Assembly (NCBI RefSeq): GCF_019823105.1
Contig: NZ_CP081958.1
Span: 682,001 to 746,000 of the forward strand
Direction: 5' to 3'
Origin: Halobaculum magnesiiphilum
Lineage (GTDB): Archaea; Halobacteriota; Halobacteria; Halobacteriales; Haloferacaceae
Length of the DNA stretch: 64,000 nucleotides
In this document: in pieces, positions 1 through 64,000 of the stretch
Position numbering within the stretch: position 1 is the stretch's first letter
How the letters are laid out: every line of letters begins with the position of its first letter
Position numbers and translations under genes: made by a program
The notes under the pieces: model-generated
The model's database searches: none
Told to the model about the DNA's origin: nothing
The model's input: the letters and a program-made list of their open reading frames with translations, nothing else

Positions 1-1121
1 AGATTTTCAAATCGTTTAATGTGAAAGATGGATATGGGATCGTCCAGTGGCGGAAACAGGATGGTAATGACTTCGTGTTTATCACCTCAAGGGAATCTCA
101 AGCTGTTGTTAATCGCGCGTTGGAGCTTGGTGTGGAAGAAGTCCATCAAGGGGTGAAAAATAAACAACGAAAAGTCAAGGAGATCGCGTCTCGTCTCGGG
201 TTCGATCTGACGGATACAGTTTATATTGGTGACGATTTGACGGACTTACAGAGTCTGAAAACCGTCGGCACGGCCTGTTCTCCTAAAGATGCGGCTCCAG
301 AAATTAAAAACGAGTGTTCCTACGTCAGCCAGTATAACGGTGGTGACGGAGCTGTTCGGGACATCCTGAATTATTTAGAATCTGTTTCCCAAACGACACT
401 CGGTGTTATCCCCGCTCGATACGGGTCAACACGCCTGCCCGGCAAACCATTAATCAAGCTCGCTGGTAAGCCGATGATTCAGCATGTATACGAGCGTGCG
501 AGAGACGCAACGCTGCTTGATGATCTCATCGTCGCAACAGATGATGAACGCATCGCTGAGGCGGTTGAGGCAGTCGGTGGTACCGCAGTGATGACCGACC
601 CTGACCATCCAACTGGAACGGATCGGGTGGCAGAAGTCGCAGCGAACGTGGAAGCAGACTTTACGATCAACATTCAGGGTGACGAGCCGTTAATCGACCC
701 AGATGTCATAGACGCTATCGTGTTAGCTCTTCGAGAAAGCTCTCCGAAAGTTGCAACCCCGATTTCGACAATCGAAGACAACTCTCTTCTTGATGACGAA
801 AATACCGTAAAGGTGGTAACCGACACCAATGGCAGAGCACTCTACTTTTCACGGGCGAAAATACCGTCTGGTGGAGAAGTAGGTAATACATACAAACACA
901 TTGGCCTATACGGATTCAAGACAGAGTTGTTACTCGATTACGTCAATATGGAGTCGAAGCTAGAATCCGCTGAAGACTTAGAACAACTCCGACTGCTCGA
1001 AAACGGGTACGAGATACAGACTGTAGAGACGGACTACGACCCCAAAGAGGTTAATGTGAAACGTGATATACAAGTAGTAGAAGAAGAAATGCAACGAGAG
1101 CGCACCAATGAAACTCACTAA
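1..1121 (+). CDS. KdsC-KdsB fusion: Kdo-8-P phosphatase / CMP-Kdo synthetase (5' end outside window)
   Basis: Two enzymes in one chain. The frame is open to the first base, so the N-terminus lies upstream; the GTG at 21 sits inside a KdsC-like FNVKDGYG motif and is not the start. Counting from that GTG, residues 1-120 are the C-terminal part of a HAD phosphatase of KdsC type (GDDLTD at 70-75 is the magnesium-binding motif). Residues about 127-366 are a complete CMP-Kdo synthetase (IPARYGSTRLPGKPL at 130-144, QGDEPLI near 218). KdsC removes phosphate from Kdo-8-P and KdsB activates Kdo with CTP, so the fusion joins consecutive steps. The stop overlaps the start of kdsA. Kdo is normally a Gram-negative sugar. 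A related ulosonic acid as the real product is possible. Confidence 0.88.
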   Translation, partial: IFKSFNVKDGYGIVQWRKQDGNDFVFITSRESQAVVNRALELGVEEVHQGVKNKQRKVKEIASRLGFDLTDTVYIGDDLTDLQSLKTVGTACSPKDAAPEIKNECSYVSQYNGGDGAVRDILNYLESVSQTTLGVIPARYGSTRLPGKPLIKLAGKPMIQHVYERARDATLLDDLIVATDDERIAEAVEAVGGTAVMTDPDHPTGTDRVAEVAANVEADFTINIQGDEPLIDPDVIDAIVLALRESSPKVATPISTIEDNSLLDDENTVKVVTDTNGRALYFSRAKIPSGGEVGNTYKHIGLYGFKTELLLDYVNMESKLESAEDLEQLRLLENGYEIQTVETDYDPKEVNVKRDIQVVEEEMQRERTNETH

Positions 1122-1935
1122 TAGTATCTCGGTCTCTAACGAAGACCAATTCTTCCTTATTGCAGGACCGTGTGTGATCGAATCAGAGAAACAAGTGCTG
1201 CAAACAGCACGAGAACTAAAAGAGATTACTAACCGCCACAACATCGAACTAATCTTCAAGAGCTCGTTTGACAAAGCCAACCGCTCGTCGATTAGTTCCT
1301 ACCGGGGCCCCGGGATGGAACGTGGACTCGAAATTCTGCAGCGCGTCAAAGACAAGTATGATCTGCCGGTTATAACTGATTTCCACGCCCCTGAACAGGC
1401 AGAGGCGGTCGCAGACGTGGTTGACGTTCTACAAGTGCCTGCGTTCCTCTCACGACAAACGGATATGCTCACGGCTGCCGGTGAAACGGGGTTACCAATT
1501 AATGTAAAGAAAGGACAGTTTCTCTCAGCAGATGGCATGGACAATGTTGTTAACAAGATTGAATCCACGGGGAACGAACAGGTTATGCTCTGCGAACGCG
1601 GTGCGATGTTCGGATATAATAACCTCGTTGTCGATATGCGGAATTTAGATATCATGAAAGAGCTTGGCAAGCCAGTCGTGTTCGACACAACACACTCGGT
1701 GCAGCGTCCGGGCGCACGCGGTGACTCCAGTGGTGGCGACCGTCAGTTTGCGCCGACGTTAGCGCGGGCTGCACTCGGAGCTGGGGTGGCGGGTATCTTC
1801 GCTGAAGTGCATCCTGATCCGCCGTCAGCTAAATGTGATGCAGCCACACAACTTCCCCTTGATGAATTCGAATCGCTTGTTAAAAAATGGAAAGCGATTG
1901 ATGACACGGTGAAGGATAGTGAGCGACATGACTGA
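1108..1935 (+). CDS. kdsA: 3-deoxy-8-phosphooctulonate synthase (KdsA)
   Basis: Condenses phosphoenolpyruvate with arabinose-5-phosphate to Kdo-8-phosphate. The 275-residue length fits the family. Visible KdsA/DAHP-synthase-superfamily signatures are GPCVIES near residue 20, KSSFDKANR, the RGPGMERGL stretch, KKGQFLS, the CERG segment and DTTHSVQRPG. It overlaps the KdsC-KdsB fusion by 14 bases and the next gene by about 17, so the three genes are translationally coupled. KdsD downstream supplies its arabinose-5-phosphate. The homologous NeuB-type synthases look different, which supports Kdo rather than sialic acid. Confidence 0.9.
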   Translation: MKLTNSISVSNEDQFFLIAGPCVIESEKQVLQTARELKEITNRHNIELIFKSSFDKANRSSISSYRGPGMERGLEILQRVKDKYDLPVITDFHAPEQAEAVADVVDVLQVPAFLSRQTDMLTAAGETGLPINVKKGQFLSADGMDNVVNKIESTGNEQVMLCERGAMFGYNNLVVDMRNLDIMKELGKPVVFDTTHSVQRPGARGDSSGGDRQFAPTLARAALGAGVAGIFAEVHPDPPSAKCDAATQLPLDEFESLVKKWKAIDDTVKDSERHD

Positions 1936-2908
1936 GATGGACAAGACAGACGTTTATGAAGCTGTTTCTCACACGCTGTCGGTTCAAGAGAACTCTATTG
2001 CTACGCTTCAGAATGCGGAGACAATAGCGGAGATAACACAAGTGGCAGAAGTAATTAGCGAGGAGAACGGTCGAGTAATATTCTCTGGTATTGGCAAGTC
2101 TGGAGATGTAGGCAAGAAGGTCTCATCCACGTTCAATAGTATTGGGGTGTCTTCACACTTCCTTCATCCTGTTGAAGCACTTCACGGCGATTTGGGATCT
2201 CTTTCAGCCGAAGACCTTGTTATTCTCATTTCGAATAGCGGAAATACTGACGAGATGGTGGAACTACTGCAATTTATTCGTTCATTTGATGCGACAACTG
2301 TGGCGATCACGTCCGACCCTGAATCGAAGTTAGGTAAACAAGCGGATTATCACGTCAATACGAAAATTGAGAAGGAAGGCGCAGTCGTAGAATTAGTCCC
2401 GATGGCCAGTGCCACTGCTACGATGATTATCGGAGACTGTATCGCAAACGCCTTGATGACGAATCGGGACTTCAGCCAACAGGAGTACGGCCATTTTCAT
2501 CCTGGGGGGGCGATTGGGAAGCGTCTGTTGCTAAACGTTGAGGACTTAATGCACAAGGACATTCCAAAATCTCGGCCGGCAGACACATTAGCCACAGTTG
2601 CTCTGAAAATAAGTGAAGGCGGTAAAGGGATTGCTGCGATTCAGGACGAGGAGAACTATTTGAAAGGTATCTTGACGGATGGTGATATCCGTCGACTGAT
2701 TGAATCTGGAAAGGATCTGCATAATGTCGTAGCCAAAGAAGTAATGATTACTAACCCAATTACGGCTTCCGAAGATATGGCCGCAATAAGAGCTCTAGAA
2801 GTTATTGAAGAGAACGACATTTCACAACTTGTGGTAACTGATGATTCTAACAGGTTTTTAGGTGTCGTACACATCCATGACATTATGGAGAAAGGGCTAA
2901 CAGTTTGA
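1919..2908 (+). CDS. kdsD: Arabinose-5-phosphate isomerase (KdsD/KpsF type)
   Basis: Converts ribulose-5-phosphate to arabinose-5-phosphate, the first committed precursor of Kdo. An N-terminal SIS sugar-isomerase domain (residues about 35-180; GIGKSGDVGKK, SNSGNTDEM) is followed by the EYGHFHPGGAIGKRL signature of the KpsF/GutQ/KdsD family and two CBS domains (about 210-329). GTG at 1919 or ATG at 1928 could start it; both lie inside the end of kdsA. It completes a set of four Kdo activities in three genes. Confidence 0.88.
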   Translation: MSDMTEMDKTDVYEAVSHTLSVQENSIATLQNAETIAEITQVAEVISEENGRVIFSGIGKSGDVGKKVSSTFNSIGVSSHFLHPVEALHGDLGSLSAEDLVILISNSGNTDEMVELLQFIRSFDATTVAITSDPESKLGKQADYHVNTKIEKEGAVVELVPMASATATMIIGDCIANALMTNRDFSQQEYGHFHPGGAIGKRLLLNVEDLMHKDIPKSRPADTLATVALKISEGGKGIAAIQDEENYLKGILTDGDIRRLIESGKDLHNVVAKEVMITNPITASEDMAAIRALEVIEENDISQLVVTDDSNRFLGVVHIHDIMEKGLTV

Positions 2909-3012
2909 TTTCCCTAACAAAAGGCAAATACGTTTAAATAGGGGATTGATGATTTTAGGGGCGGTATGGTTTTTGCTGCTCCGAAGTAGCTTACTGGGAA
3001 ATTTGTTCTTTC

Positions 3013-3951
3013 TCATTTGTATCCGAGAGCAGCCAAGCGTGAGTCTACGTTCATCTGGTCCCCGTGGCGGATGGACGGTTCAGTTACTTCGGGATCGTAG
3101 GTTCGGGTATCAGTTCCGCTCGTCCGTATGAATGGAACCTCTCGAAGACACGACACCGCCAATGGCGGATGACCATAGATTCCTAGACTTCCGAAGGCGT
3201 TCCCGTGGTCGGATGTCACGACTACACTCCCGACGTCAGCATTACTCAGAAGCAACTCTACCTCGTTCATCACGAGCCGGAGGTTCTCCCGGTACGCCGT
3301 CCAAACCTCCTCTCGGCCCACTTCACCCGCCTCAAGGAGACTCCAAACGTTCTGTTCGTCACCCTCTTTGCGGAACGCGTAATCAAGATTGACACCGTCA
3401 GCGAGCTTGTTGTCGATAAACGGATAGTGGGGTTGCATGTAGTGAACAATCAACCTGTCGGGGTTGTTCTCTCGCAACTCAGTTATGGCGCGGTCAGTTA
3501 CTGGTCGTGGTGGTACGATACCGATGTCTTCGTCCCAGTGGGTCTGCCAAAGTTCGTCAAGTAAGTTAAAGCGCGCTGGATCCAGTTCGCTCGAGAACAT
3601 ATTTGCAGTGACATATGTTGTTCGAGAGACTTCGTCCTGGTACTCCGTCGCGAATGTCCGTTCTAGCCATTGCTGTGACTTCGACCCGACCGAGTGAATT
3701 TCGGCGTACTCCTCGGGGAAGTCGTACTCTGGGTATACTTCACGCATCAGGTCTGCCCGGCAAGCGTCGAGGACTAACAAAAGGTCCCAATCGAAATCAT
3801 AGATGTTCGGCCCTCGTTTATACCCTAACTTGTCAAGTCTGCGGAGCGGACCGTTCCGAAATACTTCAACCCCGACGGTTCTGGCAGTCGACCGAACCCC
3901 TTTTTCTCTAAGCTCACAAGCCGTATTTTGCAGAAAGTCGAATACAGACAT
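3013..3951 (-). CDS. Alkaline-phosphatase-superfamily (sulfatase-like) protein
   Basis: 312 residues. Metal-site motifs of the superfamily are visible: DLLLVLDACRADLM near residue 57, MQPHYPF in the middle and VVTSDHGNAFG followed by GHPP. The formylglycine motif CxPxR of true sulfatases is absent, so a phosphotransferase or phosphodiesterase acting on surface glycans is at least as likely. No signal peptide is evident. It is close in length and motif order to the gene at 5835-6782 and ends with the same RLAALGYK-like tail. Convergent with kdsD; about 100 bases separate them. Confidence 0.75.
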   Translation of the reverse strand: MSVFDFLQNTACELREKGVRSTARTVGVEVFRNGPLRRLDKLGYKRGPNIYDFDWDLLLVLDACRADLMREVYPEYDFPEEYAEIHSVGSKSQQWLERTFATEYQDEVSRTTYVTANMFSSELDPARFNLLDELWQTHWDEDIGIVPPRPVTDRAITELRENNPDRLIVHYMQPHYPFIDNKLADGVNLDYAFRKEGDEQNVWSLLEAGEVGREEVWTAYRENLRLVMNEVELLLSNADVGSVVVTSDHGNAFGSLGIYGHPPLAVSCLREVPFIRTSGTDTRTYDPEVTEPSIRHGDQMNVDSRLAALGYK

Positions 3952-4014
3952 ATTGAAAACTCATTGGGCGTCTATTATATGTGTTGTGATAGCAAAACTT
4001 TTGCCCGCAAATTT

Positions 4015-5730
4015 CTACTGGTTAAGGCTCCTCGCTCGAATCACTTCAGCTATCGCGTCTGCTGCCGACTCCTCTAACAGGAACTGTTCGTGAGCGAACT
4101 CACGCTGTTCCGAGGCTAGTGCAGTAACCGACTTGGGCGTTTGTTCGGAAACAAACTCGGACAACGCCTCATTGGTCTTCAACAAGGGTACTTGAGGGGC
4201 ACGCGCGTATGGTTTATTCTGGATTGCTGGATACCAACTGTTATAACAAACTGTTGGTGTACCGTTGAGCATCGCCTCAAGACCCACGTTGGAGTTAATC
4301 GTCATGAGTAGCGACGCATCTTTAATTTCTCTCCCTAAGTCGTCGCTCGCCATCGTTACGTAGTCACAATCAGCTAGTTGGTCAACTTGTCGTTGATAGA
4401 ATTCCGGGGTTTCGTCGGGGTGAGTCTTTATTTTAATCTCGTCAACTAGATTGCTTTCCATACACGCCTCCAATATGGTCTTCAGGAACTCGCTTCGGAC
4501 ATCATCCTCAAAAGGTTGGGTCGCAATGAGAACAGTGAATGGGGTTGTTTCTTCTAGCTTATTCGGTGTCCCAAGCGAATTAACGTCGTATGCTACCTCA
4601 AAGTACGGCCGTCCGATTTCTAACAGTTCTGGGATATCACCCCCGTCATATATTCGCTTAATGTGATTGACGCCGATCTTACTTGGAACGAAGTATGTCG
4701 TGTCAGATGGTGGAAGGAATTCTGTGCCCGTTACAGTTGAGTGATGGACGTAATATGTATCCACATCCTTACGCTGTGCCGCCTCTAGGATAGCAAAGTC
4801 GCGTGGGTTCGGACCCCCAATCACGGCCGCATTAACATCGGTGTTTTCAAAGTAGTCTACGGCCCAACAGAAATACATGAGCGATCGGATATTTTGTTCA
4901 AAAACTACTCTAGTAGCAGTCTGAACGGTGTTTGGAAGTGCGACGCCGTACTCACGCTTAAACAGCGGTAGGAGGCTAGCGACCATTTCGTCTCTCCCAA
5001 CGGGGTTCACAATCTCTCCAAGGACCCGAAGCTCACGGCGGATGATTCCCAATGTAATGTAATTCTGATACGAACAAACATCAGGCTCATAGTCAAGGTT
5101 TAGGGAGGACCAATAGAACTGCAGACGGAGTCGTGGAATCAGACAGTTTGCATCACCATCAAGAGCCTCTGCAATGGGGAGTGTGCTATCGAACCGGTCC
5201 GGATATGGAAACACAGAGATTGGTCGGCCATTAGGCGAATAATCCTTCGGCAGTACAAGACTTAACAACTGATCAAGAAGGAGGAGGCCAGCCTGTCGAA
5301 ATATACGAGCCGTCTTTTTTGCCCATTCTACGACTTGTTCGACACCTGATTGTTCGTTTTGGCAGCTAAGTTTACAGTCTAGCTGTGTACAAACATCCTT
5401 AGCTACTGCTACGTACACTTCTGGTAACTGACTGTCAACGATTAGTTCGTCTACATTATTTTCAGTAATGTGAGTCATTAACCTCTGCGCTAGCGGAACG
5501 AGATCAAGGAGGGCCCCCTTGTCTGGATACGGCGTCGCCAGATGTGTCCAGATTATCTGGTATAATGGGACCGACCACTCCTCCTCAGGGCGATGTTCGT
5601 ACATTAATCGGAGAACTTCAAAGACGGATTCGTCGTCGACGGCGGCGAGTTCCTCACGCAGTACGAACGTCTCTTTATCCCATCCGTCCGGAGCGTCTCC
5701 TGCGGTCTTCATAAAGAATGACCGCTTCAT
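4015..5730 (-). CDS. Capsule-type GT-B glycosyltransferase, candidate Kdo transferase
   Basis: 571 residues. The C-terminal half resembles the GT-B sugar-nucleotide-binding lobe of capsule export and phosphoglycerol-type transferases: KIKTHPDETPEFY, then a TINSNVGLEAMLNGTPTVCY segment that is typical for the nucleotide contact loop. The N-terminal third has no family I recognise. Its position beside the only CMP-Kdo genes in the window suggests a transferase for Kdo or a similar acid, comparable in role to KpsC/KpsS, but the sequence does not prove donor specificity. It shares a divergent promoter region (5731-5834, AT-rich) with the sulfatase-like gene at 5835. Confidence 0.6.
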   Translation of the reverse strand: MKRSFFMKTAGDAPDGWDKETFVLREELAAVDDESVFEVLRLMYEHRPEEEWSVPLYQIIWTHLATPYPDKGALLDLVPLAQRLMTHITENNVDELIVDSQLPEVYVAVAKDVCTQLDCKLSCQNEQSGVEQVVEWAKKTARIFRQAGLLLLDQLLSLVLPKDYSPNGRPISVFPYPDRFDSTLPIAEALDGDANCLIPRLRLQFYWSSLNLDYEPDVCSYQNYITLGIIRRELRVLGEIVNPVGRDEMVASLLPLFKREYGVALPNTVQTATRVVFEQNIRSLMYFCWAVDYFENTDVNAAVIGGPNPRDFAILEAAQRKDVDTYYVHHSTVTGTEFLPPSDTTYFVPSKIGVNHIKRIYDGGDIPELLEIGRPYFEVAYDVNSLGTPNKLEETTPFTVLIATQPFEDDVRSEFLKTILEACMESNLVDEIKIKTHPDETPEFYQRQVDQLADCDYVTMASDDLGREIKDASLLMTINSNVGLEAMLNGTPTVCYNSWYPAIQNKPYARAPQVPLLKTNEALSEFVSEQTPKSVTALASEQREFAHEQFLLEESAADAIAEVIRARSLNQ

Positions 5731-5834
5731 GTATAAAGGAATTTACTCCGCAATCGTAAACGATTGTCGGTTCGTCGAACATAGACCGGTTAATTTAACT
5801 AATCCTGTAAATCACTGTCAATTAGTGTACTAGC

Positions 5835-6782
5835 GTGTCTGCCATACGAAGTTTGTGTAACAACTGGTATCGGCCGAGATGGTGGTATCGCTCGGGACTC
5901 CCGTTCCTGATGAAACAGTACTACTCGAACCGGCCGAATCGTGGAAGCCGGATTATGGATGAGGACTGGGACAATCTGCTAATCCTTGATGCCTGTCGTT
6001 ATGACCTCTTCGAAACTGCGAACGCCTCTTTCGAGTTGGCCTCGAGGGCATCACTTGAGTCAAGACGCTCACGTGGGTCGAACACACCCGAGTTTGTTTC
6101 GGAGAATTTCGATGATGGCCCCTATCTGGATACCGTATACATCACAGCGAATCCGCAGGTGAACCTGAATACTGACGCAGAATTCTTCGATCTAGTCAAC
6201 GTTTGGGAGGATAGCTGGGATGACAATCTGGAAACTGTCCCACCGGAGCCGGTTACTACCGCGGCACGGGCCACCGCTAAGCGCGCACCGGAGAAACGTC
6301 TTATTGTTCACTACAATCAGCCGCATTACCCGTTCATCGGTGAGACAGGGCAGGAAATTGCGACCCATGCGGGCATGGAATACACGCGACGCGTTCTAGA
6401 AGGGGAGGCACCGGAGCGTGATCACGACACGGTTTGGGAACAGCTCAAGGATGGCACTGCATCGGTCGACAAGGTATGGGAGGCATACTACGAGAACCTC
6501 GTTCTAGTCCTCGACGAAGCGTTGACGTTGGTCGACGAGTTGCCCGGGCGTACTGTCATCACTTCCGACCATGGTAATCTGCTCGGTGAATTCGCTTGGC
6601 CGTTTCCCATTCGGCTATATGGCCACCCTGGACACATCCATACGAAACACTTGGTCTCAGTTCCGTGGTTGATTTTCGAGAGTGATGAGCGCAAAACAAT
6701 AACCGCCGGGGACGAGGGCGTCAAGGGAAGGACCAGCAAAACTGACGTCTCGGACAGACTGGAAGCGCTCGGGTATATGTGA
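5835..6782 (+). CDS. Alkaline-phosphatase-superfamily (sulfatase-like) protein
   Basis: 315 residues from a GTG start; the next good internal ATG is at about 5910. Paralogue of 3013-3951: LLILDACRYDLF, a SNTPEFV segment at the position of the nucleophile region, YNQPHYPFIG, VITSDHGNLLG and GHPGH. The C-terminus DRLEALGYM carries the tail shared by all five superfamily members here. No CxPxR sulfatase motif, so sulfate need not be the substrate. Probably modifies the glycan made by the neighbouring transferases. Confidence 0.75.
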   Translation: MSAIRSLCNNWYRPRWWYRSGLPFLMKQYYSNRPNRGSRIMDEDWDNLLILDACRYDLFETANASFELASRASLESRRSRGSNTPEFVSENFDDGPYLDTVYITANPQVNLNTDAEFFDLVNVWEDSWDDNLETVPPEPVTTAARATAKRAPEKRLIVHYNQPHYPFIGETGQEIATHAGMEYTRRVLEGEAPERDHDTVWEQLKDGTASVDKVWEAYYENLVLVLDEALTLVDELPGRTVITSDHGNLLGEFAWPFPIRLYGHPGHIHTKHLVSVPWLIFESDERKTITAGDEGVKGRTSKTDVSDRLEALGYM

Positions 6783-6819
6783 GTGCAACATTCAGATCAA
6801 AAGGATCTTTAGGCAATCT

Positions 6820-7569
6820 TCACCGAATCACCGACTTGAGATCATCAATAGTCCGAAGATCCGTCTTGAAGAACTCCTCATTATCGGTGATTCGTTCGGG
6901 CTCCCACTCCCACCAAGCCGTTTCTAGCAGCTGTTCTCGCATCTCCTCGTCGAAACGATACGATTTTGGCTCAGCAGGCACACCAGCCACGACAGCGTAC
7001 GGGTCAACGTCATTCGTAATGACCGATTTCGCCCCGACAACGGCACCGGGACCAATCTGGACGTCCGAGAGAACGGTGACGTCCGCACCAAACCAGACGT
7101 CAGACCCGATTTCGATCGGACCCTTAGACGTATGCGGGAGCTCTTGCCCGAGAAAATTATCGTAGAATCTCATCTGCATTCCGGGTCTTGAAGTGACGTG
7201 ATCTTCAGCTTGGAATGTCGCTCGACGTGCAATAGCACAGTACCGGCCTATGTCTACCGATCCGACCGCCTCGACTTCACGAACGAGGTTTGTCCAACGC
7301 CCCACGTCTATGTCTCCGTCTAGACGACTCTCCGGGCCTACTCGGGCCGACTCATGGACTGTTACGTCGCCTCTCAATCGTGAACCTTGACACACAGTCG
7401 CTTCCGATTTAAGCTGTGCATTTCCCTCAATTGACGTTCTGTATCCTATCTTTGCCCCCGGTGCCGACGAGATTGATGTATTGGCAGGTGATCTATTGAT
7501 TATATACCGAAACATAGTCGGGTATCCAAGCAACCCGATCAGCTTGGATAGATGATTTTTCACATTCAT
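6820..7569 (-). CDS. Left-handed beta-helix (hexapeptide) acyltransferase
   Basis: 249 residues. Imperfect hexapeptide repeats occupy residues about 30-205 (VGPESRLDGDIDVG, IGSDVWFGADVTVLSDVQIG, VVGAKSVITNDV). The C-terminal AGVPAEPKSYRF and WWEWEPE segments are typical of CatB/antibiotic-acetyltransferase-like enzymes that acetylate sugars. The acyl donor would be acetyl-CoA or similar; the acceptor is probably a sugar in the surrounding glycan locus. Convergent with the gene before it, leaving about 37 bases between stops. Confidence 0.8.
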   Translation of the reverse strand: MNVKNHLSKLIGLLGYPTMFRYIINRSPANTSISSAPGAKIGYRTSIEGNAQLKSEATVCQGSRLRGDVTVHESARVGPESRLDGDIDVGRWTNLVREVEAVGSVDIGRYCAIARRATFQAEDHVTSRPGMQMRFYDNFLGQELPHTSKGPIEIGSDVWFGADVTVLSDVQIGPGAVVGAKSVITNDVDPYAVVAGVPAEPKSYRFDEEMREQLLETAWWEWEPERITDNEEFFKTDLRTIDDLKSVIR

Positions 7570-7823
7570 TAGCTGAGTATGGTAAGGTAGTCTTATTATA
7601 GGTGTTTTATAGCTTGGGATTATTAAGTATTGTTATGATGGCGCATTTTATGTAAATTTGACTCTCTTAACTTAACATTGCGAGTTAAAACATGGATTGT
7701 ATGTCCAACCTAGAAAACTCAACTATTCGTTTCAGTTGTGGCCGGCGTGGTTTTGATAGTCGTTGTGTCTCTGTATATATCAAACCAGAATATACTTGTG
7801 TCTGTTCTATCATCTAACCGAAG
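7570..7823. promoter_or_regulatory. AT-rich divergent intergenic region
   Basis: 254 bases clearly richer in A and T than the flanking genes, lying between the divergent acyltransferase and asparagine-synthase-like genes. Several TATA-like runs occur (for example near 7600-7650 and 7770-7790). It should contain promoters for both directions; no single box can be assigned with certainty. Confidence 0.4.
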
Positions 7824-9446
7824 ATGGATATCACTTGCAAATTCACATCTTCTGTTGAGGAGTATGAAGGGACCAAACTAATTGGATTTTGTCAGTGGCG
7901 GCAATGTGTAGATGAAAGTAACTTACCCATTGAAGCGTTCAGTAAGGCTACTACTCGGCCTGAGGTCAAAGATGTGGCCCGTTCGGTTACAGGCTTTTTC
8001 TCAGTATTGACTCCCATCGATGATGGGTGGTGTATCGCGGCCGACTATATTAACAGTTACCCGATTTACTACGTGTCGACAACGGGACCAATTCATCTCA
8101 CAGACTCTCAAGAGCATGCAATTCAGGAGTTATCGAACACTGAATTTGATACAGTGTCTACAGCAGAATATCGTACCGCAAGCTATGTCACAGGGCCACA
8201 AACCCTTTTAAAGGGCGTTAGCCAGTCTCAAGCGGGTGAAATCATCCATTTATCTCCTTCTGGTATCGACAAGGAGAGGTATTTCAACTTTGAGTATGGA
8301 AACCAGCATGATCGAACGTTCGAGCACGTCCATCGAAATTGGGAGATATGTATATCCCGACTCATTGAATATGCGAACGGCCGACCGATCTGGGTGCCGC
8401 TAAGCGCTGGTTTTGATTCTCGGTATATTGTCACTGCGTTAGCCGAAATGGGGTATCCGAACTTGAACTCGTTTTCGTGGTCGAGTCGCCCTCAACAAGA
8501 CGAACACCTGACCGCAGAACGTGTTGCCCGCTCTTTGGGCGTAGAACACCATCACTGGGAACCATCCCATGAGGATTGGAGGAGAATCTATCGTAGTAGT
8601 GGGCGTGAGGAGCTTGACAATCAACTCTGGTTATCGAGTGTCCCTGTACTTAGGGAATGGGGTGCGGTTCGTGAACTTGCGAACCAAGGCACGGTTCCTG
8701 AAAACAGCGTTATTGTCCCTGGACATTCGGGAGATATGATTGCAGGCAGCCACCTATCCGATGTGGCACTTTCTCCACCGGTATCCGAGCGGGAGGTCAT
8801 TGATGAAATACTGAGAATCCATTACCGATACAATGCTATAGACCAAACCCAGGAAGAACATATTCGGGAGCGTATCCGGGATGTAATTCAGTTCGGTGGT
8901 GGTCCTCTGACCCAAGCACTCGAGGCGGTCGAACGGTTCGACTGGCGAGAGCGACAAGCGAAATGGATTACGGCGGCAACAAAAACTCATGGGCAAACAG
9001 GATTAGATTGGTGGCTACCGTTTTGGGATGCAGAGTGTGTTGACTTTTGGCTGGATACATCATTTAAACAGCGTAGCGGTCGGCGATTCCAAAGAAAAGC
9101 AGTCCAAGATAAGTACCGTTCCGTTGCAGATAATCCTGTAGGCCATTTTGCTGCGACCTCCTTGACTGGCCGAATAAAAAACATAGGCCGTGAATCACGA
9201 ATTGAGCCTCTTCTACGGAAAATGTACAATTACGCGACCTCGATTTTGGAGAGTCCCAAGCAGTCAGTCCAAACGCCAGAAGAGATATATGAGAATTTGG
9301 AATACCGATTTGGGATGATCCCTCGTGACACGTTTTTACAGGCCTACAATGGAGACGCCGATCACCGCGCGTATCGAGCTAGACTGCTGCTCGGCGATAT
9401 TGATGTTGGAGATATTACCCACCCTATAGATAGAGTCGACCAATAA
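7824..9446 (+). CDS. Asparagine-synthase-like amidotransferase lacking the N-terminal Cys
   Basis: 540 residues. The first 220 resemble a degenerate glutamine amidotransferase domain but begin MDITCKF, without the catalytic Cys at position 2. A PP-loop synthetase domain follows, with PLSAGFDSRY as the ATP-binding loop (canonical SGGxDS altered to SAGFDS) and a WWLPFWDAE segment later. Members of this AsnB-like group are common in polysaccharide loci and may amidate sugar acids using ammonia. Given Kdo-type and uronic acids here, amidation of a carboxyl group is plausible but unproven. Upstream region is AT-rich. Confidence 0.7.
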   Translation: MDITCKFTSSVEEYEGTKLIGFCQWRQCVDESNLPIEAFSKATTRPEVKDVARSVTGFFSVLTPIDDGWCIAADYINSYPIYYVSTTGPIHLTDSQEHAIQELSNTEFDTVSTAEYRTASYVTGPQTLLKGVSQSQAGEIIHLSPSGIDKERYFNFEYGNQHDRTFEHVHRNWEICISRLIEYANGRPIWVPLSAGFDSRYIVTALAEMGYPNLNSFSWSSRPQQDEHLTAERVARSLGVEHHHWEPSHEDWRRIYRSSGREELDNQLWLSSVPVLREWGAVRELANQGTVPENSVIVPGHSGDMIAGSHLSDVALSPPVSEREVIDEILRIHYRYNAIDQTQEEHIRERIRDVIQFGGGPLTQALEAVERFDWRERQAKWITAATKTHGQTGLDWWLPFWDAECVDFWLDTSFKQRSGRRFQRKAVQDKYRSVADNPVGHFAATSLTGRIKNIGRESRIEPLLRKMYNYATSILESPKQSVQTPEEIYENLEYRFGMIPRDTFLQAYNGDADHRAYRARLLLGDIDVGDITHPIDRVDQ

Positions 9447-9537
9447 AAGGAGTGGCTGGTATTATGTATTTACCAAGAACTATCTCAATAACTGCCCGTA
9501 ACAGAAGATATATTGCCCCCAAGCTCGGTATCCGGTT

Positions 9538-10587
9538 GTGACTGACGCCCCTCTGGTTTCTGTTGTCATACCTACGTATGACCGGCCAGACAGAGTCGGT
9601 GACGCTGTCAGCAATATTAGAGAGCAAACCTACCGACCGATTGAGACAATCATCGTTGACGACTGTTCGCCGACACCGGTATCCGACGTAATCAAAGATG
9701 AATTCGGGTCACATCACGGAGTGACGATTATCCGCCACGACGAGAATCAGGGCGCGAACGCGGCGAGAAACTCTGGAATCAAACAAGCGAACGGTGAATA
9801 CGTAGCGTTTCTCGACGACGATGATCGTTGGTTTCCGTCGAAACTCAGGCGGCAGGTCGATACACTCGAGTCGGCCGAGGCTGATACTGCAATCGCGTAC
9901 ACAGGGAAAGTCTACGTCAATGATGAAGGGCTCATCCAGAACGTTTCGACGCATTGTGTATCCGAGAAGCCCACGAAGCAGCTGTTAAAGACGAACCTCG
10001 TTGGTTCCTTCTCTACCCTGCTAGTTCATCGAGATGTCTTTGACGACGTAGGGGTGCTTGACGAAGCGTTCCCCTGCTGGCAGGATACTGACTTCCTCGT
10101 CAGAGCGACCCAGACGTACGACCTCGCATGTGTCCCCGAACCCCTGACGGTACGGGTGTACCACGGTGATCAGATAACCGGGGACTTCGACGCGCGGACT
10201 GAGACCGCGCTTCCGCTGTTCCTCGAAAAGCACAGTGATTTGGCTAATGAGTACGGCGATGGGTTCGAACGACAAATGCGGTCGCGGCTGTTTTTCAATG
10301 TCGGTTGGAATGGGGTCGTTAATGGCCATACTCTAGCAGCGTTCCCCTACATTCTACGAGCTATTAGGACCGATCCGGCTTGGATGCGGCCGTACGCGGC
10401 ACTACTTGCGTGCATCGGCGGCGACCCGGTAAGACGCCTGCTGAGCGCTCTCAACAATTTCCGGTCTGATGACGATCCACGGGTCGGTGACACGATTATC
10501 GATACGGACGGTGAGCTTTCGATCCAGTCGCCGAAAGCGGCCGAAAAGTGGGAAGAGACGTTACCGGAGGCGGTTGTCGTCCAATGA
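9538..10587 (+). CDS. Family 2 glycosyltransferase
   Basis: 349 residues from GTG. Starts with VSVVIPTYDRPDRVGDAV and contains a FLDDDDRW metal/nucleotide motif near residue 87, the hallmarks of a GT-A fold family 2 enzyme. A CWQDTDFLVR segment near 180 matches the acceptor-side ED-type motif. The last codon overlaps the next glycosyltransferase by an ATGA, so the two are coupled. Cytoplasmic, likely adding one sugar to the lipid-linked glycan; sugar not predictable. Confidence 0.87.
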   Translation: MTDAPLVSVVIPTYDRPDRVGDAVSNIREQTYRPIETIIVDDCSPTPVSDVIKDEFGSHHGVTIIRHDENQGANAARNSGIKQANGEYVAFLDDDDRWFPSKLRRQVDTLESAEADTAIAYTGKVYVNDEGLIQNVSTHCVSEKPTKQLLKTNLVGSFSTLLVHRDVFDDVGVLDEAFPCWQDTDFLVRATQTYDLACVPEPLTVRVYHGDQITGDFDARTETALPLFLEKHSDLANEYGDGFERQMRSRLFFNVGWNGVVNGHTLAAFPYILRAIRTDPAWMRPYAALLACIGGDPVRRLLSALNNFRSDDDPRVGDTIIDTDGELSIQSPKAAEKWEETLPEAVVVQ

Positions 10588-11687
10588 CAGTCGACATCGG
10601 GTTTTTTCTCCCGTCGTTCGACATCGGGGGCGCGGAACGGGTCACAATAAATTTAGCGAACGGGTTCGCCAATCGCGGCTACAGCGTGGACCTCGTTCTC
10701 CCCAGTCCTCAAGGGCTGCTCCGTACAGAGGTTGACCCGCGGGTTCGCGTTGTCGACCTTCAGTCATTACCGTTTCCGGGTTACACCCGGCTCGGGGACA
10801 TTCCATTCCTAATGAGGTATCTCCGTCGGACGACCCCTACTTGGTTCTACACCGCTATGAATCACATCAATGTTCCTAACCTAATTGCGTGGAACCTAGC
10901 TCGCGTGCCGACCCAAATTATCGTGACGGAACACATCGACCCTAGAGTTGCCGTAGTGAATTCCACTAAAAACAGATTCGTCTACGCAGCGGCTAAAGAA
11001 CTCTACTCGACAGCAGGCAAGTTGGTCGCTGTTTCGGACGGCGTTGTTGAGGGACTCAGCGATATTGTCGGTGTAGATCGCGACGCAATCACTCGAATCT
11101 ACAATCCCATCGTTTCCGAGACTCTCCGGGAACGAAGTATGGAACCGCTCAACCACAAATGGTTTTCGTCAGATGATTACAAAGTTGTACTCGGTATTGG
11201 CCGTCTCTCAGAACAGAAGCAATTCTCAGATCTGGTGGAGGCTGTGTCACTGCTCGCGGACGAGTCAGTTCGCCTGGTGCTCATAGGTGACGGCCCAAAA
11301 CGTGATGAACTGGCGTCGCGTATCGCCGAACTCGGATTATCGTCGTCGAGTGAACTGCTCGGGTACGTCGACAACCCGTATCAATATATGCGGAACGCGT
11401 CAGTGACGGCCCTTCCGTCTATCAGGGAAGGGTTTGGAAACGTCCTCGTTGAGGCGATGGCTTGTGGTTGTCCCGTTGTTGCAACGGACTGTCCAAGTGG
11501 CCCGGCGGAGATCTTGGACAACGGTGAGTACGGTCGTCTCGTATCCGTCGGTAATCCGTCTGCGCTGGCAGCCGCTATCGGTGAGACCCTTGAGGAACCG
11601 GTTGATGAGGACAAATTGATAACCCGGGCGTCGGATTTCAGTATCAAAGCTGCAGTGGATCAGTACGAGCGTCTACTTTGGGGGTGA
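10584..11687 (+). CDS. Family 4 GT-B glycosyltransferase
   Basis: 367 residues if started at the ATG at 10584, which overlaps the previous stop; the longer frame from 10548 would run into the upstream gene. Opens with FFLPSFDIGGAERV (N-lobe glycine loop) and carries the EX7E-like segment SIREGFGNVLVEAMACGCPV near residue 290, typical of retaining GT4 enzymes. Followed after 4 bases by the membrane protein, forming a three-gene operon. Confidence 0.87.
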   Translation: MTVDIGFFLPSFDIGGAERVTINLANGFANRGYSVDLVLPSPQGLLRTEVDPRVRVVDLQSLPFPGYTRLGDIPFLMRYLRRTTPTWFYTAMNHINVPNLIAWNLARVPTQIIVTEHIDPRVAVVNSTKNRFVYAAAKELYSTAGKLVAVSDGVVEGLSDIVGVDRDAITRIYNPIVSETLRERSMEPLNHKWFSSDDYKVVLGIGRLSEQKQFSDLVEAVSLLADESVRLVLIGDGPKRDELASRIAELGLSSSSELLGYVDNPYQYMRNASVTALPSIREGFGNVLVEAMACGCPVVATDCPSGPAEILDNGEYGRLVSVGNPSALAAAIGETLEEPVDEDKLITRASDFSIKAAVDQYERLLWG

Positions 11688-11691
11688 CAAC

Positions 11692-13560
11692 ATGACACGA
11701 TTTGGATTTTCGGACGGCCGACTTATGAATCGGCAGTGGCAGGAGACCGCTCTTGTACTGTTGACTGCGCCAGTCAGCATTGGAGCGCTAATTGTTGGGT
11801 GGGCCGTCGACGTAACAATAATTCGCTTAGTCGCCATATCGGTGGGTATTGTCGTAGCTGGATACTATGTTTATCTCTTGTTGCCGATGCGTGAAACAGA
11901 TATTTTTCAACTCAATTATATGAAAACTCAGGTGCTAGATGTTGCAATATATCTCTTGCTCGCAACTCTCGGTGTCACTATTATAGATCTAATCGGCCAG
12001 GGTGTCGTTCCAGCGCTCGTTCCAATCATCGGTGTCGTGATTGCAATCAGAGTTGTTCACGGCGTAGATAGTCCCTACAGAACGCTCACTGAAATCCTAT
12101 TATTTGGATTGATAATCAGAGCAGGTCTGTTTTTCAGCGCTCCTGTCTACGGTCCCGATATCTTTCACCAGGGAATCCCCGGGTACATTATGGCGACTGG
12201 GGAACTAATCCCATCGTCGATACATTACTATCACGCGTATCCGGTATCACATACTTTAGCTGCTATCGGCGGATTAGTTACTGGGCTCTCTGTCGGACCA
12301 ACGACGGGTCCCGGGATGTTTCTGTTCATTGGGTTGGTCCAGTCCCTCGCATACCTCGGAGTTTATTTGTTGTGTCTTAAATTGGGCTGTGGGCACCGTC
12401 AATCACTTCTGGTCCTCCTCGTGACAATCTTATCGGCGGGACCACTCATCCGGGGAAGCCAACTCTTTGCGCAGACATATGCAGGAGCTATGTTTGTACT
12501 TGTACTCCCGATACTTGTTCGCTCTCGAGGCACGAGACTCACCGGATTGCTCTTTCTATATTTTGTCGCCGCATTTGGAGGTCACCACTCTATGATTGTT
12601 TCGCTCACTGGCCTAACACTTTGTCTCTGGATAGTACAGTCCATCACCGACCGGATTTCTCCCTCGCTTCTTGATACCGACCAGTGGGGGACATCACGCT
12701 CGTATGGTCTCGCTATATTGTTCTGTGCCACTGCCTTTATTCATTATATGATATACATTAAACAATTCAAGGGTTATTATGGCCGAATCACAACGATTCT
12801 CAATCTTGATCGAGGAACTGCGCAACAGGTCGTTAGCGAATCAACGCATCCACCTACAATAGAAGTTCTCGGCTATACGCCCCCTGCAGTTCTTTCATGG
12901 GCCACTCCGCTTCTTGTTCTCGCAATCATATCGGGGATAGCTGCGCTAATCATAGTTTCAAAATCAATCAGGGGGGAAGATCAAATTCTGCCGTTACAAT
13001 ACAGCGCAGTAGCTGTTTCCATCGTCGGCGTATACGGTGTTGCATACCTGATTGGTGGGCGTGCTGCGGGTATTCGCCTACTTCCACAAGTCACTGTAGT
13101 CGCTGCTCCACTGGTCTCGATTATATTTGTGTCTCTTCTCCGTCGACGCGGCTTACCGCTGGTTTACGGACTGGTCGGTATTCTTCTCATTGCAGGAATA
13201 TTCACGCCTGCGGTTTCTATTCCAGAACGTACCGCCGGGGATTACCGTCCGACTGCAAGCCATAGCGATCTTGCTAATGTTGAATGGACAACTCGTCATG
13301 CCGACCATTTCATGAGTGACACATTCTTAGTTCAAGTCGCACATTGGAAGCGCCTTTCAACCGGAACACAATCCTCTGAGCCGGAAGGTATCATAGGGTT
13401 GCGCCAATCAGATCCGGAGAGTGTCGAGATGTATCTTCATCCGGAGGATTCTAGTCTACTCATCCATCGGGCGTACTTCACTAGATATTACGGTGTCCAA
13501 CGACCGCACTCGGCCAATCTAGTTTATACCAACGGTGAAACTACCGTACACAACCTATAA
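11692..13560 (+). CDS. Polytopic membrane protein of glycan assembly
   Basis: 622 residues with roughly 12-14 hydrophobic segments through residue about 500 and a hydrophilic C-terminal tail of about 110 residues. The overall plan (an acidic motif in the first extracellular loop region, GPDIFHQGIPGY, and a soluble tail) resembles GT-C-type transferases or polymerases found in haloarchaeal glycan loci, but I do not recognise a defined family. Last gene of the operon beginning at 9538. Could act as polymerase, oligosaccharide transferase or sugar-lipid transferase. Confidence 0.65.
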   Translation: MTRFGFSDGRLMNRQWQETALVLLTAPVSIGALIVGWAVDVTIIRLVAISVGIVVAGYYVYLLLPMRETDIFQLNYMKTQVLDVAIYLLLATLGVTIIDLIGQGVVPALVPIIGVVIAIRVVHGVDSPYRTLTEILLFGLIIRAGLFFSAPVYGPDIFHQGIPGYIMATGELIPSSIHYYHAYPVSHTLAAIGGLVTGLSVGPTTGPGMFLFIGLVQSLAYLGVYLLCLKLGCGHRQSLLVLLVTILSAGPLIRGSQLFAQTYAGAMFVLVLPILVRSRGTRLTGLLFLYFVAAFGGHHSMIVSLTGLTLCLWIVQSITDRISPSLLDTDQWGTSRSYGLAILFCATAFIHYMIYIKQFKGYYGRITTILNLDRGTAQQVVSESTHPPTIEVLGYTPPAVLSWATPLLVLAIISGIAALIIVSKSIRGEDQILPLQYSAVAVSIVGVYGVAYLIGGRAAGIRLLPQVTVVAAPLVSIIFVSLLRRRGLPLVYGLVGILLIAGIFTPAVSIPERTAGDYRPTASHSDLANVEWTTRHADHFMSDTFLVQVAHWKRLSTGTQSSEPEGIIGLRQSDPESVEMYLHPEDSSLLIHRAYFTRYYGVQRPHSANLVYTNGETTVHNL

Positions 13561-13899
13561 CGTTTTCGTCACTAAATCAATACGAGGAGGACGGTTTTTG
13601 TCGAACAACGGTTCACAGCCGTGCGGACCTTCACAATAGTGCGATTTCATCTCGGTATGTTCAGGTTGAACAGGTCACCTGACGCGAGCGACCGCCGTTG
13701 TGCGTCCGCGTATAGCCGAACGAATCCGGGGGACACAAAGTTTGCCCCAGAACTCAGAAACACTTCTCAGTCGGATACAAAAGCCTTGAACGAAGTTTTT
13801 GATACCGCGCATTGAACTTGGTCTCATTAAAGGGACTGTCTGATATATTACCGACCCATATCATCAGCTCTAAGGTGTCCTACGGATTTTATCGGATTA
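13561..13899. other. Intergenic, no gene seen
   Basis: 339 bases between the membrane protein and the phosphatase-superfamily gene. Short open frames exist but have no haloarchaeal protein character. It must hold the promoter for the gene at 13900; AT-rich stretches near 13800-13890 are the best candidates. Confidence 0.4.
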
Positions 13900-15303
13900 A
13901 TGACCAACATCGTGTTGGTGAGTGTGGATTGTCTTCGAGCCGACAGGGTTTACAATCACCACCGCTATACGACGCCGACGCTCCACAAACTCCAAAAGGA
14001 AAGTCTCATTTTCGACGCCGCCTATGCGACCGGCCCGTACACGACTGAGTCGATTCCTGGATTGATCGCCGGTCAACACTCTTACAACGGCTGGTACTAC
14101 GGTAACGACGTCACGTGGAAAGCGATTGGTGACGGTCCGACGCTCGCGTCGTGGCTCCGTGACCAAGGCTTCGAGACGGTCGCCACGCTCACCAACCCAC
14201 ACCTAAGCCGCGCCCGGAACTTTGATCGCGGATTCAACCAATTTGAGAACCTCCGTCTCGGCGACGAAACCGACAGTACAGACGACCGTGACAAAGGAGG
14301 GCTGCTCCAGCTAGGGTCTCTTCTCTACGATATCCGGAGCCGGATGCGGAACTACGATACTGTTCGTAACCCGTACATGTTGCCGGTCATGGTCTACCGG
14401 TATCTGCAGACGAAGCAAGGATGGCCGACAGTAGACGGTGAAACCGTCGTCGACAATTTCACGGACCAATTAGAGCCTCTCTCCGATGGTTTCTTCGCGT
14501 GGACTCATCTGATGGACCTCCACGCACCACTCCGACCGTCTACTGTCCGGGCTGGCGGACTGTCAGCCGTTACGAGCACGTACGGCCAGTTGCAGTGTGA
14601 TGCGGCCCGCGCGGCACGCGTACACGAACCACGATATGATACGATGTACGACAGTGCCCTCAGATACGTTGACGAACGTATTGGGGACGTGATTGACCAC
14701 CTCCAGCGTACCGGTGTATGGGATGATACGGTTCTCGTCGTCACGGGAGACCACGGCGAGGTACTGTTCGATCGCAACGACGTGTATGGTCACCCGCCCC
14801 ATCATCTCTATGATGAACTGCTACATGTACCGCTGATTGTTAGGACACCAGACGATCGTGCAGGGCGAATCAGCACACCGGTTTCCTTGGCCTGGCTCCA
14901 CGAAATTCTCGCTGTCCTCTGTGACTTTGAGGAGGGCGAGTTCCCGGCGACTAGTGGAACGACATCCCTCCTAACCGATAGTGAGAGTTCGGCCCCCGTC
15001 GTTTCCGATACGCTCGACCGGACTGGCCACACACTCGCGGTTCGAGACAACCAGCGAAAAATTCTCCACCACGAACCTGCCGACGAAAACTCGCAGATTG
15101 ACTACGATTACACCACTCGCGACATCCAGTTCAACTATCGGGAAGACCCACGAGAGCGTGCCACTATCCAGTCGGACATTTCACCAGATCTCACCGCGCT
15201 CGCTCATGATCTCGCGATCCACCCATCCGAACTCCCATCCGTTCAAGGCGAGTTTGGCCGAGACGTCGAAGAACAACTTCGGGATCTGGGCTACAGGGCG
15301 TAA
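13900..15303 (+). CDS. Alkaline-phosphatase-superfamily (sulfatase-like) enzyme
   Basis: 467 residues. VLVSVDCLRADRV provides the first metal ligand. At the nucleophile position the sequence reads ATGPYTTES, a Thr/Ser context rather than CxPxR. VVTGDHGEVLFD with GHPPHH further on supplies the remaining metal ligands. It ends in LRDLGYRA, a variant of the tail shared by the other four enzymes. Followed after 4 bases by a second superfamily member at 15308, so both are likely made together and act on the same polymer. Confidence 0.78.
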   Translation: MTNIVLVSVDCLRADRVYNHHRYTTPTLHKLQKESLIFDAAYATGPYTTESIPGLIAGQHSYNGWYYGNDVTWKAIGDGPTLASWLRDQGFETVATLTNPHLSRARNFDRGFNQFENLRLGDETDSTDDRDKGGLLQLGSLLYDIRSRMRNYDTVRNPYMLPVMVYRYLQTKQGWPTVDGETVVDNFTDQLEPLSDGFFAWTHLMDLHAPLRPSTVRAGGLSAVTSTYGQLQCDAARAARVHEPRYDTMYDSALRYVDERIGDVIDHLQRTGVWDDTVLVVTGDHGEVLFDRNDVYGHPPHHLYDELLHVPLIVRTPDDRAGRISTPVSLAWLHEILAVLCDFEEGEFPATSGTTSLLTDSESSAPVVSDTLDRTGHTLAVRDNQRKILHHEPADENSQIDYDYTTRDIQFNYREDPRERATIQSDISPDLTALAHDLAIHPSELPSVQGEFGRDVEEQLRDLGYRA

Positions 15304-15307
15304 ACCT

Positions 15308-16942
15308 ATGTCGGATATTCCCGCACCGGTGGAATCAGTCTCCGATGAGGTCATTCTCGTAGGTCTCGACGGTCTGGGGTTCGGAGAGATCGGTCAATGG
15401 ATCGATGGCGGTATCCTCCCGACGCTCTCGTCGCTTGCAGACAACACGGCTACCGATCTAAAGAGCACTCACCCGCCATGGACGCCCTGTGCGTGGCCGT
15501 CCTTGCTCAGCGGTCGGAATCCAGGAAAACACGGCGTGTTCGACTTCTTCAAGCAAGAGGGGTATGAAAAACAACTTATCGAGCGATCGGACGTCGATTC
15601 GCCGTATCTGTTCGACGTCACCGCCGAGTGCGGTCTGACGCCAGTGGTGATTAACTATCCGATCACCCACTCCGCACTAAACATTGAGAATGGCGCCATG
15701 GTCCCTGGCTATTTAACTAGCGAAGACACACCTTTCCACCCGCCGCATCTCCGGGAGCAGTACGAGGCTGAGAACGGTAAATACCGGATCTACCCCGACT
15801 ACGGAACGGACGATGATCCGATCGCTGAGTACGTCGACGTCGCGCGACATCGGCGTGATATCGCCCGGTTCCTCGACGAGCGGTTCGACTGGGATCTCCT
15901 CGCAGTTCAGTTCCAGGTAACGGACTCCGTCTTCCACGACCTCGACGATCGCGAACAGATCCGTGAAGTTCTTGAAAATGTCGACGAGTTCGTCGGCGAC
16001 ATTATCGACCTCGGTGACGACGACACTACAGTCATCATCGCCTCTGATCACGGGATGGGTGACTACGACTGGACCTTCTACGTCAACTCTTGGCTGGCCG
16101 AACACGGCTATTGTGAAACAACAGAAGGGGAAGCCCAGTACTTCAGACAGCAAAAGGACAAACTGAAAGGAAAATCGGACGAGTCGAAAAGCTCCTCAAC
16201 CATGTCAAAGGCTGTAAGCACCACAGCAAACACGCTCTCTAAAGTCGGACTCTCTCCACGCAGAATCCATAGCGCGTTGGAGTCTGTTGGCCTGGCCAGC
16301 CACGTTGAGCGAATTCTTCCTGCCGATGCACTTGTCGCCGCACAGAATCAAGTCGTCGATCACGAAAACTCGATTGCGTATCAACTCCTGTTCAACAGTC
16401 TCGGAATCCACCTCAACGTCGAAGGCAGGGAGCCCCACGGGATGGTCCCGCAGAACGAGTATGAGGAGGTCCGTTCCGAGCTCATCGACGAACTCAAAGA
16501 GATCCGCGACCCCGACGGGAAGCTGGTGTTCGACGACGTGCGACCTCGAGAAGAGGTGTATGAAGGGAAGCACGTCGAAGACGCACCAGACATCATCCTG
16601 TTCCCACGGGACTTCCGCTACGACGTGAGCGGGTCGATCCTCGACACGTTCCGTCGGAACCCCCACAAGAACCACAAGCCGGAGGGCATCCTCATCTCGA
16701 ATCGTGATCTCAATGTTGACCCGGAGAAAGGTGCATCAATCTACGATATCGCACCGACCGTCGCGGCAGAATTAGAAATCCCGGTCGACACCAACACCGA
16801 TGGTCGAGTCCTCACCGACGTCGAAGAAACCGTCGAACGACAAGACTGGGACGAACTGGCTGGTGACTACGCGAGTGGAGGCTCTGATCAGGATACCTCC
16901 AGCGTTGAAGACCGACTCGCTGACCTCGGCTATATGGAGTAA
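15308..16942 (+). CDS. Type I phosphodiesterase / nucleotide pyrophosphatase family protein
   Basis: 544 residues from the ATG at 15308; the longer frame from 14981 only overlaps the preceding gene. Motifs: VILVGLDGLGFGEI, then HPPWTPCAWPSLLSGRNPGKHG with the nucleophilic Thr, and ASDHGMG. This is the pattern of the type I phosphodiesterase branch of the superfamily. No membrane segment. The C-terminus DRLADLGYME matches the shared tail. Converges with the GT4 gene, with stops directly adjacent. Confidence 0.78.
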   Translation: MSDIPAPVESVSDEVILVGLDGLGFGEIGQWIDGGILPTLSSLADNTATDLKSTHPPWTPCAWPSLLSGRNPGKHGVFDFFKQEGYEKQLIERSDVDSPYLFDVTAECGLTPVVINYPITHSALNIENGAMVPGYLTSEDTPFHPPHLREQYEAENGKYRIYPDYGTDDDPIAEYVDVARHRRDIARFLDERFDWDLLAVQFQVTDSVFHDLDDREQIREVLENVDEFVGDIIDLGDDDTTVIIASDHGMGDYDWTFYVNSWLAEHGYCETTEGEAQYFRQQKDKLKGKSDESKSSSTMSKAVSTTANTLSKVGLSPRRIHSALESVGLASHVERILPADALVAAQNQVVDHENSIAYQLLFNSLGIHLNVEGREPHGMVPQNEYEEVRSELIDELKEIRDPDGKLVFDDVRPREEVYEGKHVEDAPDIILFPRDFRYDVSGSILDTFRRNPHKNHKPEGILISNRDLNVDPEKGASIYDIAPTVAAELEIPVDTNTDGRVLTDVEETVERQDWDELAGDYASGGSDQDTSSVEDRLADLGYME

Positions 16943-18067
16943 TCAGGCGAGGTCCTGGTACAGGCTGTATGTGCGTTCCGCCACGCCTTCCCAGGAGTAC
17001 TCATCCTCGACGAGCTGCCGAGCATTCTCGCCCCATTTACGCGCCACTTCCGGATTCTCCAGGGTTGTCCGTAATGCGTCCGCCAACTCACCGGGTGATT
17101 TGGCCGGTACGAGATATCCCGTTTTTCCGTGATCCACGAACTCCTCGATTCCCTCCACGGACGACGCAATTACCGGCGCACTTGCAGCCCACGCTTCGAG
17201 CAACGTGAGCGGATGTCCTTCCCAGACGGAAGGCAGAACGAAGGCGCCTGCCGTGGCGTAGTACTCCGGTATTGCTTCGTCCGGAACGCGTCCCTCAAAC
17301 GAGACACGGTCTGAAATCCCGAGCTCCTGGACTTGCGCTTCGAGTTCTTCTCGTTTCGGGCCCGTTCCGACGATGCGAAGCGTCGAGTCGGGGAATTCGT
17401 CCTCGACTCTCGCAAACGCGTCGATAAGGTCCGTCACCCGCTTTTTCGGCGCCAGACGGCCGAGGAACAACACGTCCTGAGTCCGATCAGCGTCTACGTC
17501 AAACCGATCAAGATCGACACCGTTCGGAATCGCTCGCACGTCCTCGTGGCCCGTCTCCAGAAGGTCCACGTGCTCGTGATTCACCGAGATCACCGAGTCG
17601 TAGTCGAAACCAAGAACGAACTGCTTCTCGATGCGGCGCTTCACTCCTGCAAGCGCGGACTCGTCACGTCCAACTCCGGAGGTCAACGCAGTTCCGTGGA
17701 CAGTGAACACCGTCGAGGACCCGGAAAGAGCACCGGAGAGTCGGGTGGGAACAGCCGGGAGGAACGTATGGCCGTGAATCACGTCGTAATCACCACGAAC
17801 CAACTTCGGGATTGGTGTCAGCATCGACGAGATGCGACCAACGGGGTTCCAGTACTCCGTACACGGGGAAACACGGTACACCGTTACGTCTCCTGAAGCG
17901 TACTGCTCAGTGTCTGTGTGTCGTTCCCCATCCTTCGCAAGCGCTCGAGTATAGATATCCACGGTACAATCGTGGTTTTCTGCGAGGGCGATCGCGAGCT
18001 CCTTCACGTGGACTGGGCCGCCACCAGTTCGCGGCCACCAGTCGTCTTGCACCATCGCAATCCGCAT
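16943..18067 (-). CDS. Family 4 GT-B glycosyltransferase
   Basis: 374 residues from the ATG at 18067, which overlaps the stop of the upstream gene (ATGA); a GTG lies one codon earlier. N-lobe loop WWPRTGGGPVHVKELA, FLGRLAPKKRV for the donor-binding lobe, and PSVWEGHPLTLLEAWAASAPVIA as the retaining-enzyme EX7E segment near residue 285. Transcribed with the phosphatase-superfamily gene at 18067-19320. Confidence 0.87.
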   Translation of the reverse strand: MRIAMVQDDWWPRTGGGPVHVKELAIALAENHDCTVDIYTRALAKDGERHTDTEQYASGDVTVYRVSPCTEYWNPVGRISSMLTPIPKLVRGDYDVIHGHTFLPAVPTRLSGALSGSSTVFTVHGTALTSGVGRDESALAGVKRRIEKQFVLGFDYDSVISVNHEHVDLLETGHEDVRAIPNGVDLDRFDVDADRTQDVLFLGRLAPKKRVTDLIDAFARVEDEFPDSTLRIVGTGPKREELEAQVQELGISDRVSFEGRVPDEAIPEYYATAGAFVLPSVWEGHPLTLLEAWAASAPVIASSVEGIEEFVDHGKTGYLVPAKSPGELADALRTTLENPEVARKWGENARQLVEDEYSWEGVAERTYSLYQDLA

Positions 18068-19320
18068 CACTCCGTATACCCCAACGCATTCAGTCGCCGC
18101 TCGATCTCTTCATCAACCTCTTCCTCTGCAGCCCCATCCCCGTTCTCGACGCGAACACGCTGCTCAACGTGGGCCTCCAGTTCAGAACGAAGCGACCGAT
18201 CCGTCATGTCTCCAAACTCGATTGCCCCAGAATCCAAATCACGCTCACCAAAACACGCACCGTCCTGAGTTCGAACTGCATACCGTCGGAGATGACTATG
18301 TTCGTCCTCGCCACGGGCCTGGGAGAACACGCGCCGATTCCCATCGACGTCCTCCAGCAGCGAAAACGACGCCGACTCACCAATACCGCTCTTGATCGTC
18401 GCCACGATATCCAGCGTACTCACCGGCTCCTTGACGACCCGACCTGCACCACCGGGCGGCCGAACGAACAACGGAACGTGCGTGATTTCGTCGTGCAGAT
18501 ATCGCGGATGCTCGTAGTACCCGTGCTCACCGAACGCATCACCGTGGTCAGCCGTCACGATCAACAGCGACTCCTCCAGCAACTCACGCTCCCGAAGCGC
18601 CTCTAGGAACTGCCCGATCCGCATGTCGTTGTACCGAATCTCCCCATCGTACAGGTCAATCAACAGTTGCCGCTCCTCCTCAGTAATCGACTCCGGCTCG
18701 TCGATGGCCCGCTGATACAGCGACTGAGCATCACGGCCTGATAGTCCATCATCCGCGTACAGCGTCGCGTACTCACCGGGCGGCTCGTACGGTCCATGGG
18801 TGTCCATGTAGTGGTTCCAGAGGAAGAACGGCTGGCCCTCCTCCAACGAATCCACCCAGTTCAACGACCGTTCGTTGATCTCCTCGGCACGGGCGTAGTG
18901 GCGATTTCGCAGTTTATCCAGCGCCCGCTGGGCCAGCGCGATCAGCTTGTGCTGGCCCAGGTGGAGGTCGTCGTCGAAGTGGTCGAATCCCTCGTCGAAT
19001 CCGTACGCCCGCGAGACGAACGGATTCGAGTGGAACCCACCAGTCGCGAACCCTTCCTCGGAGAGCGTCGACGCCACCGTCTCCGAGGCAAGGTGATACC
19101 CCGAATCGACGGCCACGTCAGGGTACTCCCCGGTCAGCAGTGCCGGAACAGCCTCCCGCGTGTGCGAGCTCGCACTGTACGCGTTCGTGAACCGGATACT
19201 CACTTCGGCCAACTCGTCGAGTACAGGAGTCGTTTCTCGTTCGTAGCCGTAACAGGAGAGGTGATCCGCTCGCAGCGCGTCGGCCGAGAGCAGGATCACG
19301 TTCTCCCAGTCCGCAGTCAT
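18067..19320 (-). CDS. Alkaline-phosphatase-superfamily (sulfatase-like) enzyme
   Basis: 417 residues. VILLSADALRADHLSCYGY gives the first metal ligand; at the nucleophile site the sequence is SASSHTREAVPALLTG, with Ser in place of the Cys of formylglycine sulfatases. LIVTADHGDAFGEHG and HDEITHVPLFVR complete the core. C-terminus ERRLNALGYTE again carries the common tail. First gene of a two-gene operon with the GT4 enzyme. Confidence 0.8.
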   Translation of the reverse strand: MTADWENVILLSADALRADHLSCYGYERETTPVLDELAEVSIRFTNAYSASSHTREAVPALLTGEYPDVAVDSGYHLASETVASTLSEEGFATGGFHSNPFVSRAYGFDEGFDHFDDDLHLGQHKLIALAQRALDKLRNRHYARAEEINERSLNWVDSLEEGQPFFLWNHYMDTHGPYEPPGEYATLYADDGLSGRDAQSLYQRAIDEPESITEEERQLLIDLYDGEIRYNDMRIGQFLEALRERELLEESLLIVTADHGDAFGEHGYYEHPRYLHDEITHVPLFVRPPGGAGRVVKEPVSTLDIVATIKSGIGESASFSLLEDVDGNRRVFSQARGEDEHSHLRRYAVRTQDGACFGERDLDSGAIEFGDMTDRSLRSELEAHVEQRVRVENGDGAAEEEVDEEIERRLNALGYTE

Positions 19321-19382
19321 CGTGATTGGGAGAGACCACTACTCGGGTAATAACTTTGCGTTCCGACCTGTTAGAGGGAGAA

Positions 19383-19757
19383 CTACTCTCGACGCGCCCA
19401 GTCCCGGAACCGCTCCACGTCGACCCGGAAGATCGGCTCCTCCTGATGGCGCTCCGCGTAGATCATCCCGACCAGGAAGTAGACGCCGACCATCACCGCA
19501 GCCAGTCGGTAGGAGTCGCTCGGATCCGCCTGATCAAACAGCGGATGCAGCCAGAACACGTTCCCGAACGCCGAGTGACCGATTTCACGAAACGCGTTCT
19601 CGTATATCGGACTCACGCGCCAGAAGTCAGGCATCATCGCCCAGACGCCGCTCGCGACCGAGATGGCCATGAAGTACCGCGTCCGAACAGGGAGATACGC
19701 GAGGAGGAGGGTCATGCACAACGCGCCGAACGCGAAGTGAGTCAGTGCGATGCTCAT
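19383..19757 (-). CDS. Small membrane protein of unknown function
   Basis: 124 residues from the ATG at 19757, preferred over the upstream in-frame start because the extra 17 residues are not hydrophobic. About three hydrophobic segments (residues 5-25, 30-45, 85-102). An early HFAFGALC and a PDFWRVSP segment recall membrane-bound metal-hydrolase-like (YdjM) proteins, but the similarity is too thin for a function. High GC like its neighbours. Confidence 0.6.
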   Translation of the reverse strand: MSIALTHFAFGALCMTLLLAYLPVRTRYFMAISVASGVWAMMPDFWRVSPIYENAFREIGHSAFGNVFWLHPLFDQADPSDSYRLAAVMVGVYFLVGMIYAERHQEEPIFRVDVERFRDWARRE

Positions 19758-19861
19758 GGCACCCCGTTCAGGACGAGGGTATACGTACTTAGGGGTATGG
19801 ATAACCACGGCGCTCGCTCGTCCGAAACCGTATTACCAACCGAACGACACTCCTCATCAGA

Positions 19862-21004
19862 ATGCGCGTCGCCTTCGTCAGTAACGTCGTCTACCCCTTC
19901 GTCACCGGCGGCGCCGAAAAACGCATCCACGAGATCGGTACTCGCCTAACCAACAAGGGCCACGACGTCACGATCTATGGACGGCAGTTCTGGGACGGCC
20001 CTGAAGAGACCACCCACGAGGGGATGACCCTCCGCGCCGTCGCCCCCGGAACCGAGCTCTACACCGGCGACGACGGCCGACGCTCCATCACCGAAGCGCT
20101 CGACTTCGCTGCCCGCACAGTCTACCCCCTCAACAAATATCTCCGCCAGAACGACCATGACGTCGTCGTCGCCTCCGTCTTCCCGCACTTCCCCGTCCTG
20201 GCCGCCAAGCTCGCAACCGTCGGCACCGACACCCCACTGGTCACCACTTGGCACGAGGTCTGGGGCGACTACTGGAACGACTACCTCGGCCACCTCGCCC
20301 CATTCGGGAAACTCACCGAACAAATCACCGCCAGAATCCCACAGCACCCCATCGCTGTCTCCGGCATCACCGCCGACCGCCTCGCCCGTATCGGCCAGGA
20401 CCGAACCCGTATCCGGACCATCCCCAACGGCATCGACTTCGACCAGATCCGCGCCATCGAGCCCGCCGCCGATGGCTTCGACGTCCTCTTCGCCGGCCGC
20501 CTGATCGAGGACAAGCGCGTCGACGTACTCCTCCGGGCGTTCGACCGCGTCGCCCCCGCCGACACGACACTCGGCATCGTCGGCGACGGCCCGGAACGCG
20601 AAGCGCTCGAACAACTCACGACGACTCTCAATTCAGCCGACCAGATCACCTTCCTCGGCTTCCTCGACGACTACGCGGACGTGCTCGCCCATATGCGCGC
20701 CGCGGACGTGTTCGCCTCCCCGAGCACGCGCGAAGGCTTCGGCATCACCTACGCCGAGGCGATGGCCGCCGGCTGTACCGTCATCGGCGCCGACCACCCC
20801 GACTCCGCAGCTGACGAGGTGATCGGCGACGCTGGGTTCCTCGTCGAGCCAACCGTCGACGCCCTCACGAAGACACTCGAAGCGGCACTTTGCGGTGACC
20901 GACCATCTTCGGACCCCGTCGAACGCGCGCAGCGATACGATTGGGACGCAGTCGCGGACCAGGCTGAAACTGCTTATCAAAATGCCATCGACGGATCCTG
21001 GTGA
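19862..21004 (+). CDS. Family 4 GT-B glycosyltransferase
   Basis: 380 residues. VVYPFVTGGAEKRIHEIG is the N-lobe loop, FAGRLIEDKRVDVLLRAF the donor-lobe start, and PSTREGFGITYAEAMAAGCTV the EX7E segment near residue 285. The ending NAIDGSW resembles the AAVDGEW ends of two gene fragments at 25321-25383 and near 31190, suggesting that copies of this kind of gene were once present there. GC content is higher than in the first half of the glycan island. Confidence 0.86.
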   Translation: MRVAFVSNVVYPFVTGGAEKRIHEIGTRLTNKGHDVTIYGRQFWDGPEETTHEGMTLRAVAPGTELYTGDDGRRSITEALDFAARTVYPLNKYLRQNDHDVVVASVFPHFPVLAAKLATVGTDTPLVTTWHEVWGDYWNDYLGHLAPFGKLTEQITARIPQHPIAVSGITADRLARIGQDRTRIRTIPNGIDFDQIRAIEPAADGFDVLFAGRLIEDKRVDVLLRAFDRVAPADTTLGIVGDGPEREALEQLTTTLNSADQITFLGFLDDYADVLAHMRAADVFASPSTREGFGITYAEAMAAGCTVIGADHPDSAADEVIGDAGFLVEPTVDALTKTLEAALCGDRPSSDPVERAQRYDWDAVADQAETAYQNAIDGSW

Positions 21005-21036
21005 AAACCTGCCCTTCACAACCTCCGACATTCACG

Positions 21037-21690
21037 TTACTCCCTAGATCCAGCCCTCTTCCCGACAAACACGCCGGGAAACCCTCCGGACGACTCGGCC
21101 AATTCTTCGAGATCATCCCCACCAATTCTCCCGGCCCGAACCAGCGCCCCGATCTCGGCGTCGGTCAACTCCCCATCGTCCTCAAAACGCTGATACAGCG
21201 CCTCGATATTGGGGTCGTACTCGACCGAGATGGACACGTCCGCGTCGGTCGCCCGACCCCCCGACTCAGAAAATTGGCCGACGGTCGCCCCCTGGAGGAT
21301 CCCGTGCTCGAGACACGTCTCGAGCCGATGACGATCGCCCTCAACCCCGAGATACGCAAACGCGACCATCGACGCAAGGGCCTCGTCGGTTTCCTCCTGC
21401 CCCAGCTCCGCGAAGACCTTATCCCGCTCCCCGGGTTCGAGGAGCACGCTCAGTAACGCGAAGTCCTTGAGCCCGTTCACGATCCGTTCGCGGATGGCCT
21501 GCCGTCGGTTCGCATCCGTCTGGGGTTGGGCGTACTCTTTGTGGCCGCAGAGATACTCCCGGTCGGTCGGAGAAAGGATCCCGCGTGGTCGGTCTTCGGG
21601 CGTGAGAATCGGCCCTAACTCCCGGTCATCGTCGACGTCCTCGACGCCGGTGAACAGTTGGTCGCTAGGGATGTCCCGGTCATCAGTCAT
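21037..21690 (-). CDS. Conserved haloarchaeal-type protein of unknown function
   Basis: 217 residues, acidic, no membrane segments. The N-terminal part contains ILTPEDRPRGILSPTDREYLCG and a QTDANRRQAIRERI stretch; the remainder is helical. I do not recognise a named family. It lies between the glycan island and the first recombinase, a position that suggests it belongs to the mobile part. Confidence 0.6.
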   Translation of the reverse strand: MTDDRDIPSDQLFTGVEDVDDDRELGPILTPEDRPRGILSPTDREYLCGHKEYAQPQTDANRRQAIRERIVNGLKDFALLSVLLEPGERDKVFAELGQEETDEALASMVAFAYLGVEGDRHRLETCLEHGILQGATVGQFSESGGRATDADVSISVEYDPNIEALYQRFEDDGELTDAEIGALVRAGRIGGDDLEELAESSGGFPGVFVGKRAGSRE

Positions 21691-22251
21691 AGTTAGTCAA
21701 TTACTGCCTAAATCTATATTCTTTTTCATCCATTACTACTTTGCCATACCGGGACGATCTATTACCTGGACAGAGAACATGGCGACAATAACATCCGCGA
21801 CCGGCCATCAAGGTGCTCGCACGCCACGTCGATACCCGGTGACCGATACTGGCCGAGGAGTGACAGAGAACGACCTGATAACTGGCCGTCGGAATAATTG
21901 GCCAGGCACGGGCTACAAGGTGCTATTCCGAAGAATTCGACTCAGCCACGACTCTGAGAAGACCTCGTTCACCGACCATCGACGACCGGGTGTCCTTCAC
22001 CAACCCCCGACCAATTCACCGACCAATTACGAGGGGTACCTCCGTCGACCTCTCGTAAAACCCGGTAACCCGACTGTTCGGGGGAATCCGACTACGAAAA
22101 CACAGGGTGTAGATCGGACCCGACACCCGACGTCCCGGCCAATTCCGGACACAAATGGTCGGTCTTGCCGACCCTTCACGACATTCCGACCCGGCCACTG
22201 GCCCATTGGACCCGGTAACCGAGTCCCCCAATGTACGGAGTTGGTCGGCGA
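21691..22251. other. Gene-free segment with repeated GACCAATT-type motifs
   Basis: 561 bases without a convincing gene, directly upstream of the recombinase. Two copies of CCGACCAATT occur close together near 22007-22027, and related GCCAATT or AATTGGC words recur nearby; two further GACCAATT copies fall inside the start of the recombinase gene near 22548 and 22583. Possible recombinase arm sites, not established. Confidence 0.35.
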
Positions 22252-23628
22252 ATGACCGACACAAACGACGGTTTCGACGAATCCGACCGGCCCAAAGACA
22301 TCCCGGAGAATCCCGACCAACCCACGACCAATCCCGACCAAGACCAGGACGACTCAGAGAACCCGACTCGGAAGATCCGGACTGATGGTGGGGAAGTAGT
22401 CACGGGCCCGGGCCAGCATGCCCACCAAACGCCACAACCCCACGGTCCCGAGACGCCGGATTCCCGGATGGTTGGTCGGTCCCAGGATACCCACACCAAC
22501 CTTGCCCGACCAACAGAAAGTACTAACAGCCAGACCGACAGCTCACCGACCAATTTCGCCGAGCCGTACACTGATTCGAAAACGACCAATTCCCCGAATG
22601 GCGACCAACTGTTCTCCGGGGTTGTCTTGGTCGACGCCGTCGCCGAGTTCTACCTTGACACAAACCCCTGGGACGTCCAGCCGAACACCGTTACAGCCTA
22701 CAGAAACCGACTCAAGTACTTCCAGGAGTTCTGCGCGAAACGCGGCATCGAGGACCTCGGGACCGTCCAGCCCAAGACACTCGACGAGTTCCAGAACTAC
22801 CTTCACAAAGAGTCCTCACTTGAGGCGACGTCCTCGATCAAGGGTTGTCTGGCTGCCCTCCGGAAGTTCCTCCAGTACTGCGAGCGCCGGGGCGTGTTCG
22901 ACCACGGGTTCCACAAGCTCGTCATCCTCCCGACGCTCTCCAAACACGAGGGCCAGGACGAGCGCTGGCTGGCCAGAGAGAGCGCCGAGGAAATCGTCGA
23001 CCACCTGGAGACGTACCGCCCCTTCACCAAGGCACACGTCGTCTGGGCCATCCTCGCGGAGACCGGGATCCGGCAGTCTACACTCTACGCGTTGGACCTC
23101 GACGACTACGACGCCGAGGAGCGTTACCTCTCGATTGTCAACCGAGAGGAGACCGGGACGAGACTGAAGAACGGCTACAGAGCCGAACGCGAACTCAGTA
23201 TTTCCGCGGACGCCGCCCGGGCCATCGACGGCTACATCCAAGAGAACCGGAACGCCGTCACCGACGACCACGGACGTGAGCCACTCGTGACAACGCGCAA
23301 CGGCCGGCTCCAGAAGGGCACGATCCGCCAGTACGTCTACGCCTGGACCCGGCCGTGTGCCACCGGCCAGGACTGCCCGGTCGGCGAGGATCCAGACACG
23401 TGCGACGCCGCCCAGACGAATAACGCCGCCTACGACTGTCCGGAATCCCTCTCCCCACATCCCGTCCGTCGAGGGTACATCACCCATCTCCGGGCCAACG
23501 GTGTCCCCACCGAGGACGTGATCTCGAAGCGGTGTGACGCCAACCCAGACACGATCGAACGGTGGTACGACATGAGCACCGAGTCTGACCGACGCGAAGC
23601 GCGACGGGAGTACGTCGAGGACCTGTAA
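22252..23628 (+). CDS. Tyrosine recombinase / integrase
   Basis: 458 residues from the ATG at 22252. The first 110 residues are low complexity and probably disordered, so the true start could lie further in. A core-binding domain (about 120-215) and catalytic domain follow. Active-site pieces: the first Arg in ETGIRQSTLYALDLDDYD, the His-x-x-Arg in SPHPVRRGYITH, and the nucleophile Tyr in IERWYDMS near the end. A cysteine-containing stretch in the catalytic domain (CATGQDCPVGEDPDTC) is also present in the second recombinase at 24165. Confidence 0.85.
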   Translation: MTDTNDGFDESDRPKDIPENPDQPTTNPDQDQDDSENPTRKIRTDGGEVVTGPGQHAHQTPQPHGPETPDSRMVGRSQDTHTNLARPTESTNSQTDSSPTNFAEPYTDSKTTNSPNGDQLFSGVVLVDAVAEFYLDTNPWDVQPNTVTAYRNRLKYFQEFCAKRGIEDLGTVQPKTLDEFQNYLHKESSLEATSSIKGCLAALRKFLQYCERRGVFDHGFHKLVILPTLSKHEGQDERWLARESAEEIVDHLETYRPFTKAHVVWAILAETGIRQSTLYALDLDDYDAEERYLSIVNREETGTRLKNGYRAERELSISADAARAIDGYIQENRNAVTDDHGREPLVTTRNGRLQKGTIRQYVYAWTRPCATGQDCPVGEDPDTCDAAQTNNAAYDCPESLSPHPVRRGYITHLRANGVPTEDVISKRCDANPDTIERWYDMSTESDRREARREYVEDL

Positions 23629-23687
23629 CCAGGTCTCATTGCACCATTCAGGCCAACGCTTAACCGAGCGCATACGTCTAATTATAC

Positions 23688-23891
23688 ATGAGCACAGGGC
23701 GCGAAATCCGCCTCATTGAAGAGTACGACGGTGGCTGGTCGGCCATCGACGACGGAACTGGCGTCGCGAGCCAGGGCGAGACGCGTCGGGAAGCCCTCGA
23801 CAACCTCGATGAAGCGGTCGAACTGACCAAGGAAGAACGAGAAGCGGACACCGACGCACCCGAGCCGGATGCGCCGTGGTTTGAGGCGTGA
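23688..23891 (+). CDS. HicB-family antitoxin
   Basis: 67 residues. IRLIEEYDGGWSAIDDGTGVASQGETRREALDNLDEAV matches the short HicB fold, which binds and neutralises the HicA RNase. No separate DNA-binding domain. It overlaps the GTG start of the downstream hicA remnant by 4 bases, in hicB-hicA order. Intact, whereas its toxin partner is frameshifted. Confidence 0.8.
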   Translation: MSTGREIRLIEEYDGGWSAIDDGTGVASQGETRREALDNLDEAVELTKEEREADTDAPEPDAPWFEA

Positions 23892-24138
23892 CGGACGCAC
23901 CGCGAGACTTCTCCGGTCAAGATATTGTGAAGGCACTCACCAGCCTCAACTATCGGAAAGACCGCCAGCGCGCAGCCACGTCATCCTGGAGTACACAAAC
24001 CCCGATACTGGAGAGGTTCGAACGGTAACGGTCCCGAAGCACGACCGCCTCAAAATCGGAACGCTCCAAAGCATCGCGGAACAGTGCGGTGCAGCCGACT
24101 TCCACAAGTGGTGCCGCTGGGTCGACGATCTTCGGTAG
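23888..24138 (+). pseudogene. HicA-type toxin, frameshifted
   Basis: From GTG 23888 the frame reads DFSGQDIVKALTSLNYRKDRQR and then loses homology; from about 23975 the neighbouring frame continues SHVILEYTNPDTGEVRTV to a stop at 24138. Together they give a normal HicA (double-stranded RNA-binding-like RNase) of about 83 residues. Restoring one G in the CAGCGCGCAGCC stretch would rejoin the frames in the expected RGSH motif that holds the catalytic His. So the toxin is broken by a one-base deletion, unless this is a sequencing error. Confidence 0.75.
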
Positions 24139-24164
24139 AGCCAAAATCGGGCTATCAACCCCGC

Positions 24165-25178
24165 CTACACGTTATCGAGATACTCCCGTCGTTGTTCCAT
24201 CTTCTCTTGGTCAGTGCGCTCGTCGTAGTGCTTGTCGATAACGCCCTCAGAGACGTCTGCACGATCCGAGACAATCTTGGTTGGGACGTCGGAGCGCAAC
24301 CAGTGCGTGATCGAACCGCGCCGAAACGGGTGGGGTGAGACGGACTCCGGGCAGCTACTGACCTTGCCGTGATCGGTCGACTCACACATCTCGGGGTTCC
24401 GATCCAGCGGGCATCGCCGTTTGTACCGGCATGGTTGGGTGTACTTGTACGCATATCCCGCTATTGTGCCCTTTGCGATGCGCCCGTTCGTGGTAGTGAT
24501 GAGTGGATCTCGACCGTACTCATCGGTGACATCAGGGCGCTTGAGCTCAATCCAGTCATCGAGTAGGTCAGCGAGCGACTCCGAGATGGCGACGTGGCGC
24601 TCGGACGTCTGTTTGTTCTTGAGTGGCGTCCCGGTCTCGGGCCGATGCGTGAACCGGAGAGACTGTTTCTCCGCATCGTAGTCGTCGAGATCAAGCGATC
24701 GAACGGCGCCACAGCGGGCCATCGTGTGCCACATCACCGCCAGCGTCACGTGGGGCCGACTACAGTAGTGGAACCGGTCGAGGTTTTTCAGAACTTCTTG
24801 GGCCGTCTCCGCGTCGAGTTGCTCGTCGCGAACGTCGTCGTCCCCGGAGATGGTCGGGGGCTGGACGCGCTCGGAGAGCCCGCTCTCGACGGCCTCGATG
24901 CCTTCACACCACCGTATGAACACCCGGATGGTGGTCATCATCGAGTTCTCGGTCGACGGAGCCCAGTCGTTCGCCTTTCGGCCTTCGAGTTGGTACTCTT
25001 TGACGAGGCGACCCGTCAGTTCGTTCATGTTGGTGATCCCTCGCTCGTCGAGCCAGTCGACGAACGCGGAGACGCGCCACCGATGGGACCGGATGGAACT
25101 CTGAGAGAGGGTTCCCTCCTTGTCCGCGAGGTACAATTCGAGTGCGTTTCGAGGTTCGATTGGATCGAGGTCTGACAT
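24165..25178 (-). CDS. Tyrosine recombinase / integrase
   Basis: 337 residues. Core-binding domain (about 10-100) and catalytic domain with MARCGAVRSLDLDDYD (first Arg), SPHPFRRGSITH (His-x-x-Arg) and VIDKHYDERT (Tyr). CRYKRRCPLDRNPEMC corresponds to the cysteine insertion of the recombinase at 22252. The two face each other with hicBA between them. Confidence 0.86.
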   Translation of the reverse strand: MSDLDPIEPRNALELYLADKEGTLSQSSIRSHRWRVSAFVDWLDERGITNMNELTGRLVKEYQLEGRKANDWAPSTENSMMTTIRVFIRWCEGIEAVESGLSERVQPPTISGDDDVRDEQLDAETAQEVLKNLDRFHYCSRPHVTLAVMWHTMARCGAVRSLDLDDYDAEKQSLRFTHRPETGTPLKNKQTSERHVAISESLADLLDDWIELKRPDVTDEYGRDPLITTTNGRIAKGTIAGYAYKYTQPCRYKRRCPLDRNPEMCESTDHGKVSSCPESVSPHPFRRGSITHWLRSDVPTKIVSDRADVSEGVIDKHYDERTDQEKMEQRREYLDNV

Positions 25179-25320
25179 ACTAGTTCACGCTCACGTTGGG
25201 TGCGCGAACCACCAGACAGCGCCGAGATCCGAATCGCGTTCAGCTAGTTCGGACCCTGCAGCTCATCTGATGATCTATGCTAAACCAGATACATTCGTTA
25301 GCAATCGTCGTTGATACGAT

Positions 25321-25383
25321 CGGGACCCCTTCGCCGACGACGCACTCGCCGCGTACCAAGCGGCCGTCGACGGTGAGTGGTGA
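25321..25383 (+). pseudogene. Glycosyltransferase C-terminal fragment
   Basis: The frame ending at the TGA at 25381 reads ADDALAAYQAAVDGEW, which resembles the end of GT4 enzymes such as the one at 19862-21004 (AETAYQNAIDGSW). Nothing upstream continues the gene. A similar AAVDGEW remnant sits near 31187-31230. Short, so confidence is limited. Confidence 0.4.
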
Positions 25384-25445
25384 GGGACACCCTCTGCCGT
25401 TCTCCAAGGAGAGCGATCTCGCATGTACGGGTGAAAACCAAGTGG

Positions 25446-25904
25446 CTAGTCAGCGCTAGCGGGAGTGCTGTCTCCGTCGACATCGTCGAGAAGGGGGTAG
25501 TCGATGTGCATCTCGATTGTATCGAAGGGGACAACTGGCTGGATCGCTCCGCCAGGGCCTCCCTCCTTGAGCTCGAGGATACCCAGCACATCCAGCTGTT
25601 TCAGATCTGCATGGACATCGGAGACGTCGCGGTCGACGAGTCGTGCAGCCTCACGCATGCTGGATGGGCGCTCTTTGGCGATCGCCTGGATGAGATCGAG
25701 GCGCAGTGGTGTGAGGCTGTCGACGAGATCGTCATAGGTCCCGAACTGGAGTACTGCACGCTCATCGCTTGCATCCAGTCCATCAGCCTCGGCAGTCTGA
25801 ATGAACTGGAGCGTGTCCTCTCGGAGCTGTGCTCGGTCGCCGACGATGATGTGAAGCGTGGTCATGTTCGGGTGGGTTGGATCTGTATTGTGTCTGCAGT
25901 TCAA
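25446..25904 (-). CDS. HVO_A0114-type winged-helix protein, TumA-like antitoxin
   Basis: 152 residues from ATG 25904, which overlaps the end of the toxin-like gene by 4 bases; an alternative start at 25865 gives 139. Helix-turn-helix region LDLIQAIAKERPSSMREAARLVDRDVSDVHADLKQLDVLGI around residues 73-115. Clear paralogue of 38210-38647 (PESIRETARLVDRDVRQVHRNLEEL). Probably the DNA-binding antitoxin and autorepressor of the pair. Confidence 0.75.
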   Translation of the reverse strand: MNCRHNTDPTHPNMTTLHIIVGDRAQLREDTLQFIQTAEADGLDASDERAVLQFGTYDDLVDSLTPLRLDLIQAIAKERPSSMREAARLVDRDVSDVHADLKQLDVLGILELKEGGPGGAIQPVVPFDTIEMHIDYPLLDDVDGDSTPASAD

Positions 25905-26215
25905 TAGGGACGGGGTGGGGTGCCACCGATCGTGTCCCAGTATTCGTCAGCACTGGCCCAAAACTCGACGATGAGTTCTTCCATACCAGGGAACTCGACG
26001 TCTGCGTCCCCAGCAGCGGTGTGGAGTTCGTGGCCTTTGGTGTCTTCGTGAGCGTTGTCGTAGCGGATGAGCGTCAGATCTTGCAGCGTTCCCAGGTGCA
26101 GTGTGTACTTCCAGCCGGACGGGTAGGCGTCTGTGTCGGTCGTCCGTCGGATGACGACGTTCTCGACGAGTCCAGCTTCGACATGGGTGTAGCGGTGCGT
26201 GAGTTCTTGGCCCAT
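25901..26215 (-). CDS. TumE-like (DUF6516) toxin
   Basis: 104 residues. The core YPSGWKYTLH ... LIRYDNAHEDTKGHELH is the pattern of DUF6516/TumE proteins, which pair with a helix-turn-helix partner. Molecular activity of the family is not known to me. First gene of the pair; upstream are inverted CAACAC-type repeats at 26237-26272 that may be its operator. Paralogue at 37888-38229. Confidence 0.72.
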   Translation of the reverse strand: MGQELTHRYTHVEAGLVENVVIRRTTDTDAYPSGWKYTLHLGTLQDLTLIRYDNAHEDTKGHELHTAAGDADVEFPGMEELIVEFWASADEYWDTIGGTPPRPY

Positions 26216-26236
26216 CCCTCACCTGTTGGTTTGCCG

Positions 26237-26272
26237 CCCAACACGATAAGTGTGTTGGGTATACGCCCAACA
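26237..26272. promoter_or_regulatory. Overlapping inverted repeats upstream of TumE/TumA-like pair
   Basis: CCCAACAC (26237-26244) pairs with GTGTTGGG (26252-26259) over a 7-base spacer, and TGTTGGG (26253-26259) pairs with CCCAACA (26266-26272). Three half-sites in 36 bases just upstream of the minus-strand toxin start at 26215. The same half-site is found before the second pair at 37852-37868. Confidence 0.55.
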
Positions 26273-26396
26273 ATTACTCAGATGATGACGGGGTCTCGCA
26301 ATCCTACTGTGGGGCGATGAGTTCACTCGTTTCCGCTCCAACTGCCGCTTCGATATCACTATCAACCCGGCCGATGGTTGCTCACGACGCGTCCGA

Positions 26397-26816
26397 TCAC
26401 CACGTCATCCCTTCATACGTCAGTCCCTCCCGACGCTCGATCACGCGACGACCGTCGACCACCACGGGCTCCGCCATCGCGTCGAACTTCGAATCGAGCG
26501 CGGCGAACTCGTTCCAGTCGGTGACGACAGCGGCACCATCAGCGCCGGCGAGCGCATCCGCACCGGAATCAGCATACTCCATGTCGGGGAAGTGCTCGCG
26601 CATGTTCTCGGTCGCGACGGGGTCATACGCGACGACGGTCGCCCCCCCAGCTGCAACGATTCGATCACGGGGGTAGCCCTGGAGTTGCGAACGTCGTCGG
26701 TCCCCGGCTTGAACGCCAAGCCCAACACCGCGATCCGAGCCCCATCCAACTCCACCGCCGCCGCCAACAACTCGACGAGCCGCTCGGGCTGGCGATCGTA
26801 CACCTTCACGCCGGCC
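26397..26816 (-). pseudogene. UDP-sugar dehydrogenase C-terminal fragment, frameshifted
   Basis: Reading on the minus strand, [39 protein letters not shown] lie in one frame and [23 protein letters not shown] to GLTYEGMTW in another. These join at a run of seven C at 26642-26648. Together they equal the last 130 or so residues of a UDP-glucose/UDP-ManNAc 6-dehydrogenase. The NAD-binding N-terminal part is missing; homology stops near 26810, where a fragment of another sugar-nucleotide gene begins on the other strand. Confidence 0.7.
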
Positions 26817-27020
26817 ATCTTCCACGCGTGCCACCTCGTCCAGCCCAGCGACCGCGGCGAGTACGAGATCAGCGACGCGGTCGGCCTCCTGCTGGAGAGC
26901 GGCCGGACGATCGACGCGATCCCGCTGGACGGCTGGCGGCTGGACATCGGCTACCCCGAGGACCGCGACGAGGCCGAGCGTCGCCTGAGCGACGAGGTGG
27001 AGCCGGAAGCCGAGGCCTGA
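26817..27020 (+). pseudogene. Sugar-nucleotidyltransferase C-terminal fragment
   Basis: [53 protein letters not shown] resembles the C-terminal end of glucose-1-phosphate thymidylyl/uridylyltransferases (RfbA/AglF type). There is no N-terminal GxGTRL part. The fragment is head-to-head with the UDP-sugar dehydrogenase fragment, so a rearrangement has joined two broken glycan genes. Confidence 0.6.
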
Positions 27021-27327
27021 GCGGTCACACGGCGGCGACACGGGACGGAGAGACCGCACGAGCGACCACAAGTTGACGAAACCCCGAACCGACGCGATGG
27101 CCGTCGACCTTGCAGGAACTCTCTCGCGTGCCCTCGTTGTCGACTGTCCGCCTACCGAGCTCTCAGACTGAAGGCCTCCACTGGGTACCGCGTCGGTGAC
27201 GACAATCTCGCCGCTCACTGAGAGGCCTCAATGGATCTTTCGGCTAATTCACTGGAGGATGTCCAACGTGTAACTAGTTATTAGGAATACATCGGTGAAT
27301 CGCCGGTCCTCGTGCTGTCCGCTGAGG
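27021..27327. other. Intergenic, no gene seen
   Basis: 307 bases between the nucleotidyltransferase fragment and the next small gene. No open frame with haloarchaeal character, no tRNA or strong repeat noticed. Confidence 0.4.
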
Positions 27328-27576
27328 CTATACGGTCACCGAGATGATCATGTTCTCACCTTGCATTGAGGCATCAACCAGCGCACCGTTCCAAGCTGTG
27401 AGTACTCGAAGGACTCTCGGTGTGACCTCACTCGTCGAGAGCGTCGCCTCAACAGTCCACTGGCTGTAGCCTCCGGTACCTGGCGCGTGTACAGTCACAT
27501 CGTAGACTGGCACACACTGAGCCAACGCGCTCGACAGTTCGTGGGCGTGGATCCGAGCGAGTACGGTACAACTCAC
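27328..27576 (-). CDS. Small hypothetical protein
   Basis: 82 residues, mostly predicted beta: VYDVTVHAPGTGGYSQWTVEATLSTSEVTPRVLRVLTAW. No family recognised. Its start overlaps the stop of the gene upstream by 4 bases, so the two form a coupled pair. Confidence 0.5.
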   Translation of the reverse strand: MSCTVLARIHAHELSSALAQCVPVYDVTVHAPGTGGYSQWTVEATLSTSEVTPRVLRVLTAWNGALVDASMQGENMIISVTV

Positions 27577-27788
27577 AGGTTCACCCTCACAGGCGGATCT
27601 TCGTTCAAGTTGCTCGAGCTGTATTCACTTGATCGAGTTTCTCCACAGTAGCACTTGAAGCACGAGAACACACCCGTTCGAACAGTGTCGTTCTCACGGT
27701 CCACCCCTATACAGAACGTACTCTCGTGACGGCAAGCATTCGATTCGTCGTCGCTAGCTATTTCAGTCGGTGTCGTATCTATTGACAT
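27573..27788 (-). CDS. Small zinc-ribbon-like hypothetical protein
   Basis: 71 residues from ATG 27788; an in-frame extension to 27950 is possible but would run under the divergent regulator. Contains CRHESTFCIG and CFKCYCGE, four or more Cys/His in two clusters, suggesting a small zinc-binding protein. Function unknown. Coupled to the gene at 27328. Confidence 0.5.
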   Translation of the reverse strand: MSIDTTPTEIASDDESNACRHESTFCIGVDRENDTVRTGVFSCFKCYCGETRSSEYSSSNLNEDPPVRVNL

Positions 27789-27942
27789 GGGTTGTTTCTC
27801 CTTGTAGAACACCCACCGCCCACCTGTTCCAACAGGGGGCATTTCACCAGCATCAGTAGCTGACTGTGGTGCGTGTTCGTAGTAGACCATTGTTCCGGAT
27901 AACCCATAAAACCTTTGAAGCGCAGAAAGAGTATCCAGTAGC

Positions 27943-28170
27943 ATGGGCACCGAAGAGGCCGCGAACCGACAGAAGGTTAGTGACGACCAGGTTATCCAGT
28001 TGTTCCGAGACGCACGTCAGCCGATTCGGACCGCAGGCGATCTCACTGAACAGTTGCCCATCACCCGCCAAGCTGTGAATAAACGGCTTAAGCGACTTGC
28101 TTCGCAAGGGCTTCTATGTCGACGAAAAGTCGGCAGTTCGGCTGTAGTCTATTGGCTCCCAGAGAGTTAG
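27943..28170 (+). CDS. Small winged-helix DNA-binding protein
   Basis: 75 residues. IRTAGDLTEQLPITRQAVNKRLKRLASQGLLCRRKVGSSAVVYW is a MarR/ArsR-like winged helix almost alone. Closely related in plan to the convergent gene at 28167-28415 (GELTEQMEMTQQGVNKRLKSL), which it overlaps by four bases at the stop codons. Confidence 0.72.
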   Translation: MGTEEAANRQKVSDDQVIQLFRDARQPIRTAGDLTEQLPITRQAVNKRLKRLASQGLLCRRKVGSSAVVYWLPES

Positions 28171-28415
28171 TCCAGATCTGCGGTTGCTGCCACCTTTCTC
28201 CCTGCAGGTGTGATCCAGTACACCCGTGCTGCTCCGCCCACTTTTCGGCTTTCAAGATAGCCAGCTTCAACAAGTGATTTGAGTCGCTTGTTTACGCCCT
28301 GTTGTGTCATCTCCATCTGCTCGGTGAGCTCACCCGCAGTCACGATAGGGTCCGGAGAGAGGGCGACGAGTTGGAGAATCTGCTCGTCTGGGACTTTGGG
28401 ATCCGGACCGGGCAT
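28167..28415 (-). CDS. Small winged-helix DNA-binding protein
   Basis: 82 residues. Same design as the convergent neighbour: VTAGELTEQMEMTQQGVNKRLKSLVEAGYLESRKVGGAARVYW. Two paralogous regulators end to end suggest a duplication with inversion. Confidence 0.72.
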   Translation of the reverse strand: MPGPDPKVPDEQILQLVALSPDPIVTAGELTEQMEMTQQGVNKRLKSLVEAGYLESRKVGGAARVYWITPAGRKVAATADLD

Positions 28416-28678
28416 ATGGATCGAATCACCATAGCACTGAGTAAAGTTGTGTGTGGTTGCTATCTGTTTCTACGCAACACCGTTTATGCGCAACCACTAA
28501 GTAGTGGCTCTACCTTCGAAGAGTACGCGACTCCACACGCACCCGCCGCCCACAGATGTGGCGGCTGACGCTCCACCGTCACCCGCCGTGTGGGGTCGCA
28601 CACAAGCGACATGACCGATTCGCACACGCGTCGGCATCAACGTGCCGACACCGAACCAGTCGCAACACCCGCAAACCA

Positions 28679-29173
28679 ATGACCGAGCACACCTGGAGCG
28701 ATCTCACGAGTGCACAACGAGACACGCTCGTCACCATCGCTCGATTAGAGCGCGATGACATCCCAGCCACGAACCAGCGCCTCACCGAACTAGTCGACGA
28801 CTCCAGAGCACTCAAAGACCTCCTCGGAACGGCCATCACAACCGAACAAGACACGTACACACTCACGAACAGCGGGCACGCACTCCTCCGGCAGCACCAG
28901 GCTCGCCTCACGAGTATCCTCGGGCACCCCAACTCCGATGCAACAGTCGCAGTACCGTTCTGCCCGCAGTGTCACGCCCCGATCACGCTGTTGTCACCAC
29001 GAGACAACACCAGTGTCCGAGCGACACCCTGTGGCTGTCACCTCGAGATCGACACCGAACGCGACCCACTATACGAAACCCTCACCGACGCACTCGCACT
29101 CGCCCACAACAGGGACGCCCGAACACACCTCCGACAGGCACTCCAACTTACCATCGCGCGGGGTGAACAATGA
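28679..29173 (+). CDS. Haloarchaeal accessory protein with zinc-binding motif
   Basis: 164 residues from ATG 28679; the longer frame from 28556 lies in non-coding-like sequence. N-terminal part looks like a winged helix (SAQRDTLVTIARLERDDIPATNQRLTELV); later CPQCH ... CGCH can bind zinc. Overlaps the next gene by ATGA. First of three adjacent genes typical of haloarchaeal plasmids and integrated elements. Confidence 0.6.
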   Translation: MTEHTWSDLTSAQRDTLVTIARLERDDIPATNQRLTELVDDSRALKDLLGTAITTEQDTYTLTNSGHALLRQHQARLTSILGHPNSDATVAVPFCPQCHAPITLLSPRDNTSVRATPCGCHLEIDTERDPLYETLTDALALAHNRDARTHLRQALQLTIARGEQ

Positions 29174-29847
29174 ACTACGATCCACTTACACCGTTGATGG
29201 TGATAGAAGGCCACGTCCTGACGTGGGACGGGCGTGCGGACCCGGTGACGGTCATCGATCAGAGTGAGGAACGCCTGCTGGTCGAGACAACGACTGGTGA
29301 CCAGCTCTCCCTCACGGCCGTCGCTGATGGACTCGCTCTCGAGAACACGGACGAACCACTGGAGAACCCGCGTGTTATCGGCACGATGCCGTGGCGCAAG
29401 ACCAAAATACTCGCCGACTATTACGAGGAGAAACTCGGGCGAGATGGGCAGAAGATACAGTCTGCTGTCGAGTATGCCGAACAAACAGTTGGCACCATCG
29501 CTGAACTAAACCGCCAACTCGCTGAACTACAAGCTGATCCAAGATCCACCGTCAGTGCTGTTCGATGTGGGTATCATACGTGGCTGATCTACAACACCAG
29601 ATTCCAAGGTAACGCCTCACTGTCGGAACTCGCCGACTCACTCACAGACCGGGAGCTCGTCGAGACGGCCTCAATTGAGGACGACACCGTCGTCGTCACG
29701 TTCGATGAAGCGGCGACAACAGTCCCGCTGCTAGTCGCACACCTCGTCTATGACGCGGGGTGGGCGATCGCGTCGGTCATTCCGCACTCGACTGACGACC
29801 CACTCACGATGACGGTCACACGTCGGCCGGAGGCGACCACACCGTAG
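29170..29847 (+). CDS. Hypothetical protein of mobile-element type
   Basis: 225 residues, no recognised domain. Acidic with a helical middle (YAEQTVGTIAELNRQLAELQ). Coupled to 28679-29173. Likely part of the same integrated element. Confidence 0.55.
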   Translation: MNYDPLTPLMVIEGHVLTWDGRADPVTVIDQSEERLLVETTTGDQLSLTAVADGLALENTDEPLENPRVIGTMPWRKTKILADYYEEKLGRDGQKIQSAVEYAEQTVGTIAELNRQLAELQADPRSTVSAVRCGYHTWLIYNTRFQGNASLSELADSLTDRELVETASIEDDTVVVTFDEAATTVPLLVAHLVYDAGWAIASVIPHSTDDPLTMTVTRRPEATTP

Positions 29848-29910
29848 CGACGGTCGACCCTCACCACTCGTTCGCTCGCCACACCACTAGCCACAGCACT
29901 CGCACTCTAC

Positions 29911-30750
29911 ATGTCACACACCCCATCGCCCGAAGCCGCACCGTCAACAACTGAGACCACGATCGACCAGCTCGTTACGCTCGTTCACGACCAGCAGTCG
30001 ACAATTGCCGACCTCGAAGCGACCGTCAGTGACCAAGCCGAGCTCATCGAGACACAACAGCAGCGACTGGAGACGCTCTGTGAACGCGTGAGCGAGCTGG
30101 AGAACGATTCGACCCCAGCAGATGCTCCCCAGCCCGTCGAACTCGCAGATCGCCTTGAGACGCTCGAGCGCACGGTGACGATCAAACACGACCGCCACCT
30201 CTCGTGGCTTGACCAGCTTATCGTCGGCGACGAGAGCGGCTACCTGACCGATGACCAAGAGGCACTGCTCGCAGAACACGACTCGCTCATCGACGCACTC
30301 GATACGAGTACACAATCTGGCGAACCCACAGACAGTGACACGACCCGGCTGCGTCGCGTCGTCGATGCGATCGCCGAGAAAGTCGACCTCGACACGTCAT
30401 CGCCACTCGGTGGAGCAACAGAGGACACACTCACCCGCTTGCTGAAACACGGGCCAAGCGACATCACCGACCGGGTGTATGCCGTGCATCACCGCGCTCG
30501 CGACGTGCTCAGTCACATTGGCGACTGGGGGACGACAACCAACGATGCGTACGGTCGCCGGATCACCATCTCAGCACCGGTCGTCAAAGAGAAGTTGAGC
30601 CTCAAACGCGATGAACAGCTCTCCTCGACGGAGGTCCGCCGTATCTTCGAGAAGCTCGAAGCGCTCGCTGCAGACTCACCGCGAGACGTGACGGCCGATA
30701 CGGGCGGCAGATCCCAGAACCGACTCATGATCGCGCTTTCGGAGTCCTGA
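29911..30750 (+). CDS. Coiled-coil protein of mobile-element type
   Basis: 279 residues. Residues about 20-70 form a heptad-like coiled coil (TIADLEATVSDQAELIETQQ). The C-terminal region reads like a small winged-helix domain (LSSTEVRRIFEKLEALAA ... SQNRLMIAL). Such proteins occur in haloarchaeal plasmids. Exact role unknown. Confidence 0.55.
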   Translation: MSHTPSPEAAPSTTETTIDQLVTLVHDQQSTIADLEATVSDQAELIETQQQRLETLCERVSELENDSTPADAPQPVELADRLETLERTVTIKHDRHLSWLDQLIVGDESGYLTDDQEALLAEHDSLIDALDTSTQSGEPTDSDTTRLRRVVDAIAEKVDLDTSSPLGGATEDTLTRLLKHGPSDITDRVYAVHHRARDVLSHIGDWGTTTNDAYGRRITISAPVVKEKLSLKRDEQLSSTEVRRIFEKLEALAADSPRDVTADTGGRSQNRLMIALSES

Positions 30751-31458
30751 CAGCTGGTGATACCCCACCCACGAGCCTTGGGGTGACACCACCCCGCGAT
30801 ACACGCGACTACCCTGCCTGGGATACCCATCCCAGCAGCTGATCGCGCGGTGCGTGCCCACGCACACCCACACGCTGTGTGGGTGGCTAGCTGTGGGTGC
30901 GTCTCGAAGAGCGGTGGTCGGCGGTGGTCTGTGGGACAGTACAGGAGTTGTACGGGCTGTCACCAGGTGACAGCGTCAAGATATGGAACCGAGATGAGTC
31001 GTCGAAACCATTGACAGTCCGTCTCTACAGGCGGAGCAGACCGAGTGCTTCGGGGCTTGACCCCGAGGCGGTTCACAGCCGCAATATCGTTACATCCCGA
31101 GACATCACACTCAAGCGGGTATCTGCGGGGGGTGTACGCACCAACCAAACTCGTTCCAGACAAGTCCAACGATACTACCAACGACACACACGCCGCCTGC
31201 TGAGCGGCCGTCGACGGCGAGTGGTGACCGACCGTTCCGCCAGATCGTGGTGTCGGCTCCGGCGTCCCCGTCGCCCCGCCCCCCGCGATCGCGTGCTCGG
31301 TAGTCGCTCCGACGCAGATTTGAAATTGAGAATAACCGACACACATGACAACTAACATCCGACGGGCTGTATCGAACATCACACAGCTACCAGCTCTCAC
31401 TGTCCTGCTCGTGGGTGGCGGCATCATCTAAGTCTGTACTCAAACATGTATTACCTGC
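30751..31458. other. Degraded region with transposon-end hairpin and gene remnants
   Basis: 708 bases without an intact gene. A hairpin of transposon-end type occurs at 31047-31069. A glycosyltransferase-like AAVDGEW tail occurs near 31200-31230. A 28-codon frame from ATG 31345 to 31431 (TTNIRRAVSNITQL) looks like the start of a truncated membrane protein. Confidence 0.4.
31047..31069. repeat. Transposon-end hairpin, copy 1
   Basis: GCTTCGGGG / CCCCGAGGC with a 5-base loop, one G-T pair. The surrounding 50 bases, read on the minus strand, match 51128-51175 with few changes. Probably the 3' end of a lost IS1341-type element. Confidence 0.5.
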
Positions 31459-32256
31459 TCAGCGGCGTCGAACTGTATCTCCGTCGCGCTCGAGAATCTG
31501 CTTTGCGACTAGTCGATCAATTGCTTCATCGACGGTGTCTTTCTGGTCGTCCGAAAGTGCTCGCACATTCGCGAGAACTCTATTCCGAAGTACTTCGACG
31601 TTGTCGATCCCATCGTCAACAGCACCCAGAACGGTATATTCGACCTCGAACTCCGTCGCGAACTCTGCGATACGAGCGGTGAACTTGTTTGGGAGCCCCG
31701 ACAGTGAGTTTACCGCTATCTCGATAGTGAATAGGGGATGCGAACGATCACGGATCTGCCGTGCTTCAGTCGTGCCGGTATTGAAGGGTCGCTGTTCGTC
31801 GATCTCAGTGAGGATTGATTCGTAGTCCAGCCCACGCTGGGCGTATTTCCGCATATCTTCGATGTCACGTCGACGGCCACTCGCTAGATCACCGCCGGAA
31901 ACCGCTTTCAGCAGGAACATATCCTCATCCGAGAGGATGAACGCTGTTACCAAACTCCCGGTCCAGAACTCTTCGGCCCGGTCGCGCATCCGGTCGGTGA
32001 TCCAGACTTTCCCGACGATCTGCTGTTCGAAGATATCGATTCGAAAACCGCGCTTGTCGTGATGGAGTTCGACGGTTTTTCCGACGCCCTCGAACGACTC
32101 CGTTGGTTCGTCGACAACCGTGAATCCCTGTGACGTGAGCGTCTGGTAGACGTGTTCGAACTCAGAAAGAACACCCACCGCAAGATCGATATCTTCGGTT
32201 TGGTCTTTCAACCCCCGGACCGTCATCGCAGATCCGCCGAGGAGATACACCGTCAC
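31459..32256 (-). pseudogene. Nucleotidyltransferase (DUF6036/AbiEii-like), 5' end disrupted
   Basis: VTVYLLGGSAMTVRGLKDQTEDIDLAV carries the nucleotidyltransferase GGS ... DID active site. 265 residues remain from a GTG at 32256. Upstream in frame is a TAG at 32269-32271, preceded by about 15 codons (GGEAVKEFLEEFDT) and then the 3' end of a TnpB element. Those codons align without gaps to the N-terminus of the paralogue at 49280. So the gene has lost its start to the transposon and also carries a nonsense codon. The regulator that should precede it is at 33733-34704, on the far side of the element. Translation from the internal GTG would lack the first strand. Confidence 0.72.
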
Positions 32257-32315
32257 GGACTCCGATAGCTAGGTATCGAACTCCTCGAGGAACTCTTTGA
32301 CCGCCTCGCCACCTG

Positions 32316-33728
32316 TCAACTACCCCACCCTACTTCGCTCACCCTGACGGGTTCGCTCGTTGAGGGTGGGGCTTGTCCGTGAACTCGGCGTCGAACCCTT
32401 TCGGGTGGGCGGTGAATCCGCCACTCGGCGTCACTGTTCCAGACTTCAGGGCGAGCTGACTGTCGCCCGTCCGCCGAGACGACTGTTGGCCCCGGCGGAC
32501 ATACCGCATACCGATGTTCTTTGCCGCGTTGTAGTCCGCGTTCGCTTCCGACTCGCACTTCACACACCGGAAGTCGTTGCGGGTCGGGCGATTCTCGTCT
32601 GCCGTGAAGCCACACTCGGCGCACCGATTCGACGTGTACGCCGACCCGACTTGCTTCACCGAGATACCTTCCGCTTCGGCTTTATACTCCACTTGCTCGT
32701 ACAGCGTTCGGAACGCCCACTTGTGACCCCACGACGCACCTGTGCGGTCGCGGATGTGGGTTAGGTTTTCGAAGACTATCACGTCACACTCGTATCGGAG
32801 TGCTTCATCCACGATCGCGTTCGACGCTCGGTGAAGTACGTCGCGGACGTAGCGAAGTTCCCGGCCACTCGACTGTTCGAGCGTCCGGTGGGCGCTTCGC
32901 GTCCCGCTCTGTTGGAGTCCGGCGCGTACTTTCTCGAACTCGCGGAGGTCGTGAGCCAACTCCCGCCCGCTGAAGAAGAAGGCGGTGCTGGTGACAGCGA
33001 GGTTTTCGATACCGAGGTCAACCCCGAGGACCGTTCCGTCCTCGGCGGTGTTCCGCTCCGTATCGTTCTTGTACCGGCGGAAACCGATATGCAAGAGGTA
33101 GTCGCCGTCACGGGCGGTGAGCGTGCTTTCTGTGACGCTCCACTCGTCGGAGTCGAGGTACTGTCGCTGGTAGCCATCGTCGGCGTCGGGGAGGGCAAGC
33201 GGACACCGGACGCGACTCTCCGTGGTGGAGAGCGACACCGTATCATCATCGAACAGCGTCATGGTCCGGGTGTCGTACTTCACCGTGGGTGCGGTGAAGG
33301 TGGGCTTACTCACCTTCTTGCCCTTCGCCTTCCGTTCGATACAGCTGGTGATGGCTTGTGCGGCTTGGTGGGTGGCGAGAATCGCGTGCTGACTCCCGAG
33401 GTCGGTGTGTTCGCGCACGTCGTCGTAGGCGAGGGGCTGTACGTCGCTTTTGGTGTTGCACGTGCCCCACGCCATGTCCGTGGCGAGTTGGCAACCACGC
33501 TTCCACTCGGAGATCGTCTCTTCGAGGAGGTCGCGTTGCTCGTCCGTTATCTCAAGGCGAGTGATTGCCGTCCGACGCACGTAGTCGTCTGCCACGTATT
33601 CAATGTGGTCGCTGGGCTACTTATACGTTGGTGGGTGCAACCAATACGAACGCGCTCCTCCCCTCCCTACTCGCTCCCTTTGGTCGCTCCTTGAGGAAGG
33701 GGACTCCGCGCTACCGCTTCAGTTGAAT
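32316..33728 (-). mobile_element. IS1341-type TnpB element, copy A
   Basis: From GTCAACTACCCC on the 3' side to CGCTACCGCTTCAGTTGAAT on the 5' side, with tnpB only and no TnpA. Both ends are matched by copy B. A CCCCACCCT ... AGGGTGGGG hairpin at 32323-32367 marks the right end and overlaps the tnpB stop, where TnpB guide RNAs (omega RNA, sotRNA) arise. It sits exactly between a regulator and its nucleotidyltransferase. Boundaries are good to within a few bases. Confidence 0.75.
32339..33595 (-). CDS. tnpB: TnpB RNA-guided nuclease, copy A
   Basis: 418 residues. RuvC-like active site appears complete: D193 in LGVDLGIENLA, E276 in VIVFENL, D354 in ANADYNAAKNIG. Zinc ribbon Cys at about 325, 328, 344 and 347. 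The C-terminal tail after residue 360 overlaps the presumed guide-RNA region. TnpB is a DNA nuclease guided by an RNA from the 3' end of its own element; it favours element retention. Near-identical to copy B. Confidence 0.85.
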   Translation of the reverse strand: MADDYVRRTAITRLEITDEQRDLLEETISEWKRGCQLATDMAWGTCNTKSDVQPLAYDDVREHTDLGSQHAILATHQAAQAITSCIERKAKGKKVSKPTFTAPTVKYDTRTMTLFDDDTVSLSTTESRVRCPLALPDADDGYQRQYLDSDEWSVTESTLTARDGDYLLHIGFRRYKNDTERNTAEDGTVLGVDLGIENLAVTSTAFFFSGRELAHDLREFEKVRAGLQQSGTRSAHRTLEQSSGRELRYVRDVLHRASNAIVDEALRYECDVIVFENLTHIRDRTGASWGHKWAFRTLYEQVEYKAEAEGISVKQVGSAYTSNRCAECGFTADENRPTRNDFRCVKCESEANADYNAAKNIGMRYVRRGQQSSRRTGDSQLALKSGTVTPSGGFTAHPKGFDAEFTDKPHPQRANPSG

Positions 33729-33732
33729 ACCG

Positions 33733-34704
33733 TCATACTACACCGTACTGCTCTTTGAGCGCCATAAATTCTGATTCACTTGGAAGGACGACAGGGATCT
33801 CGTCCGAGTCTTCGACCCCTTCCTGTGGTGCCTGGTACATCGCAGCGACCGTGGTTTCCAGATCGTACCACGTTGCCGTTTCTGTGAGCGTCTCCTGGTC
33901 GATATCTAACGCCTCGATCAACAACATTGCATAGCTAACCCGGCGGGAGCCGCTATCGAGGGCAAGCGTGTGACACACCACTTCGCCCGGTGTGAGTTCC
34001 TCGTCGGGCGCGTACCAGAACGCGGGCTCACCTGCAAGGAAGAATTGTAGCCCGTAATCCTCGAATCGACCAAGCCCGGTCACCTGCCAATCTGGTGCGT
34101 CTAGTAGCGCGTCTGTATCTTCAGTGGTCTGCACGCGGACGAGTGTTCGTTTCGGGTCGCACCACTCGATAGTCGCACTCGGCGCGATATCCCGGGCTCG
34201 CGATCGGTGCTCGTGGGTCACGACGGCCTGCGCGAACGCCAGCAGCGGTGCGAGGTCCTCACTTACCGCGTAATCGGGGCCAGACGGGGACAGCATTGCC
34301 CGGTTTTTGAGCGGCGACAGCGCCTTGTGAACGCCTTGTCGAGTAATCCCGAGTCGCTTTGCAATCTCGGATACTCGACGGGGTTCGTCGAGAAACCAGC
34401 ACACTTTGAGGGCGGCGGGCGAGAGGAGGTCAGCCCATTCAACGTGATTGAGCTTCGACTGCAGCGTCCGGTACGCTTCAATGACCGGGTGGTCCGCGAC
34501 ACGGACTTTCCGCTGGTTGTTGGGCCTACGGCGTTCGATCAAGAGCCCCGCGTCCAGCAAGTCATCGAGCACCTCGTAGATGTGTGTCTGTGAATACCCG
34601 GTTTCAGTTGCGAGATCCACTGGCGTCGCTTCTCGGCCGGTACTCAGAGCGTCAATCACGGCGATTCCGGCCTTTGAAATCACTGTGTATACCCTAAACC
34701 CCAT
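33733..34704 (-). CDS. Two-winged-helix regulator, partner of nucleotidyltransferase (locus 1)
   Basis: 323 residues. Two helix-turn-helix units: VDLATETGYSQTHIYEVLDDLLDAGLL (about 30-60) and VSEIAKRLGITRQGVHKALSPL (about 112-135), followed by a sensor-like C-terminal domain. Paralogue of 50089-51012. Its stop forms an ATGA that would have started the nucleotidyltransferase; a TnpB element now intervenes within a few codons. By analogy with AbiEi, it may be the antitoxin and repressor of the module. Confidence 0.72.
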   Translation of the reverse strand: MGFRVYTVISKAGIAVIDALSTGREATPVDLATETGYSQTHIYEVLDDLLDAGLLIERRRPNNQRKVRVADHPVIEAYRTLQSKLNHVEWADLLSPAALKVCWFLDEPRRVSEIAKRLGITRQGVHKALSPLKNRAMLSPSGPDYAVSEDLAPLLAFAQAVVTHEHRSRARDIAPSATIEWCDPKRTLVRVQTTEDTDALLDAPDWQVTGLGRFEDYGLQFFLAGEPAFWYAPDEELTPGEVVCHTLALDSGSRRVSYAMLLIEALDIDQETLTETATWYDLETTVAAMYQAPQEGVEDSDEIPVVLPSESEFMALKEQYGVV

Positions 34705-35171
34705 CCATATATAAAGGTTTCTGGATTTGGGTTGACAATCGAGTTATTCCGGTACGATGTCTGCGAGTGCGTTCTCTAGAGACCCGTGGAATTGCCAACT
34801 CGCCCGCTTGAACGCCCCGCGGTCTGGATGTCGAGTTCTTCACCGGATTCGTCCACTTCCCAATTCAGGGTCCCGAAGCAATGTACTTCGCAGAGTTGGC
34901 GGACTGCCTGTGCATCGATTACGATTGCGCCGGTCGATGTCGTCCAACGTATACCGTCGTCATTCAAATCCGGTGCGTTGGCACGCTCATCGACGTCGGT
35001 CTTCAGTTCATTGCCCGGTTCGTCCATCATCTCCCACAGCAGGCCGACCACAGAACGTGTGACAAACGACACGCCTCGTACGTGTCATTCATCCAGTCTC
35101 GTCTAGTACTCTATCTCGGATATCTGTGACCCGTCCAAAGAAATAATAGAAGAAGTCGCGCATCGGTGAGT
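34705..35171. other. Intergenic with one doubtful small frame
   Basis: 467 bases. A minus-strand frame from ATG 35030 to 34776 (MMDEPGNELKTDVDERANAPD; 84 residues, acidic) could be a small protein or a gene remnant. AT-rich promoter-like sequence lies near 34705-34740 and 35110-35160. Confidence 0.35.
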
Positions 35172-35705
35172 ATGACTGACCGTGGACTCGACTCGTGGAC
35201 TGACGACCTCACTGCACGAGAGCGTGTACGAGAGATCGTGACCACGATCACCGAACCGCGGTCTGTCGAATGGGTCCGTGAAGAAGCGCAGGTGTCGTCG
35301 TGGCAAACTGCGAAAGACGAGCTGGAGATGCTGGTCGACTTCGGGCAAGTACAGGCTGTTGGAGGCGACGACGGAAACAGGAAGTACGCGCCGAACTACC
35401 AACGTCGCTACTTCGACGAGGTGGCCGAGTTGATCAACACGCACACGCGAGCAGAACTTCGTGATGAGATCGCCTCCATTCATGCAGACATCGACGAGTG
35501 GAAGGGCCGATTCGATGTCGAATCCTGGGATGAATTAGAAGCGACGCTCACTGATGACGCCCTCGACAGTGAGAGAATTCGAGAGCGCAACCGCATACTA
35601 CGCCAGTGGGAACGATACGAGGACAACAAGCGTCTCCTCAAACATGCGCGTCAACTACCCCACCCTAAACGCCTTCGGCGTTTTGAGGGAGGGGCTTGTC
35701 CATGA
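35172..35705 (+). pseudogene. Winged-helix protein (DUF7342-like), interrupted by TnpB copy B
   Basis: From ATG 35172: helix-turn-helix SVEWVREEAQVSSWQTAKDELEML and a helical tail to KRLLKHAR, after which the frame enters the transposon end and stops (PHPKRLRRFEGGACP). On the far side of the element, 37050-37146, the sequence VFDRRIDDLVDILDVVTWEDG reads as the missing C-terminus. So a complete gene of about 190 codons was split by insertion. Confidence 0.68.
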
Positions 35706-37049
35706 ACTCGGCGTCGAACCCTTTCGGGTGGGCGGTGAATCCGCCACTCGGCGTCACTGTTCCAGACTTCAGGGCGAGCTGACTGTCGCCCGTCCGCCGA
35801 GACGACTGTTGACCTCGACGGACATACCGCATCCCGATGTTCTTTGCTGCGTTGTAGTCCGCGTTCGCCTCTGACTCGCACTTCACGCAACGGAAGTCAG
35901 TACGAGTCAGGCGGTTTTCGTCTGCAGTGAACCCGCATTCGGCGCACCGCTTCGACGTGTACGCCGAACCCACTTGCTTCACCGAGATGCCATCTGCCTC
36001 GGCTTTGTACTCTACTTGCTCGTACAGCGTTCGGAACGCCCATTTGTGCCCCCACGACGCGCCTGTCCGGTCGCGGATGTCGGTCAAGTCCTCGAACGCG
36101 ATCACGTCACACTCGTATCGGAGTGCTTCATCCACGATCGCGTTCGACGCTCGGTGGAGTACGTCGCGGACGTATCGAAGCGCACGTCCACTCGACTGTT
36201 CGAGTGTTCGGTGGGCGCTCCGAGTGCCGGTCTGTTGAAGTCCTGCACGCACGTTCTCGAACTCGCGGAGGGTATGAGAGAGTTCGCGTCCATTGATGAA
36301 TCGGGCGGTGCTAGTGACGGCGAGGTTTTCGATACCGAGGTCAACCCCGAGAACCGTTCCGTCCTCGGCGGTGTTTCGCTCGGTGTCGGTCTTGGGTCGG
36401 CGAAACCCCATATGCAGGAAGTAGTCACCGTCGCGAGTTGTGAGCGTGCTTTCTGTTGGCTCCCACTCGTCGGAGTCGAGATACTGCCGTTGGTAGCCGT
36501 CGTCGGCATCGGGAAGGGCAAGCCGACACCGGATGCGACTCTCCGTTGTGGAGAGGGACACCGTATCGTCGTCAAATAGTGTCATTGTCCGGGTGTCGTA
36601 CTTCACCGTAGGCGCTGTGAAGGTCGGCTTGCTCACGTTCTTGCCGTTGGAGCGGCGTTCGAGACAGCCGGTGATGGCTTGGGCGGCTTGGTGGGTGGCG
36701 AGAATCGCGTGCTGACTCCCGAGGTCGGTCTGGTCGCGCACGTCGTCGTAGGCGAGAGGCTGTACGTCGCTTTTCGCGTTACACTTGCCCCACGCCATGT
36801 CCGTGGCGAGTTGGCAACCACGCTTCCACTCGGAGATGGTTTCCTCAAGCAACGTTCGTTGCCTGCCGTTTACCGAGAGGCGGGTGATTGCCGTCCGACG
36901 CACGTAGTCGTCTGCCACAATTCAATGTATGTACGTACCTACTTATAGAATAGTGTCTGTACTCGATACGAACGCGCTCCCCCCCTCCCTACTCACTCGC
37001 TCCGCTCGCTCCTTGAGGAAGGGGACTCCGCGCTACCGCTTCAGTTGAA
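35650..37049 (-). mobile_element. IS1341-type TnpB element, copy B
   Basis: Same ends as copy A: TCAACTACCCCACC at the right end and CGCTACCGCTTCAGTTGAAT at the left. A CCCCACCCT-containing hairpin at 35656-35697 overlaps the tnpB stop. tnpB only. It lies inside a winged-helix gene. Few changes from copy A suggest a recent common source. Confidence 0.75.
35665..36918 (-). CDS. tnpB: TnpB RNA-guided nuclease, copy B
   Basis: 417 residues. Active-site context intact: LGVDLGIENLA, VIAFEDL, ANADYNAAKNIG, and the four-Cys zinc ribbon (CAECGF ... CVKCES). Roughly nine in ten residues equal those of copy A; differences cluster at the extreme N-terminus and the extreme C-terminus. Confidence 0.85.
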   Translation of the reverse strand: MADDYVRRTAITRLSVNGRQRTLLEETISEWKRGCQLATDMAWGKCNAKSDVQPLAYDDVRDQTDLGSQHAILATHQAAQAITGCLERRSNGKNVSKPTFTAPTVKYDTRTMTLFDDDTVSLSTTESRIRCRLALPDADDGYQRQYLDSDEWEPTESTLTTRDGDYFLHMGFRRPKTDTERNTAEDGTVLGVDLGIENLAVTSTARFINGRELSHTLREFENVRAGLQQTGTRSAHRTLEQSSGRALRYVRDVLHRASNAIVDEALRYECDVIAFEDLTDIRDRTGASWGHKWAFRTLYEQVEYKAEADGISVKQVGSAYTSKRCAECGFTADENRLTRTDFRCVKCESEANADYNAAKNIGMRYVRRGQQSSRRTGDSQLALKSGTVTPSGGFTAHPKGFDAEFMDKPLPQNAEGV

Positions 37050-37146
37050 TGTGTTTGACCGGCGAATCGATGATCTCGTGGATATTCTCGATGTGGTGAC
37101 GTGGGAAGACGGCGTCCCTCACCTCCCGAACGAAGCAGTCCGGTAA
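37047..37146 (+). pseudogene. 3' remnant of the winged-helix gene split by copy B
   Basis: GTGTTTGACCGGCGAATC onward encodes VFDRRIDDLVDILDVVTWEDGVPHLPNEAVR and stop. It starts exactly at the transposon's left end, so it is taken as the C-terminal end of the gene beginning at 35172. Confidence 0.55.
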
Positions 37147-37288
37147 ACACCGTTTGGAACTACGTAAGTAGAGTCCGCATGTCGAGTGTTTTCACGGGTG
37201 ACCCCCTCACTCACTGGTTCGGATCCGGCGAGTGAAACCCAGACGAGTCGCCGAAATCATTGTACACAATGCATACATTGCGAATAGT

Positions 37289-37579
37289 ATGGGAACGATC
37301 TCGGCATGCGTGCCCGATGAATTGGAAGCAGAACTCGACGCATACCTCGAAGACGAAAACCTCGACCGAAGTACGGCTGTTCGAAAGCTTCTCTCGGAGG
37401 GGCTTGCTGAGTGGCAACGCCAACGAGCACTCGACCAACTTGCAGCTGGAACCATCACGTTCGCTAAAGCGGCCGAGCTGGCGGGGATGTCCGTCTGGGA
37501 CTTTGCACAGCTCGCCAACGAACACGATATCACCTGGGTGGCCGACGAGCATCTCGACTCGGACCTCGAGGCGCTGTGA
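37289..37579 (+). CDS. UPF0175-family antitoxin with ribbon-helix-helix N-terminus
   Basis: 96 residues from ATG 37289; a 19-residue upstream extension is possible. ISACVPDELEAELDAYLEDENLDRSTAVRKLL is a ribbon-helix-helix DNA-binding unit, and FAKAAELAGMSVWDFAQLANEHDITWV is the UPF0175 signature. Such proteins pair with PIN-domain RNases; the partner at 37580 is truncated. Confidence 0.78.
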   Translation: MGTISACVPDELEAELDAYLEDENLDRSTAVRKLLSEGLAEWQRQRALDQLAAGTITFAKAAELAGMSVWDFAQLANEHDITWVADEHLDSDLEAL

Positions 37580-37696
37580 ATGTGGGTCTTCGACGCAACG
37601 CCGCTCAGCTACCTCGCGAAGGTCGATCGACTCACGCTCGTCCAGCACCTCGAGGTGTCGTGTGGTATCGCCGAACTCGTCTACGTAGTGTATTAG
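37580..37696 (+). pseudogene. Truncated PIN-domain toxin
   Basis: Starts directly after the UPF0175 stop: MWVFDATPLSYLAKVDRLTLVQHLEV, the usual beginning of a PIN RNase (first acidic residue D5), then stops after 38 residues. The rest of the roughly 150-residue domain with its other catalytic acids is absent. The toxin is dead. Confidence 0.68.
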
Positions 37697-37851
37697 TCTA
37701 TAGTGGGAGAGAGCAAGCAGCCACGTATCACTCGATTCGGTAGCAACGTTCGCACCAAATTGTTTCGTAGAAGTTTGTTTAAACTGTACTGAGACACCAG
37801 TTGCGGGTACAGGGAGGTGGGCGAACCAGTTCCCACCATTGGGGAGGAGAG

Positions 37852-37868
37852 CAACACCTTTTGTGTTG
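37852..37868. promoter_or_regulatory. Inverted repeat upstream of second TumE/TumA-like pair
   Basis: CAACAC (37852-37857) and GTGTTG (37863-37868) with a 5-base spacer, 20 bases before the start of the toxin-like gene. Same half-site as at 26237-26272, although the spacing differs (5 against 7). Confidence 0.5.
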
Positions 37869-37887
37869 GAGCCTGTAACAACGGGTG

Positions 37888-38229
37888 ATGCCGTGGGACG
37901 ACGATAACGGTGCAACGCAGGTACTCGACGTCCGCGAGCGGTTTCCCGAAAACGCGACGTACGTGCAGATCAGTGCGTACCACGTCCCCCGCTCAGACCG
38001 CTACCCCGACGGCGTCAAGTATTCGATGCAGTACGGGCACACGAACGCTCCTGACGGCGAAGATGGCACGATCATCCGGTACGACAACTTTCCGGATCAT
38101 CCTGGCGCACCGGTCCATCACAAACATACAGAGGACGGAGGGATCGAGTCGGTCGCGTTCGACGGCCTGCGCGAACTCTACCGCGAGTTCAAACACGAGG
38201 TGAGAGAAAATGACGAACCCTGGGACTGA
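37888..38229 (+). CDS. TumE-like (DUF6516) toxin
   Basis: 113 residues from ATG 37888 (GTG one codon earlier). RYPDGVKYSMQYGHTNAPDG, IIRYDNFPDHPGAPVHHKH gives the DUF6516 core, aligned with YPSGWKYTLH ... LIRYDNAHE at 25901-26215. Overlaps the downstream antitoxin-like gene by 20 bases. Confidence 0.72.
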   Translation: MPWDDDNGATQVLDVRERFPENATYVQISAYHVPRSDRYPDGVKYSMQYGHTNAPDGEDGTIIRYDNFPDHPGAPVHHKHTEDGGIESVAFDGLRELYREFKHEVRENDEPWD

Positions 38230-38647
38230 CCCCGACGAGACGACCGAGAACCGCATCATGCACATCCGGTTCGCCACGGGCAATGCTGACCGCGTCGAGG
38301 AGGCGCTGGCGGCACTCGACCGTGGCGATGAGCCGGTTCCCTACCTCGAGCGCGTCTACCGTGACGTCGACAACCTCCACCGGGTGACGCGACCGAAGAA
38401 TCTGGAGCTCCTCCGCGTCCTCGCGAGCGAACAACCGGAGAGCATCCGGGAGACAGCGCGCCTCGTCGACCGTGATGTCCGGCAGGTTCACCGGAACCTG
38501 GAAGAGTTGGAGGAGCTGGACCTGATCAGCTTCGAGAGCGAGGGACCGGGGAAGCCGAAGCGGCCGCACGTGTGGTACGACGAGATCGCCGTTGAACTCC
38601 CGCTGACCGCCGGCGACGGAGCGAACGAAGACTCTGTCGAGGCGTAG
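38210..38647 (+). CDS. HVO_A0114-type winged-helix protein, TumA-like antitoxin
   Basis: 145 residues. MHIRFATGNADRVEEALAAL then LLRVLASEQPESIRETARLVDRDVRQVHRNLEELEELDLI, the helix-turn-helix region. Same order and overlap as the pair at 25446-26215. Likely binds the CAACAC repeat upstream as autorepressor. Confidence 0.75.
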   Translation: MTNPGTDPDETTENRIMHIRFATGNADRVEEALAALDRGDEPVPYLERVYRDVDNLHRVTRPKNLELLRVLASEQPESIRETARLVDRDVRQVHRNLEELEELDLISFESEGPGKPKRPHVWYDEIAVELPLTAGDGANEDSVEA

Positions 38648-38998
38648 GCTACGCCGGCGGCCGCCAGTCGTCGAGTTCATCGAGCGTCCAGTCCCTGCAC
38701 AGCCGGTTCTCGTTGATCGAGGATAGCCATCTCCTCGAAGAGAGTGAAATACTCCCCGCGGTACACGGCGGGGCTTCCCAGACGGTTGGAATACCAGTTG
38801 GTTCGTGTACAGCGAGGACCCCCAAACCACGACAGCGGTATCGACCACACCACCGTGCTACACGATTTCCCTGAATACCTACCTACCCAGCAACGGGAAT
38901 CGACTCCCCAGCCCGGCCACCCGTCCGCCGATCGGCTGGGGCAGACTCCGACCGACCGCCACGTACTATCGGGAGCGCCCGTATGTTCGACCCAGGAG
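38648..38998. other. Intergenic with a transposon-end-like hairpin
   Basis: 351 bases. CCCCGC ... GCGGGG hairpin at about 38755-38778, followed by GCTTCCCAGACGG, resembles the right end of IS1341-type elements; nothing of a transposase remains. Otherwise no gene is apparent; the GtrA-like gene downstream probably starts at 38999 rather than in this part. Confidence 0.4.
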
Positions 38999-39421
38999 AT
39001 GCTCCGGACGGTGCTTCGCCACGTCGAGAGTGGCCCGCTCTCGCGTCAGCTCCGACGGTTCGTTATCGTCGGGACCATCGCGGCCGGAGTCCAGATGGCC
39101 TTGCTCTGGTTGTTCGTCGAGACTGCTGGAGTGCATTATCTGATCGGGGCAGTAGTCGCGATCGAGATCACGATCGTCCTCTCGTATGTCCTGAACAATG
39201 CGTGGACGTTTCGGCGGATGCAGAACTCGGGAGTGGGCGGATATGTGGTGGGCCTGCTCAAGACGAATCTCGTTCGTGGAACGGCGATTCCGATCCAACT
39301 CGTGGTGCTGTACCTGCTCGTTGACTGGCAGCAGGTCCCGTATTTGCTGGCCAACGCGGTTGCCATCGTGTTCAGCGGGCTCTATCGGTACGTGCTCGAT
39401 GTTCAGTGGACCTGGGGATGA
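38999..39421 (+). CDS. GtrA-like membrane protein
   Basis: 140 residues with four hydrophobic segments (FVIVGTIAAGVQMALLWLF, YLIGAVVAIEITIVLSYVL, PIQLVVLYLLV, YLLANAVAIVFSGLYRYVL) and the FRRMQ/NNAWTF motif of the GtrA family, which are thought to help move lipid-linked sugars across the membrane. Isolated from other glycan genes. Confidence 0.75.
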   Translation: MLRTVLRHVESGPLSRQLRRFVIVGTIAAGVQMALLWLFVETAGVHYLIGAVVAIEITIVLSYVLNNAWTFRRMQNSGVGGYVVGLLKTNLVRGTAIPIQLVVLYLLVDWQQVPYLLANAVAIVFSGLYRYVLDVQWTWG

Positions 39422-39770
39422 CATCTTCACTGGCTAATTCGCCAACCGAGTAGGACCGATCCCGCAAATAGTCGATAACCCGTAGCTCCGCTTCCCTCAT
39501 AGATTCCAATTTCACCGATGTATTTATACGTATATCGGTGAGTGTGGAATTCAGACCCTTGGCGCTCAGATCGGGTCGTCAAATGGTGAGGCGTTTGTAC
39601 AAACGTATTCGGGGAGGCAATTCGATCTGCGAGTCCGAACTACTCGAGAGTGATTAGATATATGTGGTACTTAGTAACACACACTGACTAATTTTAATAC
39701 AATTGCCACGATATTCCAGGCTGACGTCCGATACACCCCTCAAACCGAGAGAATTCAACACGATGATGAT
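39422..39770. promoter_or_regulatory. AT-rich leader of the RNA array
   Basis: 349 bases without a gene, richer in A and T than what follows. TATA-like words ATTTTAATAC (39691-39700) and TTAGATATATG (39653-39663) lie 70-120 bases before the first long hairpin at 39771 and are candidate promoters for the array. Confidence 0.4.
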
Positions 39771-39833
39771 CACTCGCCTCACCCCGCGGCGTGCTCGTTC
39801 TCGCTTAGCCGCGGGTCCCGTGTTCGGCGAGTG
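39771..39833 (+). ncRNA. Candidate Y-RNA-like hairpin 1
   Basis: Two stacked perfect 8-bp helices: CACTCGCC (39771-39778) with GGCGAGTG (39826-39833), and CCCGCGGC (39783-39790) with GCCGCGGG (39808-39815). An internal loop of 4 and 10 bases separates them and the end loop is 17 bases. Terminal stem, asymmetric internal loop and large loop are the plan of Y RNAs that Ro60 binds. First structured element of the array. Expression is not known. Confidence 0.5.
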
Positions 39834-39870
39834 CCTACAAGATCAGCGTGCGAAGAGCCCGGGCGCAAAC

Positions 39871-39919
39871 CGCCGGATCCACGTCGACTTCGAATACGAG
39901 AGTTCGACGCAATCCGGCG
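39871..39919 (+). ncRNA. Candidate Y-RNA-like hairpin 2
   Basis: Two helices again: CGCCGGAT (39871-39878) with ATCCGGCG (39912-39919), and CGTCGA (39882-39887) with TCGACG (39904-39909). The internal loop has 3 and 2 bases and the terminal loop 16. Same architecture as hairpin 1 with a different sequence. Confidence 0.48.
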
Positions 39920-40007
39920 ACGGCCGGACACTCTCACCCGCATAACTCGGCCCCCATACGGACTACCCGTCACGGGTCGGGGAACACGGGATTGCCGCCT
40001 GCCTGTG

Positions 40008-40047
40008 CCCGGTACTCGCTCAGGACACAGCCTGATGCGAGTGCGGG
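40008..40047 (+). ncRNA. Candidate Y-RNA-like hairpin 3
   Basis: ACTCGCTCAGG (40014-40024) pairs with CCTGA-T-GCGAGT (40031-40042), 11 bp with one bulged T; CCCG (40008-40011) with CGGG (40044-40047) extends the stem past a small internal loop. A bulged long stem is the feature Ro60 recognises in Y RNA. Smaller hairpins follow at 40097-40112 and 40144-40162. Confidence 0.45.
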
Positions 40048-40170
40048 ATGCCAGGCTCGCGGCTGCTTGGTTTCCGTTCGTCCCGATACAGGAGCGAGCG
40101 GACTCCGTCCGCGCTGAGCGTACGGAAGTCGTTAGCCAACAGCCCCGCAGCGAGAGCTGCGGCTACGTCG

Positions 40171-40246
40171 AGCCCCGGAGTCTCCGCTGGCGAGGGACGC
40201 CGGACTTTGAATCCGGAGGTCGCCGGTTCGATTCCGGCCGGGGCGA
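40171..40246 (+). tRNA. tRNA-Gln(TTG)-like
   Basis: Cloverleaf: acceptor AGCCCCG / CGGGGCG, where pair 1-72 is an A-G mismatch; D arm GTCT / GGAC; anticodon stem CCGGA / TCCGG with loop CTTTGAA, so anticodon TTG; T arm GCCGG-TTCGATT-CCGGC. No encoded CCA, as usual in archaea. The open first pair is unusual; could be a functional tRNA or a tRNA-like decoy. Confidence 0.78.
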
Positions 40247-40249
40247 CAT

Positions 40250-40323
40250 GCCGACGTGGTGTAATCCGGCGAGCATACGGTCCTGTCACGGCCGTGATCC
40301 GGGTTCAAATCCCGGCGTCGGCG
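40250..40323 (+). tRNA. tRNA-Asp(GTC)
   Basis: All helices pair: acceptor GCCGACG / CGTCGGC, D stem GTGT / ATAC, anticodon stem CGGTC / GGCCG with loop CTGTCAC (anticodon GTC), T arm CCGGG-TTCAAAT-CCCGG. Resembles a regular haloarchaeal tRNA-Asp. Three bases after the Gln-like element. Confidence 0.85.
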
Positions 40324-40361
40324 TGGATGCGTGGCGTGGCCACGTGGGGATACCCATCGAG

Positions 40362-40432
40362 GTAGGCAGCCCGTTGGTGCGATCAGCTAGATCGTTCCGA
40401 CGATGCTGGGCCCAGCAGGGTCTGCAACCTAC
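40362..40432 (+). ncRNA. tRNA-sized structured element without T loop
   Basis: 71 bases closed by GTAGG (40362-40366) with CCTAC (40428-40432) and CAGCCC (40367-40372) with GGG-T-CTG (40418-40424). Inside are two hairpins, CGATC-AGCTA-GATCG (40380-40394) and GCTGG / CCAGC (40405-40416). Size and three-way shape resemble a tRNA, but TTCRA and a recognisable anticodon loop are missing. Confidence 0.4.
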
Positions 40433-40574
40433 ATGAGCCGGTGTGGTATTCCAGGGAACACCCGAAGTACGCCCCCGCGATGAGACGCGCAACCACAACT
40501 ACTCGGTCGCGGTTGCACAGTTGGAAACAGTCGTACAGATAGCGAATCAGCTGCCGAACGCTCGGCAGTCCAGT

Positions 40575-40647
40575 AAGCCGATGGTCCAGCGGACGACGAT
40601 CTGTGCTTTAGGCGCACAGGACCGAGGTTCGAATCCTCGTCGGCTCA
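40575..40647 (+). tRNA. tRNA-like element, anticodon TAG, short variable arm
   Basis: Acceptor AAGCCGA / TCGGCTC with an A-C mismatch at 1-72; very short D arm GTC-CAGCG-GAC; anticodon stem TGTGC / GCACA with loop TTTAGGC (anticodon TAG, Leu); T arm CGAGG-TTCGAAT-CCTCG. True tRNA-Leu has a long variable arm, which is lacking here. Thus a chimeric or degenerate tRNA. Confidence 0.6.
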
Positions 40648-40649
40648 CT

Positions 40650-40760
40650 GTGCCACGACTGGGTATTGGGGAACCCAGCGGCCTGCTATGCCGTGGCCGT
40701 CTATGTTCGGCCTCCCGGTTCGAATCCGGGCTGGAGCATTCTCCAACAGTCCGAGACCCC
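40650..40760 (+). ncRNA. tRNA-like fragment with T arm and no 5' acceptor strand
   Basis: T arm CCCGG-TTCGAAT-CCGGG (40714-40730) followed by CTGGAGC-A, but no matching GCTCCAG upstream. A hairpin CTGGG ... CCCAG (about 40659-40678) and GGCCG ... CGGCC (about 40695-40712) precede it. TGGAG-CATT-CTCCA just after the T arm could instead form a terminal hairpin. Confidence 0.4.
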
Positions 40761-40843
40761 CTCACTTCCAGCCGACGAGACTGAGGGACGGACAGCTGTG
40801 GAGAACTGACAGATGCCCATGAGTGAGTTCCGAATTGTGGTGC

Positions 40844-40914
40844 TGCGGGATAGGGTAATGGCAGTCCACGGGGCTCATATCCCCGAGGCCCAGGTTCGAC
40901 TCCTGGTCCCGCAA
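40844..40914 (+). tRNA. tRNA-Met(CAT), initiator-like
   Basis: Acceptor TGCGGGA / TCCCGCA, short D arm, anticodon stem CGGGG / CCCCG with loop CTCATAT (anticodon CAT), T arm CCAGG-TTCGACT-CCTGG. Consecutive G-C pairs flanking the anticodon are a mark of initiator tRNAs, and the acceptor resembles that of haloarchaeal initiators apart from the first pair (T-A here). Lies 12 bases before a protein gene. Confidence 0.78.
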
Positions 40915-40926
40915 TGGAGGACAACA

Positions 40927-41331
40927 ATGGGACTATTCGATACAGTCGAACTCTACGACGACGTCCACCTACCGGAGTACCCCGAAAGGATGACTCCTGC
41001 CGAGGACGTCGACTGGCAGACGAAAGGCATCGATCGACCGACCATGACCACATTTCGGATTACGGCGGACGGTCGGCTCCTCGAAGAGGAGTGGCACACC
41101 GAAGCGGTCCCGCCAGAAGACCGACCATACGCGAGCCGTGACGACGTCGACGAGGACGATTTTCGCTACATGGCCGGTAGTCTGAATCGAGTCCACGACG
41201 GCTGGATCGAACGAGACGACTACCACGGCCGCTTCAAGCTCAAACACTCCTTCGAGGATCTCGATACACTCGTCACGTATCAAGTGACGTTCACGCACGG
41301 GCAACTCGAGGGCTTCGAGCGCTTGCAATAA
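40927..41331 (+). CDS. Hypothetical protein embedded in the RNA array
   Basis: 134 residues from ATG 40927; the longer frame from 40813 includes the tRNA-Met and is rejected. MGLFDTVELYDDVHLPEYPER resembles small phage-type proteins that begin MGxFDT. Acidic, no membrane segment, function unknown. The only protein gene inside the array, read in the same direction as Ro60. Confidence 0.65.
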   Translation: MGLFDTVELYDDVHLPEYPERMTPAEDVDWQTKGIDRPTMTTFRITADGRLLEEEWHTEAVPPEDRPYASRDDVDEDDFRYMAGSLNRVHDGWIERDDYHGRFKLKHSFEDLDTLVTYQVTFTHGQLEGFERLQ

Positions 41332-41378
41332 TCCGTGCGTGTCCGCCGCACCTCAGCGCTTGATTTCGTCCCTACTGC

Positions 41379-41454
41379 GCTCCCGGAGTCTCCGTTGGCG
41401 AGAGACGCCAGTTTTTCAAACTGGAGGCCAGGGGTTCGATTCCCCTCGGGAGCA
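41379..41454 (+). tRNA. tRNA-Glu(TTC)
   Basis: Acceptor GCTCCCG / CGGGAGC fully paired, D stem GTCT / AGAC, anticodon stem CCAGT / ACTGG with loop TTTTCAA (anticodon TTC), T arm AGGGG-TTCGATT-CCCCT. Body closely resembles the Gln-like element at 40171 (same GAGTCTCCG D-arm start), so the two may be duplicates. Confidence 0.85.
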
Positions 41455-41559
41455 CTCGGGGGGCTGGCTCTGACAGCGTTTTCCCGTGTCTGACATAGCT
41501 GGCAGCCACGGATCCGTGACGCTGTCACGGTCGGCTTTCCCCAAGCGTGTGGTCGTCCA

Positions 41560-41620
41560 GGTGGTGCGTTCCTTCAGCCCGCAAAGCACACCAACGGGAG
41601 TCATAGCCCGTCGCACCACC
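41560..41620 (+). ncRNA. 61-base element with 9-bp closing stem
   Basis: GGTGGTGCG (41560-41568) pairs perfectly with CGCACCACC (41612-41620). Inside, ACGGG and CCCGT (about 41594-41611) form a second hairpin with loop AGTCATAG. No T loop. Its 3' strand overlaps the 5' acceptor strand of the next tRNA-like element, so the two folds compete. Confidence 0.4.
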
Positions 41621-41702
41621 GGTTGCCCGACCGCACGTGGCGACCGTCGAGTCGGAGCGTTGCTTCGCTAGGAACTCGCAGGTTCAAATCCTGTCGGTGG
41701 CG
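41615..41702 (+). tRNA. tRNA-like element, class II size (88 bases)
   Basis: Acceptor ACCACCG / CGGTGGC with an A-C first pair; T arm GCAGG-TTCAAAT-CCTGT. Between lies enough for a D arm, anticodon arm and long variable arm as in tRNA-Ser/Leu, but the anticodon stem is not clear (CCG ... CGG around TCGAGT). Treated as tRNA-like. Confidence 0.45.
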
Positions 41703-41805
41703 CAGTCCATCGAGAACATCCCGGACAAAGAGCGTACGAGAGGACGCTCGACACCGGTTCCGCTCCGACAGTTTTCCGGTCGCCGTGTCGCCAGTGGCCG
41801 TCGAT

Positions 41806-41860
41806 CTGGAGCGTTATGTCGATGGCACTCTACGGGTTCGAATCCCGTCGTTCGCTCCAG
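41806..41860 (+). ncRNA. Minimal tRNA-like RNA: acceptor-type stem plus T arm
   Basis: CTGGAGCG (41806-41813) pairs perfectly with CGCTCCAG (41853-41860), enclosing a T arm ACGGG-TTCGAAT-CCCGT (41832-41848) and 18 unpaired bases where D and anticodon arms would be. Such a shortened acceptor/T-arm module recalls the tRNA-like domain of bacterial YrlA-type Y RNAs. Confidence 0.45.
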
Positions 41861-41879
41861 AAATTGTTCGGCCACTCGT

Positions 41880-42011
41880 GTTCCCGTAGCTCAGTCAGGA
41901 CAGAGCACCGTCAGAGCGAGACTCTGACGAGCCCTCCTTCGGGTCTTCGAACCTCACGAGGACACCGGCCTTCGAAGCCGGGTGTCGCACGTTCGAATCG
42001 TGCCGGGAACG
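41880..42011 (+). tRNA. tRNA-Arg(TCG)-like with 57-base insertion before the anticodon arm
   Basis: Acceptor GTTCCCG / CGGGAAC, D arm GCTC-AGTCAGGACA-GAGC, anticodon arm CCGGC-CTTCGAA-GCCGG (TCG), T arm GCACG-TTCGAAT-CGTGC. Removing 41908-41964 leaves a regular 75-base tRNA. The insert opens with a 7-bp hairpin CGTCAGA-GCGAGAC-TCTGACG. Archaeal introns are usually next to or in the anticodon loop, not between D and anticodon arms, so this is atypical. Confidence 0.65.
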
Positions 42012-42126
42012 TCCAGCCGAGCGATGCGAGGCTGGTTCGGGAAGTTTCTCTCCCGATACTCGCTGCTCACAGAGTGAGTGGGCAACATCGGTATCGGAGT
42101 CGCCTGTCGCGGCTCCAAGTGATAGG
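42012..42126 (+). ncRNA. Hairpin-rich leader of the Ro60 gene
   Basis: Successive stems: CCAGCC / GGCTGG (about 42013-42036), TCGGGA / TCCCGA (about 42036-42055), and GGAG-CGC / GCG-CTCC (about 42095-42116). No gene. Could be further Ro60 ligands or a structured 5' leader. Confidence 0.4.
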
Positions 42127-43656
42127 ATGGAATTCAACACGCCAAAGCAAACGGTCGCGGAGGCAACGCGGACCACCAACTACGAAGGTGGGGAAGCGTT
42201 CGAGCCTGCCGACCCCCGACTCGCACTGTACAAGCAGACGATCAACCAACTGCTGGAGGGCTCGTTCTACGAGACCGATGACGAACAACTCGCTGCTGTC
42301 GTTCGCCAGTTCGATGCCGCCGCAAACGAGGACCCGGAGTTCGTCCTGAAGCTCGCGGCCTATGCTCGCCAGGAGCTCTACTTGCGGGACATCCCACAAG
42401 TGCTACTCGTACTGGCAGCCAACGACGACCGATTCAAGGACGACTCCCCCGAGTCGCTCATCCGCGAATGGGCGCCGGCGATCATCAAGCGGATGGACGA
42501 GACGGCCACCGCGCTCGCGGTCCACGATCAGCTGTTCGGCGGGACTGCGCCGTGGCCGCTTCGACGCGGGATCGAGGACGCGCTGGTGGAGATGGCCGAC
42601 GCCTACACGCTGGGCAAGTACGACCTGTCGCGGCGCGAGGTGACGCTGCACGACGTCTTCAACCGCGTCCACCCCACGCCCGTCGACGCCGAGCAGGAAG
42701 CGCTCTTCGAGCGGTTCATGCGTGGTGGCCTTGACGACTATCCCGACGTCGACCCGTTGCCGGCGCCGAACACGTGGGAGACGGTTATCTCCGAGCGCGG
42801 CAACACCCAAGCCGCCTGGGAACTGCTCATCGAGGACGACGAGTACACGCTGCCCATCTTCGCGTCGATCCGGAACCTCCGGAACATGCTCGAAGCCGGC
42901 GTTCCGGAGGACACCGTCGTGGATCACCTCGACCTGGAGGCCGTCCGACACGCGCCGCTGTACCCGTTCCGGTACTACCAGGCCTACACCGCGCTGCAAG
43001 ACGCGGATGTCCAAGCACCGACGGTCGAGCAGTGGCTCGAAGACGCAATTGATGTCGCGGTCGAGACGGTGCCTGGCGGATTCGGCGATACCGTTGTCGC
43101 AGTCGACCTATCGGGATCGATGGATCATCCGCTGTCTGCGAACAGCACGCTCCGACTGAAGGAGATCGGTGCGTTGTTCGGTGCGATCCTGGCCGACCAG
43201 GGTGCTGACGTCGGCGGGTTCGGCGATGACTTCCAGACCGTTCCGATGCACGTCGACACGCCAGTCCTGCAGCGCCAATCGGCGGTGTTGGCGATCGACG
43301 AGGACGTCGGGAACTCGACGAACGGTTGGAAGGCTATCAGGCACCTCCACGACCGCGAGGATGCTGTTGAACGCATCATCGTCTTCACCGATATGCAGAT
43401 CTGGGACAATACGCCGTTCACAGCCCGCGATTCCCAAACAGTCAAAGACGCGTTCGATGCCTATCGGGACGAGGTGTCTGCGGACACCGCGCTGTATCTC
43501 GTCGATCTCGCGGCCTATGGCGACTTGGTGACACCAGAAGGCTACGAGAACGTCTACAACATCTCGGGGTGGTCGGAAAACGTCCTCTCGTTCCTCGAAC
43601 ACGCCGAGAATCCGAAGCAGGTCATTGATGAGATCGAGGCGTTCGAGCCGACCTAG
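42127..43656 (+). CDS. Ro60-like TROVE/vWA RNA-binding protein
   Basis: 509 residues, the length of Ro60/Rsr proteins. Residues about 20-310 read as the helical TROVE ring (LALYKQTINQLLEGSFYETDDEQL, FVLKLAAYARQELYLRDIPQVLLVLA), and 320-505 as a von Willebrand A domain with MIDAS motif D327-L-S-G-S331 and FTDMQIWD near 425. Ro60 binds Y RNA on its outer face and misfolded RNA ends in its pore; bacterial Rsr works with nucleases in RNA maturation and decay. Orthologues are rare in archaea as far as I know. It directly follows the tRNA and hairpin array, so its ligands are probably encoded there. Confidence 0.85.
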   Translation: MEFNTPKQTVAEATRTTNYEGGEAFEPADPRLALYKQTINQLLEGSFYETDDEQLAAVVRQFDAAANEDPEFVLKLAAYARQELYLRDIPQVLLVLAANDDRFKDDSPESLIREWAPAIIKRMDETATALAVHDQLFGGTAPWPLRRGIEDALVEMADAYTLGKYDLSRREVTLHDVFNRVHPTPVDAEQEALFERFMRGGLDDYPDVDPLPAPNTWETVISERGNTQAAWELLIEDDEYTLPIFASIRNLRNMLEAGVPEDTVVDHLDLEAVRHAPLYPFRYYQAYTALQDADVQAPTVEQWLEDAIDVAVETVPGGFGDTVVAVDLSGSMDHPLSANSTLRLKEIGALFGAILADQGADVGGFGDDFQTVPMHVDTPVLQRQSAVLAIDEDVGNSTNGWKAIRHLHDREDAVERIIVFTDMQIWDNTPFTARDSQTVKDAFDAYRDEVSADTALYLVDLAAYGDLVTPEGYENVYNISGWSENVLSFLEHAENPKQVIDEIEAFEPT

Positions 43657-43954
43657 CCCTGTCCGAATCTTTCTTTGAGAATGTGCGAGTGGTGGAGTTC
43701 GGAACCAAGCGGTCGTGCCACGATCGAGACGGGCGTTCGAACTGTCCCTCGCGCACTCTGAGTACAGTTGTGGAACATCTGGACCGTGAGACGCGCCTTA
43801 ACGGAGAGGATAATACAGTGTAGTAATTCGCGTGGGGCGTTGGTTCAGCCAGATTCATCCGTGTCAGACAGCACGGCCCAAAACCACTTCTGAGCCGTCC
43901 CGGAGAAATTCACGAATGCCACGACGAGTGTCTTGGGACGGACGAGACAGGTCT
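43657..43954. other. Intergenic, no gene seen
   Basis: 298 bases between Ro60 and a convergent regulator. No further tRNA-like element or T-loop sequence found. A transcription end for Ro60 should lie here. Confidence 0.4.
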
Positions 43955-44410
43955 TCAGGCGCTGGATGAAGACAGATCCGGGCGCGGCATCTCTTCGATG
44001 TCGCGGATGCGGTCTGTCTTCTCGACGGACTGGTACTGTCGTTTCCAGGCGTTTTCTGGGAACAGACCGTTCTTGTCGAACAGTTTGCGAGCTGGCTCAG
44101 TAAGTCGGTAGAACTTGAAGGGGTAGCCTCTGACACGGTTCCCTACTTCGAGTTCCACTTCCTCAACTACCCCCACATCCATCAGCGTCTTCAGATGCCG
44201 ACGGATCGCGTCGTCACTTAGTGGAGGATTCATATAATCCAGTTCCTCCACAGTGGGGAGTCCGTTCGGATGGCCGACAATGTCCGCAAGGATGTCGGCC
44301 CGCTTCGAATCGGTGGCTTTCTGCAGTGCCCTCCAGGTATTGAACTCCTCAGTATCCTCAGTAGGGGGGTCATCAGCCTGGGGCGGGACGTGGCTCATAT
44401 CCGTAGACAT
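43955..44410 (-). CDS. Winged-helix transcriptional regulator
   Basis: 151 residues from ATG 44410; the extension to 44521 is hydrophobic and covers the divergent promoter. RADILADIVGHPNGLPTVEELDYMNPPLSDDAIRRHLKTLMDVGVVEEVE is an ArsR/MarR-like winged helix. Divergent from 44524; may control it. Confidence 0.68.
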   Translation of the reverse strand: MSTDMSHVPPQADDPPTEDTEEFNTWRALQKATDSKRADILADIVGHPNGLPTVEELDYMNPPLSDDAIRRHLKTLMDVGVVEEVELEVGNRVRGYPFKFYRLTEPARKLFDKNGLFPENAWKRQYQSVEKTDRIRDIEEMPRPDLSSSSA

Positions 44411-44523
44411 GTTCCCGACCAGCATAAACACTTGCATCAGAATGAGGTCGGTAGCACAAATACTATCACAACTAATTGGACGGAGATACCATAATTGAAG
44501 TGGTGAACGGACAGTGGACACCT

Positions 44524-45129
44524 ATGGATAGTGGCGAACGATCGGGGGACGAAGACGATTGGGAGAGATCACAGATCCCGGATGCAGACGAGATCATGGA
44601 CGGGATTGAGAGTATCAGCCTGACGCCAACGGAGCACCAACGGATCAAGGACCTCCTCAACGGTGAACGCCTGAATCGAATCAAACGGTTCGACCGCCGA
44701 TACCTCGTCGTCGGGGCGGGTGGGGATACAGCAGCAGCCGAGCGCCGGATGATCGTCTACGACCTGCTCGACGAGCGTACTGATCCCCCGGCTATTGCTA
44801 CCCGTTTGGAAGACTTCGGCCTCACCCCGGAAGACATCCGTCTGTGGGGACGCGTCTTCGATATTCTCTGCGGGGAGGCGACGCACATTGTCGGAGTACT
44901 CGAGGATTTCGACGGCGGCTACGTCTGGGAACTAGGCCTGCTATTTGCACCGGAGTACCGCCAGAAGGTATGGATTCTCAAACGGGCATATGAGAGCGAA
45001 CAGGAGGAACGCAGGCGATACGAGAACGGGATGGCAGCCTCACACGTCGAATTGCTTCTGACGGGAGAGCAGAGCGTTGAATGGGTAGATGTTGAAGACC
45101 TGAAGGCGGCGACGAACAAGATTCCATGA
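44524..45129 (+). CDS. Rossmann-like nucleotide-handling protein (TIR/deoxyribosyltransferase-like)
   Basis: 201 residues from ATG 44524 (GTG 44503 possible). RRYLVVGAGGDTAAAERRMIVYDLL starts an alpha/beta domain; THIVGVLEDFDGGYVWELGLLF with the E in VWELG is like the catalytic helix of nucleoside deoxyribosyltransferases and TIR-type NAD hydrolases. Its stop codon comes from the transposon end that begins at 45127, so the C-terminus may be cut. Could be an effector of a defence system; unproven. Confidence 0.5.
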   Translation: MDSGERSGDEDDWERSQIPDADEIMDGIESISLTPTEHQRIKDLLNGERLNRIKRFDRRYLVVGAGGDTAAAERRMIVYDLLDERTDPPAIATRLEDFGLTPEDIRLWGRVFDILCGEATHIVGVLEDFDGGYVWELGLLFAPEYRQKVWILKRAYESEQEERRRYENGMAASHVELLLTGEQSVEWVDVEDLKAATNKIP

Positions 45130-45240
45130 ACTACCCTACCCTGCCGCTCGGCTGACGGCTCGCGCTTGAGAGTGGGGCTTCCTGCTTCGATGGCGCGCTT
45201 TGCAGATGAGGAAGTGTCTATAGGGAGTGCAGTCTCCACA
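45127..45240 (-). repeat. Orphan right end of copy-C-type TnpB element (1)
   Basis: TGAACTACCC at the edge, then GCTTCCTGCTTCGA and TGCAGTCTCCACAGGCGT; matches 47717-47840 of the complete element with scattered changes. This region in a complete element encodes the end of tnpB and the guide-RNA scaffold. No tnpB body beside it. Confidence 0.6.
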
Positions 45241-45376
45241 GGCGTGTCTCCAGGTTATTCCTTCATCGCAAGCGAGAACCGAGGATACGTCTACCGGCTC
45301 TGTTGAACCCTCAGAAGATGACCAGAATGGTGTGCAAGATACAGTCGAAATACCGAACCCAAAGGGTATAGATGGG

Positions 45377-46003
45377 ATGTCCTTACAATGGGTCAAAATG
45401 GCTAGAATTGATGCCACTATCGAGACGTTACAGGAGTACACTTTCGTTCTCAAAATCCTCTTGTTGGTTCTTAGTGCGGTTTCAATAATCGGAGGTTCAA
45501 ACCTTCTTTCGACCAAACCTGTCTTGGGAGGGACTCTGATTTTTTCCGGTATTCTTCTCGACTTTGGTGTGTTGTTAATATATAAATGGGAGATTGAGAC
45601 GGTTCAGGACGAGATAGAGGACACTCAGACGGAAATTAACCAAACCAAAAGTGAGGTGAACGCCACCAAGAATGAGATTGCCCAAACCAAGGAAGAAGTA
45701 AACGCTACAGGAGAGAAAGTAGAGGGAGTTCAGGACTCTATTTATGAGAAGTTCGGAAGATACCGAGGCAGGGACAGTCTGGAGGGTCGAACAAATGAGT
45801 TAGAGGAGCAGATCGAGGATGTTGAGGAGGAATTAGAAGAATTGAATGATACTCTGTTTTCCCTCAGTGGAAGATACAGAGGGCGAGATAGCATTGAAGA
45901 ACGAATTGATGAACTCGAAGAGACGATTGAAAGTCTAAAAAGTGAACTGAACGACTGGGAGAAAGAAATGGGCGGAAAAGGACGCCGTTTCAAGCGCTTG
46001 TGA
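45377..46003 (+). CDS. Two-TM protein with internal coiled-coil repeat
   Basis: 208 residues from ATG 45377; the longer frame begins in the transposon remnant. Hydrophobic segments at about 20-42 and 50-72, then a long coiled coil. GRYRGRDSLEGRTNELEEQ and GRYRGRDSIEERIDELEET form an internal direct repeat. Unusually rich in A and T for this genome, hence probably recently acquired. Function unknown; membrane-anchored coiled coils of this kind occur near defence genes. Confidence 0.62.
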   Translation: MSLQWVKMARIDATIETLQEYTFVLKILLLVLSAVSIIGGSNLLSTKPVLGGTLIFSGILLDFGVLLIYKWEIETVQDEIEDTQTEINQTKSEVNATKNEIAQTKEEVNATGEKVEGVQDSIYEKFGRYRGRDSLEGRTNELEEQIEDVEEELEELNDTLFSLSGRYRGRDSIEERIDELEETIESLKSELNDWEKEMGGKGRRFKRL

Positions 46004-46234
46004 TTTCATCACCGAAAGCAACGGTTCCCCCTGTGCGAAGACGTACCAATCCGTACAGTTGTGCAAATTGATTGAAGTTTATACCGCGGTAGAAGCGTGC
46101 CTCACCCTCGGCATGTACAAGAGATATATTCAGAAGAGTGGTATCAACATTGACGAGTGAAATAAGAGCCCTATATGAACTCTCGGTTGAACAAGTGACC
46201 TGAGGTTCAAGTTTAAACGGTGGATTTCACGAGC

Positions 46235-46471
46235 ATGAATAAAACAATATTAATAATCGATTTGATCTTGGCTCTGCTCATTTCCTCGATCATTACGTCT
46301 GCTCTAGGTCCTGTATTTGAGTTGGGGTACACACAATGGATGGGTGCTGATGGGAGCGATTGGCCGTTACTAACCCGAATTGTATGGACACTGGTGGGAC
46401 TCTTCTTGTATAACCTACCAAATCTGATGGCGGTGTTTTCAATCATTGAAATAATACGGGCAAAATATTGA
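46235..46471 (+). CDS. Small membrane protein
   Basis: 78 residues from ATG 46235. Two hydrophobic segments, ILIIDLILALLISSIITSAL and IVWTLVGLFLYNLPNLMAVF. AT-rich like its neighbour. No family recognised. The 240 bases after it hold no clear gene. Confidence 0.5.
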   Translation: MNKTILIIDLILALLISSIITSALGPVFELGYTQWMGADGSDWPLLTRIVWTLVGLFLYNLPNLMAVFSIIEIIRAKY

Positions 46472-46713
46472 TCATTTGAACAAGTACTACCCAGATTCGC
46501 AGTTCCTTCCTATCGGCCAATTCAGATGCATATCACTGGAATGAAGGGGAGGAATGGCCTTCTGAATTCACCCTCTGCATCCTGCAACTCGTCGGTGTCT
46601 GATTTCGACTGGAAGTGACTCTATATCCCAATTCAGCGGTCGGCGCCCCCTCGGTAGCTCCCCTCACGAGTGGGTCACGTAGGCTTATTACGTACTATTG
46701 CAGTCTATTACAC

Positions 46714-47034
46714 ATGCCCATCAGCATCGACCACTTCGAGGACGATCCCCCGGACGTCCTCGATATCCAGGAGGGGACGCAACCGTATCGCATTCTTCAG
46801 TTCCTTGCCGAGAACAGCGAGCAGGCGTTCACACAGACGGAGATTCACGAAGCAACAGACATCAATCGCGGGAGCGTTGGAGCTGCGCTGTCGCGCTTGG
46901 AGGAACGGGGCCTCGTCCGCCACCGCGGGCGGTACTGGGCCATAGCAGACGATGATCGCCTCGCCTCGTACGCGGCGCAAATGAACGCCAGCTCTGTCTC
47001 GACGACTGACGATTCCTACGGGGAAAAGGCCTGA
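46714..47034 (+). CDS. MarR-like antitoxin without its toxin
   Basis: 106 residues from ATG 46714. ISIDHFEDDPPDVLDIQEGTQPYRILQFL and FTQTEIHEATDINRGSVGAALSRLEERGLVRHRG form the winged helix of the MarR-type antitoxins that in haloarchaea precede MazF/PemK-like toxins. Here the next bases hold only 75 bases of unrelated sequence and then a transposon end, so the toxin is missing. Confidence 0.68.
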   Translation: MPISIDHFEDDPPDVLDIQEGTQPYRILQFLAENSEQAFTQTEIHEATDINRGSVGAALSRLEERGLVRHRGRYWAIADDDRLASYAAQMNASSVSTTDDSYGEKA

Positions 47035-47108
47035 TCTCGGCGTCCTCCCAGAACTGGTCGGCTACGGTGACCAGTGAACTCGCGCTGTTCCCTTCGATGT
47101 GGCTCTGG

Positions 47109-47232
47109 TGAACTACCCCACCCTACCGCTCACCTGACGGCTCGCGCTTGAGAGTGGGGCTTCCTGCTTCCACGACGCGCTTTGCAGGTACGGACGTATC
47201 CACAGGGAACGCAGTCTCCACAGGTGTCTGAT
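47109..47232 (-). repeat. Orphan right end of copy-C-type TnpB element (2)
   Basis: TGAACTACCCCACCC, GCTTCCTGCTTCCACGACGC and GCAGTCTCCACAGGTGT match the right end of the complete element at 47717-47840 almost base for base over about 120 bases. No transposase gene attached. It lies just behind a toxin-less MarR-type antitoxin. Confidence 0.65.
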
Positions 47233-47277
47233 TGATGGAGTCGAACCTAAGTATGTGTAGACTCCACACATGCAAGA

Positions 47278-47673
47278 ATGGCAGAAGAGAGAACCCGCGT
47301 CGATTTCAACGCTCCGACGTCCCTCGTCGAACGCGCAGACAGCGTCGTTGAGATCCTCGACATCTCTCGAACACGGCTCCTCATCGATGCCCTCGAGGAC
47401 GAACTCGAAGAACTCGCAACCAACGAGGAGTTTCGGCGGCGGCTCAGCGACGCCTACTACGACGGCCGTATCGACTACGACACCGTCGAATCCGTCCTGG
47501 GCCGTGAGGAAGCGCTCCGAATGAAACTCCTGCGAGAATCGATCGACCGGACGCCCCCTGAGCCCCAACTTGAAGATGGCCTGCCGAGCGACGATGCGTT
47601 CTACGATGACGATCTCCCAGAGTGGACGGACTCGCAGTCATCTGAATCGTCGGACGATGAGTCGCACGCCTGA
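47278..47673 (+). CDS. Ribbon-helix-helix-like antitoxin
   Basis: 131 residues. TRVDFNAPTSLVERADSVVEILDISRTRLLIDAL is a ribbon-helix-helix type DNA-binding start; the rest is acidic with a disordered tail. The next frame begins 2 bases after the stop and is the remnant of a PIN toxin, the usual partner. Confidence 0.65.
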   Translation: MAEERTRVDFNAPTSLVERADSVVEILDISRTRLLIDALEDELEELATNEEFRRRLSDAYYDGRIDYDTVESVLGREEALRMKLLRESIDRTPPEPQLEDGLPSDDAFYDDDLPEWTDSQSSESSDDESHA

Positions 47674-47675
47674 GG

Positions 47676-47720
47676 ATGTCGGAGAAAGCCGTTGCGGTTG
47701 TTGATACCAACTATTGGTGA
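47676..47720 (+). pseudogene. PIN-domain toxin, truncated to 14 residues by a transposon
   Basis: MSEKAVAVVDTN is a usual start of haloarchaeal PIN RNases; after DTNYW the frame hits the TGA that forms the edge of the TnpB element. The remainder of the gene is not found on the far side of the element, so it was deleted. Confidence 0.6.
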
Positions 47721-47731
47721 ACTACCCCACC

Positions 47732-48961
47732 CTACTCGCTCACCGCTGACGCGGTTCGCTCCTTGAGGGTAGGGCTTCCTGCTTCCACGACGCGCTTTGC
47801 AGATACGGACGTATCCACAGGGAGCGCAGTCTCCACAGGCATTGATTCGGAGTGAACCACCCCTACTTCTTCGAGACCGCGAGACAGAATATTCCACGCC
47901 GCATTCGCGTCCCTATCCGCCTCAAACCCACACGAAGGACACGAGTGTTCACGAACCCACAGCGGTTTGTCTGTCTTGACGCCGCAGGACGCACACTCTT
48001 TCGTCGTATCTTTCGGGTCAACTGCGGCGAAGTGCGTTCCTTCGCGTTCACACTTGTATTTGAGCATCCGAAGGAATGTCCCCCACGCCGCGCCTGCCCG
48101 GTTCCGCGAGTTGCCCGGCAGTTCGACCAGCCCCTTCGCGTCCAAGTCCTCGACCGCCACGAAGTCGTACTCGGTGGCGTAGTAGTTCGAGAGTTTGTGT
48201 AAGAAGTCTCGCCGCTTGTGCTTCAGGTCGGCGTGACGTTCGGCAACGACCTTCCGTTGTTTCTCCCAATTCGCAGAGCCGTGTTCCTTCCGCGAGAGGT
48301 TGCGTTGAGCGCGTTCCAACCGGTCGCGCTCGTCGCTGAAATCGGGACTTTCGATGGCGTATCCGTCGGTGTCGTGGGCGTACTTCAGGATACCAACGTC
48401 GATTCCAACGACTCGTTCGGGAGTCTCCGGTTTCCTGGGCGTTGCTTCGTCTACGTCGATACCGAACGTGGCATACCACTCCCCTGTCGGTTCCTGCTTG
48501 ACCGTGACCTGTTTGATGGTCGCGTTCTCGGGGATGTCGCGGTGAAGGTGAATCGAAATCTCACCGATTTTACTCAACCACAACGTAGGCCGACCACTCG
48601 TATTCTTGAGTTTGAAGCCGGACTGGTTGTAGGTGAGCGACCGATACTCCCGAGGCGGTTTCCACTTGAGCATTCCCACGGCGCGTCCGTTCTCCTTCTG
48701 CGCTGTGAGCGTGGAGAGGTTGTCGTAAACGCGCTTGACGACCATCTGGAGGACTTTCGAGTGAACATCTCCGAGGTCGTCCCACCACGATTTGAGGTCG
48801 GGAAGCCGTCCCTGAACCTCGTAGCGAGCAGGAATGTCGTCTGCCTCGTTGAGCAGGTAGAGGATGTGGTTGTACAGTTGTCTACAAGTATCGACTTGGT
48901 GTAGAAGTGTCTCGGTGAGGGTGTCTGACGGGTCGAGTCGATACTTGTAGTTGTAGTGCAT
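47732..48961 (-). CDS. tnpB: TnpB RNA-guided nuclease, copy C
   Basis: 409 residues. RuvC-like residues D188 (VVGIDVGIL), E271 (FVAVEDLDAKGL) and D351 (EADRDANAAWNIL); zinc ribbon Cys 323, 326, 341, 344. N-terminal MHYNYKYRLDPSD with LYNHILYLLNEA as the usual start. Shares little with copies A and B outside the catalytic part. Complete, so probably active. Confidence 0.87.
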   Translation of the reverse strand: MHYNYKYRLDPSDTLTETLLHQVDTCRQLYNHILYLLNEADDIPARYEVQGRLPDLKSWWDDLGDVHSKVLQMVVKRVYDNLSTLTAQKENGRAVGMLKWKPPREYRSLTYNQSGFKLKNTSGRPTLWLSKIGEISIHLHRDIPENATIKQVTVKQEPTGEWYATFGIDVDEATPRKPETPERVVGIDVGILKYAHDTDGYAIESPDFSDERDRLERAQRNLSRKEHGSANWEKQRKVVAERHADLKHKRRDFLHKLSNYYATEYDFVAVEDLDAKGLVELPGNSRNRAGAAWGTFLRMLKYKCEREGTHFAAVDPKDTTKECASCGVKTDKPLWVREHSCPSCGFEADRDANAAWNILSRGLEEVGVVHSESMPVETALPVDTSVSAKRVVEAGSPTLKERTASAVSE

Positions 48962-48964
48962 GGA

Positions 48965-49111
48965 CTATTCGTTTGAGTCGGGTTCGGAGACTCGCACGAC
49001 TTTCACGTCGGCTCCGCGCCAGCGTTTGGGGACAATGACGTGGGCACTGTTCCCCGACGGTTTTGCGGTTCCGTCGAGGACTTCTTGGCCTTCGATTTCA
49101 AACCTATCCAT
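48965..49111 (-). CDS. DUF2080-like transposase-associated protein
   Basis: 48 residues from ATG 49111. DRFEIEGQEVLDGTAKPSGNSAHVIVPKRWRGADVKVV is an AbrB-like short DNA-binding fold seen directly upstream of haloarchaeal tnpB genes. Ends 3 bases before the tnpB start, so both are on one transcript. Confidence 0.75.
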   Translation of the reverse strand: MDRFEIEGQEVLDGTAKPSGNSAHVIVPKRWRGADVKVVRVSEPDSNE

Positions 49112-49279
49112 CACCGATGTATATACTATGGATAGACATAAAGGTAGCGGTGGGCCTGTGAGTCGAGCGGTGGACGTGTTTGAGAATCGTGCGGCGCTGT
49201 ATCCCCTCCCTACTGCGCTACTCGGTCGCTTCGCTCCCTGCGTTGCTGCTTGAGGAAGGGGACTTAGCACCTAATTCCA

Positions 49280-50092
49280 TTAAATCGTCATTGAGTTCCG
49301 TTCTACCCGTCCATCCGTTATCGTGACTGTGTCTTTCTCTTTCAGTCGCCTCACAACCTCCTGTACGTCCGCTGCAGGCCAGTGAAGTTCTTGTTGCAGG
49401 TCACCCACTGATTTCGGTTCGTCAAGCGCGTGCAGCATTTCGAGTTCCTCATAGACGCGCTCGGTGATCTCCGCAACGGGCTCGTGCAATGGCGTCGTTA
49501 CATTGTGTTGCTCGGAAAGATCAGTCAGCGCCTCGTTCACGTACGTCACGAAGAGCTCTTGATTTAATAGATCAACCTGCGTTTTGAGTTCTGCTTCGAC
49601 GACGTCGAACTCGAGCCCGGTCTGCATCAACGAAAACATATCCTCGATGTCGTTCACCCGACCGGCGACTGCTTTGAACAAGAAGATGTCTTCTGGACCT
49701 ACGAGCTGGACCACCAGGTTACCTGGGTTGAGATACCGTTCGCTCCGCTCACGAATACCTTGAGAAAGAATCAGTTTGCCAATCACCTGCTGGTTGAATA
49801 CGTCGATACGACACCCATCATCGTTCTCGAGGATTCGTTGGGCACCGAGTTCTTCATACTCTTCGTTCGGTTCCCTGACGATATCGTATCCCAGTTCGAG
49901 GAGCACCGCTTGGAGCTGACTCAGATCATTGCCAGAGGAGACGATGAGGTCGATGTCTTTTGTGGTTTCTTTGAGTTCACGAAACGCCATCGACCCTCCG
50001 CCAATCATGAAGACGGTGAGTGGGTTGTCCAGCTGCGTGCCGATACGCTCGAGTTCTGAGCGAATGTATGAGCGATCGAACCTCGCTCTCAT
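49280..50092 (-). CDS. Nucleotidyltransferase (DUF6036/AbiEii-like), locus 2
   Basis: 270 residues from ATG 50092, which overlaps the regulator stop (ATGA). VFMIGGGSMAFRELKETTKDIDLIVSS carries the GGS ... DID active site of minimal nucleotidyltransferases; a helical C-terminal domain follows. Intact paralogue of 31459-32256. In AbiE-type systems the enzyme is the toxin and may modify tRNA; that activity is not shown here. Confidence 0.75.
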   Translation of the reverse strand: MRARFDRSYIRSELERIGTQLDNPLTVFMIGGGSMAFRELKETTKDIDLIVSSGNDLSQLQAVLLELGYDIVREPNEEYEELGAQRILENDDGCRIDVFNQQVIGKLILSQGIRERSERYLNPGNLVVQLVGPEDIFLFKAVAGRVNDIEDMFSLMQTGLEFDVVEAELKTQVDLLNQELFVTYVNEALTDLSEQHNVTTPLHEPVAEITERVYEELEMLHALDEPKSVGDLQQELHWPAADVQEVVRRLKEKDTVTITDGRVERNSMTI

Positions 50093-51012
50093 ACGGTCAC
50101 CTCGTATTCGTCTGCCAGTTCCTGGAAGTCCTCCCACTCAGGTAGCCGGGACGTCCGCTGGTCACCGCTGGTGTCGAGATATGTGCATAGTTCCTCGACG
50201 GCGTCGTCGACGCCGTACGTGGCGGCTTGGGCCCGGAGTTTGTCGCGGTCGATGTCGACCTGACTGAGCAAGAGCAGGCAGTACGACTGCGCCCGTGTAC
50301 CCGAATCGATCACGAGCATGTGACAGCACAATGTCTCCGGCGAGAGCTCATTCGTCGACTCCGAGTAGAAGTAGTATCGACGTTCACGTGCCAACAGCGG
50401 GAGGCCATATCGCTGGAATTGGTCTGGACCTGTCGGAAGGAACTGTTCCTGGGCGATCTCAGTCGTCGTCTGGACAAGGAATTCATCGAGAGACTCCCAC
50501 AGAATGGTGTACGTGTGGGTCTGTTCTTCGACAGTGTTGCGGTGAGTGTGATGGGCCAACTCACGAGCGAGTACGCTCAGCTGTTCGAAGCCGTCATTCA
50601 GTACATACGCTCCGTCGTCAGTTTGGTAGACGATTCCGCGATGTTGAAGCGGGGCTAGTGCACGGTGGACGGTGCTTCTGTGGACGTCGGCATGGCATGC
50701 GAGGTCGGTCACGGTCCGTGGGATGTCGAGATAGTAGCACACACGGAGGGTTGCACCAGACAACAGTTCCGGCCAGTCAATGTGTGAATACTGCTGCGTG
50801 AGGTCCGTGAGTACCTCGAGTGCCTTTGCGTCCGACAGCCGGAGTTGCTTTGTTTTCCCCTTTCGGCGTGTCTCGACGAGACCAGCCCGTTCGAGCCGTT
50901 GAAGCAGTTCAGAGGTGTAGCTGAGACTTCGATCGAGATTCGTTGCGAGTTCAGAGAGCGTTTGCTCACCATGGAGAGCACTGAGGGCGCGAACTTCACC
51001 TGCTGTGAGCAT
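50089..51012 (-). CDS. Two-winged-helix regulator, partner of nucleotidyltransferase (locus 2)
   Basis: 307 residues from ATG 51012; an in-frame 29-residue extension is unlikely. LSELATNLDRSLSYTSELLQRLERAGLVE (about 20-50) and VTDLACHADVHRSTVHRALAPLQHRGIV (about 105-132) are two winged helices; a C-terminal domain of about 170 residues matches that of 33733-34704 (LSPETLCCHMLVIDSG against LTPGEVVCHTLALDSG). Likely antitoxin and repressor. Confidence 0.74.
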   Translation of the reverse strand: MLTAGEVRALSALHGEQTLSELATNLDRSLSYTSELLQRLERAGLVETRRKGKTKQLRLSDAKALEVLTDLTQQYSHIDWPELLSGATLRVCYYLDIPRTVTDLACHADVHRSTVHRALAPLQHRGIVYQTDDGAYVLNDGFEQLSVLARELAHHTHRNTVEEQTHTYTILWESLDEFLVQTTTEIAQEQFLPTGPDQFQRYGLPLLARERRYYFYSESTNELSPETLCCHMLVIDSGTRAQSYCLLLLSQVDIDRDKLRAQAATYGVDDAVEELCTYLDTSGDQRTSRLPEWEDFQELADEYEVTV

Positions 51013-51127
51013 GCTATTGCATACTAGCGAATCGATATATAAATCATTTCGGTATTTTGCAACACACGATGGACGCACTCGAGGGCGAAAAGATACCACT
51101 GAAAGTCCTCCGTTCAGAAAGCCCTGG

Positions 51128-51175
51128 TGAACTGCCTCGGGGTCAAGCCCCGAGGCACTCGGCCTGTTCCGTCTG
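51128..51175. repeat. Transposon-end hairpin, copy 2
   Basis: TGCCTCGGGG (51133-51142) with CCCCGAGGCA (51148-51157), a perfect 10-bp stem with 5-base loop, then ACTCGG and CTGTTCCGTCTGTAGA. Matches the reverse complement of 31030-31075. Remnant of an element end. Confidence 0.5.
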
Positions 51176-51209
51176 TAGATGGGTTCCTGATGGTGACCGA
51201 CAGCCCCTG

Positions 51210-52592
51210 CTATGCGTTCGTCTCAGTAGTCAGCAGGTCAGACAATTCGAAAAGCCGGACGTCAGCTCGTCTGTCAGCGGTGTGTTGGAGGTCGTCAGTG
51301 TACCCGGAGCGGCTGAACAAGACGTACAGCGTCTCCCCGTCTGCCGGCTCTTCTGACCATCGGACTTCCGACACTGTTCGCTCGAGGTCGGCGAGGACGC
51401 CTTCGCTTACGGGTTGGGATGTGAATTTACACTCGCCAGCGACGAGGCCATCGCTGGTGAGGCCGAGGACATCCAGTTCGTGTTCCTTGAACCACCACTG
51501 TCCGAGGTCACGGAATTGCCGAACGATGAGGTCTGGGAGCGCTCGCTGGCAAAGCCGTTCGAACAGCGGGCTCACGTAATCCGCTAGGTCAGGTTCGACG
51601 AGTTCGTCGTACGCATCGTCCTCGAGCATCCGAAGCTGGTCCTGGTTCCCGTAGACGAATCGGAACCAAAATCGAAACAGCGGCGCAGCGATACGATACC
51701 GGCCGCGTTTCGACGCCGTCGGTGATTCCGTTACGGGGATGTGGCGTTCGACGAGACGGAGGCGGCGGAGTTTCTGGAGGTACGTGCTGAGCGACCCTGA
51801 CTCCACGCCGGCCATACCGGCGATTTCGTTCGGGGTGCGTCGCCCGTGGGCGAGCGCTCGGAGGATGCTGAAGTACGTATTCGGCTGTCGGAGTTCGGTT
51901 CGGAGCAGGAACTCGGGTTCGGAGTATAGGAGCCCGCGCTCCGAGAGGATCCCCTGCTGGACGTTCGTTCCAAGCGACTGATCAGGATCGATGGTCTGGA
52001 GGTAGTAGGGAGTGCCGCCGTAGATCGACCATGCCGTGATGGCTGTCTCCGGATCGTACTCTGGGAAGAACTGGCGCGCGTCGGGTACATCGAGGGGCTT
52101 GAGATCGATCGTCGCGGTCCGCCGGCCGTACAGGGGTGCGCTTCCCGAGAGCACCTTATCCTCCATGACACTGATCGATGAGCCGACGAGCACGAGCGTC
52201 ATCCCAGTCTCCTGTAGCTCCAAGTCCCAGACTCGCTGGATCCGTGACGGGAGCGATTCGTCCTCCCCGATAAGGAACGGAAACTCGTCGATAACGACGA
52301 CGGCGTCTTGGTCGCCGAGTGTGTCGAGAAGTACCTCCCAGTCGCGGCGGACGTTCTGCAACGATGGGAACTGTGCAGTGGCGGTGTCGACAAACTGTTC
52401 GAGTTGGTTCTGTGCCGTGGACTCGACGGCCTGGTAGTAGACAGCGTCATCCCGATCAATGATAGACTGGCGAACGAGCTCGCTTTTGCCGAGGCGACGA
52501 CGACCATAGATGACGACGAAGTCTGCAGTCTCGGACTCGTAGCAGTCCGTGAGTTGATCGAGTTCGACATCTCGATCAATGAATTGCTCCAT
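51210..52592 (-). CDS. Archaeal AAA ATPase with DUF234-type C-terminus
   Basis: 460 residues from ATG 52592. VIYGRRRLGKSELV is the Walker A region, VVVIDEFPFLIG Walker B, and VGSSISVMED sensor 1. A winged helix (IAGMAGVESGSLSTYLQKLRRLRLVER) and the DUF234 nuclease-like region (DVLGLTSDGLVAGECKF) follow. Family spread in archaea, function unclear; proposed roles include DNA-binding and mobile-element control. Confidence 0.78.
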   Translation of the reverse strand: MEQFIDRDVELDQLTDCYESETADFVVIYGRRRLGKSELVRQSIIDRDDAVYYQAVESTAQNQLEQFVDTATAQFPSLQNVRRDWEVLLDTLGDQDAVVVIDEFPFLIGEDESLPSRIQRVWDLELQETGMTLVLVGSSISVMEDKVLSGSAPLYGRRTATIDLKPLDVPDARQFFPEYDPETAITAWSIYGGTPYYLQTIDPDQSLGTNVQQGILSERGLLYSEPEFLLRTELRQPNTYFSILRALAHGRRTPNEIAGMAGVESGSLSTYLQKLRRLRLVERHIPVTESPTASKRGRYRIAAPLFRFWFRFVYGNQDQLRMLEDDAYDELVEPDLADYVSPLFERLCQRALPDLIVRQFRDLGQWWFKEHELDVLGLTSDGLVAGECKFTSQPVSEGVLADLERTVSEVRWSEEPADGETLYVLFSRSGYTDDLQHTADRRADVRLFELSDLLTTETNA

Positions 52593-52927
52593 ACCTCCGA
52601 TACTATCCCCATTCAAATAGAACTCCCGATTTTGGAAATCATAGTTTCAGAAATCTCGATTTCTATCTGCTGTTTGCCTCAGGGCTCTCAGGTGCTCACT
52701 CCAACGTTGGTCACCTGCAACGCACAGCCCTTCGACCAGATACGCGTCGCCGTGGTCCAGCGACAGTGCGAGTCGGTCACGGGAGAGTAGCCGTATTTGA
52801 GCCGATCGAACCGGACAGTACAGCCGTTTCAGTCATCGAATCGGCGCTGTTCGGGCGTGTTACGTAGAATCAAGAACGTCTCCAGTTCTCCGCACATCCC
52901 ACAAAAAATACTCTCCCCGGACTGACG
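52593..52927. other. Intergenic, no gene seen
   Basis: 335 bases. Promoter for the ATPase should lie near 52600-52680, which is AT-rich (ATTTTGGAAATCATAGTTTC). No other feature noticed. Confidence 0.4.
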
Positions 52928-55345
52928 CTACGCCAGACTTGGTTCACCAAGCGCATCCCGCAGATGCTTCATGGTGAACACCTCGGTCAGTCCGGCGCAG
53001 TCGATCGCATCGTTCACGTCACGCATCGGCGTTCGTTGACTATACGAACTCTCGATTCGTGGCTCCCCGTCTGCCGGGTCAGAGAGCGGTCCGATAATTG
53101 CTTGATGGGCAGCCTTCCGGGTGACGGCCGCCCACAACACCTCTGAGGCTCCCAACTCGGCCATCTTGTCGAAGTCACGCGGAGCGGCCTCCGCAGCGTC
53201 GTTGTTCTTGCGTTCGCCTTCGCCAGCGACGACGACGGTTCCATCACCATCAACGCCGGCGACATCGACACGAAACGCCACCTCTGGCGGTTCATAATAC
53301 GGGATCACCCGCTCGACTGGTGACTCCTCACTGTGCTTGTACTCCGTCACAATATAGCGACGCAGCGCCTCGACTAACGCCCGGTGGGTGGCAGTCTCCT
53401 CGAGGTCGCCGTAGCCGTCGCCATGATCGATCCCCTCGCGATTGTGCTCGTTCAACAGCGCGCGACCCTCGCGAGTCACGGTGTACAACGTCGCACGTAG
53501 GCCGTCGTCTCGCTTCACCAGGCCCGCATCCAGCAACTCATCGAGCTCGTCACGAGAGAGCCCACAGTACTTGCGCAACTCGACCATCGAGTCGTGCACG
53601 AGGTCGTACTCCGCAGGCGAGTAGACACCCCGGGTCGCATTGAGGACGACCTGGAGGAACACCATCCCACGGATGGAGACATGCGCCGCTGCGACCTCCT
53701 CGGCCGACAGCTTCAGCCGTGCCTCGATCGTCGGGATCGACTCCGGCGCAATGTCAGCCAGGGAGTGGTGACACCGCACGGCCTCCAACAACCCAGTATA
53801 CGACGGGTCGTATAGCCGCGAACACGAGGGGTGCTCACAGGCGATCGCGTGGTGGGAGTCGGCATACGAAACACAGTCGGGCAACACCGATGTCACCGGC
53901 AGTGTCGTCCCTGTCTGGATAACCGACGGCGTCTCCGACGGCTCGGAGGCGTCCGCGACAGTGACGTGTTCGTATGCGTTCGGGTGGATCCCGCACTCCT
54001 GGCGTGTCCGCTCGATGAGTTCCTCCAATGTTGCATCAAGTTCCCGACGCTCGTCAGCCGACAAGGGCCGCGCACTGTCGGGATACCCCGCAGGCAACTC
54101 CGGCGACCGGATCGGCACCGTCGTCGCCGAACGCCCGTCGAACGTCTCGGGCGGTGGCCGAAACAGCCACCGCCCCTGTGGCAGCGCACTCAACACCTGC
54201 TGTGTCTCGGCGGGCGACATGCTTCGGACCGACAACTGACTCGCCAACACGGGATCGTCGGGAATCTGCCCGGCGATAAACGCGTGTGATTCCGTCACCA
54301 GTTCGCGATAGAGCCGGTCAGGTGCATGCGAGTCGTGTTTGGCCTGGCCGGGGAACTGCATCGAGGCAACGAGCGACAGCCCGTAGCCGCGGCCCTCCGA
54401 GAACATCTCCGACAACAGCGGTGTCAACGCGATGTTGGCCACCTCTTCGATGTGCACGAGCACGTGCCCCGGCGTCACGTCGAAGGGGAGTCGCGAGCTC
54501 CGGCGTTGCAACGCGAACCACAGCGACGCCAACACGACGATCGCGATTGCCCGTTGGGCAGCGCCCGCGATCCCGCCCAGATCGAACAGGACGGTCACAT
54601 CCGAATCCAGCACCTCCTCAAAGGTGAACTGCGGCGTGGACTCGTCGGTAGCGACGTGATTGAAGATCGCCGCGAGATCAGCCTGCCCGGAGACACGCTC
54701 CAGACTGGTCACGACGCCAGCCATGGTCGCACTCCGGAGGTCTTCACGCTCTTGGGCGAGCCCCTCCAACACGCGGGCGGCCCGGTCGCTGGAGACGGCC
54801 GGCACCGAATCGCCGTGTTGGATGGCACGCGCTTCCTCGAGCAAGGCGCTGTGGCGAAACGTCTCACTCCCGTGTGCCGGATCGAAGGCCGCACGGATCA
54901 ACGCCCGAATGGTCGTCTCTGTTCGCTTGCCGAACTCGCCGTCGCCGACGAGATACCGGATCACCTCCAGATACCGGTCAGCCCGGTTCTCGATGGCTCG
55001 CGACCGCTCGATCCCCGCGTCGAGATCCGCGCGGATGTCGAAAAACGACAGCGCGGGCAACACCTCGCCGACGGGAATGTACACGACAGAGTCGAGATCC
55101 TCTCCGCGGGCAACCAGCGACCGAATGATCCGTTCGCTCATTCCGTCGCCTTTGCCATCGATGAGGATCCGTGGCCCCGCCAGTTCCTGGTGTGCCGAGG
55201 CGAACAGCGCCTCACCGAGGACTGACTTGCCGGTGTTGGTCTTGCCACACACCAGCGTGTGAAACGGCAGACACTCCACGGGGATCTCGACGGGGCGTAG
55301 TCCGTCACCCCGTCGCTTCTCGATCTGGCCGATCGTGAACCCCAC
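52928..55345 (-). CDS. Conjugation-type ATPase (TraD/VirD4/HerA-like)
   Basis: 805 residues. Walker A GKTNTGKS at about 34-41; HVLVHIEEVANIALTPLLSEMFSEGRGYG holds Walker B-type acids and the following helix of VirD4/HerA motors; SQLSVRSMSPAETQQVL resembles the arginine-region helix. A long C-terminal region has a winged-helix-like part and an endonuclease-like end (VAFRVDVAGVDGDGTVVVAGEGERKNN). Likely the DNA pump of a conjugative or integrative element. Overlaps the next gene by one base. Confidence 0.75.
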   Translation of the reverse strand: MGFTIGQIEKRRGDGLRPVEIPVECLPFHTLVCGKTNTGKSVLGEALFASAHQELAGPRILIDGKGDGMSERIIRSLVARGEDLDSVVYIPVGEVLPALSFFDIRADLDAGIERSRAIENRADRYLEVIRYLVGDGEFGKRTETTIRALIRAAFDPAHGSETFRHSALLEEARAIQHGDSVPAVSSDRAARVLEGLAQEREDLRSATMAGVVTSLERVSGQADLAAIFNHVATDESTPQFTFEEVLDSDVTVLFDLGGIAGAAQRAIAIVVLASLWFALQRRSSRLPFDVTPGHVLVHIEEVANIALTPLLSEMFSEGRGYGLSLVASMQFPGQAKHDSHAPDRLYRELVTESHAFIAGQIPDDPVLASQLSVRSMSPAETQQVLSALPQGRWLFRPPPETFDGRSATTVPIRSPELPAGYPDSARPLSADERRELDATLEELIERTRQECGIHPNAYEHVTVADASEPSETPSVIQTGTTLPVTSVLPDCVSYADSHHAIACEHPSCSRLYDPSYTGLLEAVRCHHSLADIAPESIPTIEARLKLSAEEVAAAHVSIRGMVFLQVVLNATRGVYSPAEYDLVHDSMVELRKYCGLSRDELDELLDAGLVKRDDGLRATLYTVTREGRALLNEHNREGIDHGDGYGDLEETATHRALVEALRRYIVTEYKHSEESPVERVIPYYEPPEVAFRVDVAGVDGDGTVVVAGEGERKNNDAAEAAPRDFDKMAELGASEVLWAAVTRKAAHQAIIGPLSDPADGEPRIESSYSQRTPMRDVNDAIDCAGLTEVFTMKHLRDALGEPSLA

Positions 55346-56694
55346 TAATCGTCACCCTTGAACATATCATCAAGGTCGTCATCGTCGTTCGAGAACTGGG
55401 ACTCACGGTCGGTCTGGCCGAGAGCCCCCGCATTTGCGTCCGTCTCCGAGGCAACGAAGTCGATCACGCCTCCCGGGAGGACGATCGGCGTCCGCTTCTC
55501 GCGAAGCGGGTTCCCGAACGGGCCCGGCAGCGAGATATCCTGCTTGACGATCGATCTGGACCCGTCCCAGACACAGTTCGGACTGAGCACCGCCGGCGGT
55601 GACCGGCGAGCCGACCCCACAGACTGGCTGTTGATGTGGATCGTCGCTTTCAATCCAGGCGTTCGGTCGATGTAGGCCTTGATATCGCCCAAGGCAGAGG
55701 TGAGTGCATCGGTTCCAGCGGATTTGTGACCGACAGTGAAGCCGACAGCCGTCGCCTGGAACTGCCCGGTCGCAGTCTCAGCGTGCTCCACGATATCCGA
55801 TGTTTCCGGATGGGCACTGTCTCGCTTCTCCAACTGCCTGAGGCGGAACAACGGAATGTCGACAGGCACGAGGCGGAACTCAACGCCGGCATACGGGACG
55901 CTCGATCGCCGAAGTGTCCGTACCAGCCGCTCGCCGGGGATTTGGTTCAGGTCATCCTGCGAGGTTGCTTCGGGGACGATGATCGATCCCGGGCTCTCCG
56001 CTGCGACCGTAATATACCCAGTACACAGCGTCAGGGTGTCCGAGGCCTTCCCACAGGCGTCAGTCGCGGCCGCATGCAGCGTTGCATGTGTCGAGGGACC
56101 ACTGTCTACATCGCGACCCAGACTTTTGTCGACGACCGCATCGACATCGATGTCGCCGTCAGCGCCGATGGTCGCTTCAACCCCTGAGTCCGTTTTGACT
56201 ACTGTGCTCCGGGCGGTTGACTCGGACGTCATCCCCCGAGTCATCGATGGGATGAGCACAATGATGCCCCCTATCACGAACAGCACTGTCACAACCGCCA
56301 AGACGCCGATCACCCGCCCCCCGAACAGCGGGAATGTCCAGAGTGCGCTTCTGATGAGCGGGTGGAGCGTTCCAGGCAGATACTGTATTGGGCTTGTGGG
56401 GTCGACGAACGCCCACACTGCGCCCACAACCGCGACGACGATGCTAATTGCAATCGGGATGGTGATAACCCCGACCCACCGGTTCTTCGTCCGCAGTTCA
56501 TCTCGAACCGGTTCAGTGACAATTCCACAGACCGCTGTGAGCCGCTCGAGCGCCCGGGTGAACAGTGACCGGCCCGGGACGCCGTGGTGCAACTCCTCGC
56601 CGAACTTGCTCGCGATCACCTCATCCGATAGCCGATCGATCAGTGAGTGTGCTCGCGCCGATACGTCAGGCCGAGATGCGTTGTCTTCTTTCAT
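55345..56694 (-). CDS. Membrane partner of the conjugation-type ATPase
   Basis: 449 residues. Two or three hydrophobic segments (WVGVITIPIAISIVVAVVGAVWAF, VIGVLAVVTVLFVIGGIIVL), then a large soluble part without recognised domain and an acidic tail (SNDDDDLDDMF). It shares an operon with the ATPase and may anchor it. Name not assignable. Confidence 0.6.
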   Translation of the reverse strand: MKEDNASRPDVSARAHSLIDRLSDEVIASKFGEELHHGVPGRSLFTRALERLTAVCGIVTEPVRDELRTKNRWVGVITIPIAISIVVAVVGAVWAFVDPTSPIQYLPGTLHPLIRSALWTFPLFGGRVIGVLAVVTVLFVIGGIIVLIPSMTRGMTSESTARSTVVKTDSGVEATIGADGDIDVDAVVDKSLGRDVDSGPSTHATLHAAATDACGKASDTLTLCTGYITVAAESPGSIIVPEATSQDDLNQIPGERLVRTLRRSSVPYAGVEFRLVPVDIPLFRLRQLEKRDSAHPETSDIVEHAETATGQFQATAVGFTVGHKSAGTDALTSALGDIKAYIDRTPGLKATIHINSQSVGSARRSPPAVLSPNCVWDGSRSIVKQDISLPGPFGNPLREKRTPIVLPGGVIDFVASETDANAGALGQTDRESQFSNDDDDLDDMFKGDD

Positions 56695-58667
56695 TTCTGC
56701 CAGCGATTTCGATGTTGAGAATCATAGTATATAAGAACTAGTCCGTTTATTTGATACGTGCATGGGAATTTCTCGCAAGAATGTACCGGAGTCAGACGGT
56801 TTTCTTGCTGATATTGAATGTCTGTAGGACTGATAAGTCGGGGATTCCTCGCGAGCTGATCACTGTCGACGCAGCTGTCCAGGTCGCTCCGGCAGCCACC
56901 CGAAGGGTGGATCACCGATCCCCACCCCTTCGTTTCTACTCCACAGCTACGTGAGGGGACAATCGCCGATTGTGAGAGGCTCTACGCCAAGGATCGCCCG
57001 TCCACAGGCTGCATGACGCTCCGCAATAGGGAAGAGAGAATCCAAGCAAAGAACAATACAGTACAGACAGCCACAGACGCGACACGGGGGCCAGGGGCCC
57101 CGCACATCGCTTCCGCCGGAGCACCGACGGAAGCGGAGGACAGCGATGTGACGCGTCTTGGCAGTGATCACGTCCCACGTCCGGTTAGACTATCTGTTCC
57201 ACATGCTCGGCCCGATTCGGTCGAAATCAGCGTCCGTTCACAGAGCCACAGCCGTGTATTTGGGACAGAGAGTCTGTGGAACGGTAGATCTGCGATTTAC
57301 CGCTGATGTGTGGCGACAGTCGGTGCAGCCCGTGGGCCTCGCATCGACAGTGGGTGAACCAGTGTTCGGTGCGGTGATTGCAGTCTGTCGTGGTACAGTC
57401 GGGCGCACATCTGCCTCGCCGATGTTCCTCATAGCCTTGCTGTGACGGACAGATTGCGCTCAGGGACCATTCCCTGTCAACTGAGTGTTCTGGTGCATCA
57501 CCAGCCGATGTCGTGTGTCAATACGGACGTGGTCGTCTCCAGCGGTTCCAGCCCGTTGTGGTTCCGACGACCGACCAGAAGCCGAGGCGATCGCTGCTAC
57601 CGCTCGGCGTGACACAAGGTCGAACCCACTCATAGGGAAGCATGCAGTCGGATGAGTCGCCGTCAAAACCGGCCACGCCACCGAAACGGGGTCCAACAGG
57701 TTCTCCAAGTCCAAGCAGCATGCTCACGCCCACGACTAGGGATCACTGTTGCACCAGATACAGCTAGCCAAGGCTTCCACAGAGTCACACACCGGCTCAC
57801 TGGTGCAATCACCGGTTATGTGAGTTCTTCTCTGTCGGCTCGCCGCCTCCGACATCCCTCACCGCAGAACTGACGTGGCGGGGCACCAACCTCTGCTCTC
57901 TTCTGCTGGAAACTCCATTCTCTGCGATGGCTTGTCACCCTCTCAGAACGCAGCGAACAGGTGTGTCGTCTTCGCCGATGTCACATCAGCCGGGACTGTG
58001 TGTGAACCGGTCGGCCTCGCGGCCGTGGCGTCGTCGCGTGTGGCCCACCGCGCGTCGCTTCCGTTGGGGGTGGGCTCGTTTGCTACTGACTGGTGTATTG
58101 GTATTCTATTCTCCTCTTGCGGACCCTGTGTCAAACCGTGATCCGTCCGGCTCGATTCAACATCCACCTACTGAGCCTTTGATTGGTTCACCATCCTGTG
58201 GAGAGACTTCAGAACCAGACTGGAACTATTTGGCCGACTGTGTCTTGAGACAGTAAATGGGTGGTAGAGGCCTTCCACAGGCCATATTCGCCTGTGGAAT
58301 TCTACCGATGAGTCTGTGGAATCTGGTGTTATGGGATCCGTGGGTGTCGCTGAATCACCTTGCGCCGGGTATTCCAATACGTTCGTTTCGAGTGGAATAG
58401 ATTCTGTTCAGAATTGCCTGTGGACGTTGCTGGGGTCACTGTTGTGGGGCCCCTAGCAGACATCTTCAGGCAACCCGAAACAGCGACCTGATTGCTGCAG
58501 GTGTCAGCATCGGCCCAGAGGGAATCGCCGGCGAGTGCACCTACGGCCGACGACGAGATCGCCGATTCGACGAAAATGCCGAGGATGATGGTTCAGTCCG
58601 GTCCCACGGATGACACAGAACCTCGGCACTCCAAACCACTGCCATGGTGGTGTATAATTCGACCTGA
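56695..58667. other. 2-kb gene-free region with CTGTGGA/TCCACAG repeats
   Basis: No convincing gene on either strand. TCCACAG or its complement occurs about nine times (near 56939, 56999, 57270, 57776, 58194, 58274, 58292, 58313, 58419). TTCCACAGGC and GCCTGTGGAA form a perfect inverted repeat at 58273-58299. A hairpin lies at 57103-57150. Such clustering fits a binding-site array, possibly an origin or control region of the element; it is not a known haloarchaeal origin motif. Confidence 0.45.
58273..58299. repeat. Perfect inverted repeat of the CTGTGGA motif
   Basis: TTCCACAGGC, seven bases, GCCTGTGGAA. Single copies of the half-site follow near 58313 and 58419. Strongest member of the repeat family in the gene-free region. 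Confidence 0.55.
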
Positions 58668-58710
58668 TCAAACAATCAGTGCGAAGCGGGTAGGCCCGGA
58701 GCTGACTGAC

Positions 58711-59216
58711 GCTACCGCTTCAGTTGAAACCCGCGACGGTCGAAGTATCGCCACCACACCGCCCCCGGGATATAGCCGAGACGTGAACGACGCGAGCCCC
58801 GCGGCCATGAGAAATAGACCGCCTGCTGCAAGCAGAAACGGTTCTGCACCGAGAACCAACATGACGGTATCGCCATCGAACCCGGCGCCCTGCACAGGGA
58901 ACTCTCGGTAGAGCGGCCGTGGGGACTGAACCAGATTGAATACCGCCCGAACTGCGTAGAACAGAACGATGCCGCCCATGACGAAAGAGAGGTGCGACAG
59001 GCGTTTCCACCGAAGTCCTGCGACCACGCTTCCGACACTAAGCGCCCCTAACTGCACGAGCAGTACCTCTTCGTGATTCAGGCTTCCATCCCAGCCGGAC
59101 ATAATGGTCCCCTCGTATCCCGGAGCGACGTGGACTAACCCCTGATAGACGCCGACACCGATGGCTGCAAACCCAGCGATAGCCAACGCTAACGGGACGA
59201 ATCGATGGATATCCAT
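58711..59216 (-). pseudogene. Membrane protein truncated by a TnpB-element end
   Basis: Four hydrophobic segments (LALAIAGFAAIGVGVYQGLV, VLLVQLGALSVGSVVAGL, FVMGGIVLFYAVRAVFNLV, PFLLAAGGLFLMAAGLASF). After LRPSR the frame reads VSTEAVASV, encoded by CGCTACCGCTTCAGTTGAA on the opposite strand, the left end of copies A and B. The frame then runs on to a stop at 58668. So the natural C-terminus is lost. Confidence 0.55.
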
Positions 59217-59306
59217 AATTAGATATGCGGAGTAAGATAATTAAAAGATACTTGTATATATACGATAATAAGCATACGAGGCACCGTCGAGCCAGTCGTA
59301 CTCTAC

Positions 59307-60518
59307 TCACACCGTGCTGTTGCGGTAGTATACGTGTCCGTCAAAGAGCAGTCGGGCGGTGCGACCGACGCGGACCCGGTCGACCGTCGTTCCCCCGTCA
59401 CGCGTCGATCCCTCGACACCGATCGTGATCGTCCCCTGGGGGTGGCCGATGACCACGTTGGGGCCCCCGGCGTCCCGAGCGAACTCCGCCGGGATCGTGC
59501 CATCGAGCTGGGTCGCAGCGGCGAGACACATGGCGCCGGTCGTCGCGTACGAGTGGTGGGGTGTCTGGGTCGTCACGATCCGGGACGTGATATCGAGGTC
59601 GTCGTCGTTGACACGTTCGCCCGAGGCGGTTCCGAACGATTGCGGTTCGGAGACCACCGCGATCTGGGGGATCGCCGGGCAGTCGTCGACGGCGTCGCGC
59701 CGGTCATCGACGAGACCGAGGCGTTCGCAGGCTGCCCCTCTGAGGAGTTCGAGTCGGTCGAGGAGGTCCGGGTCGTTCAGCGTGTCGGGGAGCTCCGTTC
59801 CCTCGAGCCCGAGGTCACGGGCACGGAGGAACACGTTGGGGTTCGCGATATCGACGATCGAGACGGTGTAGTCCTCGCCGGCGACCGAGAGTGTCTCACG
59901 GGCCGCACCGGTCGGCAACGTCCGGCCGGTGACCGAGCCGCCCGGGTCCCGGAAGTACGAGTCGATCCGGGCACCGGTCCCCGGGATCCCGTCGACGTGG
60001 TACTCGCCGTGTACCGCCGGTTCCCCGTCGGCGATCGGGACGACCTGGTCGATATACGTGTCCGTGTTCGTGTTGTAGAGGACCAGTTCCGTCTCCGGGT
60101 CACGAGCGTCGACGAGTCCGGTCGCCGCGGCGAACACGCCGATACCGCTCGTCAGGTTCCCACAGTTCCCCGACCAATCGACGGTCGCGTTGTCGATCCC
60201 GACCTGCCCGAACGTGTATTCGATGTCGGCGTCCGGCCGGTCCGCCTCGTCGACGATCATCACCTTGCTCGTGTGGGAGTTTCCTCCACCGATGCCGTCG
60301 ATTTGTAGCGGGTCCGGGGTTCCGAAGAGCTCGATGAGGATCTCGTCCCGTAGCTCGCCGGCCGGCGGCAACTGCTCGGGTGTCACGTACAGTCCCCGGC
60401 TCGTTCCGCCGCGAATCAGGGTCCCCCGAACGGATCCCTGGATCGATTGGTCGACCATGCCGTCGGGCTCGTGTTCCTCCGGCGTAGGTGTTGTGTCGTG
60501 GGGGGATTCACGCCACAC
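59307..60518 (-). CDS. PrpF-family isomerase (methylaconitate/methylitaconate type)
   Basis: 403 residues; the start could be the ATG at about 60458 (MVDQSIQGSVRGTLIRGGTSRG). GGTSRGLY, GIGGGNSHTSKV and SGNCGNLTSGIG match PrpF, a diaminopimelate-epimerase-like isomerase that moves the double bond of methylaconitate or methylitaconate. Downstream of an isocitrate-lyase-family gene and an MFS carrier on the same strand, with about 50 bases between this start and that stop. Confidence 0.8.
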   Translation of the reverse strand: MWRESPHDTTPTPEEHEPDGMVDQSIQGSVRGTLIRGGTSRGLYVTPEQLPPAGELRDEILIELFGTPDPLQIDGIGGGNSHTSKVMIVDEADRPDADIEYTFGQVGIDNATVDWSGNCGNLTSGIGVFAAATGLVDARDPETELVLYNTNTDTYIDQVVPIADGEPAVHGEYHVDGIPGTGARIDSYFRDPGGSVTGRTLPTGAARETLSVAGEDYTVSIVDIANPNVFLRARDLGLEGTELPDTLNDPDLLDRLELLRGAACERLGLVDDRRDAVDDCPAIPQIAVVSEPQSFGTASGERVNDDDLDITSRIVTTQTPHHSYATTGAMCLAAATQLDGTIPAEFARDAGGPNVVIGHPQGTITIGVEGSTRDGGTTVDRVRVGRTARLLFDGHVYYRNSTV

Positions 60519-60564
60519 GTCGCCGTCACCGGGGATCCGTCCATCGCGCTCCCCGAGCGGGGGG

Positions 60565-61464
60565 TCAGTCGTCGTCGGTCGCGAACCGCTCCTCGAGGTC
60601 GTCGACCGCCGGCTTCCCGACGAGGTCGGTGTAGTAGTCCCAGTCGACGACGGCGTCGGGCGCCTCGTACTCCTCGTCCGTCTCCACGGCCGTCGCGAGC
60701 TCCTCCAGCCCGCGTTTCATCCCCGCGGTCGCCGCGGCGGTGATGAGCCGCGGGTAGATGACGACATCGACCCCCATTTCGTCGAGGCGTGCGGCCGGGA
60801 TCAGCGGCGTGGTCGGTCGGCTCCGGACGCCGAACCCCATGTTGACCGAGAGCGGTGCCTCGACCTCGTCGGCGACGCGACGGATGTCGTCCGCCGAGCG
60901 CAGCGCGTCCGCGAAGACGACGTCGGCGCCGGCGTCGGCGAACGCGTTCAGCCGCCGGATCGCCTCGTCGAGCCCGTCCGGCTCGGTCGCGTCGGTCCGC
61001 GCCTTCAGGAGCATGTCCGGGGCGTGCGAATCGCGTGCGTCCGCGGCCGCCTCGATCTTCGCGACGGCCTCCTCGAACCCGACGACGGACTTGCCGGCCA
61101 TGTGGCCGCACCGCTTGGGCCACTCCTGGTCCTCGATCATGACCGCGGCCGCCCCCGCGTCGGCCAGCCGCCGGATCGTGCGATGGACGGAAACCGCGTT
61201 CCCGTAGCCGGTGTCGGCGTCGACCCAGATCGGGATCTCGACCGCGTCCGCGATCTCGCGCGACTGATCGGCGATGTCCGGCAGCGTGAGGAAGCCGACG
61301 TCCGGCTGTGCGAGGCGACTGTTGGAGACCCCGGCACCGGAGAGGAACCCGCTCTCGAAGCCCTGTCGCTCGACGAGTCGCGCACTGATACCGTCGTATA
61401 CGCCCGGAACGACCGTGATCTCCGATCCGGCGATCGTCTCCGCCAACCGCTCGCGCCCGTACAT
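60565..61464 (-). CDS. Isocitrate-lyase/PEP-mutase superfamily lyase
   Basis: 299 residues. TVVPGVYDGISARLVE, DADTGYGNA (metal site) and the catalytic loop KRCGHMAGK show an active C-C lyase: methylisocitrate lyase or dimethylmalate lyase. With the PrpF-like gene it would make a two-step catabolic route giving pyruvate and either succinate or propionate. No methylcitrate synthase is in the window. Confidence 0.83.
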   Translation of the reverse strand: MYGRERLAETIAGSEITVVPGVYDGISARLVERQGFESGFLSGAGVSNSRLAQPDVGFLTLPDIADQSREIADAVEIPIWVDADTGYGNAVSVHRTIRRLADAGAAAVMIEDQEWPKRCGHMAGKSVVGFEEAVAKIEAAADARDSHAPDMLLKARTDATEPDGLDEAIRRLNAFADAGADVVFADALRSADDIRRVADEVEAPLSVNMGFGVRSRPTTPLIPAARLDEMGVDVVIYPRLITAAATAGMKRGLEELATAVETDEEYEAPDAVVDWDYYTDLVGKPAVDDLEERFATDDD

Positions 61465-61524
61465 ACGAGACAGACGACACCCGAGGCGTAAAGTACCGAT
61501 CGGCCGAGTCGTCGGAGCGCGCGG

Positions 61525-62754
61525 TCAGGCGGAGTCGAACACCCACAGGAGGACTGACAGGCCCGTCGCGACGAGCAGCGCGGCGGTGAGGATCCAGAAC
61601 GCCGGCCGAAGTCCGGCCGTCTCCGAGACGACGCCGACGAGGGCGGGGGAGGACGCCCCGGCGACCATCTGAATCGTTCGTACCGCGCCGAGGCTCCCGC
61701 CGGCGACGGAGGTCGGAATGACCGACATGAGGTACGCCCCCCGAACTGGACGGTAGCCGTGTGCGCCGAGTCCGAGACACACGACTGCCCCACCCAGCAT
61801 GAGGGGACCGGCGGCGTCCGAGAGGAGGAGTATCGCTCCGAGCCCCGCCGTCGCCAGCCCGACAGTGAGCGCGACGAGCGGGAGCGCCCCCGTTCGATCG
61901 CTTATCTCCCCGGTGAGCAACTGAACGAGGCTCACCGCGAACAGGACGCTGAACAGCAGGCTCGCTGTGGTGGTCGTGAGGCCGGCCTCCCGCGTGAAAT
62001 ACAACGGGAGGAACGCGAGCGTGGCGTTGTAGGCGAACGAGAACAGGGTCGTGACGAGGACGAACACGGAGAAGCGCCACTCCCGAAACAGCGCTCCGTA
62101 CTCGCGGATCGGGACGGTGGTCTCGGTGTCGTCCCGGTCCGTCTCGAAGTCCGGAAGCCGTCGGGGAACCCGGGCGACGAACCCGACCGTAACGCAGATC
62201 CCGACGATCCCGGCGACGAGGAAGGTCGTTCGCCAGCCGGCACCGACCACCCCGGGCGCGTTCGCGAAGAGCACGACTGCGGCGGGCGCCGCCGCGCCGC
62301 CGAGGGTCCCGAACGTGTCGAACACGCCGAGGGCACGCCCGGTCTGTCGCGGATACGTCCGCGAGAGCACCCGGATGCCGACCGTCTTGACCGGGCCGGT
62401 ACCGGCGCCGATCGTCAGCATGGCCCCGACGAGGACGACCAGCGGACTGTCGACCGCCAGCGCGAGCGCCCCGACCGCCGCGAGTACGGTCCCCCCGCCG
62501 ATGACGGCGACGGAACTAACCCTGTCGGCGATGAGTCCCGACGGGAACTGCATCGCCGCGTAGACCATGAGCAGCCCGCTGAACGCCCCACCGAGGACCG
62601 CCGGCGACACGCCGTACACGCGGCCGAGTCGTTCGAACAACGGCGGGAACGCGAAGCGAACGAACTTGCTCAGGAACCACAGTCCGGAGGTGAGCACGAT
62701 CGCGTCGAAGCGGCCGATCCGGCCGACTAGCGATCGGATCTCCGCGGTCACCAC
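61525..62754 (-). CDS. MFS transporter
   Basis: 409 residues with about 12 hydrophobic segments, a GLIADRVSS-type loop 2-3 motif and SRTYPRQTGRALG. Gene order suggests import of a branched dicarboxylate for the two enzymes downstream. Substrate not predictable from sequence alone. Confidence 0.82.
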   Translation of the reverse strand: MVTAEIRSLVGRIGRFDAIVLTSGLWFLSKFVRFAFPPLFERLGRVYGVSPAVLGGAFSGLLMVYAAMQFPSGLIADRVSSVAVIGGGTVLAAVGALALAVDSPLVVLVGAMLTIGAGTGPVKTVGIRVLSRTYPRQTGRALGVFDTFGTLGGAAAPAAVVLFANAPGVVGAGWRTTFLVAGIVGICVTVGFVARVPRRLPDFETDRDDTETTVPIREYGALFREWRFSVFVLVTTLFSFAYNATLAFLPLYFTREAGLTTTTASLLFSVLFAVSLVQLLTGEISDRTGALPLVALTVGLATAGLGAILLLSDAAGPLMLGGAVVCLGLGAHGYRPVRGAYLMSVIPTSVAGGSLGAVRTIQMVAGASSPALVGVVSETAGLRPAFWILTAALLVATGLSVLLWVFDSA

Positions 62755-63026
62755 GTGCGCTCTCGGACGTCGTGTCCGGTGGATAGCATTACTCTGGTTC
62801 TGGCTGGAGCGACCGATGATCTCTCCCGACGCGTGACGGATAGCCGACGAGACGAGCGCCCTCCTGTCGTGTCGAGTCTCAGTGCTATCCGAGGGTTCTT
62901 AACATGTGTCATGCTACGCTGTGTCAGGATGAATCGGCGGGAACGAATCGGTTCGTCTCCGAGGTATCTCGATACCGCTCGGATCGGTATGATCGACCTC
63001 CGTACGTCGTCGGTGCCCGGACGACG
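62755..63026. promoter_or_regulatory. Divergent intergenic region
   Basis: 272 bases between the MFS gene and the ABC ATPase, which are transcribed away from each other. Must hold both promoters; TTCTTAACATGTGTCATG near 62895 is AT-rich relative to surroundings. Confidence 0.35.
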
Positions 63027-64000
63027 ATGACGCTCCTCGATGTCGACGACCTATCGGTTCGGTACGACACGCGTGAGGGGCCGCTCCACAGCGTGAACGG
63101 CATTTCGTTCGGTATCGACGACGGTATCAACTACGCGCTCTCGGGTGAGTCGGCCTCGGGAAAGTCCACGACCGCGAAGGCCATCCTGGGGCTGTTGCCG
63201 GACCACGCGGAGATCGAGTCGGGAGCCATCGAGTTCGAGGGACGGGACCTGCGCTCGCTGACGCCGTCGGAGCGGCAGGATCTACTCTGGGAGGAGATCG
63301 CGTTCATTCCACAGACGGCCATCGACGCGCTCGACCCGGTGATGACGGCCGGCGCACAGATCAGGCAGGCGATCCAGACACACCGGGAGCTCTCGGAACG
63401 CAACGCCCGTCGGCGCGCACGCGAACTGTTCGAGATGGTCGGGCTGGACCCCGACCGGGTCGACGACTATCCCCACCAGTTCTCGGGCGGGATGCGCCAA
63501 CGTGTCGTCATCGCGATGGCGCTCGCGCTCGATCCGAAGCTCATCATCGCGGACGAACCAACGACGGGCCTGGACGTGGTGGTCCAGGACAAGATCATCG
63601 ACAACATCCTCCAGATACAGGAAGAGACCGACAGCTCGCTCCTGTTGATCACGCACGACTTGAGCGTCATCGCCGAGACCTGCGACGAGATGTCGGTCAT
63701 GTACGGCGGGAAGATCATGGAGCAGGGCCGCGTGGAGAACCTCCTGCTCAACCCCACGAACCCGTACACGATGGGGTTGAAGAACGCGTTTCCGGCGCTC
63801 GACGACGACGCCGACGACCTCGTCTCCGTCCCGGGAAAGCCGCCGAGCCTCGGCACCGAGCCGACGGGCTGTGTCTTCGAGCCGCGCTGTCCGTTCTCGA
63901 GCGAGGAGTGTGCGACGACGGAACCGGACGTGGAGACGATCCCGTACCGGAACCAGCGAGTCGCCTGCCACAACGCGGATCGAGCCGCACGGATACGCCA
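63027..64000 (+). CDS. Oligopeptide/dipeptide-type ABC transporter ATPase (3' end outside window)
   Basis: Open to the window edge, about 324 codons from ATG 63027. GESASGKSTTAK is Walker A, FSGGMRQRVVIAMALA the ABC signature, LIIADEPTTGLD Walker B, LLLITHDLSV the H-loop. The C-terminal GCVFEPRCPFSSEEC is the Cys-containing tail typical of DppD/OppD. Works with permeases and a binding protein not in the window. Confidence 0.88.
   Translation, partial: MTLLDVDDLSVRYDTREGPLHSVNGISFGIDDGINYALSGESASGKSTTAKAILGLLPDHAEIESGAIEFEGRDLRSLTPSERQDLLWEEIAFIPQTAIDALDPVMTAGAQIRQAIQTHRELSERNARRRARELFEMVGLDPDRVDDYPHQFSGGMRQRVVIAMALALDPKLIIADEPTTGLDVVVQDKIIDNILQIQEETDSSLLLITHDLSVIAETCDEMSVMYGGKIMEQGRVENLLLNPTNPYTMGLKNAFPALDDDADDLVSVPGKPPSLGTEPTGCVFEPRCPFSSEECATTEPDVETIPYRNQRVACHNADRAARIR

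Follow-up and report, generated by a model that had tools for sequence, protein, structure and literature searches.

What would a haloarchaeon do with a complete set of genes for activated Kdo? Kdo is best known from the Gram-negative outer membrane and is viewed as a signature of Gram-negative envelopes, plus plant pectin. The window (the whole stretch of 64 000 nucleotides analysed here; G000:C1:682001-746000) comes from a haloarchaeal genome of 3.73 Mb in four contigs, and the kds cassette at its start resides on the 2.97-Mb haloarchaeal chromosome. Three kds genes follow one another on the plus strand, at 3-1121, 1108-1935 and 1919-2908, the first ORF being open at the window edge and consecutive ORFs overlapping by 14 and 17 bases. 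The initial annotation had read four Kdo activities from these three overlapping genes, and an NCBIfam HMM search bears this out: each activity scores above a curated model cut-off. The match to four Kdo activities is far beyond chance, and six haloarchaeal genomes share the gene order.

The second gene (1108-1935, plus strand) encodes KdsA, the 3-deoxy-8-phosphooctulonate (Kdo-8-P) synthase. Its product scores above both equivalog cut-offs (TIGR01362, 399 versus 314 bits; NF003543, 412 versus 242 bits), its nearest solved structures in the PDB are Kdo-8-P synthases and the alignment displays an IAGPC Cys metal-type active site and the motif KANRSS. This motif, which we take to be that of the arabinose-5-P type, and the Cys/His/Glu/Asp residues, presumably the metal-type KdsA set, are present in all six haloarchaeal copies. 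The third gene (1919-2908, plus strand) encodes KdsD, an arabinose-5-phosphate isomerase of the KpsF/GutQ family with a SIS domain and two CBS domains (NCBIfam, Pfam and PDB matches). It exceeds the cut-off of the KpsF/GutQ-type model (TIGR00393, 271 versus 204 bits) and falls under that of the KdsD equivalog (263 versus 505 bits); the solved structures nearest to it are arabinose-5-P isomerases. The equivalents of Lys59, Glu111, Glu152 and His193 (K59, E111, E152 and H193 in E. coli numbering), which we assume to be the four catalytic residues of KdsD, are retained, and the segment KEGAVVELVPMAS differs from the bacterial KEACPLGLAPTSS.

The first gene was described in the initial annotation as KdsC fused to KdsB, with a frame artefact named as what might undo this description. 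The frame runs upstream of the window to an ATG at L004:13928 without a stop or frameshift and encodes 397 amino acids; the gene thus occupies 1-1121 of the window on the plus strand, with its true start 73 bases upstream (ORF, NCBIfam models and PDB matches), and the KdsC domain extends to about 383 and the KdsB domain over about 390-1100 in window coordinates. A TATA-like CTTATTTA ends ∼25 bases ahead of the ATG, a placement that would fit a leaderless haloarchaeal transcript. As the upstream sequence completes the intact frame, an artefact at the window edge is excluded and the description as a fusion stands. The same fusion is found in four other haloarchaea (65-81% identity); in three of these genomes the contig that carries it exceeds 2.8 Mb, and in the fourth it lies on a single contig of 2.1 Mb. 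KdsA and KdsB have a mean acidity above that of their bacterial homologues and, being on average more acidic, make the kds genes look resident in haloarchaea. Bacterial contamination is excluded by the chromosomal context, the acidic proteins and the conservation across haloarchaea. An assembly or frame artefact, or a contaminated region, could have been suspected while the 5' part of the first gene lay outside what the earlier reader saw; given the intact 397-aa frame on the chromosome, the four further fusions and the acidic proteins, we regard it as vanishingly improbable.

Residues 3-151 of the fusion match a KdsC-type phosphatase (TIGR01670, 135 bits, cut-off 107) and carry the HAD motifs DVDGVLTD, ITSR and GDD; the domain scores below the E. 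coli-type KdsC equivalog (NF007019, 122 versus 208 bits) and also below the KDN-9-P phosphatase model (108 versus 180 bits). Residues 156-391 are KdsB (NF003952, 285 bits, cut-off 193; TIGR00466, 183 bits, cut-off 155) and score below the equivalog NF003948 (218 versus 281 bits). The nearest solved structures to the fusion domains in the PDB are CMP-Kdo synthetases and Kdo-8-P phosphatases. The roles of the active-site residues of KdsB have been described, and the Mg-A ligand Asp219 (D219, Aquifex KdsB) was termed strictly conserved (PMC3149649). The CTP-loop residues R, T, R and K with D95, and the sugar-side residues R, H, Y, E and Q, are kept in all haloarchaeal copies that cover these sites. 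All six haloarchaeal copies have Asn at the equivalent of D219, the second Mg-A ligand, where 80 of 82 bacterial sequences have Asp; this Asn is shared by another archaeon, whose KdsB stands alone, and by a single Synergistaceae sequence. With Asn in all six copies, KdsB activity is not assured, and the altered D219 is the main biochemical uncertainty; our claim is therefore that the fusion works as KdsB does, with a changed metal site. An inactive KdsB domain, leaving free Kdo only or making the protein a relic, would account for the universal Asn, and is very unlikely given that the remaining active-site residues examined are all kept, that the protein is conserved across genera and that the other archaeal and Synergistaceae sequences share the substitution.

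The metal ligand, together with a KdsB loop that is shortened in the haloarchaeal fusion relative to bacterial KdsB, also bears on the identity of the sugar. A product closely related to Kdo, such as 8-amino-Kdo, a hydroxylated Kdo or a different 2-ulosonate, would be compatible with these two departures, with the KdsD segment that replaces the bacterial one and with the scores of KdsC and KdsD below the E. coli-type equivalog cut-offs. We give such a product a small chance, as KdsA has the arabinose-5-P motif and a score well over the equivalog cut-off, the sugar-side residues of KdsB are all kept, unlike those of an orphan haloarchaeal KdsB-like clade, and no aminotransferase was seen among the neighbours examined. 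A different ulosonic acid, which the initial annotation had named as a possible refutation, is made less likely by the conserved Kdo-type residues of KdsA and KdsB; one KdsB metal ligand is changed.

If Kdo is made, where would it go? In the six Kdo haloarchaeal genomes LpxC gave no match and WaaA no match above the cut-off, and the use of Kdo in lipopolysaccharide (by WaaA on lipid A) was rejected on this basis. On the minus strand at 4015-5730 lies a gene whose product matches Capsule_synth (PF05159; 24.4 bits, cut-off 20) and which, from its Pfam, profile and motif matches, is a probable retaining β-Kdo transferase of the KpsC/WbbB type. A profile of 31 haloarchaeal PF05159 relatives (A1), compared with the whole PDB at E values up to 1, matched only KpsC (E of about 1e-10) and WbbB (E of about 1e-4), where we take the '(putative) N-acetyl glucosaminyl transferase' entries 5fa0 and 8csb to be WbbB; the protein's own five-member subfamily matches KpsC weakly (E = 0.006). 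Across this subfamily Q405PFED409 and K435THP438 are invariant (Q405xxxD409 at 4504-4518 and K435xHP438 at 4417-4428, both on the minus strand), and the subfamily alignment places Q405xxxD409 on QTFND160 of KpsC. In KpsC, D160 forms a covalent Kdo adduct (PMC10148158), and (K/R)XHP is the CMP motif of Kdo transferases and sialyltransferases; KpsC-type folds are also able to use pseudaminic acid (PMC12887879). The window protein shares QXXXD and (K/R)XHP with KpsC (GT107), WbbB (GT99) and KrkA (GT140) in the same C-terminal Rossmann region, but it has very low identity to them and a different N-terminal half, and it is a single module, whereas KpsC is dual. A single-sequence AlphaFold model of the product was too poor for use (pLDDT 38.6).

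A PF05159 gene lies within 20 kb of a CMP-sugar synthetase gene in 27 of the 32 haloarchaeal genomes that have PF05159 (median distance 5.9 kb), a co-location that could partly reflect shared residence in glycan islands. The family occurs in four of the six KdsA genomes versus 32 of 391 overall (P = 5e-4). Counted by eye and only at the aligned strand end, QXXXD occupies the nucleophile position in 6/7 PF05159 proteins whose genome encodes a KdsB-type synthetase and in 0/24 of the others, which mostly have NXXXD, HXXXD, QXXXE or HXXXE; the QXXXD cases are not independent events, because five of the six come from one divergent subfamily, and relatedness inflates the contrast. A loose scan for QXXXD gave chance matches in five non-KdsB proteins.

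No PF05159 protein was found in the KdsA genomes G007 and G017, and three proteins of PF01973 (MptE-like), only one of which exceeds the Pfam cut-off, lie near the operon there instead; we take PF01973 to cover MAF-type nonulosonate transferases too. The PF05159 protein of G253 has NXXXD and so lacks the Gln of the motif. Both observations would suit a host in which CMP-Kdo is made, the PF05159 protein moves some other sugar and the user of Kdo is, for example, a MAF/DUF115-type transferase such as those of G007 and G017. There is perhaps a modest chance of this; the profile matches in the PDB are to β-Kdo transferases only, and the difference in QXXXD at the nucleophile position, inflated by kinship as it is, points in the same direction.

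We consider it likely that the cassette produces CMP-Kdo from ribulose-5-P and that the neighbouring enzyme transfers Kdo with retention to a surface glycan. A three-gene, horizontally mobile operon would allow CMP-Kdo to be made within the haloarchaeon: KdsD would convert ribulose-5-P to arabinose-5-P, KdsA would use this and phosphoenolpyruvate to give Kdo-8-P, the N-terminal KdsC domain of the fusion would remove the phosphate to give Kdo and the C-terminal KdsB domain would form CMP-Kdo from Kdo and CTP. The irreversible phosphatase step would feed activation inside one polypeptide, a channelling that we infer from the fusion, and the unstable activated sugar would be formed straight after phosphate removal by one enzyme. 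The KpsC/WbbB-type enzyme (4015-5730) would then transfer Kdo with retention, putatively in a β-linkage, through a covalent Kdo-Asp409 intermediate. The acceptor may be a lipid-linked or protein-linked surface glycan that is built by the surrounding glycosyltransferases and probably exported by an ABC exporter of the MsbA/P-glycoprotein kind, which is encoded directly upstream of the kds operon in divergent orientation. The kds operons of G017 and G027 have relatives of this exporter beside them, and that of G253 likewise adjoins an ABC exporter. As the complete kds set adjoins a probable Kdo transferase gene, Kdo on the surface is probable, and the host probably decorates its surface with Kdo while making no lipopolysaccharide. 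The initial annotation had guessed at a surface polymer as the destination; the KpsC-like neighbour with its motifs, the ABC exporter and the failure to find LpxC or WaaA lend support to this guess, and it is from them that we infer the location.

On balance, we lean towards the wider view that some haloarchaea display Kdo glycans by means of a dedicated archaeal branch of retaining β-Kdo transferases, to which a bifunctional protein, Kdo-8-P phosphatase and CMP-Kdo synthetase in one and with a modified metal site, supplies the activated sugar. If this is true, Kdo is neither a marker of lipopolysaccharide nor limited to bacteria and plants, and archaea have a CMP-ulosonate transferase family of their own. 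An intact archaeal Kdo pathway without lipopolysaccharide machinery would alter the reading of Kdo genes in metagenomes, and Kdo would be the second class of acidic 2-ulosonate in archaeal glycobiology, besides the nonulosonic acids. The PF05159 family would also open the unusual double-displacement β-Kdo transferases to testing in an archaeal branch.

The individual enzymes are of known kinds; what is new is the combination of an archaeal host, a KdsC-first fusion, an altered KdsB metal site and a linked KpsC-like transferase. No paper on archaeal Kdo or on a KdsC-KdsB fusion was found in the open-access literature, to which the search extended. The nearest archaeal precedent is the legionaminic acid of Halorubrum sp. 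PV6, likewise a haloarchaeal CMP-activated 2-ulosonic acid and present in surface N-glycans, but a nine-carbon sugar made by NeuB/NeuA-type enzymes; Kdo is unmentioned there (PMC6137143). The kdsB-kdsA-kdsD-kdsC operons of Bacillota and Thermodesulfobacteriota hold the same four activities and, like the haloarchaeal cassette, are compact and often gapless; their kdsC and kdsB are separate, whereas the haloarchaeal genes are fused and run in the order CB-A-D. The same two domains are fused within the kds operon of Betaproteobacteria (Rhodocyclales, L064; Herbaspirillum, L077), but in the reverse order KdsB-KdsC and with an identity to the haloarchaeal domains of about 47-51% (KdsB) and 34% (KdsC); the reversed order makes an independent fusion event likely. 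In the search for bacterial fusions, the order KdsC-KdsB was seen in none of the best 80 of 570 related stretches and in none of the top plasmid matches listed, as far as the joined pieces show. The fusion had initially been called unusual. This holds for the KdsC-first form, which recurs in haloarchaea and has no counterpart in the other Halobacteriota with kds genes, but must be qualified for the pairing of the domains as such in view of the betaproteobacterial KdsB-KdsC proteins.

KdsA occurs in six of 391 haloarchaeal genomes, spread over five genera, and all six have the order KdsC/B-KdsA-KdsD. The fusion is in one frame in five of them; the G253 copy is split between contigs C29 and C37, at whose ends it lies. 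Three other Halobacteriota have KdsA (G469, G563 and G613), none with a KdsC-KdsB fusion: the full set of four activities, clustered as in haloarchaea, is present in G563 and G469, and G613 is limited to KdsA, KdsD and a protein weakly resembling KdsB. The six haloarchaeal KdsA sequences form one clade with 100/100 support; those of G469, G563 and G613 are placed outside it, with G563 and G469 among bacterial lineages. No bacterial donor emerges, as the sister of the haloarchaeal clade is unresolved in the KdsA and KdsB trees. The window KdsA is nearest to the copy of G253, which belongs to a different family, and not to that of the congener G296, which points to transfer among haloarchaea.

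The surroundings of the kds operon encode a UDP-glucose dehydrogenase, several glycosyltransferases, an acetyltransferase and sulfatase-like proteins. From their context, a hexapeptide-repeat acetyltransferase (6820-7569, minus strand), a GT2-type glycosyltransferase (9538-10587, plus strand) and a GT4-type glycosyltransferase (10548-11687, plus strand) belong to the same glycan island. Between the cassette and the PF05159 gene, the gene at 3013-3951 (minus strand) has no Pfam or NCBIfam match, and relatives of it are encoded close to the kds genes of G253, G296 and G027, as well as in the G017 stretch. Over its first 16 kb the window has a G+C content of 48-53%, against mostly 53-67% beyond, and with this low G+C content that part resembles an acquired glycan island.

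A cytidylyltransferase gene of the NeuA/PseF/KdsB type is found within 20 kb of a Capsule_synth (PF05159) gene in 27 of the 32 haloarchaeal genomes that have PF05159 (sequence stretches L111–L138, for example), which suggests that the haloarchaeal PF05159 proteins are a putative family of archaeal CMP-ulosonate transferases. The nucleophile site of these proteins is QXXXD, NXXXD, HXXXD, QXXXE or HXXXE. The two genomes that have the kds operon but lack PF05159, G007 and G017, encode PF01973 (MptE-like) proteins near the operon (L094:13868–15722 and L095:5564–6493, respectively), with a PF04230 pyruvyltransferase-like gene immediately 3′ of KdsD.

A clade of its own is formed by stand-alone KdsB-like proteins from haloarchaeal genomes without KdsA: G030 (L139:5915–6670), G376 (L140:9163–9999), G154 (L141:9929–10711), G217 (L143:9495–10259), G207 (L144:9471–10232), G275 (L123:6730–7476) and also G326. 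An alignment of six of them shows that the metal ligands are conserved and that the residues on the Kdo side are altered (His to Gln, Tyr to Ile, Met or Leu, Glu to Asp and Gln to Met). Most of the six aligned genes are adjoined by GT2 and 2-hydroxyacid dehydrogenase genes, and some by an SDR gene as well. The clade may activate an undescribed acid sugar. A further unusual archaeal kds fusion is found in G469, a Halobacteriota genome: a 348-residue protein (L150:10340–11386) in which a KdsC domain precedes a segment that corresponds to the KdsD CBS region.

In the window, 3013–3951 and 5835–6782 encode two proteins that are related to each other; searches of Pfam and NCBIfam gave no match for either, and visual inspection suggests a resemblance to the alkaline-phosphatase/sulfatase superfamily. 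G253, G296 and G027 encode relatives in the vicinity of the kds operon, and the G017 stretch has them too. Elsewhere in the window, two highly similar proteins encoded on the minus strand (32339–33595 and 35665–36918) look, on inspection, like IS200/IS605-type TnpB. An apparently degraded second copy of UDP-glucose dehydrogenase lies at 26397–27218; its C-terminal part is, by eye, similar to L004:9300–10604, on the stretch that extends upstream of the window.

Follow-up and report, generated by a model that had tools for sequence, protein, structure and literature searches.

The window, which is the whole stretch of 64,000 nucleotides of Halobaculum magnesiiphilum DNA that was analysed, contains a non-coding region with an array of short repeats, and beside it lies an operon that encodes a motor ATPase and its partner protein. 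G000 denotes the genome of the window, G394 a sister genome, L003 a locus of H. gomorrense, and G158 a genome of the same genus that is taken to be that of H. gomorrense. The genes of the operon and the features of the array are:

52928-55345, minus strand: motor ATPase, TrwB/TraG/HerA-like, with a conserved Cys; 72% orthologue in H. gomorrense
55345-56694, minus strand: partner protein encoded upstream of the ATPase, with two membrane helices predicted; H. gomorrense has a 32% relative
56695-58667, no strand: non-coding region with the array
56940-56946, plus strand: core iteron TCCACAG, 61 nt ahead of the next; the 61-nt spacing is also found in L003 (reverse complement), L209 and L210
57001-57007, plus strand: core iteron TCCACAG, part of the left composite site
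57021-57028, plus strand: CCGCAATA box, at +20 from the iteron start
57274-57280, minus strand: additional iteron, present in G394 and absent at this place in L209 and L003
57776-57782, plus strand: additional iteron, present in G394 and absent at this place in L209 and L003
58115-58122, minus strand: inverted CCGCAAGA box (TCTTGCGG on the plus strand)
58196-58202, minus strand: additional iteron, present in G394 and absent at this place in L209 and L003
58273-58299, no strand: perfect inverted repeat TTCCACAGGC-7-GCCTGTGGAA, which contains two core iterons (58274-58280 and 58292-58298); the offsets of 18 and 22 are conserved
58314-58320, minus strand: last core iteron of the right arm, inside the 58-nt match to H. 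gomorrense and part of the triple pattern
58357-58358, no strand: right end of the segment shared with G394, 37 bp past the last core iteron
58418-58424, minus strand: additional iteron, outside the homology with G394

The sequence-only reading had proposed a cluster of the word CTGTGGA/TCCACAG in a gene-free region, and its description of the locus is confirmed. Nine copies are present in 1.49 kb (56940-58424), with exact matches to CTGTGGA at 56940(-), 57001(-), 57274(+), 57776(-), 58196(+), 58274(-), 58292(+), 58314(+) and 58418(+), and a tenth copy at 56524 lies within the neighbouring gene. The whole genome contains 287 copies in 3.73 Mb, and therefore about 0.15 would be expected per 1973 bp (Poisson P about 1e-13). 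A comparable density was not seen elsewhere, as 20 sampled 20-kb stretches of the same genome (400 kb) contain 28 copies and at most 2 per 1973 bp. CTGTGGA is also the most over-represented 7-mer of 56695-58667 given the first-order composition of that region (9 against 0.45, P 1.4e-9), and the best 7-mer among 60 simulations of this composition reaches P 3.9e-6. The 64-kb window has 21 copies against 8.56 expected, a count that none of 100 dinucleotide shuffles of the window reaches, and which is partly inflated because four copies (47199, 47217, 47814 and 47832) sit within repeated sequence by a TnpB gene at about 47.2-47.8 kb. The 10-bp inverted repeat is perfect (TTCCACAGGC at 58273-58282 and GCCTGTGGAA at 58290-58299), the adjoining ATPase operon is real, and the region has no convincing gene: enclosed open reading frames of at least 80 aa reach 109 aa at most, and a 139-aa frame (58492-58911) spans the right edge. 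Rfam gives no family above the gathering score and one sub-threshold match only. Plasmid DNA shows no similarity to the region, and DNA matches in other haloarchaea are short and GC-rich, which we read as chance.

Five of the iteron copies and two CCGCAA boxes form two rigid arms, with the layout iteron-61-iteron(+20 box) ... box-159/160-iteron-18-iteron-22-iteron. The spacings of 61, +20, 159 or 160, 18 and 22 are the same in all four arrays of this type, which are those of the window, G394, L003 and G392, while the box-to-box distance is 1094 in the window, 1102 in G394, 701 in L003 and 453 in G392. One iteron of the L003 array reads TCCACAA. An ungapped 58-nt match of 74% (E 3e-5) joins 58264-58321 to L003 2467-2524, and by blastn the array centre of the window has no match to the centres of L003 and L209. 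The triple-iteron pattern, at up to two mismatches, is found in 5 of 392 genomes (G000, G158, G020, G241 and G231) and its reversed control in none. The left composite TCCACAG-N13-CCGCAAKA has four exact matches among 11 genomes of the genus (G000, G158, G392 and G394), and only these four were used because, with one mismatch allowed, the reversed control had 38 matches and the pattern itself 9.

In H. gomorrense the array lies upstream of the orthologous ATPase operon, and a repeat cluster in non-coding DNA beside the motor gene is present in the window, L003 and L210. Around the array of G392, 19.5 kb of sequence contains neither the ATPase nor the partner, and the ATPase relatives of that genome are of 39% identity or more distant only. 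In a third relative, L053 (ATPase 44%), CACAGAC occurs six times with P 2e-5, simulations reached 8e-7, and CCGCAAG was not found in the stretch searched, so this cluster is only suggestive of a related array. The expectation that the motif would stand near related ATPases holds for the close orthologue, and distant relatives carry a different but comparable iteron. Within the centre of the H. gomorrense array, L003 2920-3000 contains a short tandem repeat, CTGCAGCAGATTA.

The best PDB match of the ATPase profile is TrwB (E 1e-4). At E of 0.1 or less, TrwB_AAD_bind is matched by 16 of 17 members (best 1.9e-9) and TraG-D_C by all 17, while the window ATPase alone matches TraG-D_C only, at 0.0019 and below the curated cut-off. 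The best matches of the motor are to TrwB and TraG/HerA, and its FtsK match is weak. Matches to winged helices are also weak, and the ATPase probably carries such a domain. The alignment shows D694, E709 and E711 (D...ExE) near the end of the protein, a possible PD-(D/E)XK nuclease-like part that has no database match. AlphaFold predictions of the whole ATPase and of its last 266 residues, made with only two input sequences, gave no usable model (mean pLDDT 31.5 and 36.0, respectively). A simple hydropathy scan finds no membrane helix in the ATPase frames of 52 surveyed loci. Comparison by hhalign of the N-terminal part of fused relatives with the membrane partner gives a probability of 0.4%, with no recognisable kinship.

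Six backbone genes are common to the window and H. gomorrense: the ATPase, its partner and four genes of 28167-30750, which in G158 stand beside the ATPase. In the window, about 22 kb with TnpB genes, tRNA genes and a Ro60-type protein separates the ATPase pair from these other genes, which are listed here with two recombinase genes:

22231-23628, plus strand, and 24165-25178, minus strand: two tyrosine-recombinase genes (Pfam Phage_integrase)
28167-28415, minus strand: MarR-like HTH protein (MarR_2 match), 35% identity
28556-29173, plus strand: ORF205, 62% identity
29170-29847, plus strand: ORF225, 57% identity
29911-30750, plus strand: ORF279, coiled-coil, 75% identity

The two recombinase genes possibly, though not demonstrably, belong to the array-bearing element. 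The array stands at the end of a shared and probably mobile segment: the sister genome G394 is 97% identical to the window over 43863-58357 (14.5 kb) and then departs, and the PrpF neighbour of the window lies on a different contig there. Of six genomes in the genus of G356, four show none of the ATPase DNA upstream of a conserved gene for a HAD-type hydrolase, with the left flank in G356 unmatched; two genes that are adjacent in G261 and G270 are separated in G273 by an ATPase piece and an array. A search for 11-nt direct repeats at the L079 boundary found none.

Relatives of the ATPase at E of 1e-30 or less are present in 193 of the 392 genomes of the order, and among the matches listed most lie in open frames of about 1150-1400 aa. 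The downstream DNA of 52 ATPase loci was compared; these are mostly top-ranked matches, a non-random sample in which several genomes occur twice. Within 1.1 kb downstream of the ATPase, the top 8-mers are CCGCAAGA and ATTATGAA, each in 12 loci against 1.0 expected, and GATTATGA, in 13 against 1.2, although many of the 52 loci show no array by the motifs used. A search allowing two mismatches found 72 iterons close to and downstream of the ATPase end. With one mismatch allowed, CCGCAAGA stands exactly at +20 in 19 of them and at no other offset in the range scanned; in 954 kb of control DNA from elsewhere, it stands at +20 in 5 of 168 iterons and at other offsets in 3. A second type of site, iteron-N6-TCTWKCGG, occurs at +17 in 9 of the 72. 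The composite site of the distant relatives is TTCAYAATCGG-N9-CCGCAAG. In 15 loci with such iterons the common downstream DNA is only 22-53 nt, with many of the matches at composite sites, and the close pair L083/L095 is the exception. Upstream of the ATPase, the 1.1 kb of the same 52 loci contains recurrent words at several loci, GAAAGGGGC / GAAAGCCCC and CGAAGGC, which probably belong to a separate dispersed element.

That the region 56695-58667 holds a functional cis-acting DNA site is strongly supported, because the arms keep identical spacing around unrelated centres in three Halobaculum lineages and a consistent composite site occurs across the family.

When one mismatch is allowed, TTCAYAATCGG-N9-CCGCAAG occurs at 119 sites spread over 48 of 392 haloarchaeal genomes and 25 of 95 genera, against 3 for the reversed pattern; the window's own genome and G158 have none. 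The sites form 93 loci, 26 of which have two sites that are 272-466 bp apart and face inward in 25 cases. At least 25 of the 93 loci lie within 8 kb of an ATPase among the matches listed, with about 0.14 expected at random. All 25 are on the 3’ side of the ATPase, 20 of them within 1 kb of the match end. Genomes with sites have an ATPase at E of 1e-30 or less in 43 of 48 cases (38 counted and five from the genome table), against 150 of 344 other genomes (Fisher 6e-10).

The remaining 68 loci have no ATPase within 8 kb among the matches listed. None of 20 such solo loci that were fetched has an ATPase homologue in its 15 kb by tblastn at E 1e-3, and at up to two mismatches 13 have two composite sites, all inward-facing, and 7 have one. 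G314 has four copies of the array with common sites and spacing and with different spacers. In three orthologous solo arrays of one genus the sites are better kept than the spacers, and in one of the three a TnpB gene has apparently inserted alongside, removing the fourth site and the edge of the third. The genes flanking solo loci are mixed, and the most widespread common family is TnpB-type (4 of 20). Four genomes with sites have no ATPase match (G125, G022, G023 and G360), and G273 has fragments only. G125 has an inward pair of composite sites, and G022, G023 and G360 have only one or two single one-mismatch sites each, which may be chance. By eye, two solo loci (L182 and L194) and one ATPase-linked locus (L079) lie near similar GTPase-like, glyoxalase-like and surface-glycoprotein-like genes, a possible insertion hotspot.

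An association with viruses is not supported. The composite patterns have 4 and 60 single matches in IMG/VR, which we read as chance; the 60 have no window-type triple, the 4 have no second composite site, and IMG/VR contains no relative of the ATPase. In two viral contigs (L218 and L219), single TTCATAATCGG-like sites recur far apart in a pattern that both contigs share, without forming an array.

The first reading had offered a replication origin, a transfer origin or a partition site. The transfer type fits best among these three, because the recurrent neighbour is a TrwB/TraG-like motor, which in all 25 distant loci near a listed ATPase has the array on its 3’ side. We tentatively read the array as a transfer or docking locus, similar to oriT or clt, for a coupling-protein-like motor. 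At somewhat below an even chance, it is the best reading because the array is linked to a TrwB-like motor, keeps a fixed geometry and sits at the segment end. The array would be multi-site DNA at the right end of the mobile segment, and we infer that proteins recognise its iterons and CCGCAA boxes, bind them in a fixed arrangement and assemble a docking complex there. The neighbouring ATPase would load on this complex, its own winged helix possibly reading the iteron and its nuclease-like end possibly cutting, and DNA would be pumped from the array during transfer from cell to cell. Chromosomal solo arrays could be extra docking sites served in trans. They may have another role, because an ATPase is missing from the surroundings of many loci and is undetectable in four genomes with sites. 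These four genomes, and the G392 array without a close ATPase, would also be compatible with a host function or with relics. A wider proposal is doubtful as a whole: a haloarchaeal cis-system in which rigid arrays, scattered over chromosomes and mobile islands and with lineage-specific iterons and a common +20 CCGCAA box, would dock a DNA-reading and DNA-cutting motor that exports chromosomal DNA in mating.

In Tn7- or Mu-like elements the recombinase binds several sites at each end. The array could likewise be the end or ends of a transposon-like or integrative element, with solo arrays as remnants or non-autonomous copies, which we consider unlikely. The inverted arms, the homology with G394 that stops 37 bp outside the right arm, and the ATPase piece with array inserted between two genes in G273 are consistent with it, as are the tyrosine recombinases in the window, three more beside the solo array L191, and the TnpB-type genes at 4 of 20 solo loci. 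Against it, both arms lie within about 0.5-1.4 kb around a non-coding centre, the four copies in one genome combine common sites with different spacers, and the orthologous solo arrays of three species keep their sites better than their spacers, unlike decaying transposon remnants. No recombinase family is common to more than 4 of the 20 solo loci.

A host chromosome-organisation or partition (centromere-like) site, borrowed by ATPase-bearing islands, is quite improbable. It would suit the solo copies, which occur one to several per genome among unrelated genes, the arrays kept at orthologous positions and the sites in genomes without an ATPase match, but only 48 of 392 genomes have sites at the stringency used, the six backbone genes include no recognised ParA/ParB-like gene, and the sites are strongly enriched on the 3’ side of one motor family.

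The replication origin of an integrated plasmid, suggested by iterons and an inverted repeat in a gene-free region beside an integrated element, is very improbable: it is unsupported because Pfam recognises no replication initiator (Orc1/Cdc6 or Rep) in the six backbone genes, and the solo copies have no widely shared neighbouring gene. Least probable is a transcription-control region, which would agree with the split type, where the array lies upstream of the operon of partner and ATPase, but not with 25 distant ATPase-linked loci that have it on the ATPase 3’ side, with solo arrays L187 and L188 between converging genes (by rough gene calls, based on acidity and GC position) or with window iterons that extend 1.7 kb upstream.

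The docking or transfer reading can be compared with known systems. For T4SS coupling proteins and Streptomyces TraB-type motors, DNA transport starts at a defined cis site, according to the available text of PMC5365140 and PMC4170104. TraB and its clt locus, which has 8-bp TRS repeats, are similar to the present system, as far as these texts describe them, in that a DNA motor goes with short repeats at a cis locus, and clt-like sites on the chromosome are a further likeness to the array. TraB is hexameric with a C-terminal DNA-reading motif, features that the ATPase may share. The motor described here is TrwB/VirD4/HerA-like and non-FtsK, with a conserved Cys and perhaps a nuclease-like end. 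Its sites are composite (iteron and CCGCAA box) and stand in rigid arrays of two arms, which can be complete even where they occur solo. The ATPase frames of the 52 loci have no membrane helices, which is a real difference from TraB.

By sequence, the motor belongs to the same broad family as the VirD4/TrwB proteins that act with oriT in type IV secretion. It differs in that Pfam recognises no relaxase in the six backbone genes and in that the array has two arms around a variable centre. As to the N-terminal membrane helices expected of VirD4/TrwB proteins, two helices are predicted in the separate partner and none in the surveyed ATPase frames. Thermus TdtA is also a HerA/FtsK-type motor on an ICE (ICETh1), with a separate nuclease that aids DNA donation and no DNA-binding domain detected, as given in the available part of PMC5365140; here the motor chain itself includes the putative nuclease-like part, and a repeat array is nearby. 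Haloarchaeal integrated elements with fusexin, HerA, VirB4 and VirD4-like genes share HerA/TraG-like motors and Xer-type recombinases with the present one, and the accessible text on them describes no cis-acting array, unlike here (PMC9259645). The SNJ2/Rep-Arvir origin, in the portion of PMC13107129 available, is a conserved non-coding element that lies just downstream of a haloarchaeal gene, the product of which presumably acts there. This is a likeness, but it consists of a hairpin with a Rep endonuclease and no such Rep is recognised here.

According to the available text of PMC5496957, the molecular basis of DNA movement in haloarchaeal mating is unknown. Among literature titles and abstract openings, a coverage that leaves out most subscription papers and all preprints, no such array and no haloarchaeal cis-acting transfer site was found. 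An array tied to one motor family offers a concrete sequence to delete, move or pull down, and it can be found by pattern in other genera. Even should the transfer reading fail, an explanation is still required for the composite sites, a non-coding element that is conserved across 25 genera.

Other parts of the window contain further observations. The stretch 40171-43756, within the mobile region, has seven tRNA genes (ARAGORN) and tRNA-like pieces recognised by eye, beside a Ro60/TROVE protein (42127-43656), and is possibly a carried tRNA/Ro RNA-handling cassette. Two copies of an HVO_2833-type regulator with a partner gene are found at 31459-34704 and 49280-51099; the partner of one copy matches a nucleotidyltransferase family, that of the other appears similar on inspection by eye, and the two genes are perhaps a toxin-antitoxin pair. 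Three near-copies of one sequence, seen by eye at 45180-45245, 47150-47230 and 47750-47840, contain several CTGTGGA words between them; the last adjoins the TnpB gene at 47732-48961, and the near-copies resemble transposon ends or guide-RNA regions.
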